From contig JAQOOI010000055.1 of assembly GCA_028554645.1 (NCBI GenBank), positions 62,001-126,000 of the forward strand: DNA of 64,000 nucleotides, read 5' to 3'. The position numbers and the translations under genes are program-made. Positions 1 through 64,000 of this stretch are shown here, in pieces. The notes under the pieces are model-generated. The model saw only the letters and a list, made by a program, of their open reading frames with translations, was not told the origin of the DNA and ran no database searches. The DNA comes from Omphalotus guepiniiformis. Lineage: Eukaryota > Basidiomycota > Agaricomycetes > Agaricales > Omphalotaceae. Position 1 is the first letter of the stretch. The number at the start of each line of letters is the position of its first letter.

Positions 1-762
1 GCAGTCCGCGAAATTCACCATCACAAAGAGCGAGTCGCGGACACCAATCCGCAGTGTGCTGCGTACTAAGAAGCCAGTGTTGACTATACGACCTCTCGTA
101 GGAATTTTTGACAAGCGGAAAATTTCTCGTTGGAATCCGAACTGGGGGTTTGGCTGGTTTGGCGCACAGGTGTCCAGATGATAGCCGAGGAAAATTTCTG
201 GGTTTTTATAGTCCGAGATATGCGAAAACAGACAAAAAGAACCATATCTTGGAGCACAAAGCTGTATGTGTTGTTATTTTTGTCCACCAGTGCAACGCCA
301 AACGAACTCCAATGCCATGCTGTTACGCGCGTCGCGAGGTTCTCTGAGTTCAGAGTTGAGACGACCATGGTTCAATAGTCTTTGGCCACTTCATATGGCA
401 GACGCTTCGTGGACGGTTCCAATGCCTATCTTTCTTCCTTCCAGATTCAATGTTTGGAGATATACATGGATTTCAACCTGCGGAGAGGCCAGAGTTACTC
501 ACGAAATTAATCGCTGCGGATCACATGACCATACTTGCCGACGCGCTGCAAGTGCCTCCGTCTCCAACTGCACTCCACCTGTCTCCACCTTGGCTTTGTC
601 TCCGCCGTCAACTGGCCAATCATCTCATTCCACTTGATGACGTTTCGCCCGCGCTATATAACCTTCATCCGCAGTTGAGCCTTCCAACTTGACTTCCACT
701 ATCACCCACTCACCCACTTCACTCTCATCTCACTCTCGTCTTTCTGCTATTAGAATTCCAAG
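1..762. promoter_or_regulatory. Upstream region of the SMP-domain gene
   Basis: No open frame here looks like a real gene on either strand. The right end carries a plausible core promoter for the gene starting at 763: a CCAAT box at 616-620 and a TATATAA box at 655-661, about 100 bp before the ATG, followed by a CT-rich leader (about 690-745), as is common in basidiomycete promoters. The left 300 bp could be the end of a neighbouring gene outside the window, but nothing recognisable was read in it. Confidence 0.45.
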
Positions 763-1714
763 ATGTCTACAGCCACGATGACTGAGGTTGCTGTACGAGA
801 TGCTGCGCATCATGTGTGCGTTTTGTCTCAAATCTTGTTTCCGTTCAAGGCGTATATTGACGTGTTGAATTGCGTGTTTATAGTGGCTCCATTGACTTGA
901 AGAGTATCGGTGTCGGTGAGTGTACTTCTGGGTCTCAGATTGACTCGAGGAACTAAAGTTTCGCGTTCAACAGCCGATGCTAGGAAAATTATGTCTTATG
1001 AGCACAAGGCGTTGGGTTATCGCCCACCACCTGGTTCTCTAGCTTCTCAAGCCCAAGCTGAAGCCGCAAAGCACCCCGAAGGTGGTCCCGAGCGTCCCGA
1101 CTCTACTGAGTTGAAGAAGGCAGCGCTGAGCGATGCCGCTAAGATTGAGAGTGAAAGGGGACACCCTATTCCGAAGAGTACAGTTGTTGACGGCATTGAT
1201 TTGTCGACTATCAGTGAATGTACGTGGATCAGATGTTTGCGTTGGATTTGTGTTTGATTGTGAGGTCGACAGCTGAGGCTCGTAAACTTATGTCGGAAGA
1301 ACATAAAGCGCTAGGATTCAGACCACCTCCTGGGTCGCTTGCAGCTGATGCACAGGCTGCTGCTGCGAAGCATCCCGAAGGCAAAATTGACAAGACCATC
1401 GACCCTCAACTCTTGATGCAGGCCGCCATTAAGGACGCTGCTCGTATCTCGTGAGTTCTCGTATATCATTGGCCTGCGCGCATATTCTTAGTGTATTCAG
1501 GTCTGAACGTCGCTCCCGTTCCAATACTCCACCCAAAGTTGAAGCTGAGGATTTGTCAGAGGGTGAAGTGAAGACGTTGCAGTCTCTGGAAACCAAACTG
1601 TAAGGGTCACATTCCTATCTGTCCCCACTCGTCTGACTGCTTTCTAGTCTGGATTCGACCAAAGGCACTCTAGCTGCTGAAACTCAGTCCGCCATGGATG
1701 TCGCAGGAAACTGA
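763..1714 (+). CDS. SMP-domain (seed maturation protein-like) protein
   Basis: A six-exon gene whose protein carries two SMP-type repeats, each reading roughly A-x-A-R-K-x-M-S-x-E-H-K-A-L-G-[YF]-R-P-P-P-G-S-L followed by an Ala-rich A-E-A-A-A-K-H-P-E-G segment (about 975-1215 and 1272-1450). SMP domains were named from plant late-embryogenesis proteins; in fungi the family is conserved but poorly characterised and a stress or desiccation role is only inference. Exons as read: 763-815, 884-915, 974 to about 1219, about 1272-1451, about 1501-1599, about 1648-1714. The splice phases join cleanly and the frame stays open to TGA at 1712-1714. The start follows a CCAAT/TATA promoter and is the first ATG in the leader. 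The protein is small (roughly 200 residues), hydrophilic, without signal peptide or membrane segment, so it is probably cytosolic or nuclear. Confidence 0.8.
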
Positions 1715-1957
1715 TTCGTTGCTACATATTTCTTTGCGTTCCAAGCATCCCACAATTTTGTACTTTAGCATGGTTTCGCACTTGTACCGATAATGAGAAT
1801 ATTCTGTATTTTTATGCAACCAGTTACGAGTGACTTACGATTTCTTGACAAATGCATTGATTCATTGACGCTCAGGAAAGAATTGCTGATGCTGTGATGG
1901 TACTTAGGCGCGAGAGTCGAAATATTGAATCGGACTTAGCCGAAGGCTCTACTCGTC

Positions 1958-3777
1958 ATGCAGCCTCAGGGTCCCTCTTTGGTCGTCACTTCACCTTTCT
2001 CCGCTTCTATAGAGCTTCCAGAGGAATCTTCAGAAATTCACTTTGCTGACATGGCCACTCCCACCGTTCGGACACCTCTCACTGATGTACCAGAGCATGG
2101 CCCATTCACACCAACGACACCTGATCGTACAAATTCACCCTATTTCAACCCTTTAGCCACCGGATCGTCTACTACTTTGGGTGCGCCTTCATCGTCGGGT
2201 GGCAGCAGTAGCGGTGGCGGTGGCAGTAGTGGAAGGAGATCAGGCACTTCGAAAAAACCGAGTGGATCGAGGGCAGCTAGTGGCTCCAGTACAGGGGCGA
2301 GCTCTAGCTCTGGTTCGGGTTCGAGCTCACGCAGGACGGCGTCGATTTCGTCCAACTCGTCTATATCGACAGTTAAAGATGGGAGTGGCAAGGGGTTGAG
2401 TATGTCTACCAAGTCGACGATATCGAGGATGAGGAGTACGCCGAGGTTGACTCATGAAAAGGAAGCTGAGGCTGCCCCGAGCACGATCATATATTGGAGT
2501 CGGGCACCGGTATATGGTGCGTGTCCGACGCGCACGATGAGAGGACATACGGTTACTCTGGTTGATTCGACTGCTTGGGTGTTTGGTGGATGTGATGATA
2601 AAGAGACTTCGAGAGATATATATTGCTTTGACGTTGGTGAGTGGTTTATTCTATTCTAAATTGTCGTGGAACGCGCGATATTGTGTCTCGAATGCCGTTG
2701 CATGCAATTCTGTCAAGAGGCTTTGCCACCGAGCTTGCGTGGCGTTTTCTACATGAATGTATTACTCCCAACGCGCTCACTTCACTATGACCTTCTCCTA
2801 CAACCACACCCATCACTAACTTTTTACGCCACAGAAACAATGCAATGGTCACACCCAGACACTGTTGGCGACATACCACCTCCTTCTCGTGCACACACAG
2901 CGACTCTTGTCGACCGCAAGCTCTTCATATTCGGCGGAGGTCAGTCAGCCAATTATTCCGATACAGTCTACGTGTTAGACACGACAACTCGGCGATGGAC
3001 ACGTCCCATTATAGAGAGCGAGCTGCCTGCACCCCGGCGTGCACATACTGCAGTGTATTATTCTGGGAAGATCTGGATTTTCGGCGGAGGGAATGGGATG
3101 ACGGCGTTAAATGATGTATGGACACTAGATACGACGAAGATGCAGTGGGAGAAAAAGAACCCGCGTGGATCGATAGGGAAAGATGGAAAAGAAGCGATAC
3201 CCAGTCCTAGAGGTTATCATACTGCTAATCTTGTAATGAACATGATGGTAGTCGTTGGAGGGTCGGATGGGAAGGATTGTTTTGCGGAGGTTTGGTGTTT
3301 GAATCTCGGTGTGCCTTCTCTCTTCTTCCTCTTTAACGCTCCATTTAAGAGTTCTGATGATTGGTCATGATAGATACCCTACAATGGACGTTGCTTGAAC
3401 TTCCAGAGTCATACAAACGACTTTCGCACACTGCAACACAGGTTGGGTCTTACCTATTTATCCAAGGAGGCCATAATGGGGCGGAATACGTTTCCGATAT
3501 GAAATTCTTCAACCTCGGTACGTATCATTCATGGATTAATCGCCCCGATGATCCAATCCCAACAAGACCATTTGTAGTCAACCTCCAATACGAAACTCGC
3601 CAGATTATGGGTAGACCACCCACACCGAGAGGGTACCATGTATCCATTCTTGCAGACAGCAGGCTTTTCTTTTTTGGAGGGTACAACGGCGCGAACGCGT
3701 ACGATGATGTTCATATTGTTGATCTGGCAGGTGCGGCGTACCTACCGCAAGTGACGAGTTTCACTATAGAGCTATGA
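1958..3777 (+). CDS. Kelch-repeat protein
   Basis: The protein begins with a long disordered Ser/Gly-rich region (1958 to about 2450) and continues into a beta-propeller of Kelch repeats. Recognisable blades contain R-x-x-H-T-x-x-L-V and [WFI]-x-F-G-G motifs: G-H-T-V-T-L-V...V-F-G-G, A-H-T-A-T-L-V...I-F-G-G-G, A-H-T-A-V...I-F-G-G-G, G-Y-H-T-A...V-V-G-G-S, S-H-T-A-T...I-Q-G-G-H and G-Y-H-V-S...F-F-G-G-Y. Introns lie near 2637-2833, 3309-3370 and 3518-3575; stop TGA at 3775-3777. Fungal Kelch proteins with a disordered N-terminus include the Tea1/Kel1 polarity factors, but the long coiled-coil tail of Tea1 is missing here, so a polarity role is not shown. The propeller most likely binds a protein partner. 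The intron after exon 1 is unusually long (about 195 nt) for this window; a missed small exon is possible. Confidence 0.82.
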
Positions 3778-4243
3778 CTTTGAGGCTGGGTGGGGATAGC
3801 TTCATTGAGCTGTCACAGCTCAACATGCCGGAACACTTTGTCGTGTTTGTCTGGACTCAAAGCTTGAACTGCGCCGATGTTTTGTTAATTAACCAATTAA
3901 GTATGTATGTAGTCGTGCGCCTGGAGGCGTTGTCCATTATAATAAATATCTTCTGAGCACTTTTGTATAAATCGTGAAGATAAGCCCAGTCTTGTACTGG
4001 ACTTGTACTAGACTTGAAAGCTACGATGCTCGACGGTGGAAACCCGGAGATATTGCGGCCGTGTTGCATGGGCCGGCGCCGCGGCCGCAATGCGGGGAAC
4101 GAGGCGCTTCCCGCAACCGCTTCTTTGCTGGCTTACTTGGTGTCAGTTTGGTGTCTTATCTCAAAAAGATATAGACTTGCTATGAAAACTTCTTTAGTAG
4201 AACTGTGTGTCTGCGTTATCGCTCAGTACGCCAGTCTTCAGCT
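3778..4243. promoter_or_regulatory. P450 upstream region with GC-rich inverted repeat
   Basis: This is the interval between the Kelch stop and the P450 start. It holds an 11-bp motif repeated in tandem (TTGTACTGGAC then TTGTACTAGAC, about 3992-4013) and a 10-bp perfect inverted repeat ATTGCGGCCG / CGGCCGCAAT (4052-4061 and 4082-4091) whose loop is almost entirely G and C. CGG/CCG half sites of this kind are the usual targets of Zn(II)2Cys6 regulators in fungi; binding here is inference only. No gene is seen. Confidence 0.35.
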
Positions 4244-6365
4244 ATGGCTTCAGGTGTCCCAACCATTTCTGCGTTGCGGGAGCGCGTCTTCGATGTCTTG
4301 ACACACCCATCTGATAACGTGCCTCTACTGGCTACGATCTTCATTCTTTTCTCAGCTTACTCTGTAGCGAAGTATTACAGAAGTCCTTGGAGGAGTCTTC
4401 CACCCGGTCCAAAAGGATTACCTCTCATTGGAAATGCTCTCCAGCTTCGTAGTCATGCATGGTTGAAGTTCACGGAATGGAGGAAGAGTTATGGTGAGCG
4501 CTCGTGCCAACATTAGTTGGGATCACTAATGATTTACTTCTATGATAGGTGATATAATATACCTGAATGCTGCTGGGCAGCCTATTATCGTTTTCAATTC
4601 GCAAAAAGTTGCTTTCGATCTTATGGAACGTCGGGCGAACATATACTCTGACCGTCCAAACAACATCGTCGCGAATGATATCATGACGGAGGGTCTGCTT
4701 TTTGTGTTTTCGCACTACACTGATGTGTGAGTTTATTCCTTTTCACCCTACTCGGTTACTCATTTATGTTGGTTCGAGTATAGATGGCGCCGAATGAAAA
4801 AAGCTTCGCATGAAGCACTGAACAAGAGCATTTCACCAAAGTACCAAGAGAGTCAATTCTCTGAGGCACTCGTCCTCACTTTGGCAATGGGAAAACAACC
4901 AGTACAATGGGCTCAGCATATCAAGCGGGCGGCTGCTTCGTTCATTATGGGGGTCGCATATGATAAACCTCCCATTGAGTCCGAGAACGATCCTGCTGTC
5001 GTCAAGGTTAATGAATTTGTTGCGCGTCTCACCCGTGCTGCGCTTCCTGGATGTACGTCGCTCATGTTCTGTTGGTGCTGAACTAGTTGGAGTAATATCT
5101 GTTTAATAGCACACCTTGTTGAGTTCTTCACTTGGATGAAATACCTCCCTTCATGGTGCGTAAGAAAAGTGTAGAATTTTGAGTCCATTTCGTTGACCGA
5201 TTCGGCTTGCAGGATGGCAGCCTGGAAGCGAAAGGCCCAACAGGATTTCATCACTGATTCTGCGATGTTCATTGGTCTGTTCAAGGAAGTGCAGACGCGT
5301 GTGGTACGGTTTTTATTTCAATGCCATTCGTTTCCCCACGTTTACCGACATGAACTCACAGGAAGCTGGTGATGAGCGATTCAGCTTCTCCGCTCAACTT
5401 GTCAAGGATGCCAAGCGCAATAATCTTTCTGAACGTGAAAATGCTTGGTTGGCGGGTACTATGTATGCGTATATATGCTAGCGTCTGACTATCTTGCACT
5501 AACCCGTACTCTTTTAGTGCTGGCGGAGCTGAAACTACTGCAGGTGTACTCACAGTAAGTGCTAAATTCTCAGTTCCCAGCACAAAACTCACGTTCCACA
5601 TAACAGTGGTTCATTCTCGCCATGGTCGCCTACCCTGAAACCCAGAAGCGTGCTCAAGCCGAGCTCGATGCAGTCGTCGGCCGCGACCGCGTTCCTACCT
5701 TCAATGACCGTGATCAATTGCCCTACATTGCTGCTATAATGAAGGAAATCCTCCGCTGGAAACCTGTTGGTCCTCTTGGTCTACCCCACCGCTCGACTGA
5801 GGACGACTGGTATGAAGGCTACTTCATCCCGAAGGGCAGTATCTGTATTGCGAACGTGTGGCACCTAAACCGTGACCCGGAGATTTATGGACCTGATGCG
5901 GATGAGTTTAAGCCTGAGCGTCATTTGGATGCAAAGGGCCAGGTGATTGCTGGATCTAAGGAGACACACGTATGTCGCTAGTGCTATTATATGGTACATC
6001 TGATGTGCTCATTCCTCATTCAATCTTCTAGGAGGAAAGCCACTTCACGTATGGATTCGGAAGGAGACTTTGTGTGGGCCGCCATGTCGCTAATCAGTCT
6101 CTGTTCATCGACATCGCATTGATGCTGTGGGCTTTAAACATTGAGCGGGGCAGGGAACCTGATGGTTCGCTCTCACCAATAGAACTCGACGAAGTTGTCG
6201 AGGATGGTGTTGTCATGTGAGTTTTCGTATCGTATCAAGGAAAATGAGCTCGAGGCTAAATTATCTTTTTCCAGTCGTCCGATTCCGTTCAAAACAAAGA
6301 TTACACCTCGATTCCCGGATTCGATATCGCTGGTGGAGAAAGAACAGGAGATGCTTGTGGGTTAA
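4244..6365 (+). CDS. Cytochrome P450 monooxygenase
   Basis: A membrane-anchored microsomal P450 of roughly 500 residues. In order: an N-terminal hydrophobic anchor (about residues 24-40, V-P-L-L-A-T-I-F-I-L-F), the proline-rich hinge P-P-G-P-K-G-L-P-L-I-G-N, the I-helix oxygen-binding motif A-G-G-A-E-T-T (exon near 5518-5553), the K-helix E-x-x-R (E-I-L-R, about 5750), and the haem loop F-T-Y-G-F-G-R-R-L-C-V-G with the axial Cys (about 6048-6083). At least eight short introns interrupt it; stop TAA at 6363-6365. All catalytic motifs are present, so the enzyme looks functional. It is close in style to the CYP64/O-methylsterigmatocystin-oxidoreductase-like group that is expanded in Agaricomycetes; the substrate cannot be told from the sequence. 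No biosynthetic partner lies next to it. The ATG chosen at 4244 gives a proper anchor; an in-frame non-ATG extension upstream is not needed. Confidence 0.9.
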
Positions 6366-6919
6366 GCGTACTTTAGATGTCCAATGTTTATGCTCTTGGT
6401 CAAGTGTACTATAAATATTATTTGCACAGCAGCTTTCGTGTTTTATATTTCAATGGTTAACAGCATTTATGTGCCTCGAACATCGTGTTCATAGTTGTCC
6501 CTCTGGGCTCGCTGCTGAGCCTGAAGTCACCGAAATGTTAGTTTTCACGATTACGACTCTTCTCTTCGAGATGCGTGGTTATACATGTGCTCTGCGACAT
6601 TAATATCTACACAAAAAATACCTATCAAATCCTCGAGTCCACATTATGATGTTGATACGGAGATCACCAGTTGTTACTGCCCAACATGGCGCTCAACTCC
6701 CTTCGGACTCTGAGTCCCAAGCACCGGCAGTCCCGCATGCATCTTCGACTTCTGATATGTTTGACCATGTGCATCTTCAGTCACTGCCATACCATACATC
6801 TCCACCATTCCATGTTGCTTTGAAAGCGATCCTCTCGAGTATAAAAAGCTTGGTATACGTTCACGACAAAATTGTTCGAGACCTTCTCGACTCGAATTTC
6901 TTCTGTAACTAGGACGGAG
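6366..6919. promoter_or_regulatory. Protease 1 upstream region with TATA box
   Basis: No gene is seen between the P450 and the first aspartic protease. A TATAAAA box lies at 6840-6846, about 75 bp upstream of the protease ATG at 6920, a normal distance for a TATA-driven secreted enzyme gene. Confidence 0.4.
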
Positions 6920-8536
6920 ATGAGGACTTCAGTTGTCTTTTGGGCCCTTCTTCAGGCTATTTTGTCTGCCACTGCCTCAACTGCTGAGAAGGCCACCCCA
7001 CAGAAGATAGCTCTGTCATCTCGTGTAGCACCACCTGGGCAGTCTCTGAAGCGGAGGGCTTTGTCGCCTGCGAGTGTTCCTCTTGCGGACTTTTTCAAGG
7101 GCACGGATTTGCAGTGAGTACTTACAATTTGATATTGTGTTCATTCCTGACACGTTGTTGGAAATAGATGGTTTGGGAACATCTCTGGTTCGTATATCGA
7201 GTCGTATTCTATCTTGGAGACGTGTTCACTCTCGGAATACAGTTGGGACACCTCCTCAAGTGCTTCCGGTTGGTTTTGCTATCACCTCTGGACGGAAGAA
7301 TGGCGACTGATTTGGATGAATATATAGGTCGTTTTTGATACCGGCAGTACTTCTCTCGAATTCGACAGTATGTTCTCGTTTATTTTTGCAATCTTCAGCT
7401 CTCACACGTTCTTCCTCTTGTCGCAGGCATCAGCTGCACCTCATGCACTGACAGTCAAGTCAAGTTTGACTCTTCTAAAAGTAGCACATTCGTGGATGGC
7501 GGCCGAACCAGCAGCATTACTTTTGCCACAGGTGTCGGCGTAGATCCTGTGATTGGCGACAACTACAAGCTGACGCTGAGATCTGCCACGGACACAGTCT
7601 CTGTTGCTGGTTTGACGGCTACCGATTTCTCCCTATTCTTGATTACAGCTCAAACTCCAAAGTTCAACATCGATCCATTCAGTGGTATCATGGGTGAATA
7701 GTCATTTTATATTCTTGTAGTATTCAAAGTTGTCTGACGCCGTAATTTTAAGGTATGGGTGCAAGAGTGTCTGGTATCTTTTCGGCCCTTGCAAGTCAGG
7801 GCCTTCCCTGTGGGTGTTCATTGCTTTCTCCAACCAGTCTCGGGGCTCAAATCTGCGACTAGCTCTTTTCGGAATGTTCCTTACACCGCTTGCTGTTGGA
7901 GATGCTGAACTGACACTCGGGGGAATCGATGACACAAAATTCAACAGTGAGTTGATCAGTGGCGCAGGAGTCCCTTAATTCTAACAATTTTGCCCTAGGC
8001 ACGCTCACGTATGCATCCACGGCTTCGACTGGCGCAACCTGGGAGCTCAACTCCCCCGGAATCGCGGTGAATGGAAAGACAACTTCATTGTTGGACTCGA
8101 GCCGCACCATCATTTTCGATAGCGGGACTAGTAATATCTTATTCTCCACTGATACAGCTGAGGCTATTTGTCGCTCTACTGTTACGCAGTACCGACGAAG
8201 TTCTAATTGTTTTCTCATCAGGCTATTTATGCTCTCATTTCCCCCGACATTCAGCCCAACTCGGACGAGCCTGGAACTTACGGCATTGCTTGCGACCTCA
8301 TCTCATCTTTACCAGCCGTCATCGATATCGGATTTACTGCACAAGACGGTAGTCCGTTCAATCTCACGATTCCCAGTAGCGAGCTCAGCGTCGGACCGTT
8401 CGACAGCGATCCGACGCTTTGCCAGACTTTGATCAATGCTTTCGATGGGTTAGAGCTTGTAGGGGGTAGTCTGTTCAAACATTACTACAGTGTTTGGGAC
8501 ATCGGTAATCGTAGAATGGGTTTCGCTGCTGTCTGA
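6920..8536 (+). CDS. Secreted pepsin-type aspartic protease (A1), copy 1
   Basis: An A1-family aspartic endopeptidase with a signal peptide (M-R-T-S-V-V-F-W-A-L-L-Q-A-I-L-S-A), a short propeptide rich in basic residues (S-L-K-R-R-A-L), and two catalytic half-sites: V-V-F-D-T-G-S-T-S (about 7329-7355) and I-I-F-D-S-G-T-S-N (about 8110-8136). A disulfide-type C-T-S-C pair follows the first Asp, and the C-terminus Y-Y-S-V-W-D-x-G-N-R-R-M-G-F-A matches the family. About seven introns; TGA ends at 8536. Protein of roughly 400 residues, the usual length for the family. Extracellular protein breakdown is the expected role. It sits head-to-tail with a close paralogue at 9201-10825, with the same intron positions, so the pair arose by local duplication. 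Confidence 0.88.
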
Positions 8537-9200
8537 TGGGAAATATGAAATGTCAGCGGAATAATGAATTGTAGAGAAAGATGTATATCTGGGGCCCGAG
8601 TCCATTTGTCCGACTGACTCCTTGTACGTTAGCTTGATAGGGTTGAGAAGCCCAGAGATTTGCGATGTCTAATGGCCATTCAGTAAATTTTTTCCCTCAA
8701 GTGATTTTCAGTGGATTCCACGCGCAGATGATGGGCGCTCTGCGAGTTATCGGTGTACACCCTTGTACACCCTTGTACACCATCGGTCATGTTTAACGGT
8801 GTCCGAACTGCGATCATGGAGCGATCATGGATTCTCACGCCTGTTGTACCTCTGCACTACCTCTGCTCAGAACTATATTCAGTGTTCTTTGCCACTGTCA
8901 TCACACTTTCCCCACTAAAATATTAATGCATACATCCATGGTGCCTTGTCATTGCCTTGTTCCTGCGGGATGTCTCTGATTTTTACAGGCTCTTGGCTAC
9001 GGGCTGTGTTGATATACTACTCATCCACACGTGGTCTGGGATAATAAAACACGAATTCGTCCCTGGCTTGATATCTTGACACTTCAAAATCAGAGCATTT
9101 TAGCTCCAATTAGGTTCTAGTGATTGCATATAAAAGGCTTTTTCGATAATGTTGTGTGTCCTGCTTGAAGTACTTACTCTTGGCAGAGATTACTCACGCG
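8537..9200. promoter_or_regulatory. Spacer between the two proteases
   Basis: No gene is seen. A short tandem of the 11-mer TTGTACACCC-type unit (about 8754-8782) and a TATAAAA box at 9129-9135, about 66 bp before the second protease start, are the only notable elements. Confidence 0.4.
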
Positions 9201-10825
9201 ATGTTGGGATTCTGGTGGCTCCTTCAGACAATCTTGTCGACGGTTGTTCTTGCTGAGAAGACCGCACCTCGAAAGATCACTTTGACGTCTCGTAGGGCTG
9301 CATACGGGGAGTCTTTGCAACGGAGAGCGTTGTCGCCGCTCGATCTACCTCTTGCGAACTTCTTCAATGGCACGGACTTGCAGTGAGTATAGACGGATTC
9401 GTTTGTGTTGGTGTTGTAATTGATTTTGCTTTTGTGTACTAGGTGGTATGGAAATATCTCAGGTTGGTGTTTTCGTGATTGCAGGATGATAGGGAATTCA
9501 TCTAAATGCTCATATGTAGTTGGCACGCCTCCTCAGCACACCACCGTGCGTTTGTGCATATAACGTTGGTGTCTCTGTTCTTACCTCGACAAATAGGTCG
9601 TGTTCGATACTGGCAGCACCAATATAGAAATAACGAGTAGGCATGATATTCTTCCCCCTTCTCTCAGATCTGACTTTCTTTCCACTTCACAGGTACCTTC
9701 TGCGAGTCTTGTATTCATCAGATTCAATTTGACCCTTTCAAGAGTTCAACGTTCGTGGACGGCGGCCAAATTCTGAATGTTTCCTTCGGTACAGGTGTTG
9801 GTGTAGACCCTGTGATTAACGACAACTACCGTATGGTATTGCGGAATGGTGCAGACACGATCTCCGTTGGGGAGTTGACATCTCCCAATGTTTCTATGTT
9901 TTTGGTCATGAACCAGACCTCCACTTTTGATATCGATCCGTTTAGTGGTATTCTAGGTAAGCGATTATTTTTGCTGCTCTTCAAGATGCTTTCAACGAAC
10001 TTTCGAAGGCATGGGTCCGGAATCTACTTTCTTCGGCGGTCTAATCGAGCAAGGTCTCCCTTGTGTGTATTTTCATTTCCCTATGCTATCGGTGTCACAG
10101 CTCATCGAGTCTTATGAAGCTCTTTTTGGGATGTACCTTACTCCGCGTTCGATTGGGAACGCGGAGCTTACCTTTGGTGGAATAGATGAAAGTAAATTCA
10201 CAGGTGCTTTTCTTTCACTGCCATGTGTCTATTATGGTCGGTTCCTGAAACGCCTCCAGGTGACTTGACGTTCGCGTCCCTTCCCTTTAACACTAGCCGG
10301 TACTGGCAGCTCCAGTCTTCAGGAATTTATGTGAACGGGAAGACTACGGAATTGCTAAGCACTCCCGAGTCAATCCCCACTGTCATTTTTGACAGTGGAA
10401 CAAGTAATGCAGTATTCTCAACTAATATCACAGAGGTACTTATTTCCTTGATTGTTCAGGTGAAACTGACATGCGCGGGGAGAGACTCATTACCGCATTT
10501 CACAGAGGCCATCTACTCCTTAATATCTCCTCAAATTAGACCTAACCCAGCCGAGCCAGGGAGCTACGGCATTCCTTGCGAACTCATACCGAGGTTACCA
10601 GCTGTCATTGATATCGGCTTCACTGCACAGGACGGAACACCATTCAATCTTACTATCCCCAGCTGCGAGCTTAGCGTCGGACCGTTCCCGGGAAATTCTT
10701 CTTTGTGCCAGACATTGATTAATGCACTTGATGGTCTGGCGGTGATAGGGGGTAGTCTTCTCAAACATTATTACAGCGTTTGGGATGTCGAAGGTCAACG
10801 ATTGGGTTTTGCTAGTGCTGTTTGA
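9201..10825 (+). CDS. Secreted pepsin-type aspartic protease (A1), copy 2
   Basis: Paralogue of the preceding protease with the same architecture: signal peptide (M-L-G-F-W-W-L-L-Q-T-I-L-S), basic propeptide (L-Q-R-R-A-L-S-P), first active site V-V-F-D-T-G-S-T-N (about 9597-9623), C-x-x-C motif (C-E-S-C), second active site V-I-F-D-S-G-T-S-N (about 10382-10408), and the conserved C-terminal Y-Y-S-V-W-D. TGA ends at 10825. Intron positions match copy 1. One intron near 10436-10506 is read slightly differently from copy 1: translation also runs open through it, so either splicing or retention keeps a frame there. Both copies look catalytically complete; divergence between them is clear but moderate, suggesting an old duplication with both genes kept. 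Confidence 0.87.
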
Positions 10826-13800
10826 CAGGGAATCGGAGAGAAGAAAGGATTTGTGGCACGGAGGTCATTTCTCGGGGCATGTTGAGCTGACGTGGAAAGG
10901 CACCAGTATCGTCAAGTTGAATTGTAATCGTGGGCAATGAACGTTCCCGTCGACGACTGCGGTGACAGGTTTTAAAGCCTCATGTCTCCGGCCAGACACC
11001 GCTGACGCGGGAGTCGAAGAAGCTACGAGACAGTATTGTTATGTTTCAGATATACATATATCTTTGCGAGGTTGCCTGGTCCGGATCCGAGGGAAAGCAT
11101 GGAATTTGGAATAAACAGTGGCGGAAGGAATCTCAGAGCCAATCCTTGACTAGCAACGAAGCATTCAGGATATTCACTGTTATGATTGGGCCCTGGTGGC
11201 AGACTCAAATGTTATCTTCGCTCCGCATCTCATTGTTTCCCCACAACAATATCTGAAATCATGCCGGAAGTATCTTCGGGGCAAGTGAGGTTTTCTCAGT
11301 TGAGCCCCGCGCGCTTAGTATCAGTTATGTTAATCCAACAACTGACCAAATGCTGATGCGAATGTGAAGCTCGACCGAGGACTGAAGGGTTTTGTCATGA
11401 TCTTCTCCAGTGAGGACTCTTCAGGAACCAACTTCGAGATTCAGGAATCAACATCAATTGTAGGTCTGTAAGTAATCCATGAATCTGTCAGAATGAGAAT
11501 AGACTGTCCAAAGCATCGTCATAGCTACTTGTTTGTAAAAGTACTACAGTACGATAAGTATCAGCTGGTCCTTCTAGTACCACTGCATCAGAATCATCGT
11601 GTTGCGCTTTCAAGTGGAAGGTTGCGCAACTGCAAAATGAGCTCAACCCTCATCAAATCCTGCAGTCATAAACTCGTCTGTCACGGTACGAGCTGGTGAT
11701 ATTCATCGCTATCAACGTTGATGCATACCCCGGCGATTGTCAATTTGTCTCCTTCCACGGTCCGGCTCGACTTGAATTCCGAGCTAATGTATATGTATCA
11801 GGACCAACAGGACCAAGTATCCATTCTGACGCCGGTGTTCCACTTCATACCGTGATTACGCCCATGGTGTTAAGTACGTCGTAAACAAGTAAAGGCAGTA
11901 AATAGCTCGGGACGTGAGCCGAGGAGAAAATTCGCAACAGTTTTTTTTTCCCACACTGCTGCCGCGGTATGTATCACAGAATTGTATCATTTCAGTTGAC
12001 ATCTTGAAGGCGGTACTTACACATAGCCTATAGTACATCGAGCCCCCGTGTCAATATTCTATATTCTTTGTGTGTACTTACAGCGCCTTCTATCTAAAGA
12101 AACTAACAGCGTGAAAATGTCGCCTCCGCCCCTGGGAAAGCGTAGTGGCGCAAGTGGAGCCTCTTTATATACAGAAGACTTGACTTGCTTATTGAGTGTC
12201 GAATCCATGTCGATCATCAAGCACTCGCTCCGTTTGGTGATCCGTTAATAACTTGGTTATACGCTGGAGGAGGGGAGCGGTATGATGGTATGTACTCCAG
12301 ACTCGGTGTTCTTCTTCTGGTCGGTTGTCGGGATTGGATGTTTAGTTTCTCTTCGTTTCCTTCCTGTTGGTTACGAGACGCGCCGGTGTGCTGCAATCAC
12401 CGCCAGAAATTTGATACCGAATCGCGAAACGAGAAAGCCCGACCAGTTGATTGTCGAGTTGAACAACGGGATCATAGCCATCGGTAAACAGCGGTGAGTA
12501 GACTTGAGTTGTGGACCTGACCTTTTTGTAAACTTGGCGACCTGTGATATACGGTCTGGTAATCCGAGAATGACATCAATTATCGTGCCAGCACACCGAG
12601 AGAGGATCGTGGGATCTTCAGGAGGATCCAAGAAACGTAGATCGATATCACTGTCAAACTTTAGACATGAGCAACTTGAAGCTGTAGAAACTTTATATCA
12701 AGAACGTCTCAGTTGTTAGCTCAGGATGTTCTGGAAATTTTCCTCAGCTGAGGCAAAGATAGTGTCGGTGATACTGATTGACGCCTAGTGTAGCCAACAT
12801 GACTACCTCGCGATAATATTGAGATGACAACACGGCGGGCGAAGATGGATGAACAAAGACCGAGCGAATGGGGAGTATGAAGCGTATGTGACCGCTTTCA
12901 GTTCCGGCTCATGACTAAACCTATTCTGTGTGTTGGGATACAGACATGTGCGTAAGCGATCCTTGAGGTATCACGGAACGGCGAAAAACTGGACCAAATT
13001 TAGATCTTCGAGAGGCATCCAATCATTCAATGCCATTCGATATGTAGCACCTTTAGTGTTTGACAGGTCAACTGATGAACAGAAGATGGAAGGCGCGTGC
13101 GTGTTGGAAGTTGGAATCCAAGGCTCGAGTGGATTTCGCTCCGTAGGAAGACAGACGAGAATCTACAGCAATTGAGCTATTTTCATACCGGAAATAAATC
13201 GGTTATACATACATATACATAGGTGAACTTGACGTGGAAAAGGCACCAGCAACGGAATGATACCTGATTCTTTTCAGATCAACGTCGTAAGTAGCCATGT
13301 ACAACCAGGCACACACCTGGCACACCTAACGATGAGATCAGTGAAAGGTGAAAGAAAGGGGAGGAAGATGCAAAAAACTGGATGGAATGAGAAGAAAAAA
13401 AAGTGAACAATGGAGAGAAATAGAGTTGAAAGAAGTCGAGTAGTTGACTGAAGAGGAAGAATAGAGTGGAGGGAGAACAAAGGAGGAACAATTGAGGGGA
13501 TAAAGCAGCTCCCATCAATTCCAGGCACATGGGGCCTCGGTGCGGGCAGTTACGCCTGCCGAGTTGCCGGCGAGAACCAACCTTATGGACGATGACTATA
13601 AAATCAACTAATTGACAGACACGGTACTTCCATTTCTCCCTTTCTTATCCTCTTGCTCTGTTTTTGCTTCAAGGTCGTCGCCCAGCGCGTCTAACCAAGG
13701 GTTCTATCTTTCTGACACTGGTGTCGTTCTGCTTTCATTACCGGTATAACATCTAGTTATCCATCCAAGCCCTCCAAGCCCTCCATTCTTTTACCCTTCA

Positions 13801-13837
13801 CATCGTTTCAGCAAACTTTCTTTTCACGTCAGAAATC
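10826..13837. other. 3-kb interval without a recognisable gene
   Basis: Several frames of 60-100 codons exist on both strands (for example 11493-11699, 11696-11884, 12185-12487 and 12504-12719), but none shows a domain, signal peptide or believable splice chain. The stretch 13330-13510 is strongly purine-rich on the plus strand. A TATAAAA box at 13597-13603 lies about 235 bp before the next gene and may belong to it. The interval may hold a decayed gene or a non-coding transcript; nothing more can be supported. Confidence 0.4.
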
Positions 13838-16066
13838 ATGTTTTCCAAGTCTCTCTTCGTTGCTCTTTTCGGTCTCTCTATGTCGGCTTTGACAGCCCAG
13901 GCTGCGCCGCACAGGAATCAGTACCAACAAAGCGAAGCCCTCTGTGATGTGAGATTATCGCCTCCGTGTGAGGATTGACTGATAGGCTAATATGATCGCT
14001 TCGCAGGCTAGTGCAAGTGTTGTTTTCCAGACTGTTACGGTGACCGCGACCGTCACTGATTCTGCCGCGGCTACTGTTGCTGCTTCCTCCGGCTCTTCTG
14101 GCTCTTCTGGTTCGTCCGGATCCTCTGGCTCTTCTGGCTCGAGTAGTAGTAGCTCTTCGTCTTCGTCGTCTTCATCGTCTAACAGCGGATCTTCGTCGAG
14201 CAGTACGTATGTCCTTGCCAGATCTCAGCAAATGTGTTCAATTTGCATCTAGGCTCCACGAATAACTCGTCATCGTCATCGTCTTCCTCGTCCTCGTCCA
14301 CTAAAGGTACGTACCTCTTACATAGTTGAAACGAGTCCAATATTGCGGTGTATTGAATCGACTTCACATCCAGGCTCCAGCGGTAGCAATAACTCTGGAT
14401 CTAGCAGTACGTATCTTATCTTCTTTCTTGTGAGATGTAAATTGATTTTCCATAGGCTCGAGCAGTGGCAGCAAAGGAAGTGGCAGCAAGGGAAGTGGCA
14501 GCAAGGGAAGTTCAAGTTCTACCACAACGTCTGCCAGCTCTTCGGTGGGTGCTCTCTTTTGGGTAACTGAGTAATAGCTGACTCTAGTTTTAGACCACAT
14601 CTGGCACAAACAACGCTGCGACTGGCGGTGCAGCTGGGTCTAGTTCTAGCAGCAGTGGATCCAGTTCAAGCAGTGGATCCAGTTCCAGTTCAAATTCGAC
14701 TGACGCTCAGTCATCCCTCAGTGAGTCTCCTCTGCATTGCACTCCAATAGATGTGTGGCTGAAGATGGTTCGCTGTAGCTCTTGACCCTCAAGTCATTGC
14801 CACGGGCTTCGAGAATGACGGTCAGGACGTAGCGGAGGCTGGTCAGGTTCCCTCCTTGACGTCTAGCAACAATTTCATCAATTTCTGTCTCACCGTCCCT
14901 AACTTGCCTATCACCAGTGAGTGCTCCAATCTTCTGACGTGCATGCCTCCCGATACGAAACTGTCTTCTAGATGGAAAGCAGATCACAACTGGTTCATGT
15001 AACCCTGCACCCATCGGGGCAATCCCCTCTGTTGACAATATGCCCAGTTCAAAGTTCGCATTCCCCACCAATTTTGGAAACGTCACAGCCAACACTGCTT
15101 TCACGATCAAGATGAACATTCAAAACATGGAGACTGGGAACTTTGTGAACGCTCAGGAGAACTACTTTGCTGCTCCTCAGCAGTTGAACAGTCAGAACCA
15201 GATTATTGGCCACACGCACGTCGTCATCGAGCAACTGACTTCCTTGGCGCAAACTACCCCTACTGACCCTCAGAAGTTCGCTTTCTTCAAGGTAAAATTG
15301 CTTTCGCGGGTATTGATCTCATACATTTCTGATCTGACGATTTTTCTTCAAGGGTGTGAACACTCCTGCCCAAAACGGCCAGGTCACCGCAGATGTTACG
15401 GAAGGTCTCCCTGCCGGTGCTTACCGACTCTGTTCTATCAACGCTGCTGCCAACCACCAGCCTGTCATCGTCCCCATCGCACAACATGGTGGGCTTGATG
15501 ATTGTGTCTATTTCACTTCTGGCGGTGGGAACTCGAGCTTGGCTGTCAACACGACTTCCACTGCTTCGTCTGCTGCCATTTCTGCGTCTGCTGCCGCCAA
15601 CTCGACCGATGCTGCTTCATCTGCTATTGTTTCTTCAACCGCTGCCCTCAACTCGACTGGTGTTTCCTCGTCTGTTCTAGCATCCGCCACTGCTGGTGCC
15701 AACTCAACTGACATTGCCTCATCTGTTGCCGCCACTGCTACCGATTCTTCTGCGCCATCGTCCACCGCTTCTTCCAAGAACAGCAAAGGCGGCAAGGGCG
15801 GCAAGGGCAGCAAAAGTGCCTCCGCCTCTGACTCTGCATCGGCTGCTGCTACTGATGCTGCCTCCAGCTCTGTAGCGAAGGCGGATGCCTCTGCGACCAC
15901 TGCTGCTCCCTCCAGTTCTGCAAAGAAGGCAGGTGCCTCTGCAACTACTGATGCCGCTTCGTCGGTTGAGTCGTCCGCCGCGGCTTCAGATGCTGAATCG
16001 AGTGCCGCTGCCACCGTCACTGCTTCTTCAAAGAGCAGCAAGGGCGACAAGAGCGACAAGAATTAA
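13838..16066 (+). CDS. Secreted Ser/Gly/Ala-rich protein with conserved basidiomycete domain
   Basis: A secreted, probably cell-wall-associated protein. It has a signal peptide (M-F-S-K-S-L-F-V-A-L-F-G-L-S-M-S-A-L-T), then a low-complexity Ser/Gly region spread over several small exons (about 14007-14720), then a conserved globular domain (about 14779-15530) beginning D-P-Q-V-I-A-T-G-F-E-N-D-G-Q and containing N-F-V-N-A-Q-E-N-Y-F-A-A-P-Q, G-H-T-H-V-V-I-E-Q and L-P-A-G-A-Y-R-L. The C-terminal third is Ala/Ser-rich with Lys-Gly stretches (15535-16063). The central domain belongs to a family common in Agaricomycetes that is often mislabelled as a ribosomal protein S17; its function is unknown. 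Stop TAA at 16064-16066. The start is the first ATG after a CT-rich leader and gives a good signal peptide. Heavy O-glycosylation of the Ser-rich parts is likely. Confidence 0.8.
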
Positions 16067-16561
16067 AATCTACCCTCCCTCTTCAAGTCCAAATCAGTTG
16101 TGACAGAGGTGTAAACTAGATACCATTTTTTCTCTTGTCATATACCATGTTTTCTGACATCTCAACCGTTTCGTCTTTCTTGCCTGTCCAATTCATTGCT
16201 TTCTCTATTTGCTTTCTTCGCCGAGCTTGTTCTCGGGCTTGTTTACCACGATGGCTTTTATGACCAGCTCATAATTTATTTAGATATCATACCTGTATAC
16301 TGCATCATATTTCCCTTGTCCTTGCTAGTTCAAATTGCATTCAACAGAGCTTTTGGTGTCCTTGGAGGAACCCAATTTATTGTTTTCGTGATTCTGTGTG
16401 ATGAGTCGGTGCTGAGTCGGCCGACATCTCTTTCGGTCCTCGGATGATTTACATGCACACGGTCCTCACGTGCGTGACGTATAGACGCGTCGGTGCGGCA
16501 TGCTTAGTCACCCATACATCCTTTGCTTCAGCCTCCTTCATAGATCTTCTTGAAAGCAATA
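16067..16561. promoter_or_regulatory. ISD11 upstream region
   Basis: No gene is seen in this spacer. About 90 bp upstream of the ISD11 start there is a palindromic CACGTG E-box (16467-16472) and a CRE-like TGACGT (16475-16480). Such boxes are common in promoters of mitochondrial genes in fungi, but use here is only a guess. Confidence 0.3.
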
Positions 16562-16914
16562 ATGTCTACGTCTCCTAGTCGGCGAATGATCCTCAGCCTT
16601 TACATGTCGACCCTACGAACATCGCGCTCCTTTAGCTCGTATAATTTTAGGAACTACTTCCTTCGCCGCACGAAGGAGAATTTCCGGGCCTTGCAGGTGC
16701 GTTCATTTTCGTTGTCTTTTGTTGGATAGCTGGTTTTCATACGGGGTTGCAATTTTAGGCTGAAACTGATTTATCGAGAGTACAGTCGATGTACTCTGAG
16801 GCTGTTCAGGACTTGGCTGTCCTTAGACGGAGCGCAATTGTAAATCAGTTGTATGGTGGATGGAGGCTAGCTGTTGAGGATCAGAAACCTGTGAGAGTCA
16901 GAGCTGACTCATAG
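16562..16914 (+). CDS. ISD11: LYR-motif protein ISD11 (LYRM4), Fe-S cluster biogenesis
   Basis: A two-exon gene, exons 16562-16696 and 16759-16914, giving a 96-residue protein; the 62-nt intron is GT-AG and the phases match exactly. The protein shows the LYR-family start (M-I-L-S-L-Y-M-S-T-L-R-T-S-R-S-F), then F-x-x-Y-N-F-R-N-Y-F-L-R-R-T-K-E-N-F, and the ISD11 signature A-V-L-R-R-S-A-I-V-N-Q-L-Y-G-G-W. ISD11 is the obligatory partner of the mitochondrial cysteine desulfurase Nfs1 and also binds acyl carrier protein; it stabilises Nfs1 in the matrix during iron-sulfur cluster assembly. The classical L-Y-R tripeptide is L-Y-M here, a mild deviation. Length and motif spacing agree with the family, so this is a complete gene despite its size. 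Confidence 0.93.
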
Positions 16915-17243
16915 AATACTCATGGTGCGTTTTTTTTGTCCCTCTGGATAATGGGTAACTCGTGCTGAATAGCTGGCGCTCAAAGGTTACTCTGCTATAT
17001 CTACTATATATTTATATATAGGTGCAAGCTTTCGGTTTCGTTGTATCATTAGTCCCAGAGCAATCCATTTCGATGTTACAAGAAGATACCATCCGAGCTG
17101 ATTCGTTGAATTCAAAATACGAAATATATTCTCGTTCCCCATAATCGGACAAACACATCTATGTAATTCACGACTTTGTGGCTCGGCTCAAAACCTGTGC
17201 GTATAAAGATAAGTATAGTTTATAGATGATTTCTAACTTCTAA
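16915..17243. other. Convergent intergenic spacer
   Basis: This AT-rich spacer separates the 3' end of ISD11 (plus strand) from the 3' end of the peptide synthetase (minus strand). It would hold both polyadenylation sites; no gene or repeat is seen. Confidence 0.4.
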
Positions 17244-20200
17244 CTATCCTGCATTACTTAGCGCCTGCAACAGGTCGATCTGCCTTTGGATGACCGTCTC
17301 TACTTCCTCCTTCTTGAAGAATTTCGGGTCATACGGGCAAACCCAGATGACCTTATCCTTCATGACCCGAAGTTCGAAGTATATCGGAAGACCTACTCTC
17401 GCCCATGATGAATGAATCATGTTATTGGAGAACAGATTCTTCCCGGCTTCGCCATCGTCCTCTTTGGCGACTTCTCCGTCCTGTTGTATGTCTTTGAGGT
17501 ACTCTCCATCGTCCAAGTCGTGAATGTTGAACAAAGTCGTCTGGAACTTGAATCCCGCCTCCACCTGCGAACCTAAAACTTCAAAGGCCATTTCTAAACC
17601 TGAACCCTGATGCGACAAGGTCTCAGCATGGCTTCGGTTCGCGTACTGGACCACGTCACGGAAGCGATCGGCTTCCGAGCTCACTATCTCGGGGAATGCG
17701 TTTATCTTGGTTGGCTTGATGTGGACGCAGAAGCCATATGGACTGATATCTAGTGCGGTCGTCCCGTCGACAATCTCATACACAACCGTCTCGCCCCTCC
17801 CTTCCTTCTCAGCTACGGCGGCACCGAGGGCACCACGCAAGATTGCTCCCTTAGTAACACGAGCTTTCCGGGCCACCTCTAGTATAGATCCTTCCCATTG
17901 CCCGATGTGCGACTCTAGCTTCGAGCCTTCCGTACAAAAATCAACGGGAACGATTGATGGTGAAGGCCATATAGTCGGTCCCATTCCTTTGAGGTACCCA
18001 TGCCAGAAAGTGCGGCCTTGTTCCAGGTATCTCGGGTCGGAGATGGCGTGCATGAAAGCTCCATAAGAGCTTTCTGTCGTTCGTCTACTCTGGATATCGG
18101 GAATGGCAGCTTCGCCGCGGACATACAGGTCACTGAGCTCTTTCCCGATTAATGCCAGTGTACGACCGTCGTGCAGAGCGTGATGTCGGGAAGTTGCAAA
18201 GAACCATTTGTCTTCCTGCTTACTATGGACGAGCCATGATCGGACGGGGACGATACCGACTTTCATGTGATGGTGCGCGTAGAGATCTTTGATCAAGTCT
18301 TGAGCTTCTGCTTCATTTGCAGCAGACATGATATCCAGACTGGCACCTCTCTTTGGTACATCAGGTTTCAGAACAACAGAGATTGATGTGTTGGGTCGAT
18401 TGAAGACCTGTGAACTGATCTCAACTTCAAATCAAAAAGTCCCCATAGTATTTTACTGACCTTGTCTGGGATCGGTACTTGCACGAACACAGTGCGTTGT
18501 GCGGGCTCGATGAGTCGTAATTGTTCCCAGCTCCATGAAAAACGTTCGGGATCTATACTACTCCCTAGATCATAGGTGAAATGGCACATCATTCCAAGTC
18601 CTTCTGTGTCGAAACCAAAATCAAGCCACTCGCGACCAGTCGCCTCAAGTGGGTACACATCTTCTACATCTTCCACCGCTAGTCCTGCAGCCAAGACGCT
18701 GTCCTCCCAACCAGGGTATGCCAAGGCGAATCGTTTGTACGGTTTCCGCTCCATTTTGAGTCCACCATTTCGTCTCTCGATAGCGGGGGAAATCGCTATT
18801 GTCGCGACTGTCTTGCGATCATCTAGACAGTCGGAAAGCCTGGCTCCAATTCCCTTAGCCTGGAGAGCTGTAGTGAGCCTCATAGCCTGCAATGAGTTTC
18901 CTCCTATACTCAAGAAACTTTCATCCAGGTCTATGCTATCTATTGGTCGATTCAGTACTTGTGATAAGACTGAAGTCATGATATATTCGGCTTCGTTGCT
19001 TGGAGGGCGGAATGTGACTCTGTCGCTAGCGACGGGTTTGCTGAGACCCGTAGCACCGTGTTCATGGAGCAGAGCGCGCACTTGCCGACGGTCTAGTTTC
19101 CCGCTAGTGTCGGTGGGGAAATGGGTCAAGCATAGCCAGAAGAAAGGTCGCATATACGCAGGTAAATTTGCGATACAGGCTGCTCTAGCTGAATTGAGTT
19201 TCTGCACTACGGCAGGCTCGGTCAGCGAGACGACTGTCACTTCGCTATGTGTTGTACCTGGGAGTTAGGATCAAGAATGAGCAAAAGCGACAAGATAGGC
19301 ACATTATGATGACTGACCTAATGAATTGGACGAAAGGGTGAAGGCAGCTACTAGATTTTGTTCTCCATCGTAATCCAGTACATCGACGTACACACCGCGA
19401 ATGTCCGCGTCAGCCTTCTGCACCACGAGCTCAATCTCTCCCGTCTCAATACGAAGTCCTCGTAACTTGATCTGACTATCGAGCCTACCCAAATGGTCAA
19501 GTTGCCCAAACTCATTCCAGCGCCCAAGGTCGCCGGTGCGGAATATCCTGGCACCCTCGACTTTACTGAATGGATCAGGAACGAACTTCTTGCTGGATAG
19601 CTCTGGATCAGAGACGTAGCCTCGTGCCACTTGGGGACCACCGATGCATATTTCGCCCACTTCACCTCTGGCAACTAGGTCTAAACTTCCCGGCCGAACA
19701 ATGTAGATCAGTGTCGTTCCCAATGCATACCCGATGGGTACGCGTTCGCCAAACGATTTTTTAGGCACGAGATACTCAGTCGCTTCGATTGTAGTCTCTG
19801 TGGGTCCCATGATGTTGGAAACTTCCCGAGTGTGACTCAATCGGACAGCTAGATCCACCGGCAAGGTTTCCCCAGCGAATAGAATGTGACGTAGATGAGG
19901 CAGGCCTTCAGTGGGGATCTGACGTCCGACAGAGGGCGTAACGGCTAAATGTGTAGTCTTCATCACACTCAACCAATAAGGGAGATTTGATAGCAACTCG
20001 AGGCGTCTAACGAGACCAAGTGTTCCACCAGATGTTAGTGTCGAGAAGATATCCGCAATCGAGACATCGAATGTGTATGGTGACATGAGCAACTTCCGCA
20101 TTGTCGGCGAGCCTTTCGCGTTGCCTTGCCCGGAGCGCAAAAATGCACAGAGGTTACGGTGCTCAACAGCCACCCCTTTCGGGACCCCCGTACTTCCCGA

Positions 20201-22262
20201 AGTGAATAACACATAAGCTAGTTGTTCTGGTGATACACGCCGCTCGGGCAGTACGCTCGCAATGTTAGCCGAAGAAGTTGAGAAATCTCTTGCATATTTT
20301 AGAACTTCGATATCAGGGAATGCTATTTTGAGCTCTTCGGCTCGGGCCTTGGCGCAAAGAGCTGCGCCACAAACGATTAACTTTGCCCCTGTGATCTCCA
20401 CAACTCTCTGCAGCCGAGCCTTCGGATGATCAACTCCCAATGGCACGTAAGCTCCACCTGCTTTCATGATAGCCAGAATAGCCACAATCATCTCGAGGGA
20501 GTTGTCGAATAGAATGGGTACCAACATCTCGGGTCCAATACCTTTACCCTGCAACTCGTACGCCAGCTCGTTTGAACGAGCAGCAAGCTCTGCATATGTC
20601 ATGGTCATGGAGTCTTCGAATTGCAACGCAATAGCCGTGGGATTACGATGGGCGCAAGATTCGAAGAGCTCGTGTGCCAGAGCCTCGGTGGGACTACTGA
20701 GGCACGAAACTAACGGGCCTCTTCCATATTCAAGGGTATGATGTCGATCTGCTACACCAAGCACTCTGAAGACATCCAGCGCAGCGGTGAATTTCTCAGA
20801 TTCAGGTCGTGAGAGTAAAGTGAGGATGGTGACGAAGTGGTCCGCGAAGGCAGACATATCAACAGATTGCAGGACCGCAGCGTCGTATCGAAACCGAACT
20901 CGAGCAGTACCGTTAGAAGGCGGTAGAACATCCACATAAATGGGAGTATCGTAATACGCCCAACGATCCTTGGTCCTGGAATTAATAAAGGCACTAAATT
21001 TAACACTTGTGACTCACCAGTAACTGCCATCCTGGTACGTCGTCCTGGTCTGGGTAAAATGGCCGTGCCTGAATAGTTAGGTAGACGCGGACTTTCGACG
21101 CTACTTCCCAGCCGACTGCCTCAAGGATTTCGCCCAAAACAAGCGGTGCATTGTGCATAATCGTTCGAGCCTCTTTGTCCTCACTGGCTGATTTGATCAG
21201 TTCATCCAAACGAGTTTCAGGCCCGCACGAGACCCTTACAAGGGCAGAGAAGAGGACGGGGCCAGAAACAGATTGAAGATGCAAAGGAAGCGATGCTCTA
21301 TACGATCGCGTTTCGCAGAAAAGGTGGTCTTCGAGACCTGAGTGTAGGGCCATCGCGAGGGCTAAAGCCGCGCGTACTAACTTGGGGCGGAAGGCAGGCC
21401 GGTTCGGGTCGTCTAAGATATCGTAGGTGGGAAGAGGACAAATGCGATGGAGTGTTTCAGAAATCAGCGGATGGGAGTCAGTCTGCACTGTTGCTGGTGG
21501 CCAAGCTACCTCGGGTAAGTTCTGCAGACACCGACGCCAGTATTTTTGGGCAGCCTCACGCGCTTCGAGGGTTCTCTCGTTCATCAATTTCGCTATTGGG
21601 GCGAACGACGGTTGGGCAACAATATCACACATCCTAATTCTGGCGTTGTAGAACTGATGAAAAGAACGCAGAAAGACTTTGAAACTGCTTCCATCGTATA
21701 TCGCGTGATGCATGCACCACCGAAGGTGGTAGCCAGCTGCAGGGTTTCCAACTACATGGATCGCCAATGGCACTCTACCAGAGAAAGGGTCGAATGCCAA
21801 ATCCCGGACAAAGTCAAATCCTATAGCTTGCATTCCCGCTTGGTCCAGGTCTTCACGTACGCATTCGTGCCATACACCCTGCGAGCCCCGGAAAGGTTTA
21901 TACACGAGCGCGAATGTTTCGTAAAAGATATCCTTCACAGGCTTCTCCTCCTCGAATCGGCAGAATGCGGTCCGCAGTGATGGATACAACACTACAGTAG
22001 ATTCCCATGCTTTACGAAGAAGAGCAAGGTCGGTGTGTGGTGGGAGATGGAAGTGAAAGAGATCAATGTAGAACCGGCCCGGAGGATTCGACTTTACCGC
22101 GACGTGAAGAACGCTCTTCTGCATGGAGGAGGCAACATACACGTCCTCTAAGTCGTCGGGGTCGATGGAACATTGCGATGCAGCAGAGAGCCAACTTGAA
22201 AGGTCATTCTGAGACCCAGCTACTGAACTAAAGGGCGTATCGTCAATGCTCATTTGACGCAT
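17244..22262 (-). CDS. Monomodular nonribosomal peptide synthetase, C-A-T-C
   Basis: A compact peptide synthetase read right to left, with introns near 20936-20979, 19255-19318 and 18409-18470. Order: a condensation domain (active site M-H-H-A-I-Y-D-G-S, about 21700); an adenylation domain with A3 F-T-S-G-S-T-G-V-P-K-G, A4 F-D-V-S-I-A-D-I-F, A5 G-P-T-E-T-T, A7 F-R-T-G-D-L-G-R-W, A8 and the A10 lysine (S-G-K-L-D-R-R, next exon); a thiolation domain with the phosphopantetheine serine (F-L-S-I-G-G-N-S-L-Q, about 18900); and a second condensation-type domain with S-R-H-H-A-L-H-D-G-R (about 18165). All catalytic motifs are intact. The Asp in A4 fits an alpha-amino-acid substrate. No thioesterase or reductase is present, so the terminal C domain would release the product, as in many fungal synthetases. 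The start could be 22262 or 22253. No tailoring genes lie beside it. Confidence 0.87.
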
Positions 22263-24253
22263 GCAAGCTGAACGAGGGGAAACGAGGGAAGAGAAAGATG
22301 GATCGAATGGCAATGATGTGTTACGCACTTTTATTATATTGACATTTTTAGACATCGTCATAGAGCAGCGACACTATTTACCGGTAACGTTGTTGGGCCC
22401 ACATACTGCACCAGGCTATGATCCAGATCATGATGGAGGAACAGACGTATCCCGAAATTTTAAAAACTGCCAAATACATAAACATCATTTCACCGTCTAT
22501 GTGGGTGGGAGTGAGTATACATAGGTAAGTAACAACGGGAAAACGCAAGCTCAACCTTAACGTAGCGGCGTAGTTTGGTTGACGTGACTCCGGTATCGTA
22601 CCTCTACAAGCGAGGAGTTTCAATAGTCGGTAAGGACCGTCATTATCACTTCCAACGAGGCTATATATTCGTGAAACATCTCGGTAGTGGATTGGTGTAA
22701 CTTAGCCTTCTCAATTCAATGCCAAATAACTCATATCATATCAGCCTGAGAAATACGATGTGATCATTTGTGAAATTGGACCCACCCTTGAGGCTTGGAC
22801 CCACCCTTGAATTCCTATTATAGGAGCCTGTTGGGAGCCTGTAGGAGCACTGAGAGATAATCAACCTGTTGAAGAAGTTGAAGGAAGATTTGTCCTGATG
22901 TTGGTATAGAGCTATAATATAACGAGTCCTTTCAAGTTTTTGGTATTTTAGGTCGTATTCAGGCCCCCACAAGCGCTATGAATCATTTCCAACTGTTCAG
23001 AACAGTTGAGTACAGTTGAGCAGTCAGATCAGTTACCTGAGTTAGAAACCGGGCATCAATCAACATGACGGTATCTTGTGGAACTGCCTCTAGATACAGT
23101 ACTTCTTGATAGAATTGCACATTTGATGTCTTTGTGAGCATCTAGAGCAAACCAACGTAAATCTCGTAGAATACCTGCACTGCGAGTTTTCCAAAGGATT
23201 CGGAAGCGGGGGCACACCCAAATCAAGAATAGCCGGTGAGTCTCCGTTCGAGTAACCATCCCGGTAGAGCGGTTTATCCGGAAAACAGGCTAAGACAGGC
23301 TGCACTGAGCACCATTCATAGAATATGCACCTGATTCAACTGATGAGGCAGCCTATTCATGCGCATTTATATGTTTAATTTGGTTTTTCATGTTTTGTTG
23401 TCAATTCTGAACAGACCCCGAAATGAGCCCTTCATTGTTTTGAAAACCTCGGTTGGTGGATCTGAGAGGGAAACAGAGGGAAACGAGCACTTGTCGGCAA
23501 ATAGTTATCCTTCGTGAGCAAGAAGAGATAGGCCAGAGGTAAATCAGAGCAAGCTTGGTTTAAAGACATAGCGATGGACTTTTTCCAAGAGATCACTTTG
23601 CGGTCTGCGTGAGTACATGGGTTCTGGAACGTTGACAACGATGACTCGGTCGGATTACTCTGACCGGAACAAAAGGAAGTTCAAAGACGTAGCACATCTA
23701 TGCAATTAGACAGATACTTACTCGGATGGTATCTAAATAACCCAGTTTAGGGACACGTCCTATTTCAACTAGCTTGTTTTGAAGCATTCATCCCCTCAGA
23801 GACAATCTAGAGACAAGCAAGTTTACTTTTTGTCATATTTCAAGCACACGATCTGAAGACTGACTGAAGGTATTCCAAATCGGCGCGCGCACCTTGACAA
23901 ACTAATACATCCCAGAACCCATTATTGCTCTGCCGTCTCATGAAGAAATATTTGAAGCGGACGGTCAGTTAGAGAGATAGAATAAGAATTTCCATAGGAA
24001 TCTTTGAGGCGCAGCACAAGGTATCCCCTTTGCTTCTTTGTGATGTTTTGCGGAGACTTCAATTCTCTTGAGTTGAATAGTTGAATAACGACAGCAATAC
24101 AGGTAGCAAGCAAGATATCGTTTGTAGAGCAGAACAGTCTGAGCAACAAAGCGAATCGACCGCCGGTGATGGTGGTTCGAAAGCAAAAGTTCACGCCTGC
24201 GAAGATCGCCACGCACAGCTTGCACCCTTACCCTTTCCTCATTTTTGGCCTCG
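22263..24253. other. 2-kb divergent intergenic region
   Basis: This lies between the synthetase (leftward) and the adaptin gene (rightward), so it holds both promoters. No gene is supported on either strand. A 14-bp GGACCCACCCTTGA motif is repeated in direct order at about 22778 and 22798, followed by a GGGAGCCTGT repeat (about 22830-22845). The A+T-rich middle may be decayed sequence. Confidence 0.35.
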
Positions 24254-27196
24254 ATGAGCTTACGGGCTCCCCGGAAGGGTGAAAATTATGAACTCAGTGT
24301 TGATCTCAACAGTGAGTACCGTGAAAAACGCAAGGATGCCATCAAGCGGGTGATAGCTTCGATGACCGTTGGCAAAGGTGCGTTCACTCAAACTCCTCGG
24401 TACGAACTCGACGCTAACCACTGTAATTCTTCTCGCAGATGTTAGCGGCCTATTTCCAGACGTTCTTAAAAACATGCAAACCGATGACCTGGAACAGAAG
24501 AAGCTGGTTTATCTGTACTTGATGAATTACGCCAAGACACAACCTGAACTCGTCATCCTCGCTGTAAACACGTTCGTCAAGGACACAGATGACCCAAATC
24601 CTCTGGTCCGAGCTTTGGCAATACGAACTATGGGTGTTCTTCGCGCAGAGAAGATCATCGATTATCTCTGTGACCCCCTACAGAAATGTCTTCGGGATGA
24701 AAATCCTTATGTCCGCAAGACGGCGGCATTGTGTGTCGCAAAGCTTTATGATCTGAAGCCGGAGCTGGTCATTGATAATGGGTTCTTGGAGCAGCTGCAT
24801 GAGATGATCTCGGACAGCAATCCCATGGTCCGTCACATCTACTATCTGCATTGAAACTCATCACTTTGACACACGAATAGGTGGTGGCCAATACAGTTGC
24901 TGCTCTTACAGATATTCACATAGCTGCGACCTCACAACCCTCCACCTCCTCCTCAGAATCAGGTGTATTCAACATCTCTGCTTCTGTTCTCAACAAATTG
25001 TTGATTGCTCTGAATGAGTGTTCCGAATGGGGTCGTGTCGCCATTTTGAACGCGTTAGCACGATACAATGCTCAAGACGACAAGGAGAGCGAGCACATCT
25101 GTGAACGTGTAGTCCCTCAGTTTCAGCACGTCAATGGGAGCGTTGTTTTGGCTGCAGTAAAGGTTTGTGCAGTCATGCAATGAAGTTGCCCGATGTTCAT
25201 CATCCTTTCGTCAGGTCATCATGATTCATATGCGCGGAGTACGTCGTGAAGACCTCATTAAGCAGCTTGTCCGCAAGATGGCGCCTCCTTTGGTGACCCT
25301 CCTGTCTTCACCTCCAGAGGTTCAATGGGTCGCATTACGAAACATCAATCTCTTGCTACAGAAACGACCAGACCTTCTTCAAAACGAAATGCGAGTGTTT
25401 TTCTGCAAATACAATGACCCATTATATGTCAAAGTCGAAAAATTGGACATTATGGTCCGCCTAGCGGGGGAAAATAACGTCGACGCGTTGCTAAGTGAAT
25501 TAAAGGAGTAAGAAGGTCTCTAGCTCGCCTGAAGCCAACTCAATAACCAGCCCTATACAGGTATTCCTCGGAAGTAGATGTGGATTTCGTCCGGAAGAGC
25601 ATCAAAGCCATCGGGCAAACTGCAGTAAAAATAGACGCGGCTGCGGAACGATGTGTTCATGTTCTCCTAGAACTCATTGATACGCGGGTGAGCTATGTTG
25701 TGCAGGAGGCAGTGGTTGTGATGAAGGTGAAGGTTTTCTCTCTATTGATTTCTAGGTTGTTAATACTGGTCTTTCTGAAAGGACATCTTTCGAAAATACC
25801 CCTCGACCTACGAAGGAATCATTCCCACTCTATGTGCTAACCTGGATGAATTGGACGAACCTGAGGCTAAGGCCTCTCTCATCTGGATCATAGGAGAATA
25901 TGCCAATAAGATCGATAACGCCGATGAACTTTTGGGCATTTTCGTGGATAGTTTTACAGAAGAATCTTACCCCGTATGTCTAGCTCTCCATACATCATCA
26001 CGTCTTGAAACTGAATTACTCGTGCTCCTCGCTATCGTTCCTTTGCCCGGCTTGGCATGGTCACACGTAGGTCCAACTGCAGACGCTAACTGCTGTTGTC
26101 AAACTGTTTTTGAAGAAGCCGGATTCGTCACAGGGTATTGTCCAGCGCATACTCAACACCGCTACAAAGGACTGTGATTCACCTGACGTCCGTGATCGTG
26201 CGTACATATACTGGCGTTTACTGTCTACGGATCCTGGTGCTGCAAAGGTTAGTCAGATTTCTCAGATTGGATTGCTGCATTCTTTCCTTATGGAGATGCT
26301 GCGGGGCACTCTTCCCTGGCGTTAAGTGGCTTGGCCCTCATTTTTACAGACCTCCTTGTCTCCGTTTCTCTTTTCTTTTCAGTTGATCATTCACCCGAGC
26401 ATGCGAAGCTAACATTCATGTTATAGGCGGTTGTTCTGTCACAAAGACCGCCTATATCTATTCCTAGAACTACAGTGGCGCCGGCGTTACTCGAGGAACT
26501 GTTAGGCGAAATTTCCAGTTTAGCTAGTGTGTATCATAAACCGGAAGAAACGTTTGTTGGACGAGGACGAGTCGGTGCCGATTCGTTACAGAGGAAGGGT
26601 ACAGAGTACGTAATGTCTTCTACTTTCATTCTGCTTTTCCCTTGCAGGTTTCTGTATTCGGTATATTGCGCTGAATGGATCATGCACACTGAACTTGTTG
26701 CTCTTTTTAGTGTGTCTGACGACCGATTCTCCACGCAAAAAGCCCTGCAGACAGTCGCCGCTGGACAGCAAGCTGAGAATCTGCTGTAAGTCTCCCTTGT
26801 TCACGTCATACAAATCATACATTTTTCTCATTTTCTGCTCATTTCTGTAGTGACTTTGATGATGCTCCAACTGTGGAAGGGCAGCCATCTGGCTTGGCCG
26901 CCACCGAGGTGTTATCCCATACACCCGCGGCTGCGAGTCTGCTTGCAGGCACATCAAGTAATCCCCTAGATGATCTCGTGTCTATATTTGGCGGTGGAGG
27001 AGTTGCTGCTACTCCTGCTACCGCAACACATGACGTCTTCAGCGGGTTGGGTATGGGATCCAGTTTCTTAGTAGGAACATCGGGAGCTGGATCACTTGGC
27101 AGTCCGATCGCGCAGCCACCACAGCCCACAGTGTCACAAGCACCGCTGCCTGCGCAGAACCAGCAACCTCAGGATGATCTTCTGGGTTTGTTCTAG
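24254..27196 (+). CDS. APL2: Clathrin adaptor beta subunit (AP-1 type, beta-adaptin)
   Basis: Beta-adaptin of a clathrin adaptor complex, acting at the trans-Golgi/endosome in cargo sorting. The N-terminal trunk is almost motif-perfect: [24 protein letters not shown], then [31 protein letters not shown] and [18 protein letters not shown]-like repeats continue through about 26330, then a hinge with clathrin-box-like acidic L-D-D-L-V sequence, and the protein ends D-D-L-L-G-L-F at TAG 27194-27196, without the C-terminal ear of animal beta subunits. This short form is usual for fungal AP-1 beta. At least nine introns, including one with donor GTCCGT after M-V. AP-2 beta cannot be excluded from these motifs alone, but AP-1 fits better. 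The ATG at 24254 is the first in frame. Confidence 0.9.
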
Positions 27197-27759
27197 CCAG
27201 TCCGCCCATTCACTTTCATGTCCAAAGGTATTCTCGTCACCCCCTGGATTTCCGGAATGTATACAGTGTACCCTTTTCTTTTAATCGACGTATAGCCCCA
27301 GCGACAAATGACCGAATACGATACGATGCGTGCCAAAAGTGGTACTTCTGATTGTATGCGAAACACATGACTTTGAATAAAGGAACCGAAGAAACGGCCA
27401 GTTTCGCTAAACTGTATTAGCGAGTTGATATGAGTGCGAGCAGGTGCGAGCTCCAAGATAGTAAGGTACAGTCATCAAAGGAAGCGTTGGGTTTGTCGCC
27501 ACATGGAAATACATATAAGGTTATCATGGAGAGGGGAGCATTATTCCTCCTTCGGGTTGTTTGGACTGCGTCACTGCTGGCATACCTGAGATGTTCGGTT
27601 ACGGTGGAAACCTTTGAATGAACAGTTGATGAATAGAACGATCTTGAACAGTCTTTTCAAATATCACTAGTAAGTTTTTCAGACTATATATATATATATA
27701 TATAATATCCTGGTCTTTTTCGAGCTTATTCCAACTGCCCGCCCTTCCTTCAGTCCCGG
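27197..27759. other. Intergenic region with left edge of the segmental duplication
   Basis: The 3' side of the adaptin gene and the promoter of GH30 copy 1. From about 27640 (CGATCTTGAACAG) the sequence matches the promoter of GH30 copy 2 at about 32229, so this is the left boundary of the duplicated unit. It contains a TA dinucleotide run (about 27692-27712) that is shorter in copy 2. Confidence 0.55.
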
Positions 27760-30331
27760 ATGCAGTTGTCCCTGGCCCTTTCTTGTTTACTCGCCCTGGT
27801 AGCTACACCTGCTGCATCTCAGCAGATATGGGATATCGTAGGTCTTCTGTTGATGTAATGAGTTATCAGGTCTACTGACGACAATTCAAAACAGTGGCAG
27901 ACGACCTGGGATCGATCCAAGCTTTTCACCTCGTTGGCACCTTCAACGCCCATCAACTTCGTCACGCCTAGTACCATTGGAAGTGCTGATATAGTTATTG
28001 ATGATACTTCGACGTTTCAATCTGTGTGGGGTTTTGGTGGTTCTCTCAGTACGTTTCAATGCCCATACGTCCGCATATAGCCCCTAACACCGCTTTCGCA
28101 GCCGATTCTGCTGCTTTGACCTTGAACAATCTTAAGGTTCGACAGATAGATCGATTACAACTTACTCGATCTCACGCTTTCGGATTTAGTCGAAAAATTC
28201 CAATAATTACTGGGCGTTGTTGAATTACTTATTCTCGCCGACGGATGGGGCGAATGCGGCTGGACTGAATTATATCCGGGTTCCATTGGGCGCTTCCGAC
28301 TTTTCTGCCAACTGTACGTGTGCTAAACCTCGAATGAGCGTCAAAAGACTGACCTCCGCTTGCTTTAGTGTATAGTTTTGACGACTCTAATGGAGATACC
28401 TCTTTCAACAACTTTAACATCAATGCAGCACCTTCATATCTATTCTCAGTGTTAAAAGACATCCAATCTGTCAACAGCCGTGCGTAACTAACTCTCCTCT
28501 CTGCTCCCATGTGCACTAACTTTTGTTACAAGTCATCAAGGTCCACGTCCTGCCGTGGTCTCCTGTAAGCAGACTGCTATGGTCTCTCTTCACTACAACT
28601 AAGTTCGGTGTTCTTTCGTTAGCCTGGGTGGATGAAGACGACTGGTACAATGGACGGCGGATCCCTACAGTCTAGTTTTATCGGCAGCTGTGAGTGTCAT
28701 TGAATACGAGACGAGACAAGTACCTAATGACATCATAGACGCGAATTATCTCTTGAAGTGTTTGCAAGGCTTCAATAGCAATGGAATCCCACTCTATGCT
28801 ATCTCTATTCAGAACGAGCCACAGAACAGCGATTCTACATATCCGACATGCACTATCAGCGCCACAGTAGAAGCTCAGATTGGCACGGCGCTGAGAACTC
28901 TGATGAATGCCAATGGTTTCTCTTCTGTTAAACTAATCGGTGAGTCAATCAAGTTTTTTTAGGCAGAGCGTGTCGATAGGTTTCAATAATGCAGGATTTG
29001 ATCATAACTGGGACGGTGCTGGTACCTATGCAATTCAACTAATGCAAGCGGCTGGAAGTTCCTTCGATGGTGTTGCCTTCCATTGCTATGGGGTAAGTAT
29101 AAGGTCAGGACGCATGTTTTGCCACTCACGAATGACATTGGATAGGGATCGGTAACCGATCAAGATACGTTCCATGCACAGTATCCTACAAAAGAAGTGC
29201 GTGGTAACTTCGTGCCAACAAGACTGATATGCAAATCTTATCATCGCTTTTCAGATCTATTTTACTGGTGAGCTTCTAAATTCACCAATGTGTCCATACA
29301 TTCATGTAGGCATGGATAGAATGTGCTGGAACAATTGGTAGTGATTGGTGGAGTGATATCAAGGTTCGTCTTCTGTACCTTGTTATTGAACGAGGTACTG
29401 ATGGTCGATCTTTCAGTGGTACATGGACAATATGTATGTAACCCTCATGAACTCTACTACTTTACTCAGATGTATTTGGCACCTGGCTCCAGCTTCATCG
29501 GTATGTCCCCAATCTGAGAAATAGTACCGCCACTTCTGATTGAGACTTTCATCGGTTCTATCACGCACAATTCCCACTCAGGTTTGATGTGGAACATCGC
29601 GCTCGATGGGAACGGCAATCCCAAGCTTCCAGGTACAGATAGCTGTGGAGGTGCAGGCTGTCGTGCTATCGTACAGGTCAACAGCGACGGAACCTACAGT
29701 GTCAACCAAGAATGTGAATTTCCGTTTTGAACGTTCGTGGCAATCTAAGCTCATCCTCGATATTCAGTCTACTCGATGGCTCAGGCATCGAAGGCTATTA
29801 TTCCTAAAGATGTCGGTGGACCTTTCGGGAAACGCATTGGCGTTTCTGTAGGAGGTTCTATGAACTGGGGATTGATTGTTGGCGCGTACGTCACTGGACG
29901 AGTGAATCCTAGTGACTGGTTGAGATATTCTATCGTCGTTTTGAACTGTGAGTTAATCCTCTTGCACAGATCTACTGGATTAGAACCTTGTACTGAACAC
30001 ACATATCTCAGGGGCGGACAATAGCAATGGAAATTGGGATCCTCAACCCATACAGACAACAATTGAATTCCGAGGGATGCAGGTGTGTTCATAGTTTTCT
30101 CGCTAACTTCCCTGCCTTATGCACGTGAAAGGCGACATACACCTTCCCTGTGGGCGTCACCACGCTATGGTGGTATGGTATGTCCTACCACTTTCTTTAT
30201 CTGCGAAATATTTAATCTTCTGATAATTAGCTCCCAACGAGTCCTCTCTGAATGCAACCCAAGCCGAGTCGTACAAGATATACTCCGAAACCGAGGGCAA
30301 ACAGCAGCCTTTGCGCTATTTCGAGCAGTGA
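27760..30331 (+). CDS. GH30 family endo-beta-1,6-glucanase-like hydrolase, copy 1
   Basis: Secreted glycoside hydrolase of family GH30. It has a signal peptide (M-Q-L-S-L-A-L-S-C-L-L-A-L-V-A), the early G-F-G-G-S motif, the acid/base region I-S-I-Q-N-E-P-Q-N (Glu in N-E-P, about 28814) and the nucleophile region I-Y-F-T-E-C-A-G (about 29259-29330 across an intron). The C-terminal beta-sandwich reads G-M-Q-A-T-Y-T-F-P-V-G-V-T-T-L-W-W-Y. About 14 introns; stop TGA at 30329-30331. Members cleave beta-1,6-glucan, a fungal wall polymer, so a role in own-wall turnover or mycoparasitism is plausible. Two differences from copy 2: Trp replaces Ser in the S-G-F-G-G motif (28027-28029), and the acceptor of one intron near 29550 is lost, with an in-frame AG 27 nt further on as the likely substitute, costing nine residues. 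Otherwise all exons stay open. Confidence 0.85.
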
Positions 30332-30859
30332 GCATAGTGTGCTGAGATTGGTTGTCCTTCGGTGATAGAAAATTTCTTTCGGCATTGATAGGGTATTACG
30401 AACCTGGAATCCGTTTGGATCGCGTGGATGAAGCTTATAATAAGTACTGCGCGCGCACATAATATGATGCATAATTACGAATGGTTTCACGGTTGGTTTA
30501 GGTTTGGTACAACACGAAATTGGCACGACTTTTCAAGTTTCTCCTGTATTTACTATTTCCTAATTATTTGTAGCATGTTACTTGTTATCGCCGCTTTGGG
30601 CGAAATTGCTGGCATACGACATCATTGAGGGTTCTCCTTTGTTTCGTTCGGATGTTTTGGAAGGTAGCACTACAGAGAACGTGCCACTCATAAGCAGCCG
30701 TATACTGAAAAAGTTCATTAGTTTATTGTCGAGTGAGAGACAGGGTCATGGAACGCCTATATGCTCACAGGGACCCAGAAGGTATAGAATGATTTGCTGT
30801 ATACATAGTGAGAGAAGACCATCGGTATCGGTGCTATAAACGACGTGTGAGTAGAAGAA

Positions 30860-31311
30860 ATTCAGTTGTGAGCTGGCCTATGATGGTGACAACTGAAGTC
30901 AACATCACCGAGTGCGAGTACAAAGCGGCCCTCTCTGCTTTGAGAACTGAAGCATCGATCACATTGCCGTTTGCGAGTTATGACGGGATTTTATATCTTG
31001 GACAAGGGATAAAAGACATAAGTGTCTCTACAATTATATCTTTTATCTCTTTGTCCAAGTCGGTTTTCGCTGAAAGTTCTGGTTGACTTATTTCAGCCTC
31101 GAGATGAGTAACCAGATTAGCAATTCCCCTTGTCCCCTTAAAATCGTATCTCGCGGGTTCTAGACGAGGGGTGGCTGCTACAAAAACAAGTCCGTGGTTG
31201 CTTTTCATAGTTAAGTAGCTGCCATCGTGATTTCCGACCACAGGCAGCTTCAGCGTAATCGGGAGATGCGGCTGTTACATAGTCACCGGTGAATGTGGAA
31301 GGAGCAGACAT
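30860..31311 (-). pseudogene. Deletion-fused remnant of the transporter and the FAD oxidase
   Basis: Read leftward, this piece matches three separated parts of unit 2 joined together. The 3' end of the DUR3-like transporter (30860 to about 31170, matching about 53680-53970) is joined at about 31171 to an internal transporter piece (matching about 55391-55463). That is joined at about 31244 to the first codons of the BBE oxidase (31244-31311, matching about 59036-59102, M-S-A-P-S-T-F-T-G-D). The oxidase promoter follows to about 31565 with a further internal deletion relative to 59110-59670. It cannot encode either protein. It shows that unit 1 once carried both genes. Confidence 0.8.
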
Positions 31312-32169
31312 ATTTGATAATGTAGAAGTTATCGAAGTTGTTGAGTTGAAAAGAAGTGAAGAAGGGTTTGCTGCGACGGATAAGCGGGGCAGTCCCCTCT
31401 GAATTTTGATATTTCAAAGTTTTGCGGGAGCTGTAAAAAGCATATAGGATGGCTGGTTATGAGAGGATCTCGAGTCGAATTGGCTGCGTAAACGATAGAA
31501 GTAAACGATGGATGTTCTGAAGTTCAAGTGTTGAAGGCAGCTTGAACTCGCCTACGTAAAGGTTCGGCAATAAGTAGATAGCTTGCTCGGGGCTTTGCCC
31601 ATAATCATTTTAACATGCTCAAATCCTGTGACACTCATAGATCACTCAAGACTCACTCCAGACTCAGAGCAGCAAATAAGATACTAGCACAAGTGATAGG
31701 TGAATTACAAAATATAAGTAAGGAGCAAGCAGCAGTCACATACATTATATCAGACTCATATGCATCCTCCTTCCGGGGAACAACAGGAGCGGGTTCCGCC
31801 ATGGCAGCTGGCTCTACTGTGGTGGATGCCGTGGGAATTGCAGGCATAGCTGTAGAATTATCGGAGATGGTTGAGAGCGGGTTGAGAGCGTGTAGCAAGT
31901 TGTATGATGGGGCCGGGGGACCATAGTGGGCGGCAAGTTTGAGGCGGCTTGCAACTGTCGGATTCCTCGAGTCATTGGAAGGGGAAGTTGTATTCGTCCA
32001 GTATTATATAGTAGATTCCGAGTAGATTCGTCGTAATTCTTTCTTCGAGAGGGATAAAGACAACATGTCAGTTTGAGGTTTAGAGCAGATGAGGGGGTTA
32101 GGGTTACGGGCAGAAAACCCTTTTATGGTAGTAATTCGAGCTTGTAAACCGTCCAAAGAACAACGAACA

Positions 32170-32206
32170 ACGAATCCTAACGAAAATCCACTTCGTTAGG
32201 ATTCGT
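32170..32206. repeat. Perfect 15-bp inverted repeat, 7-nt loop
   Basis: Arms ACGAATCCTAACGAA (32170-32184) and TTCGTTAGGATTCGT (32192-32206) are exact complements. It lies about 20 bp left of the junction between the two duplicated units and is not found at the right edge of unit 2. Confidence 0.85.
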
Positions 32207-32351
32207 AATAAATTAGATCATGCATATGCGATCTTGAAGTTGACCAGTCTTTTCAAATATCACGAGTAAGTTTGTTGAACTATATATATCATATCCTGGT
32301 CTTTTTCGAGCTTATTCCAACTGCCCGCCCTTCAAGTTCCTTCAGTCCCGG

Positions 32352-34927
32352 ATGCAGTTGTCCCTGGCCCTTTCTTGTTTACTCGCCCTGGTAGCTACAC
32401 CTGCTGCATCTCAGCAGATATGGGATATTGTAGGTTTTCTATTGATCTTATGAATTATTAGGTCCAAGGTCTACTGACGACGATTCAAAACAGTGGCAGA
32501 CGACCTGGGATCGATCTAACCTTTTCACCTCGTTGGCACCTTCAACGCCCATCAACTTCGTCACGCCTAGTACCATTGGAAGTGCTGATATAGTTATTGA
32601 TGATACTTCGACGTTTCAATCTGTGTCAGGTTTCGGTGGTTCTCTCAGTATGTTCCAATGGCCCATACGTCCGCATATAGCCCCTAACACCGCTTTCGCA
32701 GCCGATTCTGCTGCTTTGACCTTGAACAATCTTAAGGTTCGACAGATAGATCGATTACAACTCACTCGATCTCACGCTTTCGGATTTAGTCGAGAAATTC
32801 TAATAATTACTGGGCGTTGTTGAATTACTTATTCTCGCCAACGGATGGGGCGAATGCGGCTGGATTGAATTACATCCGAGTTCCATTGGGCGCTTCCGAC
32901 TTTTCTGCCAACTGTACGTGTGCGAAACCTCAAATGAGCGTCGAAAGGCTAATTCTCCGCTTGTTTTAGTGTATAGTTTTGACGACTCTGATGGAGATAG
33001 CTCTTTCAGCAACTTTAACATCAATGCAGCACCTTCATATCTATTCTCAGTCTTAAAAGACATTCAATCTGTCAACAGCCGTGCGTAACTAACTCTCCTC
33101 TCTCAGCTCCCATGAGCACTAACTTTTGTTACAAGTCATCAAGGTCCACGTCCTGCCGTGGTCTCCTGTAAGCAGACTGCTATGGTATCTCTACAGTACG
33201 ATTGAGCTCGGTGTTCTTTCGTTAGCCTGGATGGATGAAGACGACTGGTACAATGGACGGCGGATCCCTGCAGCCTAGTTTTATCGGCAGCTGTGAGTAT
33301 TATTGAACAAGAGACGAGATAAGGACCTAATGACATCATAGACGCAAATTACCTCTTGAAGTGTTTGCAAGGCTTCAATAGCAATGGAATCCCACCCTAT
33401 GCGATCTCTATTCAGAACGAGCCACAGAACAGCGATTCTACATACCCGACATGCACTATCAGTGCTACAGTAGAAGCTCAGATTGGCACGGCGCTGAGAA
33501 ATCTGATGAATGCCAACGGTTTCTCTTATGTTAAACTAATCGGTGAGTCAATCAAGTTTTTTTTAGGCAGAGCGTGTCGATAGGTTTCAATAATGCAGGA
33601 TTTGATCATAACTGGGATGGAGCTGGTACCTATGCAATTCAACTAATGCAACAGGCTGGAGATTCTTTCGATGGTGTTGCCTTCCATTGCTATGGGGTAA
33701 GTATCAGGTCAAGATGCATGTTTTGTCACTCATATTGGGTAGGGATCGGTAACCGATCAAGATACTTTCCATGCACAGTATCCTACAAAAGAAGTGCGTG
33801 GTAACTTCGTGTCATTAAGACTGATATGCAAATCTTATGATCGCTTTTCAGATATATTTTACTGGTGAGCTCCTGGATTCACCAATGTGTCCATACATTC
33901 ATGTAGGCATGGACAGAATGTGCTGGAGCAATTGGTAGTGATTGGTGGAGTGATATCAAGGTTCGTCTTCTGTAGCTTGTCATTGAACGAGGTACTGATG
34001 GTTAATCTTTCAGTGGTACATGGACAATATGTATGTAACCCTCATGAACTCTCACTTTGACTCAGATTAATTTGGCACCCGGCTCCAGCTTCATCGGTAT
34101 GTCCCCAATTTGAGAAATAGTACCGCCATATCTGATTGAGACTTTCAGGTTCTATCACGCACAATTCCCACTCTGGTTTGATGTGGAACATCGCGCTCGA
34201 TGGGAACGGGAATCCCAAGCTTCCAGGTACAGATAGCTGTGGAGGTGCAGGCTGTCGTGCTATCGTTCAGGTCAACAGCGACGGAACCTACAGTGTCAAC
34301 CAAGAATGTGAGTTTCCGTTTTGAACGTTCGTGGCAATCTCAACTCATCCTCGGCATTCAGTCTACTCGATGGCTCAGGCATCGAAGGCTATTATTCCTA
34401 AAGATGTCGGCGGACCTTTCGGGCAACGCATTGGCGTTTCTGTAGGAGGTTCTATGAACTGGGGATTGATTGTTGGCGCGTACGTCACTGGACGAGTGAA
34501 TCCTAGTGACTGGTTGAGATATTCTATCGTCGTTTTGAACTGTGAGTCAATTCTCTTGCACAGATCTACTGGATTAGAACCTTGTACTGAACACACATAT
34601 CTCAGGGGCGGACAATAGCAATGTAAATTGGAATCCTCAACCCATACAGACGACAATTGAATTCCGAGGGATGCAGGTGTGTTCATATTGTTCTCGCTAA
34701 CTTTTCTAAAACTCATGGACGTGAAAGGCGATATACACCTTCCCTGTGGGCGTCACCACGCTGTGGTGGTATGGTATGTCCTACGACTTTCTTTTCCATC
34801 TGCGAAACATTCAATTTTCTGATGACCAGCTCCCAACGAGTCCTCTTTGAATGCAACCCAAGCCGAGTCGTACAAGATATACTCCGAAACCGAGGGCAAA
34901 CAACAGCCTTTGCGCTATTTCGGGTAG
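32352..34927 (+). CDS. GH30 family endo-beta-1,6-glucanase-like hydrolase, copy 2
   Basis: Near-identical paralogue of the gene at 27760, with the same intron positions and secretion signal. It keeps the family-typical S-V-S-G-F-G-G-S motif, the acid/base I-S-I-Q-N-E-P-Q, the nucleophile I-Y-F-T-E-C-A-G, and a normal TTTCAG acceptor before G-S-I-T-H-N-S-H-S-G-L-M-W-N (34142-34149). It therefore represents the ancestral state for both positions that changed in copy 1. The stop is TAG at 34925-34927, one codon earlier than in copy 1 because the penultimate codons differ. Expected role: secreted hydrolysis of beta-1,6-glucan. The transposon lies only about 180 bp downstream, in what would be its 3' flank, so its terminator region is interrupted relative to copy 1. 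Confidence 0.87.
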
Positions 34928-35102
34928 TGAACGTGGACAGATTTTTTCTTTTGGCATTGACAGGGTATCACGAACCTGGAATCCGTTTAGATCGCGTGGA
35001 TGAAGCTTATAATAAGTACTGCGCGCGCACATGATATGATGTATAATTAGGGATGGTTTAGGTTTGGTGCGACACGAAATTAGCACGACTTTTCAAGTTT
35101 CT

Positions 35103-35108
35103 CCTGTA
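35103..35108 (+). repeat. Target-site duplication, left (CCTGTA)
   Basis: CCTGTA directly abuts the left terminal repeat and is repeated directly after the right one (52934-52939). The uninserted paralogous site at 30543-30548 has CCTGTA once, with the same flanks on both sides. Confidence 0.93.
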
Positions 35109-35338
35109 TATGCTGTTCCAAATGGGAAAATATTACTCCCGCATACATTTGTTGACCCGCGCTCTTTTTCTCACCGCGCTCTTTTTTCGCATCCCCCGCG
35201 CACTTTTTTCTCGCATCCCCCGCGCACTTTTTTTTTTCCGCGCACGCACCTTTTCTTTTTCTCCACATACTTATTTTGTATTCAATTGATTTTAAACTGC
35301 AACTAATCTGATTTGGTCAAACTGCCAGTGATAGTGTG
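35109..35338 (+). repeat. Left terminal inverted repeat
   Basis: Matches the reverse complement of 52706-52933 almost base for base; similarity fades after 35338 but continues weakly to about 35348. It holds two direct copies of CGCATCCCCCGCGCAC followed by T-runs, plus a third partial copy, so the terminus itself has short subterminal repeats with strong strand asymmetry (C and T on this strand). Confidence 0.93.
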
Positions 35339-35581
35339 GTAGAAGATGTGCTGTACGGAAAAGACAGGCAAGGCACGGTGATTCTTAAGATAAAAGCTAG
35401 AATGAGAGTGTAGTGGTAGTAGATAAGCTGTGTCGTGATGAAAGGGGGAAAAGGAAGGTGAAAGTGGGTATTGAATTAAGGAGAGTAAGAGTAAGAGTGG
35501 ATATCATTCTGAGTGAGAAAGCAAACATTAAGATTGGGTATATTAGGAAGCAAGGAAGGAAGGAAGAAAGCAAGCAATGGA

Positions 35582-37489
35582 TTAGAGAATGAAATCATCG
35601 TCATCATTTGGATTGAGACCATCCAAGCGGTGATCTCGAACAAAACAGAACGAAGAGTCTTGAGAACTCTTAAGTAAAGGTTTAGATTCATCTTCAATAT
35701 CATACAATGACGATGACGATTTTCGTGGTAACTGCGCTCCGGGAGGTGTTCCAGGACCAAGAGGATATGAAAGTGATGTTTTTGAAGTACTCACGACGGG
35801 AGAAAGTTCGTCAGAAGTCTCTTTGACTGGAGCTTGGATCGCTTTATATGTTCTTCCTACAGCTAACAATCAGCATGATAGATACTACAAGAGACAATAG
35901 TGAGCATACCAGTGATGGCCAGTCTGCGCTTCTTCAACGGCTGAGGGCTATCCTCCAGTTCCTTTGAGTAGTCTTTATTCTCATCTTGGCCATGGCTACG
36001 TTTCCTGCTGCCGCCAGTAGCAAGCTGTGACCGCGTAATTCTAGCAGTTGGTAAAGCTATATTGGAAAGCAAAACTCTTTTTAGATTTAGTAAATGAAAA
36101 AATTAGTTGAATACCTGGCAAACATTTGATGTCAGAATCACTACTAGTCGTCAATACTTCTATAGGATCCTTTCTCGCTGACGTGGACAGCAATTAGCCT
36201 GAAGACTGTGGGAAATATTCATTGAGACACTTACCGCGCTGAGGCTTTTTACCCTTTCTATCCTTGAAGCTAATTCCTTTGGTTGGGCGAGATAAACGGG
36301 ATGGACGGGAAGGTTCCACTTTGGAACTGGAAGGTAATGCAACCAATGATTCACCAGACGATCCTAACTTCCAACTAGCCAAAGTAGAAGAATCGATGCG
36401 ATTCCTCATAACTAGGAATATACAACAGAATATCATTCATCTTTCATCAGCTACACAATCAAGGTAAACACATACCGATAATAATCATGCTCTCTCTCCA
36501 GCCCACACGAGATGGTCCTCGGTTACGAAAAAGCATTTGCCCGTCACAGGGGAAGACAGTGTCAGAAACAACTAGTCGACCACGCTCACGTGTTGCAATG
36601 AACGCTATAGGATCTTCACCTGTCAAGGTGCTATTTTGAAACGTTGGTGTGTTCTCAATATATTCCATTGGTTTTGGCAAAAGCTTCTTGAATGCTGCCA
36701 GTGTTTCATCGGCTGTCCATCCATGACTAATCTCAAATCCTTCTTTGGTATTGACGACAGCCAAACCATTTTTCTCTAGTTTTGTAATCTTGATAGATGA
36801 AAGAACTTTGGAAACTTTGTCGTTGGCTAAGCGGAGTACAATTTTTGACTCTGAGTCTGTTCCTTCATCTTCAGTATCTTCATCCTCGTCACTGTCATTG
36901 GCTTTGTCCAATGGCAACTCGGTCTGCAAAACATCAAGAATATCAACTGTTTAATTGAAGCTAAGCTAGATAAAGGACTTACCTCTATCAATCCCTCAGT
37001 CAAGACAACAATAATCATAACCTTAAATTTCTCAGCGTCCTAAAATTAGGGGTCAGAAAAACTATTTGCAAGAAGATAAATATTAAAGTATACCTCTGTT
37101 TTTCTTCCTGTCTTCTTTTGATTTGCTGAAACAGTGCGACCTCTAGTGAGGCCTTTGTTGGTTTCCTTTCGAGCAGAAGCAATAGCAACACTAGAGCTGG
37201 ATATGCCAGAAGCATTGGCAGCCTTCAAAAGTCTGTCGACCAGTCGGGTTCCAGACTTCTTCGCTTCAGTAGAATATTTTCGAACTGTTTTCAGTATTGG
37301 TGAAGATATTACTCCTTCATTGCTGCTGTCATCTCCAGACTCGTTAGCATATTCAGTGTCAGCAGCATCTGAAGTGTCTTCTTGTGTGCCACTCGCAAAC
37401 AGTGGAGACTCGCAACTATCTTCTTCTTAAATAGATTAGAAAGCATAATTATTTGAGAAGACAAGCCAACTACCTGAGTCAGAATGCAT
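35582..37489 (-). CDS. Acidic, probably nuclear protein of the transposon
   Basis: A multi-exon gene read leftward from ATG at 37489 (M-H-S-D-S, first exon 37474-37489) to TAA at 35582. The N-terminal part is acidic and Ser-rich (E-E-D-S-C-E-S-P-L-F-A, A-N-E-S-G-D-D-S-S-N-E-G) then basic. The middle has an acidic run (D-E-D-E-D-T-E-D-E-G) before a small folded region containing I-S-H-G-W-T-A-D-E-T-L-A-A-F-K-K-L-L-P-K-P and D-P-I-A-F-I-A-T-R-E-R-G-R-L. The C-terminal part has nuclear-localisation-like clusters (G-S-R-K-R-S-H, L-K-K-R-R-L) and ends N-D-D-D-D-F-I-L. I do not recognise its function. It resembles unnamed proteins that recur in Agaricomycete genomes. Its place next to the integrase, transcribed the same way, suggests a transposition accessory or a DNA-binding partner. 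Exon limits are approximate. Confidence 0.6.
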
Positions 37490-37640
37490 GAAAAGTAGAT
37501 GATGGTGATGGGTATAAAAAGTAGTGAAAAAGAGAGATTGAACAATTCAACTTAAGCTTGCTAATTATGTACGTCAAATATATAAATGGTCACACTTATC
37601 AAAACTCCTCTAATTCTGCATTTCAAAGCTGTATTTATTA

Positions 37641-39630
37641 CTACGACTCCAAGTTCTGAAGACATTGCATAAGATGTAAAGCTTGTACCCATAATTCTGC
37701 TCTTGGACGCCATATTTCATCAGGTAAGGATATGCGGAGCTCCTTTCGAGAATGGCGTCCTGAACGAATAAGCTCAAAAGAAGGATAACCCTCATCACCC
37801 CATTCCTCTCTACATATACCATATCCCAATGGAATCTCATTACGCTTGTTCATTATTGATAACGCCTCTTTGAATGTATCAATAGACTGATTATCTGAAA
37901 AAGGATTAGAGTGATCGGGCGTGTTGACTGCTTCAAGATGGATGTTGTGATCATGATCAGCTGCAATATCATCTTCAATGAAGATTGCTTCCGAGTCATC
38001 ATCATCATCATCATCACCATGTCCAGCACCTGTTTGACCTGGATGTCGAGTAATAGGAACTCCATGAACTCCATAGTACTTGTCGATAATATCAGGATGA
38101 AGTCCTTCACAATCATCAATGTAAATTCCATGTTCTAAACGGCCCAAAAAATATAGGTCCTAGAGCAAGATTAGATTTAAATTATAACTTAAAGAGATAA
38201 GACTCACATTTGGGCTCATATTCTTTCCAAGTCCAGATATTGGATGAGCGTTCCAATTTTGTTGAAAAGCTATGCAGTCTTGATTAATACTGTCAAGAAA
38301 CAAAAGATGAAGCAGCCAAAGATGATGAGGGTTTTTGCGGTCTAGATAGTGTAATCGTTCCAATCGGAAGAAAAAGGCTCTCCATGCACGTGCACAATAT
38401 GAGCCAACTTCAACCCATAACCTCTCTATGCGGGTATTGTGGGTAGAAGATCCCCACATAAAGCTTCCTCTGTTTAACCCCCTTCGCATAATCATGAGTA
38501 CTGAGACATCGCGGTTTTCCCTTCCGCGATCTCCCCTGACTCTTGATGGCCATCCAAATTCATGAACAGCAGATAAAAACATGTCGAGTACTGTTGAGGC
38601 ACGGTTATTAGTGCTGGCCTGAAGGCCTGTAACCTACTCAGAATTAGATATAACTGTTTTGAATAGTGAATAGTAACGTACTGTTCGAGAATAACCATCA
38701 ATACAACCATGTATAACAATTCCCCATAAAATAAGCTTATGATGACCATCGATGTGCCATAAAGCATTTGGACGAGAAACAAAATAAGCTCTGCGACTTT
38801 TTCTTTGACGACAACGTTGTCTAAGAGCTTGTCTGAGGCGATCAACACGCCTAATAGAGTGTATCACTCTATGTCTCTGAATACGCAGCCCATGCTGACG
38901 TAGATAGCCAATAAGATATCGGATCCCTACTTCAGGCCTCTTTCGACGAAACCGCCTAATCAAGATATCAAGATCATGATCTAAAATATCTGTAAAGCCA
39001 CGCTTTAGACCATATTTCTTCAAGTTCCATCGTAGTGTCTTGGATGAGAGATGCAAATGTTTTGCCAGTTTCTCCAATGTTATATGATATCTTGGATTTA
39101 TAGCCTCTTGCAAAAAGGCTCGGTTGATTTTCTTCCGAGGCCGCCCTGGTCTACCTGTTCTTTCCACAGTTACAGGTCTTATGAATGTAACATTGTGACT
39201 CTCTCTATAAAATGTTAGTTACTAGGATGCCAGGAGGATAATATACTGCTTACCCCTGTGTCGCAGTAACTTCAGCTTCTGTAAGTTGAACAAACAAAGC
39301 CCAAAATTCATTGGCAATTTCATTCAACCATTCAAAAGGAATTTCTTCTGCTTCCATACAATCCTCTAAATCAAGGATTAGTGGGATTGCCTCTTCAGCA
39401 ATCACTGTTTGATGAAATCGAATGCGATGCAAGTCAATATCCTGTAGATTGAGAGTACCATAGGCATTCTGATAGACATTGCATAAAATCTGAAAAGCAT
39501 GATGCAGAGCTGGAGACCATGGATTTTGTTTTGATGGAAGAGTAGGTAAAGGCATTTTAGAGTAGGTGATATGAGCCTGCAAGCTGCAAGCTGTATTTAC
39601 TGCGCCTGGTAAGCTAAGAGACACAGCCAC
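37641..39630 (-). CDS. rve-like DDE integrase of the transposon
   Basis: The likely transposase, in about four exons read leftward. An N-terminal helical region (39250-39630) is followed by a helix-turn-helix part (G-R-P-G-R-P-R-K-K, L-H-L-S-S-K-T-L-R-W-N-L-K-K-Y-G-L) and an integrase core with the full triad: Asp in L-W-H-I-D-G-H-H-K-L (about 38750), Asp in R-V-R-G-D-R-G-R-E-N (about 38530) and Glu in N-T-R-I-E-R-L-W (about 38425). A C-terminal domain (37641-38147) contains an Asp run and ends R-P-R-A-E-L-W-V-Q-A-L. The exon joints, for example GGT TAT TCT CGA ACA to GTT ACA GGC, are GT-AG and in phase. The family is the rve-type core found in many Agaricomycetes and in fish and cnidarian genomes. 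All catalytic residues are present, so the element may still be mobile. The start may be 39630 or the internal Met at 39555. Confidence 0.85.
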
Positions 39631-39709
39631 AACTCAATACGCCTGATTTTCCAGGTCCTGAAGTTTCTCCTGGCTTTAAACAGCAACATTGTCCTCAGAT
39701 ATCTATAAC

Positions 39710-40775
39710 ATGTCTCAGTCATCACTAGCTTTACTATCCTCTCATGCAAATGACTCAAGTGAAGCAATACCACATCGTCGCTATGGAAAATATCTTATTA
39801 ATGAGAAGCATTGGTGCGAAGATGGACCCTTGGTTTTTCTTGTAAGAAATATCTATCATGAATCTAGATACTTTCTGAAATTTGTTTATAGTTTGAAGAT
39901 ACACTCTTGAAGATATATCCAGATCTCTTGACTGAGACTTCTGAAGGCTTTGCACAGATACTTGGTATACGTTCTATAATTGCAAGTCAAGATTCCAATC
40001 TGGGTACCATGGATAATCCCATTTGTATTCCTGGTATCACAAAGATTGAAATTGAAGATTTTTTAGATTGGCGAAAGAAATGGTATGTCTCAAAACTCAG
40101 AATTTCAAGTTGCTTTGTCTAATAAATCATATTTAGTTCCTGGTCAACGGAACCTATGCCAGAATCTAAACTATACAATATCCTAAAGGTTTCAAGCAAG
40201 TGGATATATGTCCACCAGGTGTTGAGTATGCTATGTATGGCTACGAACGGCTTGGAATTTCACCCTCCCGTCGGCTGGAGCTTGCTCAAGAATTTGGCTT
40301 GACACCTTGGGTGGCACCTGCAATTAACGAGTTATTCAAATCTCCTGTCACTTCCTTTACTCCAGAAGAAGAAAAACAAATTGGAGATCGAGCATTCAAA
40401 CTAATGGCGAAAGCACAGCTTCTGATTGAGATGGCTCGGCGCCGCAAAGGTGGTGTGCCTCCAGATCTTCAAGAGGGCCATCCAGACTGTGTATATTCAG
40501 GTCAACGGCATGTTCAATCACGATGTGCTCAAGCCTGGGATGAGAATTGGTGGAGATATTTTGGACGCGAGCTTCTTCATCCCAAAGTTCCTTTAGCATT
40601 TTCTGCAGCTGAAGAGTTTCTTGGGAAGCAGGAGTTCCCTGGGGTATCACCTTCTTGCAAAGCAAAGGGAATTCAACTGGTCACAGGGACTCTTTCAGGC
40701 TTTGAACAGCGCTATCTAGATCGTATCATATTAGATATTTGTAACCATCTTCCTATGAGCCAATTCTCTGGATAA
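39710..40775 (+). CDS. BTB/POZ-like protein of the transposon
   Basis: Three or four exons: 39710 to about 39841, about 39893-40082, about 40138-40218, about 40222-40775, ending TAA. The second exon begins F-E-D-T-L-L-K-I-Y-P-D-L-L, and later P-I-C-I-P-G-I-T-K-I-E-I-E-D-F-L-D-W matches the BTB pattern of a strand, a helix and the F-x-x-F-L-x-x-[IL] segment. The C-terminal part L-G-I-S-P-S-R-R-L-E-L-A-Q-E-F-G-L-T-P-W-V-A-P-A fits the BACK-like tail usual in Agaricomycete BTB proteins (W-V-x-P-A-x-x-E-L, then an acidic E-E-x-x-x-I-G). The role of such proteins is unknown; many are adaptors for cullin-3 ubiquitin ligases. Whether it belongs to the element's own gene set or was captured is open. 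The assignment is by motif shape, not by strong identity. Confidence 0.55.
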
Positions 40776-41422
40776 TTTCTTCATTGTATACTTTATATAC
40801 TTTATAAGCAGAAAACAATATACCTTCATTACTACCACATACACTAAATATAGTATAGATGTTTTCTTTTTTTTTCTGCAAAGCTTTGACTTTCGTCAAC
40901 AATGATAATCACTGGTGTTTGCATTGATGACTCAAGATCACCTGATACTTGCATGACATGTGCATGCATGATTGTCACGTTGTGTTGTGTTGTGTCGCGG
41001 TCAGAATCAACAAAGTCATGCTAGAAGTCACCACAGCTGTCAACAACTCTGAAGTATTTAAGGTGAAGAACTTTCTTCTTTATCTCCTTGTTCCGTACGA
41101 CTATCGCCCGTTGGGTCTTAGAATGGGGGAAACCTCTATACGACGGTCTATCTCGTCCTCTGCTCCTTACCGTTACACAATTCCTTACCGTTACACAATT
41201 CCTATGCATGACCTTACTGTTGTTACTGAAGGTGAGAGTCAGCAAAGATGAAAAGACAGATGTAGTCACGGCGGTTGATCACGGTGCGTCTTCTCGACCT
41301 CTGGGGTACGTTAAGCTACTTACACTCTTGAATAGGTTTGGATATCATGTTGCAACGGAAAGCTCGCAATGCTGTGAGGCATGATTCTTAAGGTGCGGTG
41401 ATGCTGACTGCTCAATAGAGCA
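40776..41422. promoter_or_regulatory. Upstream region of the transposon-borne IRE1
   Basis: No gene is seen. An 18-bp unit CCTTACCGTTACACAATT is repeated in tandem at about 41165-41200, about 220 bp before the IRE1 ATG. Somewhere in this interval the AT-rich element sequence gives way to the more GC-rich, host-like IRE1 sequence; the junction cannot be fixed by eye. Confidence 0.4.
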
Positions 41423-44400
41423 ATGACACCGTCGAACATACATTTCAACTTCATCTTCCTGTTGTCGCTCGTGCTCGTCTGCATCGCGGACATCGTCTCT
41501 ACCTATCGTCATAATAGTGACCATCTTCAGCGCCATGACCTTGCTATAACTCCAAGGTTCTCTAGGCGAAGTCTGCCATCTTTGGGAACCGCTGGCACAC
41601 AACAGAGCAGTTCGGAGGCGTTTGATGACCCTCTAGGCGACTCGGAACTACTGGATGTTGTTTTAGTGGCTTCTGTGGATGGAAAATTCCATGCACTCAA
41701 CCGGACTTCTGGACAGGTGTTGTGGTCCATGCCATCCTTTGCGCCAGGTCAAAACCAAAACAGGATGTTTGAATACGGAAATATGACCTCGTTATATCCT
41801 TCAACACTAGCTCCTCTCGTACGGACGGTACATCCTGAACATGAACACGACGAGAACATATATCTGGACAGCGACACCGTTCATCCAGACGATGAGATAT
41901 ATATAATTGAACCCCAGTCTGGGGTGATCTATATCCTACCGTCTCATCCCTCTTCATCCCAAAATCCTCCCCTTCGTCGCTTCCCTTTTACCATGACAGA
42001 GCTCGTGGACATGTCACCCTTTTCCTTTGCCGACCCAGATGGACACTCACGGCACTTCGTGGGGCGAAAGGAGACCAGCTTATTGGTAGTGGAGCTGGAG
42101 ACGGGAAAGGTCAAAGCCAGTGTAGGAGGCGAGTGTCCTTGGGATCCGTATGCATTCCAGGATTTTCAGGAAGATCACGAGAACGGAGAGGACTACGAAT
42201 TAGATCTTGACGCATTGGAACACAGAGGGCAGTATCTGTATTCCAAAATCAAAGAAACGGCTTTCTCTCCTTTCTCTAGGCAGAAAACAAGCACCTCCTC
42301 CTGGTCCAGTAGAGTCCCGAGCACTCAAGTATTACTCCTCCAGTTTTGGCTGGCGCAATTCCCATAGTCGGTACCACTCTCGTCCCCCTTCCGAAGACTC
42401 AGAGGACGACAGCGAGTCTAGTTTTAGTCCCCTTTCCTCCGCCACCTCAGTTGATGATACTCCTTCTTCCGCTTTGCGACCAACACCTAGACCTAGACTT
42501 CACGTTGCTCAATCACTAGCCTCTAACACACGTGCTCGTAGTATCCTTTCTGATCCTCTAGAGTCAACTGGCAACAACCCACATGCGCTTGCTCTTGCAG
42601 CCTCCCGTTTGCGCGCCCCAATTCTCCGTGTTTTTGTCCCCTGCACAGAAATGGGCCTGACACGTAGGAACAGAGGCGAGGGCTCACCGGCACTAGAAAG
42701 TTGCAAAGACGAGCTCATCAAAGCTGGTCTGTGGGAGCATCTTAGCGTTGGTGACGTTGTGTGTAACCTAGGCTTTGTCCCTCCGCTTCCAAGTCAGAGA
42801 GAGCGCACGCCTTCGCCTCGCAGTCTACGTTCGCGATCATCCACTCAATCTCAGTCATCTCAGTCACCTCCAGGCGCCACTTGGCTCTTATTCACTGGTG
42901 AACGCCTTGTGCCGTACTGCCCATCAAACTTCTCTCCTTCTCTCGCACTGCTACCCCTAGACAACCCACTTACACTCCCAGGTCCTCAATATTTCGATCA
43001 CCTTTTTGTTGAGCCTGCAAACTATCCTGTGGTGCAAGGACAGAGGCCTACACAAACCGGCCCGAACATTCGTCTTGTCATTCCCTATATCCCGTACGTC
43101 ATTCCGATCCATGCTCTACGGCGCACGCCAGAGATGACCCTTATGGAAATGCCATTGCGGGTGCCGTCACCTCATACTCCTGGCGGGTTTGCTGTGGTGA
43201 GAAAGTGGGTTTGGGTGACCAGAGTTCACGTTCGAAGGGATGATATTCCGTTAAGTTTCTTATCCGACGCTTGTGCAGGTGAAGGTGGAGAACATTCGGG
43301 GTTGGGTATTGGTTGGGAAGGCGAGTGGATTCTTGAAGGGGATGGGACTAAGGAAGGGCGGGAGCTGCTTTTGGCGTGCTTGGACAAGAGTAGTGGTAAG
43401 AGGACAGAATGGGAGGTGGTCAGGGAAAGGATGAAGCCTGGCAGAGTTTGGTTAAGGTAGGCTGCATTCATTTATCTGCTTCTTCCTCGTTTCTCTTATC
43501 TGTGTCTCCAAACTTCTTTCATATAACCTAGAATGATTTGCTAATCAACCATCTCGACATTCCTCGTTTTCAGGTTGATTAACTCCTCACTCCCCGCACT
43601 CAAGGCGCCTGTCTGTCAACCAATTAACAGTGTTGAAGATACGGACACTATGTACACGGATAATCCTCCTGTACCACCACCGAAACCCGACGTGGAGGCG
43701 ATGTCTGCGATTCCTGCGCCAGTAGCTCCTCCTGCAACACCTACTGCGTTTTCCCTTAGATTATCACATTTCAATTCATACTCGACCGCCGTCTCGTACC
43801 ACAGCCAAGTCACGCCGTATACATGCTCCCCCGGTTCAGAACCTTTCCTTTTCGACCTATGGGCCCAACAATCAAGACGCCGTTCTACAAGCTTCCTACA
43901 CGCGTACTAAGGACAATGCTTATGTCCAAAGTCTGCCAACCGGCGAATTAATGGCTTTCCGCGCTCGGGACACGAACATAGGAAGTCCCAAGATTAATGC
44001 TAATGATATGCCTGTGTTATGGTTTCAGGAGTTTTCTAATCCGATGTGAGTCGCTATTCAATATCGATCTCCGACCGTGCTTGTTTTCATTTTCATGTTT
44101 TATTTCGACAACTTCAGCTGACACACATATCTAGAGTTGCCACCTTCGACGTCCTTCGACGTCCTCCAGCGCCATCTGCACGCCTATATGGCGAAGATGG
44201 ACTACACACATTTGTTCTTCTTCAGCCACAACCTTCTTTGTCAGACTTCCATCCCTCCTTGTCCCTTCAGAGTCCCCGGTCTCTCTTACCCAACGTCGAC
44301 TCCGCTTATGTCGGCATAGTTGAGGAGACGGGCAGCCTTTTCGCTATGAGCCCAAAGAGGTTCCCTTTTGTTGCATTTGGAGGTTTTGGACATACTGGCC

Positions 44401-47208
44401 TCGGCACGACAGGAAGAAAACATTCAATTGATGCTGCTCCTGCTGCCAATCGTGGCGGGGACGAACCCACACAACAGGAAGGGGATGACGAACGGGAGCT
44501 TCCGATCGATGTGGATGAAATAACGAGGCAGCGCAAGCTGCGCTTAGAGCGTGAGCAAAGAGAGAAGGAGCAACAAGCTCAGCGCCGATACCAAGATACG
44601 TGTCACTCTGAGTCGAACACATTTGACTTGCGGTGTCTAGTTGGCGTGAGAAAGCTGGAAGGAGGAGCTGATGGTGCACCTGGCGAGGGGCTTGAGGAAG
44701 GGAGGTGGAGCAGGCTTTTAGATGCTCCGCCGAGCTCTAACTCTGCCGGACCGTCAGATAATGGTCAAATCAACGTTTCAGAATCGCAGTCGAAACTAGA
44801 ACTCTCCGAGGATGAAGATGTTAGAACAAATTCAGGTCAACTCGGCGATATTTCGAGGAAAGTTCAGTGGAAATGGGAGTTCATATTCGCGCTTCTGATT
44901 GGGCTGGTGGGAGTGTCAGGTGTGGTAGGAAGATATTTCTTCATTCCAAAGGTCAATATTGCCACCGCCAACACTACGGAGGTGGCAAGTTCTCTCAGTG
45001 CTGATAGTCCTTCGACAGCCAATGGGGATCAGAATTCAGTCAGCCCTATGGCTACTCCTTCATCTCCTAAGCCTGCATTCAACTCGGAATCGTTTGGCTC
45101 TCCTAACAACTCATCTCATCCCCCTCCTGATGTCATCAAGCGGCAGTGCAAAGGCTCCGTTCCTCCTCCACCGATGTCAAACGCTGCTGATGCTTCAGGA
45201 CCTGCTTTCACCGATAATGGAGATGTTATAGCATATTCCACGTGTCTAGATGATGGTGACGACAGCGATGGAGAAGGCGACGATGCGGAAGGCGGTGACA
45301 TTGATCCTGCCGATGCTGTCAGTCGTAGAAGGAGAACAAGGCGCAAGAGGGGAAAGAAGAAAAAGGGTGGAGCTGCATCCGCGGTGACTCTTGTGGCCGG
45401 GTCTGAAGTCGAGGGTGCTGGGACACCGAGCGGTATCCAAAATGTCGCTAGGCCGACGACGCCGAAGCCAACCACACCTGCACAATCTTTGCCTCTGTTC
45501 GATGCACCCCCGAGCGTACTTGTCATCCCACCTACTCCCTCGTTATTAATACCCACGCCTACAACCATGCAGGAGCAGCAACCATCTCCATCGAGTTTGG
45601 TTGTTTCTGAGACCGTTCTTGGTACGCTATTATTATCTGTGCTGTTTTCGTGTCTTAACCATTGATCCTAGGCTTTGGATCACGTGGTACAGTTGTCTTC
45701 CATGACTCTCTTCAAGGTCTCTCGGTTGCCGTGAAGCGACTGCTCCGAGATTTCGTCACGCTTGCTTCCCATGAAGTCAGCATCCTCCAAGAAAGCGACG
45801 ACCACCCGAACGTCATCCGGTATTACTATCAAGAGAGCCGCGCCAATGTTCTTTATATTGCTCTCGAGTTATGCCCAGGGAGTCTTGCAGACGTCATTGA
45901 GTCCTCGGGGGATCTCGGGGGTATCGGTGTCATTGGTGGTGAGGAGGCGAAAAGTCAAGAAGAATGGAGGGAAATTCGGCAAGCCATACTAGGAGATCCA
46001 AAGAAGGCTTTGAAGCAGATTACTAGTGGGCTCAGACATTTGCACGGTCTGAAACTCGTTCACCGGGATATCAAGCCGCAGAATATTTTAGTTGCTGCTG
46101 AACCAGGTCGTAATTTCTCCTCTTCGTCCACGTCGCTGAACAAGAGCAAAACACCTCGTGGTCCGAGCTACCGTATGCTAATCTCTGACTTCGGGCTATG
46201 CAAAAAGCTCGAAATGGATCAGACCAGTTTTTTGCCCACTGCCCAAGGCGGCATGGGCGCTGGGACGTTTGGATGGAGGGCTCATGAGATTTTGAAGGGA
46301 GAAGTGAAGCTAGATGATACGGTGAATGGAACGATTGACGATGTGTCTAACTCTTCAGGAGGTACGATTATGGGCAACTCATCGATCGGTTCGAACGGCT
46401 CGTCTGGTTCCGCGAGTAGAGGTCGATCGACTCGTCTGACGAAGTCCGTGGACGTATTTGCACTTGGATGTCTATTCCATTTCGTGCTTACCGTGGGTGG
46501 ACATCCCTTCGGGGATCGATTCGAGAGGGAGGCAAACATCTGGAAAGGAGCGAAAAACCTGACCGCTTTGGAAGACAGGCTAGGCGAAGAGGCTGTAGAG
46601 GCAACAGATCTCGTGGAAGCAATGCTACATCAAGATGCTTCACAGCGGTAAGTCATTTTCTTGATGACCCCGCCTCCGGAGTACTGACATAGGCGTGTGC
46701 GGAAACAGACCAGACACCGCTGGATGCCTACTTCATCCTTTCTTCTGGGATTCTGGTCGTCGCTTGAACTTCCTTCAAGAGGCATCAGATCGCTTCGAGA
46801 TCATGTGCCGTGACCCAAAAGTTCCTCATCTGCTCGAGCTCGAGAAGCACGCGTTTAGCATCGTCGGAAATGACTGGTATTCGAGGCTAGACAAGGTTTT
46901 TATTGACAACCTTGGCAAGTTCAGGAAGTACGATGGGAAGTCGGTGCAAGATCTTCTGAGAGCATTGAGGAACAAGGTTTGTTTATGTCTCCGTTTTGCT
47001 GAACCATTCTCATTCTGGCACGTAGAAACATCACTACCAAGACCTTCCCAATAATGTCAGGAATCATCTGGGGTCTATGCCAGAAGGCTACCTATCGTAC
47101 TTCACTCATCGATACCCTCAATTATTCCTTCATGTGCATCGGGTTATTGGTTACAGCGAGCTACGCTCCAAATCAATGTTCAGGACTTATTACGAGCTAG
47201 CTGAATGA
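41423..47208 (+). CDS. IRE1: IRE1 kinase/endoribonuclease gene inside the transposon, luminal part interrupted
   Basis: IRE1 is the ER-membrane sensor of the unfolded protein response; its RNase starts the unconventional splicing of the HAC1/XBP1 mRNA. Read here: signal peptide (I-F-L-L-S-L-V-L-V-C-I-A), luminal domain start (V-L-V-A-S-V-D-G-K-F-H-A-L-N-R-T-S-G, 41423-42220), luminal continuation (L-S-F-S-T-Y-G-P-N-N-Q-D, 43760-44042), a membrane segment (F-I-F-A-L-L-I-G-L-V-G-V, about 44880), a kinase with G-F-G-S-R-G-T-V, V-A-V-K-R, H-R-D-I-K-P-Q-N and S-D-F-G-L, and an RNase domain containing L-L-R-A-L-R-N-K and H-H-Y with the catalytic Arg-Asn-His. Stop TGA at 47206-47208. Introns are kept, so it was captured as genomic DNA. 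Between 42221 and 43759 an unrelated gene fragment replaces the short exon expected to carry V-F-I-G-R-T. I could not find a splice path that keeps one frame across it, so the luminal domain is probably broken; kinase and RNase look intact. Confidence 0.88.
42230..43759 (+). pseudogene. Fragment of a conserved basidiomycete gene inserted in IRE1
   Basis: A frame open from about 42207 to 43460 and continued over an intron (about 43458-43573) encodes a protein unrelated to IRE1. Family-like motifs are A-G-L-W-E-H-L-S-V-G-D-V-V-C-N-L-G-F-V-P-P, T-W-L-L-F-T-G-E-R-L-V-P-Y, and E-G-E-W-I-L-E-G-D-G-T-K-E-G-R. These recur in a conserved uncharacterised protein of basidiomycetes. The piece lacks a clear start of its own. 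It ends in a Pro-rich tail at about 43750, where the IRE1 frame resumes after a TTTCCCTTAG acceptor. It is in a different frame from both IRE1 exons around it. It was probably captured or recombined into the IRE1 intron region, with loss of a small IRE1 exon. Confidence 0.65.
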
Positions 47209-48045
47209 TGCCCTTCTTTCTTACCTCTGCCTACTTGCATTTTTTTCCCCATCGTCACTCTTTTAGTGAATATCTTGGCCGTGGCTGTTGTGCACTTGCT
47301 GTGCTGTTGCTGTGGCATCGACTTCCGTGTTTCTTCCGTTTCTCTCGTGCTACCTCATTCCACCGCTATCTTTGTTGGATTAGTTCCCTATCTGCTCTAC
47401 CTTATTATCTCTGCTACTGCATCTGTATTTTTTCCTTCGCGCATCTCTTCGCATCGTTGCAATCATCTCGCATCTATCTGTACTTTTGGTAGGACTCCTT
47501 TGAGTCAGATGTACTTCATATACTCAAGATATCGAGGCTGGAAAAGCAATATATATTATTTTTGCTAGACACCATTATGCTGAGCATCCGGAATGTATAT
47601 ACAACTTAGTCTCTTGTAGGTGTAGACGAATATCAATATTGTAAACATTGTAAGCAAAGGATAGGACTACAACACTTATACAGATTGCTTCATTTGGGTT
47701 CTCTGCGTCCGGCAAGAGTCCTTGGTTTGTAGGGAATAGTCCTCATTTTCATTGACTTTCATTATCGCAGAAAGAGCTCCAGTGGTGGCACACTAACTGC
47801 ATCATGAACATCACAAGTCCATTTACGAACAGAACGTACGCTATGGCTCAGTATAACGTGAATAATACCGCACCGCAACCCGAATCTTATTTGACTGGTG
47901 GCTACCTTTCTTTTGCAAGGCAACATGATGGCTTACTGGTTGATTTCTGCAGACTACTTGACTGCGAATGGACCTGATGTGAACCTCGCTTTGACTTTTT
48001 GGGTGCCTGCCCCCAAACGAGCACGAGACGTGGTTGGGAAAAACA
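47209..48045. other. Spacer downstream of IRE1 within the element
   Basis: Holds the 3' flank of IRE1. No believable gene is seen on either strand; frames of about 95-105 codons overlap each other without domain signals. The right part (about 47870-48040) leads directly into the ubiquitin fragment but does not read as ubiquitin. Confidence 0.35.
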
Positions 48046-48240
48046 CTATCCGCTCTCCATCTCGTCCTGCGCCTCCATGGAGGTATGCAAATCTTTGTCA
48101 AGACCCTGATGGGTAAGATGATTACCCTTAAGGTTGAGTCTTCCAACATGATTGACAATGTGAACGCAAAGATTCAGGACAAGGAGGGCATCCCTCCTGA
48201 TCAACAACGGCTCATTTTTGCTGGAAAGCAGCTTGAGGAT
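48046..48240 (+). pseudogene. Polyubiquitin fragment
   Basis: The end of one ubiquitin unit ([10 protein letters not shown], with His for the usual Arg) is followed in frame by M-Q-I-F-V-K-T-L at 48085 and then 52 residues of the next unit up to K-Q-L-E-D, where similarity stops. Substitutions relative to the near-invariant protein include T9M, T12M, E16K, D21N, T22M and K27N. Ubiquitin hardly ever varies, so this is a decayed capture of a polyubiquitin gene. A translated frame continues to 48270 without meaning. Confidence 0.9.
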
Positions 48241-48371
48241 GTTGTCTGCATCAGGCTAGTGTTGATGTAGTCTTATCTCACAATCAATATTTGTTACCAC
48301 ACATTTACACTCAATGAATATTATGTGTTGTACCATGATATATTATAAGATACTGAATTCACCTTGGTGAA

Positions 48372-48833
48372 TTATGAAGTGCTACTAGATGACTTCCTCT
48401 GTTTCCTCTTCTGTACATCACCATCTTCCATCCTACTCTGGAACTTTTCATCACTATTTGTTGTTGTCTCAATAATATACATTCTGTCATTGTGTTTCTC
48501 TTCCAGTGCTGCTGCCATGCTGGATGCTTTCTCTATCTTTACCCTTGTAACCACCATGCTAATGGATGTACTGGGAGGTGTTACCTTTCCAAAGAGAGAG
48601 GAGACCTTTGTCAGCATAGGTGCATCACATACAGTCGATAACCCTTGTAGATAGTAAGATGTCCCTGTTTGATCTACAAACACAGGAGGAAGAACAATTA
48701 GTGATCCAACCTCGTCTTCTAATGATAAACAGAAATTCACCCCATCACAATTCTCATATCTGTGATGAACAGAAAATCCAACCCCATATCTTCTACATCT
48801 ATGTATAATGAACAGAAATTTACCCATCACCAT
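48372..48833 (-). CDS. Hypothetical ORF, low support
   Basis: A 153-codon frame on the minus strand that starts within the minisatellite. Its latter part has a helical, possibly coiled-coil sequence (I-E-K-A-S-S-M-A-A-A-L-E-E-K-H-N-D-R) after L-P-P-V-F-V-D-Q-T-G, and could be the last exon of a transposon gene that was disrupted by the tandem repeats. I do not recognise the family. It may equally be chance. Confidence 0.3.
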   Translation of the reverse strand: MVMGKFLFIIHRCRRYGVGFSVHHRYENCDGVNFCLSLEDEVGSLIVLPPVFVDQTGTSYYLQGLSTVCDAPMLTKVSSLFGKVTPPSTSISMVVTRVKIEKASSMAAALEEKHNDRMYIIETTTNSDEKFQSRMEDGDVQKRKQRKSSSSTS

Positions 48834-49590
48834 GTATCTCTTACATCTTCTATGATGAACACAAAATCCAACCTCATCTTTTACAACATCTCTATGATGA
48901 ACAGAAATTCACCTCCATCACATTGTGATGAACAAAAAATCCAACTACAACATCTATATATGATGAACAGAAATTCACCCATCACCATGTACGTCTTACA
49001 CCTTCTATGATGAACAGAAACAGAAATTCACTCCATTGCATTTCTCATATCTGTGATGAACAGAAAATCCAACTACAACATCTCTATGATGAACAGGAAT
49101 TCAACCCATCACATTCTTATATCTGTGATGAACAGGAATTCAACCCATCACATTCTTATATCTGTGATGAACAGAAATTCACCCATCACATTTCTTATAT
49201 CTGTGATGAACAGAAATTTACCCATCACATTTCACATTTCTTATATCTGTGATGAACAGAAATTCACCCATCATCATGTATCTCTCACATCTTCTATGAT
49301 GAACAGGAATTCAACCCATCACATTCTCATATCTGTGATGAACAGAAATTCACCCATCATCATGTATCTCTTACATCTTCTATGATGAACAGAAATTCAA
49401 CCCATCACATTTCTCATATCTGTGATGAACAGAAATTCACCCATCATCATGTATCTCTTACATCTTCTATGATGAACAGAAACTCACCCAATCACATTTC
49501 TCATATCTGTGATGAACAGAAAATCCAACCTCTATGATGGACAGAAATTCACCCATCACATATCTGTGATGAACAGCACATTCAGATAGA
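48715..49590. repeat. Minisatellite, about 21 units of 32-50 bp
   Basis: The core GATGAACAGAAATTCACCC recurs about 21 times, alternately followed by CATCACATTTCTCATATCTGT or CATCATGTATCTCTTACATCT-type spacers, giving higher-order pairs of about 85 bp in the middle. Units are imperfect (AACACAAA, AACAAAAA and GGACAG variants) and no gene spans them. The array lies between the ubiquitin fragment and the oxygenase gene. Spacers are variants of one another rather than unique, so it is not a CRISPR array. Confidence 0.9.
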
Positions 49591-50002
49591 TCATGTACCT
49601 CTTCTATGATAAACAGACAAGTCAACACCCGATATCTTCTACAACATCTATGATTGATGAACAACACATCAACCATGTATCTTATACTACTAATAGAATA
49701 ATGTGGATAATAACTTGTATAAGTACCACTGAGAATTTTGATATCTTTCTACCTCAGTTCCAACTCATGTCTTCTGCCAATTACTTCACTCTACCATATC
49801 CTCAAATTGATCTTGACTATGGCAATCCTCTTCAATCTATCATTGATGAATTACTTCAAGAACACCTGGACATGCTCCATGGCACTCGTGCAGGATTACA
49901 GGCCTGGAGGCACAAATGACACAACAAATTGAACTCTGACAGCACCCTGGTGAGTATAGCTGTTGACTACTTGATTTAGTTCTCATCCACTTTTTGTTTC
50001 AG

Positions 50003-52639
50003 ATGCAGTCTTTGTATATGTGGATGTTTCGTGTCACTCACTGTGACTTAGAAACAACTACAGTGCCCAAGACTGATGTTCTTGATGTGTTTCTTAGTGT
50101 TCAAGTACTTATCAAGTATGGCCAAGAGGCACAAGCACTATCAGAGTTGGCAGCTTGGCAATACTATGTGTCTTTGAAAGTAAGTTGTTATTATTATTTA
50201 CTAAACTACACTTACACTACACTTACTCTGTATAAACAGTATGCCTCTGATCAAAGGAACTTGATCACTGAAATGAAGAACAACATCGATGATCTTCTTC
50301 AAAACAGTACAGACATTGCCTCTACTCCCATATTCCAAAATTCCTCCACTTCCTCTCCTAACAATAAAAACCAATATTTTGTAGCATGTCAAAGATGGCA
50401 AAAGATTTTGTCTTCTCATCTTCTTATTTCAGCAGATTCAAACTTGTCTCTCAATGACCACATAGAGACTGACATCTTTTCAAGGTCATTCATTCAGAAG
50501 CAGAAGGACATTGTGGATGTCTTGTTAGAAATGAAGAAAATTTCAGCAAGGGACTATTGTAATGATGAATTTCTTAAAGCAATTCATGTAAGATCTTCAA
50601 CCTTTTTTTTAAAGGCACTGCTGACTGCATATACTATCTCTAGGATTCTGGACTTGCAAAGTCCATTCTTGAGATCACACATCCTCACTACTATGTGAAA
50701 TATTATGCACCACACAACAGTGCACTGTTGCGTCTACATGCATTTGGCATTATTCTAGGTGAAGTTCTAGATTCATGGACACCTTCTTTAAGGGAAAAGG
50801 CTGTAGAAAGGCCCTCCATGAAAGAACTCTATATCACCAAGGTAGAAACTTTCTGATTTTTCAAAACTAAACTCCATTTAATGATGCTGTGAATAGAAGA
50901 CTGGTAGACCTATGTCTAAGGGGTCCCATCTTCTTGCTGCCATGAAACAATATCCACTATTGATCCCAAGAGTGTCAAACCCCCAGTCAATATACTTTCT
51001 CTGCTCTCTGGACAACTTTCAGAATGCATGGAGAACATGGCTTTCATGGTACCTTGACTTCTTAGGTTTTCAGGTATGTAGTGCTACACTACTCAATCAT
51101 ATAACATTACTGAAGCTTTCTAGGTTGAAGATGAGAATCCAGAGTCTCTCTACAGAGATTTTATGCGCCATGTTCAGTCACTCTCTGCCATAGACAAAAA
51201 CACTGGTCAAACATTTTTGCATTCTATGAACCTCTCCACCCACCTTCTGATGATCATTGAGAGAACCATGGCCCTTAGGACTTTGAAGAAAAACCTTGAG
51301 GAATCTAAACATGACTACCGTATCTTCAACTGTCCTCGTTGTGTCAACAAGCCTGGGAACCTCAAATGTGTGCAGAAAATTATCAAGCCTCGTGTTGAAA
51401 ATCAACAATGGCTTGCTAAAATCACTGGTGCAGGTGTCACTGAAGCACCTGAGCATGACAGGCTGAGGCCACATTTGGTATGTGTATTATTTTGATATAT
51501 TTTAATGCTTAGTAAAACATTGTTCAGCCTCAGGGCAAAGAGAAAAGTACTCCTTTGTACACCCCTCAAGAATTGCATCTAGAGTGCATTGAGGCCAATG
51601 CTACGATCCTCAATCAATGCGGGAAACAAATCATCTTAATCTATGAACAGGAGAATGGCCCTCTTGTAAGTATTGTTTTCAAATTGCTAATTTTATCTAA
51701 AGTCAAATATCATATTTAGATTGATTTTGTGTGGTTCAATGCATTTGATTCAACAACCTTTAATCAGCTTATTCAGAATCTGATTATGGCCTCTGGGGTA
51801 AAACCTGTTCGTCGAGGAGGAAAGTTTGATTTCTGGTCAAGTGGACAGATGGTACCATTTGGTGCCAGAGCTCCAAGTGGTGGACGTCGCGGAGACACTT
51901 ATGTGGCCTATGCTGGCATTGAGGGACAGACAACAGAAGGCATTGATATTCTGTTTCGTCATGCTGAGGTGAGTCTTGAATGTTACTACAATATCCAGAT
52001 AAACTAATATATAATAGACTTCGATGATCATTCTTGAAACAGCAAAAGTAGTTCACAAAACACTCTATGATGAGCTTAAGGCTGCTGGTGAAGCTTGTGA
52101 ACGAGTGGGCCTGGCAGGGGTAAATCTGTTTCAATGTTATAATTACATGGCTCCTCTTCATGTTGATGATGATATTGTGCGATGCTTGTGCACTCAGTTG
52201 CAAAAGCAAGCCAATGATCTCATGCATGAGTTTGGATTCTGCTCTCCAGAGTATGGTTACTTTATCCATACTAGGCCAAACACCCTATGGTAAGTTGACT
52301 CTTCTTTTTTTTCTATCTGTCAGTTTGCTTATATTATATCTTCAAAGGTCTTTCGATCCTAAAAGACTTCACGGGACTCTCTTGCCATCCAATTCATCCA
52401 CTCAGATGCTACACAAAAGTCTTTATCAAACCAGCCACACAAGAGGTAGCCAGAGGCCAGCAGATGCTCAAGCTCATAATGTGAATCAGAATGTACATGC
52501 ATCAATTCCAAACATTGGGACGGTTACGACTACTGGGACCCATGTTACCGTTCGCAAACGGGACCAGGCCCGTGCTGAAGCTCACGATAGGGTAAGACAG
52601 AATTACCCTCTCCGAAGAGCTATCTGGGATCGTACTTAG
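50003..52639 (+). CDS. Predicted Fe(II)/2-oxoglutarate oxygenase of the transposon (TET/JBP-like fold)
   Basis: A gene of about eight exons (introns near 50180-50240, 50588-50643, 50841-50897, 51074-51123, 51479-51528, 51666-51720, 51968-52018 and 52291-52347). The N-terminal two thirds have no known domain; a small C-P-R-C...C cluster (about 51335) could bind zinc. The C-terminal part reads N-Y-M-A-P-L-H-V-D-D-D (about 52140-52172), E-F-G-F-C-S-P-E-Y-G-Y-F, T-R-P-N-T-L-W and S-F-D-P-K-R-L-H-G-T-L-L-P. An H-x-D followed about 50 residues later by a distal His after an F-x-x-x-x-L-H-G strand is the iron-binding pattern of a double-stranded beta-helix oxygenase. TET/JBP-type enzymes, which oxidise thymine or 5-methylcytosine, are known passengers of DNA transposons in basidiomycetes; that assignment here is inference. 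The first exon is uncertain: upstream sequence 49755-49960 looks coding but holds a stop and a frame change. TAG at 52637-52639. Confidence 0.6.
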
Positions 52640-52705
52640 TAGACTGTAGAACTGTCGTAGTAGACTGCAGAACTATCAAAGTAATATATATGGTCATCTT
52701 CTATT

Positions 52706-52933
52706 ACACTATCACTGGCAGTTTGACCAAATCAGATTAGTTGCAGTTTAAAATCAATTGAATACAAAATAAGTATGTGGAGAAAAAGAAAAGGTGCGTG
52801 CGCGGAAAAAAAAAGTGCGCGGGGGATGCGAGAAAAAAGTGCGCGGGGGATGCGAAAAAAGAGCGCGGTGAGAAAAAGAGCGCGGGTCAACAAATGTATG
52901 CGGGAGTAATATTTTCCCATTTGGAACAGCATA
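52706..52933 (-). repeat. Right terminal inverted repeat
   Basis: Reverse complement of 35109-35338 with only a few differences, mainly in A/T run length. It ends ...GGAACAGCATA at 52933, abutting the target duplication. Confidence 0.93.
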
Positions 52934-52939
52934 CCTGTA
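52934..52939 (+). repeat. Target-site duplication, right (CCTGTA)
   Basis: CCTGTA followed by TTTACTATTTC, the continuation of the empty site seen at 30543. Confidence 0.93.
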
Positions 52940-53646
52940 TTTACTATTTCGCAATTATTTGTAGCATGTTTACTGTCTATCGCCGCTTTGGGCGAAATTA
53001 CTGGCATACGACGTTCCCCTTTGTTTCGTTCGGATGTTGGAATCCTGGTCTGTGCGGCGTGTGGCGCGGCGATCACAAGATGATCACGCACTTTGCCCCA
53101 GGTAAAAAAATTCGTTTTGGACGATAATTTGTTTCACGAAGTTCACGAAGACAGCCTGACCCTGCCTGACCTCATATGCCTCACGCTTCTCCCGCGCACA
53201 TCATAAGATTGTCGTCATCCTTTGCGTTGCGGTTGAATTTTGTATTGAGATTTGTACTGATGTCATATGTCGACTGGCCATCATGTAACCGTTGAAACGT
53301 TGAAACGTTGACGGTGGATGAATCATTCATCTGATAATAACTAATTCTTCTCGCCCAACAACTGATCAAAAGATATATGGGCGGCACCCTGATAGTTGTC
53401 AGCTACTGCGGTCCAACTGACGTGAAGCACCCTTTCAGTATGTGGCCAATCTCCTTCCTCGACTCCCAAACAGGTAGCACTACAGAGAACGTGCCACTCA
53501 AAAGCACCCATATACTGGAAACAGTTCATCAGTTCATTGTCGAGTGAGGAACAGGGTCATTGAATGCCTACATGCTCACAGAGACCCAGAAGGTATAAAA
53601 CGGTTTGCTGTATACATAGTGAGAGAAGAACATCGGTATCGGTACT
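52940..53646. other. Spacer between the element and the transporter
   Basis: The continuation of the duplicated unit. Parts match 30549-30660 and 30660-30860 of unit 1, but about 430 bp (53040-53470) are absent from unit 1. No gene is seen. It would hold the 3' end of the leftward transporter transcript. Confidence 0.45.
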
Positions 53647-56600
53647 TTAAACGACGGGTGAGTAAATTGGAAGAAGCTCAATTATGAGCTGACCTATGAT
53701 GGTGACAATTGAAGTCAACACGAGCGAGTACAAAGCGGCCCTCTTGAATCCTGCTTTGAGAACTGAAGCATCGATCACATCGCCGTTTGCGAGTATGACG
53801 GGATTTGATATTTTGACTTCGGGTGTCTCGACGATTATATCTTGTTTCTCTTTGTCCATGTCGGTTTCGCTGAAGAATTCTGGTTGACTTATTTCAGCCT
53901 CCAGGTGAGTATCCAAATTAGCAATTCCCCTTGTCCCCTTAAAATCGTATCTGGCGGGTTCTAGACGAAGGTGTCAGCTAAAGTACATTCTTTAGTGAGG
54001 TTGGGGTCGACTCACTCAAAAGCGACAGGCCAACAGTAATGATTCCGGAGAACAAAAGACCAGTCAAACCACTGCAGACAGCAGAATATGGGTTAGCTAG
54101 ATTGGTTATATTGATGCTCCCTGACAGTACGACAATTAGATGAATCAAAGAACATCCAATTAATGTAAACATACCATATATCTTCCAGCATCCGATCATC
54201 CACGCAGCCATCCCCAAGACAGCTCCGATAATAGGACCGAGGATGACTGCAACCTTGTTCAATTTGCTCCATGAGACTGTTAAAGCTATAGGAATGACCG
54301 CTGGGCTGAGAACGACTCCTCTGAAGGGCCACGTCAATTGAAAAATCTGCAGTAGAACTTTGTAAACGCTTACTGGACGTAGAATAGCTAAACACTTGTC
54401 AGTAGATTTCAATTGACTCTGACTGCATTGAACTTACCCATCCAAGGTCGACTCCTGCCTTGTGGAGCTAAGTCACAACGTTGTACATTCAAAAGATGTT
54501 TTGCATAGTAAAGCGCCTATTTGACTTACAATTACTGACCAAGCACCCATCCATACCGCCCAAAAGCAAATGAAGTAGTGGGAAACCCGCACGATTTCCG
54601 GTCCCTTGGCGTTGGGTCGGAAGTATGTCCGGTAGATACTACAAAGGATGCGTATAATGGAATGGGCTACGATGACAAAAGTTTGCAGGCTTACTCGTAG
54701 GAACTAAAGTAGGAAGAACTAGGTCAACCTGTGACATACCAGACGAGACGTTTCATACGTAGAAAAGACTTGAGACGCCGATGAGCTCAGCGCTAGTCGC
54801 TGAAGTGACAGCCATACTACGAGAAATGTCCAGCCATTTCATTAAGAAAAGTACTAGGCAACTTACAAGACGACCAGCAGAACTGCAACAGCTCCATTTT
54901 TGCCCATCAAGACTGCGGCTGCTGCCGGCGCTGCCAGCCCAGCACTCGTTTGAGACGCAGATAAAGGGTTTGGGTATGTCGGAAAGTCAGGCTGTGAAGA
55001 AAGTTAGCTCGATGTACGGGCGTCCCGGATCAGCGGGGGCTTACATTCTTGAGTAAAGCCCGAGCAGCTAGCCCCAAACAAGAGGCGAACGCGAAGGGAA
55101 CAGCAAACCAAGATAAACCACCGAGCATCTACAAGGACCGTAAGTCTTTGAGTAGATGGCTACGATGCAAACGTACATAAGCTTTAGTAGTCGATGTCGG
55201 GTGACTAGCAATGGCCTAAGTTCATTTTGCCGCTAGTCAGAATAGTTCTGTCGGTAATGAGGTTGATTAACTCACACGTTGCCAGTAACCTGGTTTAAAT
55301 AAGTGTGTCCGTCAATAGAGCTACTTGTTAATATATATATAGCTTTCCATTACCTTGATCACAAAAGATGCCTGAGAACCCACTCAGGATCGTGGCTGCA
55401 CCAAAAACAAGTCCCTGGTTGCTTTTCATAGTTAAGTAGCTGCCATTCTGATTTCCGACCACAGGTGTATCCACGGAAGCCGATTGTAACAGATCATATA
55501 GACCAGAAAGACCCTGTGTCGCAGGGGAGGTACCGCTGGAGAATCATATAAGAGACTGTGTCTGTGGAATAAGGTCAACGTGCTCACTAAGTTCGGAAAA
55601 CGAACTGCAATCAAACAGTGTCAACGAAGCAATCGAAGTAGAAAAACCCAACACCAACAATGTAAATTATGATGAATAAGATTACAGTGTGGCTCCAATC
55701 GCATATGAATGTAGCTCGCAAACCGCTGTAAGAGGTCGAGATGAGTCAAGGTTCGGTAAATTGCGAACCGAATACTCACCCAACGAGTACATAAACTGCT
55801 ATTCCCACTGGAAGTAGCATACAAGCAGCATCTAGATATGTATTAGCTACTAATGAACGGAAAGGCACCATGGCCTACGCTCACCAGTATTCATGCCTGT
55901 CAGAGCTGTCACGGTCGCGGCTCCTCCCACTACAAAACAGACTCAAGTCATCAAAGGGGATGTGACTGACGAACGAGACGCAACTCACGGAGTAACGACC
56001 CGCAGACAACTAACACGCAAAGAAACCCGTAGAACGTGAACAGCAGATGGGCACCTGTACCGAAACGTACTTGAACAATCTGTGCAGATACATCAACGAC
56101 AAGAAAACGTGACTAGAGAGAAAAACCGCATACTTCGAGGAATGTATGAGCTCCATTGGCGTTCATTTTAACCTTCGCAGCAACCATACCGAATATTGCT
56201 AGCTGAATGGTTCCTCCCACACCGTACCACCTAGGATTGTCCAGTGAGATCGTGTAAAGCCATATGTCTCGGGGAACCATACCATGGTCCGCTGATTCCA
56301 AAGGTATAGGCAGCGGTACTAGATTGCAGTAAAGTTGCACTCCAGGTCCAAGCGCTAACACTATTGCAGTCGACTGATTAGATGTCGAGTTCAGGAAACG
56401 AAATAATTCTGATGCATACATTCCGCAACAAACCAGACCAGGCTATACATGAAAACTTAGTGACTGATTTTCGATTAATGCAACGAGACTTACTTTGACG
56501 CTTCGCGAAGCACTCTTGATATAATGCAATCGTGAGCTCAGTTTGGCTCAGTACACCGAATAGCAGATATCTGACCGTAAACTCTTCGGAAGAACTTGGA

Positions 56601-56852
56601 GACATGTCGGTGAATTTGGATTGCAGGTATGTTATTACCAGCATCACACCGGCAAAAAAGAACCCAACGCCTATGTGCACGTTGATGACCTTAGAGACAG
56701 ATTACTGGCTTCAAGATACACCATATCATACCCACAACAACGCCATAGCCCACGCTTTGATCTAATTTCGTGATTCTTTAAGTTGCAATCAAGAAAATTC
56801 TGGCTTGAAACTCACCTAGTAAAGGCTTGAATTCGGAGACTGCAGTCGACAT
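53647..56852 (-). CDS. DUR3-like sodium:solute symporter
   Basis: A many-exon gene read leftward from M-S-T-A-V-S-E-F-K-P-L-L-G (ATG 56852) to a stop at 53647. Segments resembling the fungal DUR3 urea/polyamine transporter family (SSS superfamily) are V-G-Y-G-V-V-V-G-M, I-T-Y-L-Q-S-K-F-T...S-S-E-E-F-T, A-A-K-V-K-M-N-A-N-G-A-H-T-F-L-E-V, V-L-S-P-A-V-I-P-I-A-L-T-V-S-W-S-K-L-N-K, and the cytoplasmic Y-D-F-K-G-T-R-G-I-A. Hydrophobic helices fill the exons between. One exon joint was checked: a 57-nt intron at about 53965-54021 restores L-S-L-L-K-P-A-R-Y-D-F. Not all of the more than twelve joints were verified, so a hidden defect is possible. The C-terminus after the last helix is short. Substrate is probably urea or another small nitrogen compound; as neighbour of GH30 and an oxidase the link is unclear. 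Confidence 0.75.
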
Positions 56853-57335
56853 CACGTTTGGGATACGAGCGGGGTGCGAGTCGTTCGGCAGTCCTTGAAC
56901 GACTCGGAGCTTTCATTCACTTCATCATGCAGCTCCAATAGAGATAAGAAGTGTGTTCCTCGTGAGAGAAGTATCGGTTCAGGGAGAAAAATGCTCAAAA
57001 AAGTAAGCATATGCTGAGTGGTGCAACGTTATCGGTTTACATTTGGTTATTCGGAGGGAGTATGTATAGATAGGGCTTATCAGTAGGGTGACACTTGCGC
57101 TGTCAGCCTAAATCATTGAGTTCGAGCGGGAGAAGGTTCTCGAGAGAACAACTGAAGTTGCACAGCCACTTCTAACTTGGTAATTGCACACCAACTAACA
57201 AGTCAATTTCGGACAATTTCCATCTCCCAAAGAATAATTAAATTACAATCCATCTAGCTATTTGTGCACATTGCGCCTTTCTATTGAACTTTACAGTTCT
57301 ACAATCTTCATTCGTACAAAGAAAGATTCCTTAGT
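56853..57335. promoter_or_regulatory. Spacer between transporter start and FAD oxidase end
   Basis: Contains the transporter promoter (leftward) and the 3' end of the BBE oxidase. No gene is seen. Confidence 0.4.
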
Positions 57336-59102
57336 TCAAAACGTTATGGGACACCATTTCGAGAAGAGCAGGTCTGGATCGTACTCCTTCTTCAGCTCTT
57401 GCAGACGAGGGTAGTTATCACCAAACAAGTTCTTTGCGCTTGTTCGACTTCCACCGTTGATCATCGCCGAAGGATCTTCTGAAACTAAGACACAGTACTA
57501 GGTCAGGTCCAGGTTCAAATGTAAGATGAGTAATGAAGCTCACTGTAATTCCCGTAGCCACAGTTAGTGTCGGCGGAGATCTTCTTCTCGCTGCGAAGAA
57601 TAATATCGATTGCGGCTGTGATCGCCTTTCGAACATCGGGCAGCTTCTCCGCATGTCCATCCCAAGAGGCGAAAGAGACACAACTGACTCGAGCGCCCCT
57701 GACATGAGAGGAGTCTCCAGTGGGCATACTGAGGACCTTCTTGACCGGCAAGTATTCGAAAACGAAGGACACAGCGAGGTCGAGTTCCTCAGACACTTTC
57801 ATGATGGTAGACATCAACTCATCAGCGGCATCGACGATGGGTGCGCTAACGAAAACGCCTTTCAGGTAGTAGTTCTTGCCGTGTGGGACTCCGTCATTCT
57901 GTTTGACCGGAGTTGGTAAGGCATACATTTAAAAGTGACCATTGCAAAACTCACCTGAAGACTGTTAAGAACTTCATAGGGTACTTCTTTCACCGTGTCC
58001 AAGAATGGTCCTGGGAGTTGTTTGTATGAGACCTGAACAGCTGGACAGAAAACACGATGGCGTACCAATATCGAAGAAGGGCTTGAAATGAGCTCGGCCT
58101 TCCTCCTCAGAGCCGTTCCAAAACATAATCAAGACGTTCATGGCCTACATCAACTACCTGTTCAGATCCCAAGACTTGCGCGGATGACAGGGAACACGAA
58201 CCTTGCCATCTGGTCCTCTCGTCAAGGCGTGGAAAATCGCCTCCCTCTCATCAAGTCCATTGCGGTACCACTTGTCGAACTGTGTCATCAACGCACTTAG
58301 TGCGGTTCCAGGGAAGAGTGCGATTCCAGCAAAGATGGTTTTCCTCTGAGGGTGAAGTTGCATGACGAACTCAGTGACTACACCAAAGTTGGATCCTGCG
58401 CCACGAATGGCCCAAAAGAGATCAGGGTTCTCCGTTGCGCTTACGGTACGAATCTTCCCGTCAGCAGTGACAAGGGTGACCTATGACGATGTATCAGATA
58501 AAGGTGAGGGAAGTTGAAGATATGCTAACGTACTTGCACCAGGTTATCCAGAGCAAGACCGTATTGACCGGTAAGGAATCCGTAGCCTCCGCCAAGAATA
58601 AGCCTGTGCGATAGTCAGATCTCGAAATTTATAAGTATAACCAAGGCTATTTACCCTCCGACACCAGTCTGAAGTCCCGGGTCAGTTCGAGTCTTATCAG
58701 TCGTAAAAAAGAACTCACATGGTTTACTGTACCACCGACAGTGGCCAAACCATATTCAATAGCAGCTTTGTCCACCGTTCCCCAGACTGCGCCACCGCCA
58801 ATGTACCCCAACTTCTTCTCGGGGTCAACTCTGCACCCAGCGAAATATCGAGACAAATCGATCACAAGTCCACCTTCTGTGGATGATGCGCCAGCAGCAC
58901 TGTGCCCCCCTCCACGAACCGCAAGAGGGAGACCTTGCTTCTTGGCGTAATCCAAGGCAACTGCAACATCCTCCGGGGATTTCACGAAAGCCACGATTTT
59001 AGCCTTCTGCTCGGCATTAGCAGCCCAGCGATGAAGAGCTTCAGCGTAATCGGGAGATGCGGCTGTTACCCAATCACCGGTGAATGTGGAAGGAGCAGAC
59101 AT
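57336..59102 (-). CDS. BBE-type FAD-linked oxidoreductase
   Basis: A flavin oxidase of the berberine-bridge-enzyme/VAO group. Read leftward: start M-S-A-P-S-T-F at 59102, the FAD_binding_4 motif V-R-G-G-G-H-S-A-A-G with the His that normally bonds the flavin covalently, L-I-L-G-G-G-Y-G-F-L-T-G-Q-Y-G-L-A-L-D-N, N-P-D-L-F-W-A-I-R-G-A-G, and the C-terminal BBE motif N-Y-P-R-L-Q-E-L-K-K-E-Y-D-P. TGA at 57336-57338. No Cys is visible at the second flavin-bond position, so the cofactor is probably held by the single His. About eight introns. There is no signal peptide when starting at 59102; an in-frame extension to 59204 would add a hydrophobic leader but looks like 5' leader sequence. Substrate unknown; such enzymes oxidise sugars, alcohols or secondary metabolites. 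A fragment of its 5' end lies at 31244-31311. Confidence 0.83.
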
Positions 59103-60330
59103 GTTTGAAAATGTAGAAGTTATCGAAGTTGTTGAGTTCGAGTTGAGAAATCTGGGGAAAATGGACAACAAATTATATAGCGAACGCTGAAGAGCCCAGA
59201 CCATAGAGAGTTGAGACAGTCATCCCTCTTGAACTCGGTGTGCGTTGTGCGTCGAGGACAGAGGAGCGGTCGCGCATTCCTAAATGGTATCGCTTGTCGG
59301 AATGAAAATCTAGATGAAGCTCGAGTCTTGAAAGCTGCATCGAGACCGACTTCATGAAAGAGAGCCGTAGTATCAGCGGATTGCTTTTGGTGATACGAGG
59401 CATCGAGACCGGCTTGTTCAAGGAGAGCGGTAGAATAATCGGGCTTGTTTGAATAGAAAGAGGGTTCTAGATTGGATTCAAGGGTAGAGTTCCGGGGAGA
59501 AAGCTGTAATTACAGCTAATCTTCGTCTAAACACAAAAAAATGCGGTGTGCGGTATTAGGACCAAGAGTTGCGAACGCAGGACCACAGTGAAGCCTGCGA
59601 ATCGGAAGCTAAGTAAGATAGGCTCTACATAGCCTTCATCAGAGTTGATTTGATGTTCGGAAATGCACCGATAAAAGAAGTGAAGAAGGGTTTCCTGCGA
59701 CGGATAAGCGGGGCAGTTTCCTCTGAACCTTGATATCTCATAGGTCTTGCGAGAGCTGCAAGAAGCATATAATGAGAGAATCTCAAGTCGAGTGGGCTGC
59801 GTAAAAAATAGAAGTTAAGTAGAACACATTGGATGCTCTGAAGTTCAAGTTGAAGATTACTGTAGCTGTCTGTCGAAGTTGAACCTGCCTACGTGGGAAA
59901 AACTAGTATAACATAATCGCCCGCACATTTACGATCTAATCTAATCTAATGTGGCGCAGTGCACCATTGCTTTCAAGCTCTCAAGAATTCCTATCTAAGT
60001 ACATGTTAGTTATTCAGGTTATGTCAGAGATACTAAATCGACCAGGTAAAGTCTCTCCAGTTTGAACTTCGCACCATCTACTGTTCGGCACTTCGGGTCG
60101 TCAGCCGGCAATATCAAGGTACGACAACTATCTGTTCTGACTGAGCACAACGTTTGGTTCGCCGAGTTCCATCTTCGTTATTTGCTGCACCAGAGATGTC
60201 CCACTGTTATTGCTCGCCAACATATATAAATTAGATCATGCATATCATAAATAGACCGGCGCTATATACATTTATATTCTGCAAAAATGCAGCACCAAAT
60301 TAGAACGCACAACCACTCCATCTCGTTCTT
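59103..60330. promoter_or_regulatory. Oxidase upstream region and right edge of unit 2
   Basis: No gene is seen. It contains two imperfect direct repeats beginning CATCGAGACCG (about 59338 and 59400), a block (59670-59880) that matches unit 1 at about 31350-31560, and the right edge of the duplication at about 60246. The 82-codon minus-strand frame at 59173-59421 is made of these repeats and is not a gene. Confidence 0.45.
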
Positions 60331-62335
60331 TTATATCTTATACCCACCAGCGAGACCCATCACATTCTCTGGGTCGTACCGCTTTCTAATTTGTTGCAAT
60401 CTCTCAACATTCTTACCGTACAATTGATGAATAGTAGCGTCCGGGTGAGCAATGTTGGGATAGTAAGAGGTACCCGTGACGTTCTGACCATCGCGAACCG
60501 CAGCTGCGACTAAGTTATTAGTCATTGTCATCATTCCCCCGCGAACTTTGACGTCGTTTTCAGGACCATCCCAGGCGATGTATGCGCTGACTGGTTCATC
60601 AAACACGCTTCGGTCTGAAGGGTACGCAGAAGGAGAACCGTGCGAGAGGTAATCTGGGAGGAAGATCTCCACGATGTTCATGACAAACGCAGGTGATAAT
60701 TCACGCCCCCAGTACTGACGTAAAGACATTAATAGCATGACGGTAAGTGAAGGCATTTGACGTACCTCAGTCTGAGCTGCTACTTCCTCAAGTAGAGGTA
60801 CGGTGAATGACTTGACGGGGGCGACACCGAAAACGACGCTAGAATGGGAATACATGTGTGATAAGTCTCTGATACGCAATGAAAACATACCGTGATCCAC
60901 CAGGAGAGGGCAATCCTTGTGTGTTGAGTTCCATGAAATCTGTAGTGTGAACTTCGATTTGGGCATTCGGAATTGCCAAAAGCTTGTCGAAAACGCCCTT
61001 TGGTGGCTTCGCGGCATCGTAGAAGACAAGGATACGAAGAATGAGCTATGTAAACAGGTTCAGCAATGCTGCAACGACGGTGGCTTATGTACATACCTGG
61101 CCCATGAAATAGATGTATTCAGCATTGATTGCTGCACGAGGGTCGGTCACTTCCACCTGATGTGCGGCTACAGCTCGATTGGCTGCATCCATCGATTCAG
61201 AAGGGACGGTAATGACACCAGCCTGAGGCACGATGATGAACGATGGATAATCTGAACTAATTCGCAATAGCAAACTTACCCAAATGTCTGATTGCGGGTA
61301 CGTCTTCATGGTGAATTGCGTTACTATACCCTGAAGAACAATATGACGAAATATTGACTACGAGACTCTGATGCCAACTTACAAAGTTGTTCATCCCGCC
61401 CTAGAAACACTTGAGCAACAGAACCAGAGATATATTAGAAAGAACTCACCTTGAGCGCAAAGAAGATGTCTGGGTTCACTTCTTCGCTCGCCTGAGTCAC
61501 AACACCGTTAGGCAGTACTACTTCATAGGCGACGATCGAGTCAATTCCGAGTCCGTACATGTTGGTCCTCCATGAAAGCCCTGTGATAATATTTTTGAGA
61601 GAGAAAGTTCGATATATGGCTCAATGACAACGTACCTCCTCCTAGTAAGAAGCCTGCTACGCCCACACCAGATACCCGCCCGCCAACAACAGAAACCCCA
61701 AATGGCTTCAGGAAACCGTAGACAGCATCCCAAGGGAGTCCAGCTCCGATATCAGCAGTTTGATTCCCAGCGTGATATCTCAGTTGTGAGAATCGAGTCA
61801 TGGTGATATGTACCCCTTTGGTAGAAGAAGACCCAACATGAGGATGTTTACCACCGCCTTTGATCTACGATAATCAGTAATGGTTGACATAGATATGGAT
61901 GGACACCTACTGCAAATGGTGTCTTGGTACGAGCAATTATTCGAAGCTAACAAGGAAACATGAGTAGGTTGGAGAAACACGAACACTCGACCACTGTACT
62001 CACGATCGTGGAGACATCCTCAGGATCGGCGGGTTCAACGGAGCAAGCAGAGTCCTCAGAGCTCGAGTCAAGCCAATGAGCAATACCATCAGCATATTGG
62101 GAGGAACCTGAGGCCAGGCTCGCTGAGCGAACAGTGATTTCAACCAAAACGTAAACTTGCCTGGGAAATACACAGCAGACACGTTTGAAATCGACTGCGC
62201 AATCTCTACACACGTTGCATGGGCATTGGTGTCTTGAGGCGCAACCACCCATCGCGCGAGGCGCAGGTCGAAATTGCGGAGCGCATACGACACCAGCAAA
62301 CCGAATGCGAACACCGATATCCTTGATGAAAACAT
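60331..62335 (-). CDS. Secreted FAD-linked oxidase, second family member
   Basis: Another VAO/BBE-group enzyme, read leftward from M-F-S-S-R-I-S-V-F-A-F-G-L-L-V-S (62335; a signal peptide) to TAA at 60331. Domain motifs: H-W-L-D-S-S-S-E-D-S-A-C-S-V-E-P-A-D-P-E-D-V, S-S-S-T-K-G-V-H-I-T-M-T-R-F, A-D-I-G-A-G-L-P-W-D-A-V-Y, V-S-G-V-G-V-A-G-F-L-L-G-G-G and, at the end, R-Y-D-P-E-N-V-M-G-L-A-G-G. About ten introns. The conserved I-K-G-G-G-H-x is I-K-G-G-G-K-H here (about 61836-61857): Lys stands where the flavin-binding His is expected and a His follows directly. This is a different subfamily from the neighbour at 57336 and is not part of the duplicated unit. It shares a 426-bp upstream region with the divergent FunK1 gene. 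Confidence 0.82.
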
Positions 62336-62761
62336 TTCGGCGATGAAGAAGCGATGGCTTCAAAGCACCATGATATATGCCTAGCTCTTGGCCGCACAAT
62401 TGCTGCCGGAACCGCCATGTTGCATTAGAATAGATTGAATAAAAGTTCTTCTGGGGTTTTCCGCAAAAAAAGGAACGGCCGCGGTTCGCGACGGTAAGTC
62501 CGAAGTGTGCGGTGCGGTGAGCTCGCGCGATTTTTTGGGTCTAGAATGGTAGGTGTCCCTCGAGCCTGACTCGAGAACAGCCCAGCACATCTTTCTGTGC
62601 TTTTATATGTCCTGATCGCTGCCCTGAATGTCTGCGAGAGAGTTTGAAAGGCGCAACTGCGCTGCCGGCGGTTCGGTGATTGAACATTATCACGTGATGG
62701 TGTCCCACGACGCGAAAAAGCCGTGCTCACAAAGTTATCTGCACAAATATCACTAGGAAGC
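62336..62761. promoter_or_regulatory. Bidirectional promoter region
   Basis: A 426-bp interval between divergent starts (FAD oxidase leftward from 62335, FunK1 gene rightward from 62762). It includes a GC-rich stretch at about 62475-62500 and a CACGTG palindrome at about 62691-62696. No gene is seen. Confidence 0.35.
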
Positions 62762-64000
62762 ATGACAGGCGCTCGATGTCGCGCTTATGCCATTGAAATG
62801 CACGGTAAATTCATAGGTCCGCTCGACAACCGCGAATTCCTATACACATTTTTCGGAGAAGATGCATTCCATGTGCCTTCCGTTCCTTCCATCTCCTGGA
62901 ATGATGCGCTCAAGCAAAAGTTTGTTGATGTACCTCAGGACAACGAGAGGACAATGTACACCCCACTCGTAAAGCGTCTACCATCTTCCCATAGATATTC
63001 TGCTGATCTGATCTTTTAGGCGAACGCCATCTTGAGCTGTATCAATGAACCATTTGAATATATCGCTACTCACAATTACCAAGACGTCAGCCATCTCGAA
63101 AACGCGTCTGACTCTGCCCCAGATGGTATGATATACGACAAGTATCGGTGTGCAAATCGAAAAGCCAAGTCCGACTCGGCCTTCTCCGACTTGCTAATAG
63201 AGATCAAGGACGGTAAGCAGAGTATCACCTTCGAGGATTCTGAAGAGAGGCCGTTCGAGGTAGGAAGCGATGAGGCAGTTCTCCTTCGAGGTCAGCTTGT
63301 CGAACATGCTGTCACTCATTTTGCCAACCAACACCGAACCCACCTCTTCATGGTCTTCATTCTGGGAAAGACTGCTCGATTGATTCGTTGGGATCGTGCC
63401 GGAGCTCTTGTCACTAACGCATTCCGTTACGATCAAGAGCCCTATCTGGCAGAATTTTGCTACCGCTACACACGTGCAACACCAGAAGCTCGTGGTATCG
63501 ACACTACGGTCGAGCGAATGCCCTCGGACGATGAAGTAGGCGAAGAAGCCCGACAGCAGCTCGGTTTAGGCTTAGCTGAGCCCATCTTCAAGTTTCAGGT
63601 CTGGAATGACCCTCCGAAATCGACATTATCCTCGAACAGAGGGACAAATAGGAAGGACACCGGGCAAACGCGGAAGGCTCCTGAACATGAAAGGTATCCG
63701 AACGACTACGATGAAGAAGAGATCGAGGAGGAGAAGACAAGTACTGGAATATCCTATTACGGCGGGAAGCCCTTTTACGCAGATACTCACTCTGTAGTTG
63801 GCCGAGCCACCCAAATGATCAAGGTTTGGGATCCCCGACGTAAGGCGGTCGTAATGCTCAAAGATTGTTGGCGCGCTGTCTCCGAAGGTATTCTTCCTGA
63901 AGGCCATATATATGCTATGCTCAACGATAAGCGAGTTCATCATGTTCCGAACTGCCTCAGGGCTGGCGACGTCGATCCCTCATCCGCAAGGCATCGTACT
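62762..64000 (+). CDS. FunK1-like fungal protein kinase, 5' part
   Basis: The start of a large fungal-specific kinase family member (FunK1), cut by the window end. Exon 1 (62762-62955) begins M-T-G-A-R-C-R-A-Y-A; a 63-nt intron (62956-63018, GTACAC...TTTTAG) leads to A-N-A-I-L-S-C-I-N. Family-like features are T-H-L-F-M-V-F-I-L-G-K-T-A-R-L-I-R-W-D-R-A-G, the pre-kinase region V-G-R-A-T-Q-M-I-K-V-W-D, and V-M-L-K-D-C-W-R, whose Lys is the expected ATP-binding residue, followed by E-G-H-I-Y-A-M-L. FunK1 genes are strongly expanded in Agaricomycetes; their targets are largely unknown. The catalytic loop lies beyond base 64000, so integrity cannot be judged. Confidence 0.85.

Follow-up and report, generated by a model that had tools for sequence, protein, structure and literature searches.

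The window, as we call the whole 64,000-nucleotide stretch of Omphalotus guepiniiformis DNA analysed here, contains a DNA transposon that is ordinary in its class and unusual in its content: a transposase-bearing element of the IS3EU type that behaves like a Pack element. In the explanation that we hold to be very probable, a transposon of the IS3EU/GingerRoot type with terminal inverted repeats (TIRs) captured pieces of host DNA, later events opened the earlier cargo, and the cargo is decaying. The features are listed in Table 1; C followed by a number denotes a contig of the genome searched (42.5 Mb, 80 contigs).

Limits of the element and its target site

The element is real and extends over positions 35109-52933 (17,825 bp), limits that are exact to the base. 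Between the two TIR arms 237 of 240 aligned columns are identical, the differences being two substitutions and one gap column. The hexanucleotide CCTGTA flanks the element on both sides and is present, unoccupied, in a tandem paralogue. With the element removed, the left flank matched the paralogue at 902 of 956 positions (94.4%) and the right flank at 149 of 160 positions (93.1%), and the empty-site alignment placed the join at base 30548. A sequence-only reading of this DNA had proposed a TIR transposon with exact limits, a 6-bp target duplication and TIRs of about 229 bp; limits and duplication were confirmed, and the TIRs turned out to be slightly longer. Against a false join made in assembly at 35109 or 52933 it can be said that the duplication is exact, that the empty site exists, and that five related complete elements end in the same way, each with a duplication of its own (see below).

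Both targets, empty and filled, lie within a 4.6-kb tandem duplication (27745-35108). Stretches located at 31.2-31.4 kb also recur at 55.4-59.7 kb, and frames of FAD-binding and berberine-bridge-like oxidases were found at 58647-61059. Rfam and tRNA scans of the window gave 0 and 0 matches.

Table 1. Features of the element and of its target site, in positions of the window
Feature	Position	Strand	Remarks
Unoccupied target CCTGTA	30543..30548	.	in tandem paralogue
Target duplication CCTGTA, left	35103..35108	.	
Left TIR	35109..35348	+	240 bp, starts TATGCTGTT
Left-hand gene, open frames	36459..37426	-	no Pfam match
DDE transposase gene	37641..39555	-	PF24764 rva_4, IS481/IS3-type, about 589 aa, four exons; exon borders are a model
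Gene head-to-head with transposase	39710..40775	+	no Pfam match
Copied piece	41005..41171	+	C20:2516406-2516575, 83%; no gene recognised
Copied piece of VWA-domain gene	41231..41390	+	C17:1053371-1053532, 90%, sense
Copied 5' part of IRE1	41387..42220	+	C63, 97.5%
Copied piece inside the IRE1 copy	42220..43739	+	C73:499714-501233, 1515/1520 identical (99.7%), replacing 97 bp
Copied remainder of IRE1, introns and 3' flank included	43739..47747	+	C63, 93.7%
Copied piece of trehalase locus	47750..47987	+	C56:29061-29298, 93%
Copied polyubiquitin piece	48049..48241	+	C22 at about 2.430 Mb, 82-86% to its repeats; Pfam on window frame
Copied piece	48238..48438	+	C22:2430852-2431050, 82%, just downstream of polyubiquitin donor
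Copied piece	48441..48572	+	C22:2433487-2433615, 86%, further downstream of polyubiquitin donor
Copied piece beside mitochondrial-carrier frame	48574..48702	-	C22:581469-581602, 78%, antisense to that frame
Minisatellite	48715..49530	+	units of about 39 and 87 bp; common to C13 sibling
Right-hand multi-exon gene	49593..52639	+	model; partly common to C13 sibling
Right TIR	52695..52933	-	239 bp, ends AACAGCATA
Target duplication CCTGTA, right	52934..52939	.	

Transposase and class assignment

The integrase-like gene that had been described as rve-type is present, but its Pfam match is PF24764 (rva_4; 62 and 136 bits on two exons), whereas rve stayed below the cut-off (E 0.097). The frame is open and the D, D and E residues are there. 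The protein matched IS481 with E 2.3e-13 and 50 bits and IS3 with E 2.1e-11 and 44 bits, scores far below the curated cut-offs of these bacterial models (224 and 160, respectively); at E 0.001, IS481 was matched by 26 of 26 homologues and IS3 by 25 of 26. The best protein match came from Tetrapyrgos (52%). A search of PDB sequences with the transposase alone gave 0 matches, and a search with the transposase alignment gave three, none below E 0.07. With Foldseek the top match was a CRISPR-associated Tn7-type transposase (E 3.1e-5), and a second look led to retroviral integrases. What this comparison shows is a common integrase-core fold, by which IS3EU is not separable from its Tn7-type and retroviral relatives. 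Among the matches listed in PMC open-licence full text there was no mention of PF24764.

IS3EU/GingerRoot elements are described as having an IS3/IS481-type DDE transposase, TA..TA ends and, usually, 6-bp target duplications (PMC10045372, PMC12730594). The mushroom element resembles them in all three features. All six complete insertions examined begin with TATGCTGTT and end with AACAGCATA, and the duplication is 6 bp long at five of them and 7 bp at one, the inner copy on C76. Together these features fit an assignment of the element, on sequence characters, to the IS3EU/GingerRoot kind, a known but minor superfamily in Repbase, and the earlier suggestion of a new type of large integrase-driven element was given up. 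For the TET+ set of IS3EU elements from rust fungi, the same sources describe TIRs longer than 30 bp, TAYGG..CCRTA ends and a TET/JBP gene between the transposase and an alpha-kinase (PMC10045372, PMC12730594). The mushroom element was not filed under this subgroup because its ends are TATGC..GCATA; it also differs in that neither TET/JBP nor alpha-kinase was recognised in the frames scanned, and in holding many abutting copied host pieces.

Two other kinds of element were considered. Polinton/Maverick elements carry genes for DNA polymerase B, a packaging ATPase and capsid proteins; Pfam gave no match to such hallmark genes in 20 of the 117 open frames (the others are mostly short) and two spliced models of the window, in agreement with the sequence-only reading, in which polymerase B and packaging genes were lacking. 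Helitrons have neither TIRs nor target duplications, and a Helitron was ruled out by the 240-bp TIRs and the CCTGTA duplication.

Similarity of the left-hand frames to accessory frames of the related families was not significant (best E 0.16). At the place of the gene that lies head-to-head with the transposase, the related families have another frame, with a similarity that is only suggestive (E 0.055 and 0.14). The right-hand gene has seven homologues in Agaricales (Paramarasmius, Marasmius, Lentinula, Mycena) and no known domain in Pfam and NCBIfam; the predicted structure of one homologue (P0123) had a mean pLDDT of 35, too poor for use.

Related elements in the same genome

The TIRs are not confined to this element; that they might be had been raised earlier as an objection. 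A genome search with the left TIR found three places, namely the two element ends and a 72% match at C13:314307 that begins at the same terminal base. This C13 sibling has a single TIR together with portions of the right-hand part of the window element, about 91% alike (82.8% at the ubiquitin piece); it has no counterpart of 50947-52246, and no second end was found in the 28 kb inspected beyond C13:314307.

A genome search with one transposase exon gave 17 matches, the window included. The surroundings (10-36 kb) of six other matches were inspected, and five of the six belong to complete relatives, which form two families. The C20 family is represented by C20:561046-571541 and C76:446557-457106, which agree to 99.92% over 10,156 bp, and the C18 family by C18:1301632-1311948, C69:129321-139637 and C76:436318-457189, with 99.8% agreement over 10.2-10.3 kb. 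The complete relatives are 10.3-10.6 kb long, except for one of 20.9 kb with another element inside. All five share nine terminal bases with the window element, and their duplications are CTCAAC, GTGGGTT (7 bp), AAAGAC, TTGGAG and GTATGT. Full-length copies with 6-bp duplications, as had been anticipated for a family, were thus found as members of other families and not as further copies; of the window element itself one complete copy was found.

The element at C76:436318-457189 is interrupted 83 bp from its right end by the C20-family copy with the 7-bp duplication. The sixth match inspected, on C72, has two stops inside and no inverted repeat in the 10 kb inspected. Partial and more distant transposase matches (35-43%) on C6, C12, C21, C22, C41, C77 and C71 and at C20:397315 suggest, from their sequence, other families of the same superfamily in this genome.

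Captured host DNA

DNA copied from elsewhere in the genome makes up 7,573 of the 17,825 bp (42%). It lies in ten pieces, mostly end to end, in a region spanning about 41.0-48.7 kb, and the large size of the element is due in large part to this copied host DNA, which the sequence-only reading had not noticed. As a control, two 5-kb stretches of the same window were searched; their matches outside themselves were at most 87% identical (69 bp), and the longest was 517 bp at 75%. For the IRE1 donor and for the C73 donor alike, there was a single strong match apart from the element. For 41172-41230 (59 bp) and 47988-48048 (61 bp), which lie between pieces, no donors were found.

The VWA, trehalase and mitochondrial-carrier names come from Pfam matches of donor frames, the carrier exactly at the cut-off; the trehalase match belongs to a neighbouring donor frame, and the copied piece itself has none. 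The C73 donor gene, which looks like an F-box protein gene, had no Pfam match in the part scanned. Pieces in or next to recognised frames run in the sense direction with the plus strand of the element, except the carrier piece, whose donor lies 1.8 Mb from the polyubiquitin locus on C22. At seven joins inspected, the donor matches overlap by 1-4 bp (four joins) or leave 1-2 bp (three joins), the least crisp being that between IRE1 and trehalase. RNA-mediated capture was ruled out by the introns that were kept.

The order of some events can be read from the joins. The C73 piece stands in place of 97 bp of the IRE1 sequence (C63 local 17737-17833) and is therefore a later arrival than IRE1. In the C13 sibling the ubiquitin piece adjoins the minisatellite directly, so the three other C22 pieces were probably added between the two in the window lineage; the alternative is loss in C13. 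Identity of the pieces to their donors was dropped as a firm clock, because constraint is not the same from piece to piece and because the allele from which IRE1 was copied had apparently separated from C63 by the time it was captured. In the pieces at 48053-48702 there were 65 changes from donor C to T or G to A versus 12 in the reverse direction, 40 of the 65 at CpG, an excess that would be expected of methylated, unselected DNA. The corresponding numbers were 63 versus 51 in the longer IRE1 piece and 4 versus 1 in the C73 piece.

The other families also hold copied DNA. In the C18 element (5.2 kb searched), eight stretches match other places in the genome: C75, two places about 0.7 kb apart on C17, C62, C45/C9, C61 and C65 (only 70%). 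The C62 match (C62:1126392-1127657) is in two parts with the 93% C45/C9 piece between them, an arrangement like that of C73 within IRE1, and the two C17 pieces recall the forward steps along C22 in the window element. Of the seven pairs of neighbours, four abut to within 6 bp, and the other three are 17, 25 and 189 bp apart. The same copied pieces occur in the three copies of this family at three targets. Matches of the C20 element (4.7 kb searched) were 67-83% alike; a 14-3-3 copy, recognised by Pfam on the element's own frames and matching C62:458099-459789, is the one piece identified, and further matches are at C8/C6, C69 and C20. The donors of both families are known from match coordinates alone, and the two-copy places C45/C9 and C8/C6 might themselves be repeats. 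On this evidence the case for a mosaic seems good and clear for the C18 family and weaker for the C20 family. With copied DNA in two other families as well, the elements of all three resemble Pack-TYPE elements in which a transposase gene has been retained.

The IRE1 copy

The largest cargo was identified as IRE1 by its kinase and 2-5A-type RNase domains and by PDB sequences, of which the 16 best of 646 matches are IRE1. The copy (41387-47747) is almost complete and has its introns; its counterpart is C63:601903-606800, and no IRE1 closer than this was found in the assembly. The resident C63 gene could be modelled as an open frame of 1353 aa that spans an intron. That it might be the broken copy was ruled out: its shorter stretch is the normal gene, and the foreign piece is in the element copy. 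Among the 120 homologues listed for the resident protein, those of highest identity are from Collybiopsis, Lentinula and Rhodocollybia (73-76%), and a Blastosporella protein (65%) ranks top by E-value. Taken with the Tetrapyrgos match of the transposase, they place the host probably close to the Omphalotaceae among the agarics.

The lumenal region of the element copy is broken by the C73 piece with a different gene frame. Except at the uneven margin of the replaced part, the compared exons are free of indels, and HRDIKPQN and DFG are present. For kinase and RNase, comparison of the element with C63 gave a dN/dS of 0.14 and a dS of 0.117 (18 and 36 changes), with dN/dS below 0.5 (p 3e-5) and below 0.55 (p 5e-6), and in exon 1 dS was only 0.04. 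Judged by six close homologues, 13 of the 18 amino-acid differences arose on the element side (four of them in rows labelled lumen/linker, with the border set at residue 895), three on the resident side, and two were undecided. In the remaining lumen/linker rows, some of which are alignment artefacts beside the insert, the C63 state was favoured in 24 and the element state in 12, with 29 undecided and 4 lacking a column. The element copy is changed at seven sites where all homologues covering them agree with C63 (114 or 115 sequences per site out of 115 in the alignment, from which 5 of the 120 homologues were excluded for length); one of these is the P of the APE motif. In the resident, one invariant site (position 1320) is altered.

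The element copy is apparently in decay. Its dN/dS is too low for decay that simply began when the C63 allele was copied; decay after capture of an allele that was by then different from C63 fits both the low dN/dS and the element-side changes. By these sequence comparisons, the divergence would need either such a donor allele or a phase under constraint. The kinase/RNase region has about 12% synonymous divergence, while the later-captured C73 piece is nearly identical to its donor.

Discussion

Could the element represent a new class, or a relative of Polintons? Its size, its long TIRs with a 6-bp duplication, its integrase-like transposase and the IS481 and IS3 scores below the curated cut-offs would agree with this, but ends, duplication and transposase fit IS3EU as printed, the related complete elements apart from one nested pair are of much smaller size, the frames scanned have no Polinton hallmark, and 42% of the length is copied DNA, which makes such a class highly improbable. 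That the region is a chimera of assembly or a stack of nested transposons, instead of captured DNA, is extremely unlikely. The element is known from the assembly alone and in one complete copy, it has many junctions in a short stretch, and some sources of the other families occur twice and could be repeats; yet misplaced reads would not differ from the donors by 0.3-22%, as the pieces do, the C18 family has its copied part at three places, and the IRE1 and C73 donors each have a single strong match outside the element.

Two other proposals concern the IRE1 cargo. It could be a working, selected gene that aids the host or the element under ER stress; the near absence of indels from the compared exons, the low dN/dS and the conserved motifs speak for this, and a change at an invariant site is found in the resident, too. 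Against it are the foreign 1.5-kb piece with its other gene frame in the lumenal region, the seven altered invariant sites, the surplus of element-side changes and the existence of a resident copy on C63, so that, as far as sequence can tell, IRE1 is probably not working cargo, and selection for such a function is very unlikely. An addition to the preferred explanation would be that the IRE1 piece came from another species or a deeply diverged strain, the element having entered by hybridisation or horizontal transfer. The dS from C63 under overall constraint, the balanced directions of change and the high identity of the later C73 piece are in line with a foreign source, but high diversity within one species gives the same picture and the dS of exon 1 is low, and we consider this addition conceivable though rather unlikely.

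According to the favoured explanation, capture by an IS3EU/GingerRoot-type transposon, breaks or stalled copying inside the element would have been healed by copying unrelated host DNA, joined nearly end to end. While the element is repaired or replicated, DNA synthesis may switch to host DNA as template through a few bases of homology, sometimes hop along one donor, and end back in the element. Later events opened earlier cargo, as when the C73 piece replaced part of the captured IRE1. Cargo does not stop movement, to judge from the C18 family with the same pieces at three targets, and it appears to decay after capture. The evidence for the copying mechanism is the structure of the joins. For animal Pack-TIRs, gap-filling and fork-stalling models with template switching and a median microhomology of 2 bp have been proposed (PMC8277862), and by analogy the joins of the window element look alike.

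Several gene-capturing systems are comparable. In plants, Pack-TYPE elements are TIR elements into which host-gene DNA has been copied, and they are described as non-autonomous (PMC8903248); animal Pack-TIRs are mostly hAT and TcMariner (PMC8277862), and the word IS3EU is absent from the text of the latter paper. The window element is likewise a TIR element with copied host-gene pieces and short microhomology at the joins. In contrast to the plant elements it has an open DDE transposase gene, and unlike most of the animal ones it is of the IS3EU type. In Dothideomycetes, hAT elements are reported to have captured histone H3, with hundreds of copies inactivated by RIP (PMC6710886). There, too, a fungal DNA transposon took up a housekeeping gene and the copies then decayed, but one gene was involved, whereas the window element has many pieces, IS3EU type and low copy number. 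Pleurotus Helitrons are reported to capture genes (PMC4289320), which is likewise gene capture in an agaricomycete; these are rolling-circle elements, whereas the window element has long TIRs, a DDE transposase and target duplications. Among the matches listed in PMC open-licence full text, no title or beginning of an abstract referred to an IS3EU element with a host-gene mosaic.

Bacterial IS3 elements move by replicative copy-out. A wider and speculative proposal, which we would not favour at present, is that IS3EU-type elements of mushrooms are systematic gene collectors: their mode of movement, perhaps replicative copy-out, would provoke repeated template switching, and the families would be growing mosaics, able to jump and to carry host alleles between lineages by hybridisation.

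The capture described here took place in a minor superfamily, in a mushroom and in elements that keep their transposase gene; the donors are traceable, the nested order of capture is readable, and in the C18 family the copies moved with the copied pieces inside. For these reasons such a genome is tractable for testing gene uptake by transposons. The finding is also a warning for the annotation of mushroom genomes, in which duplicated pieces of key genes such as IRE1 can sit inside transposons.
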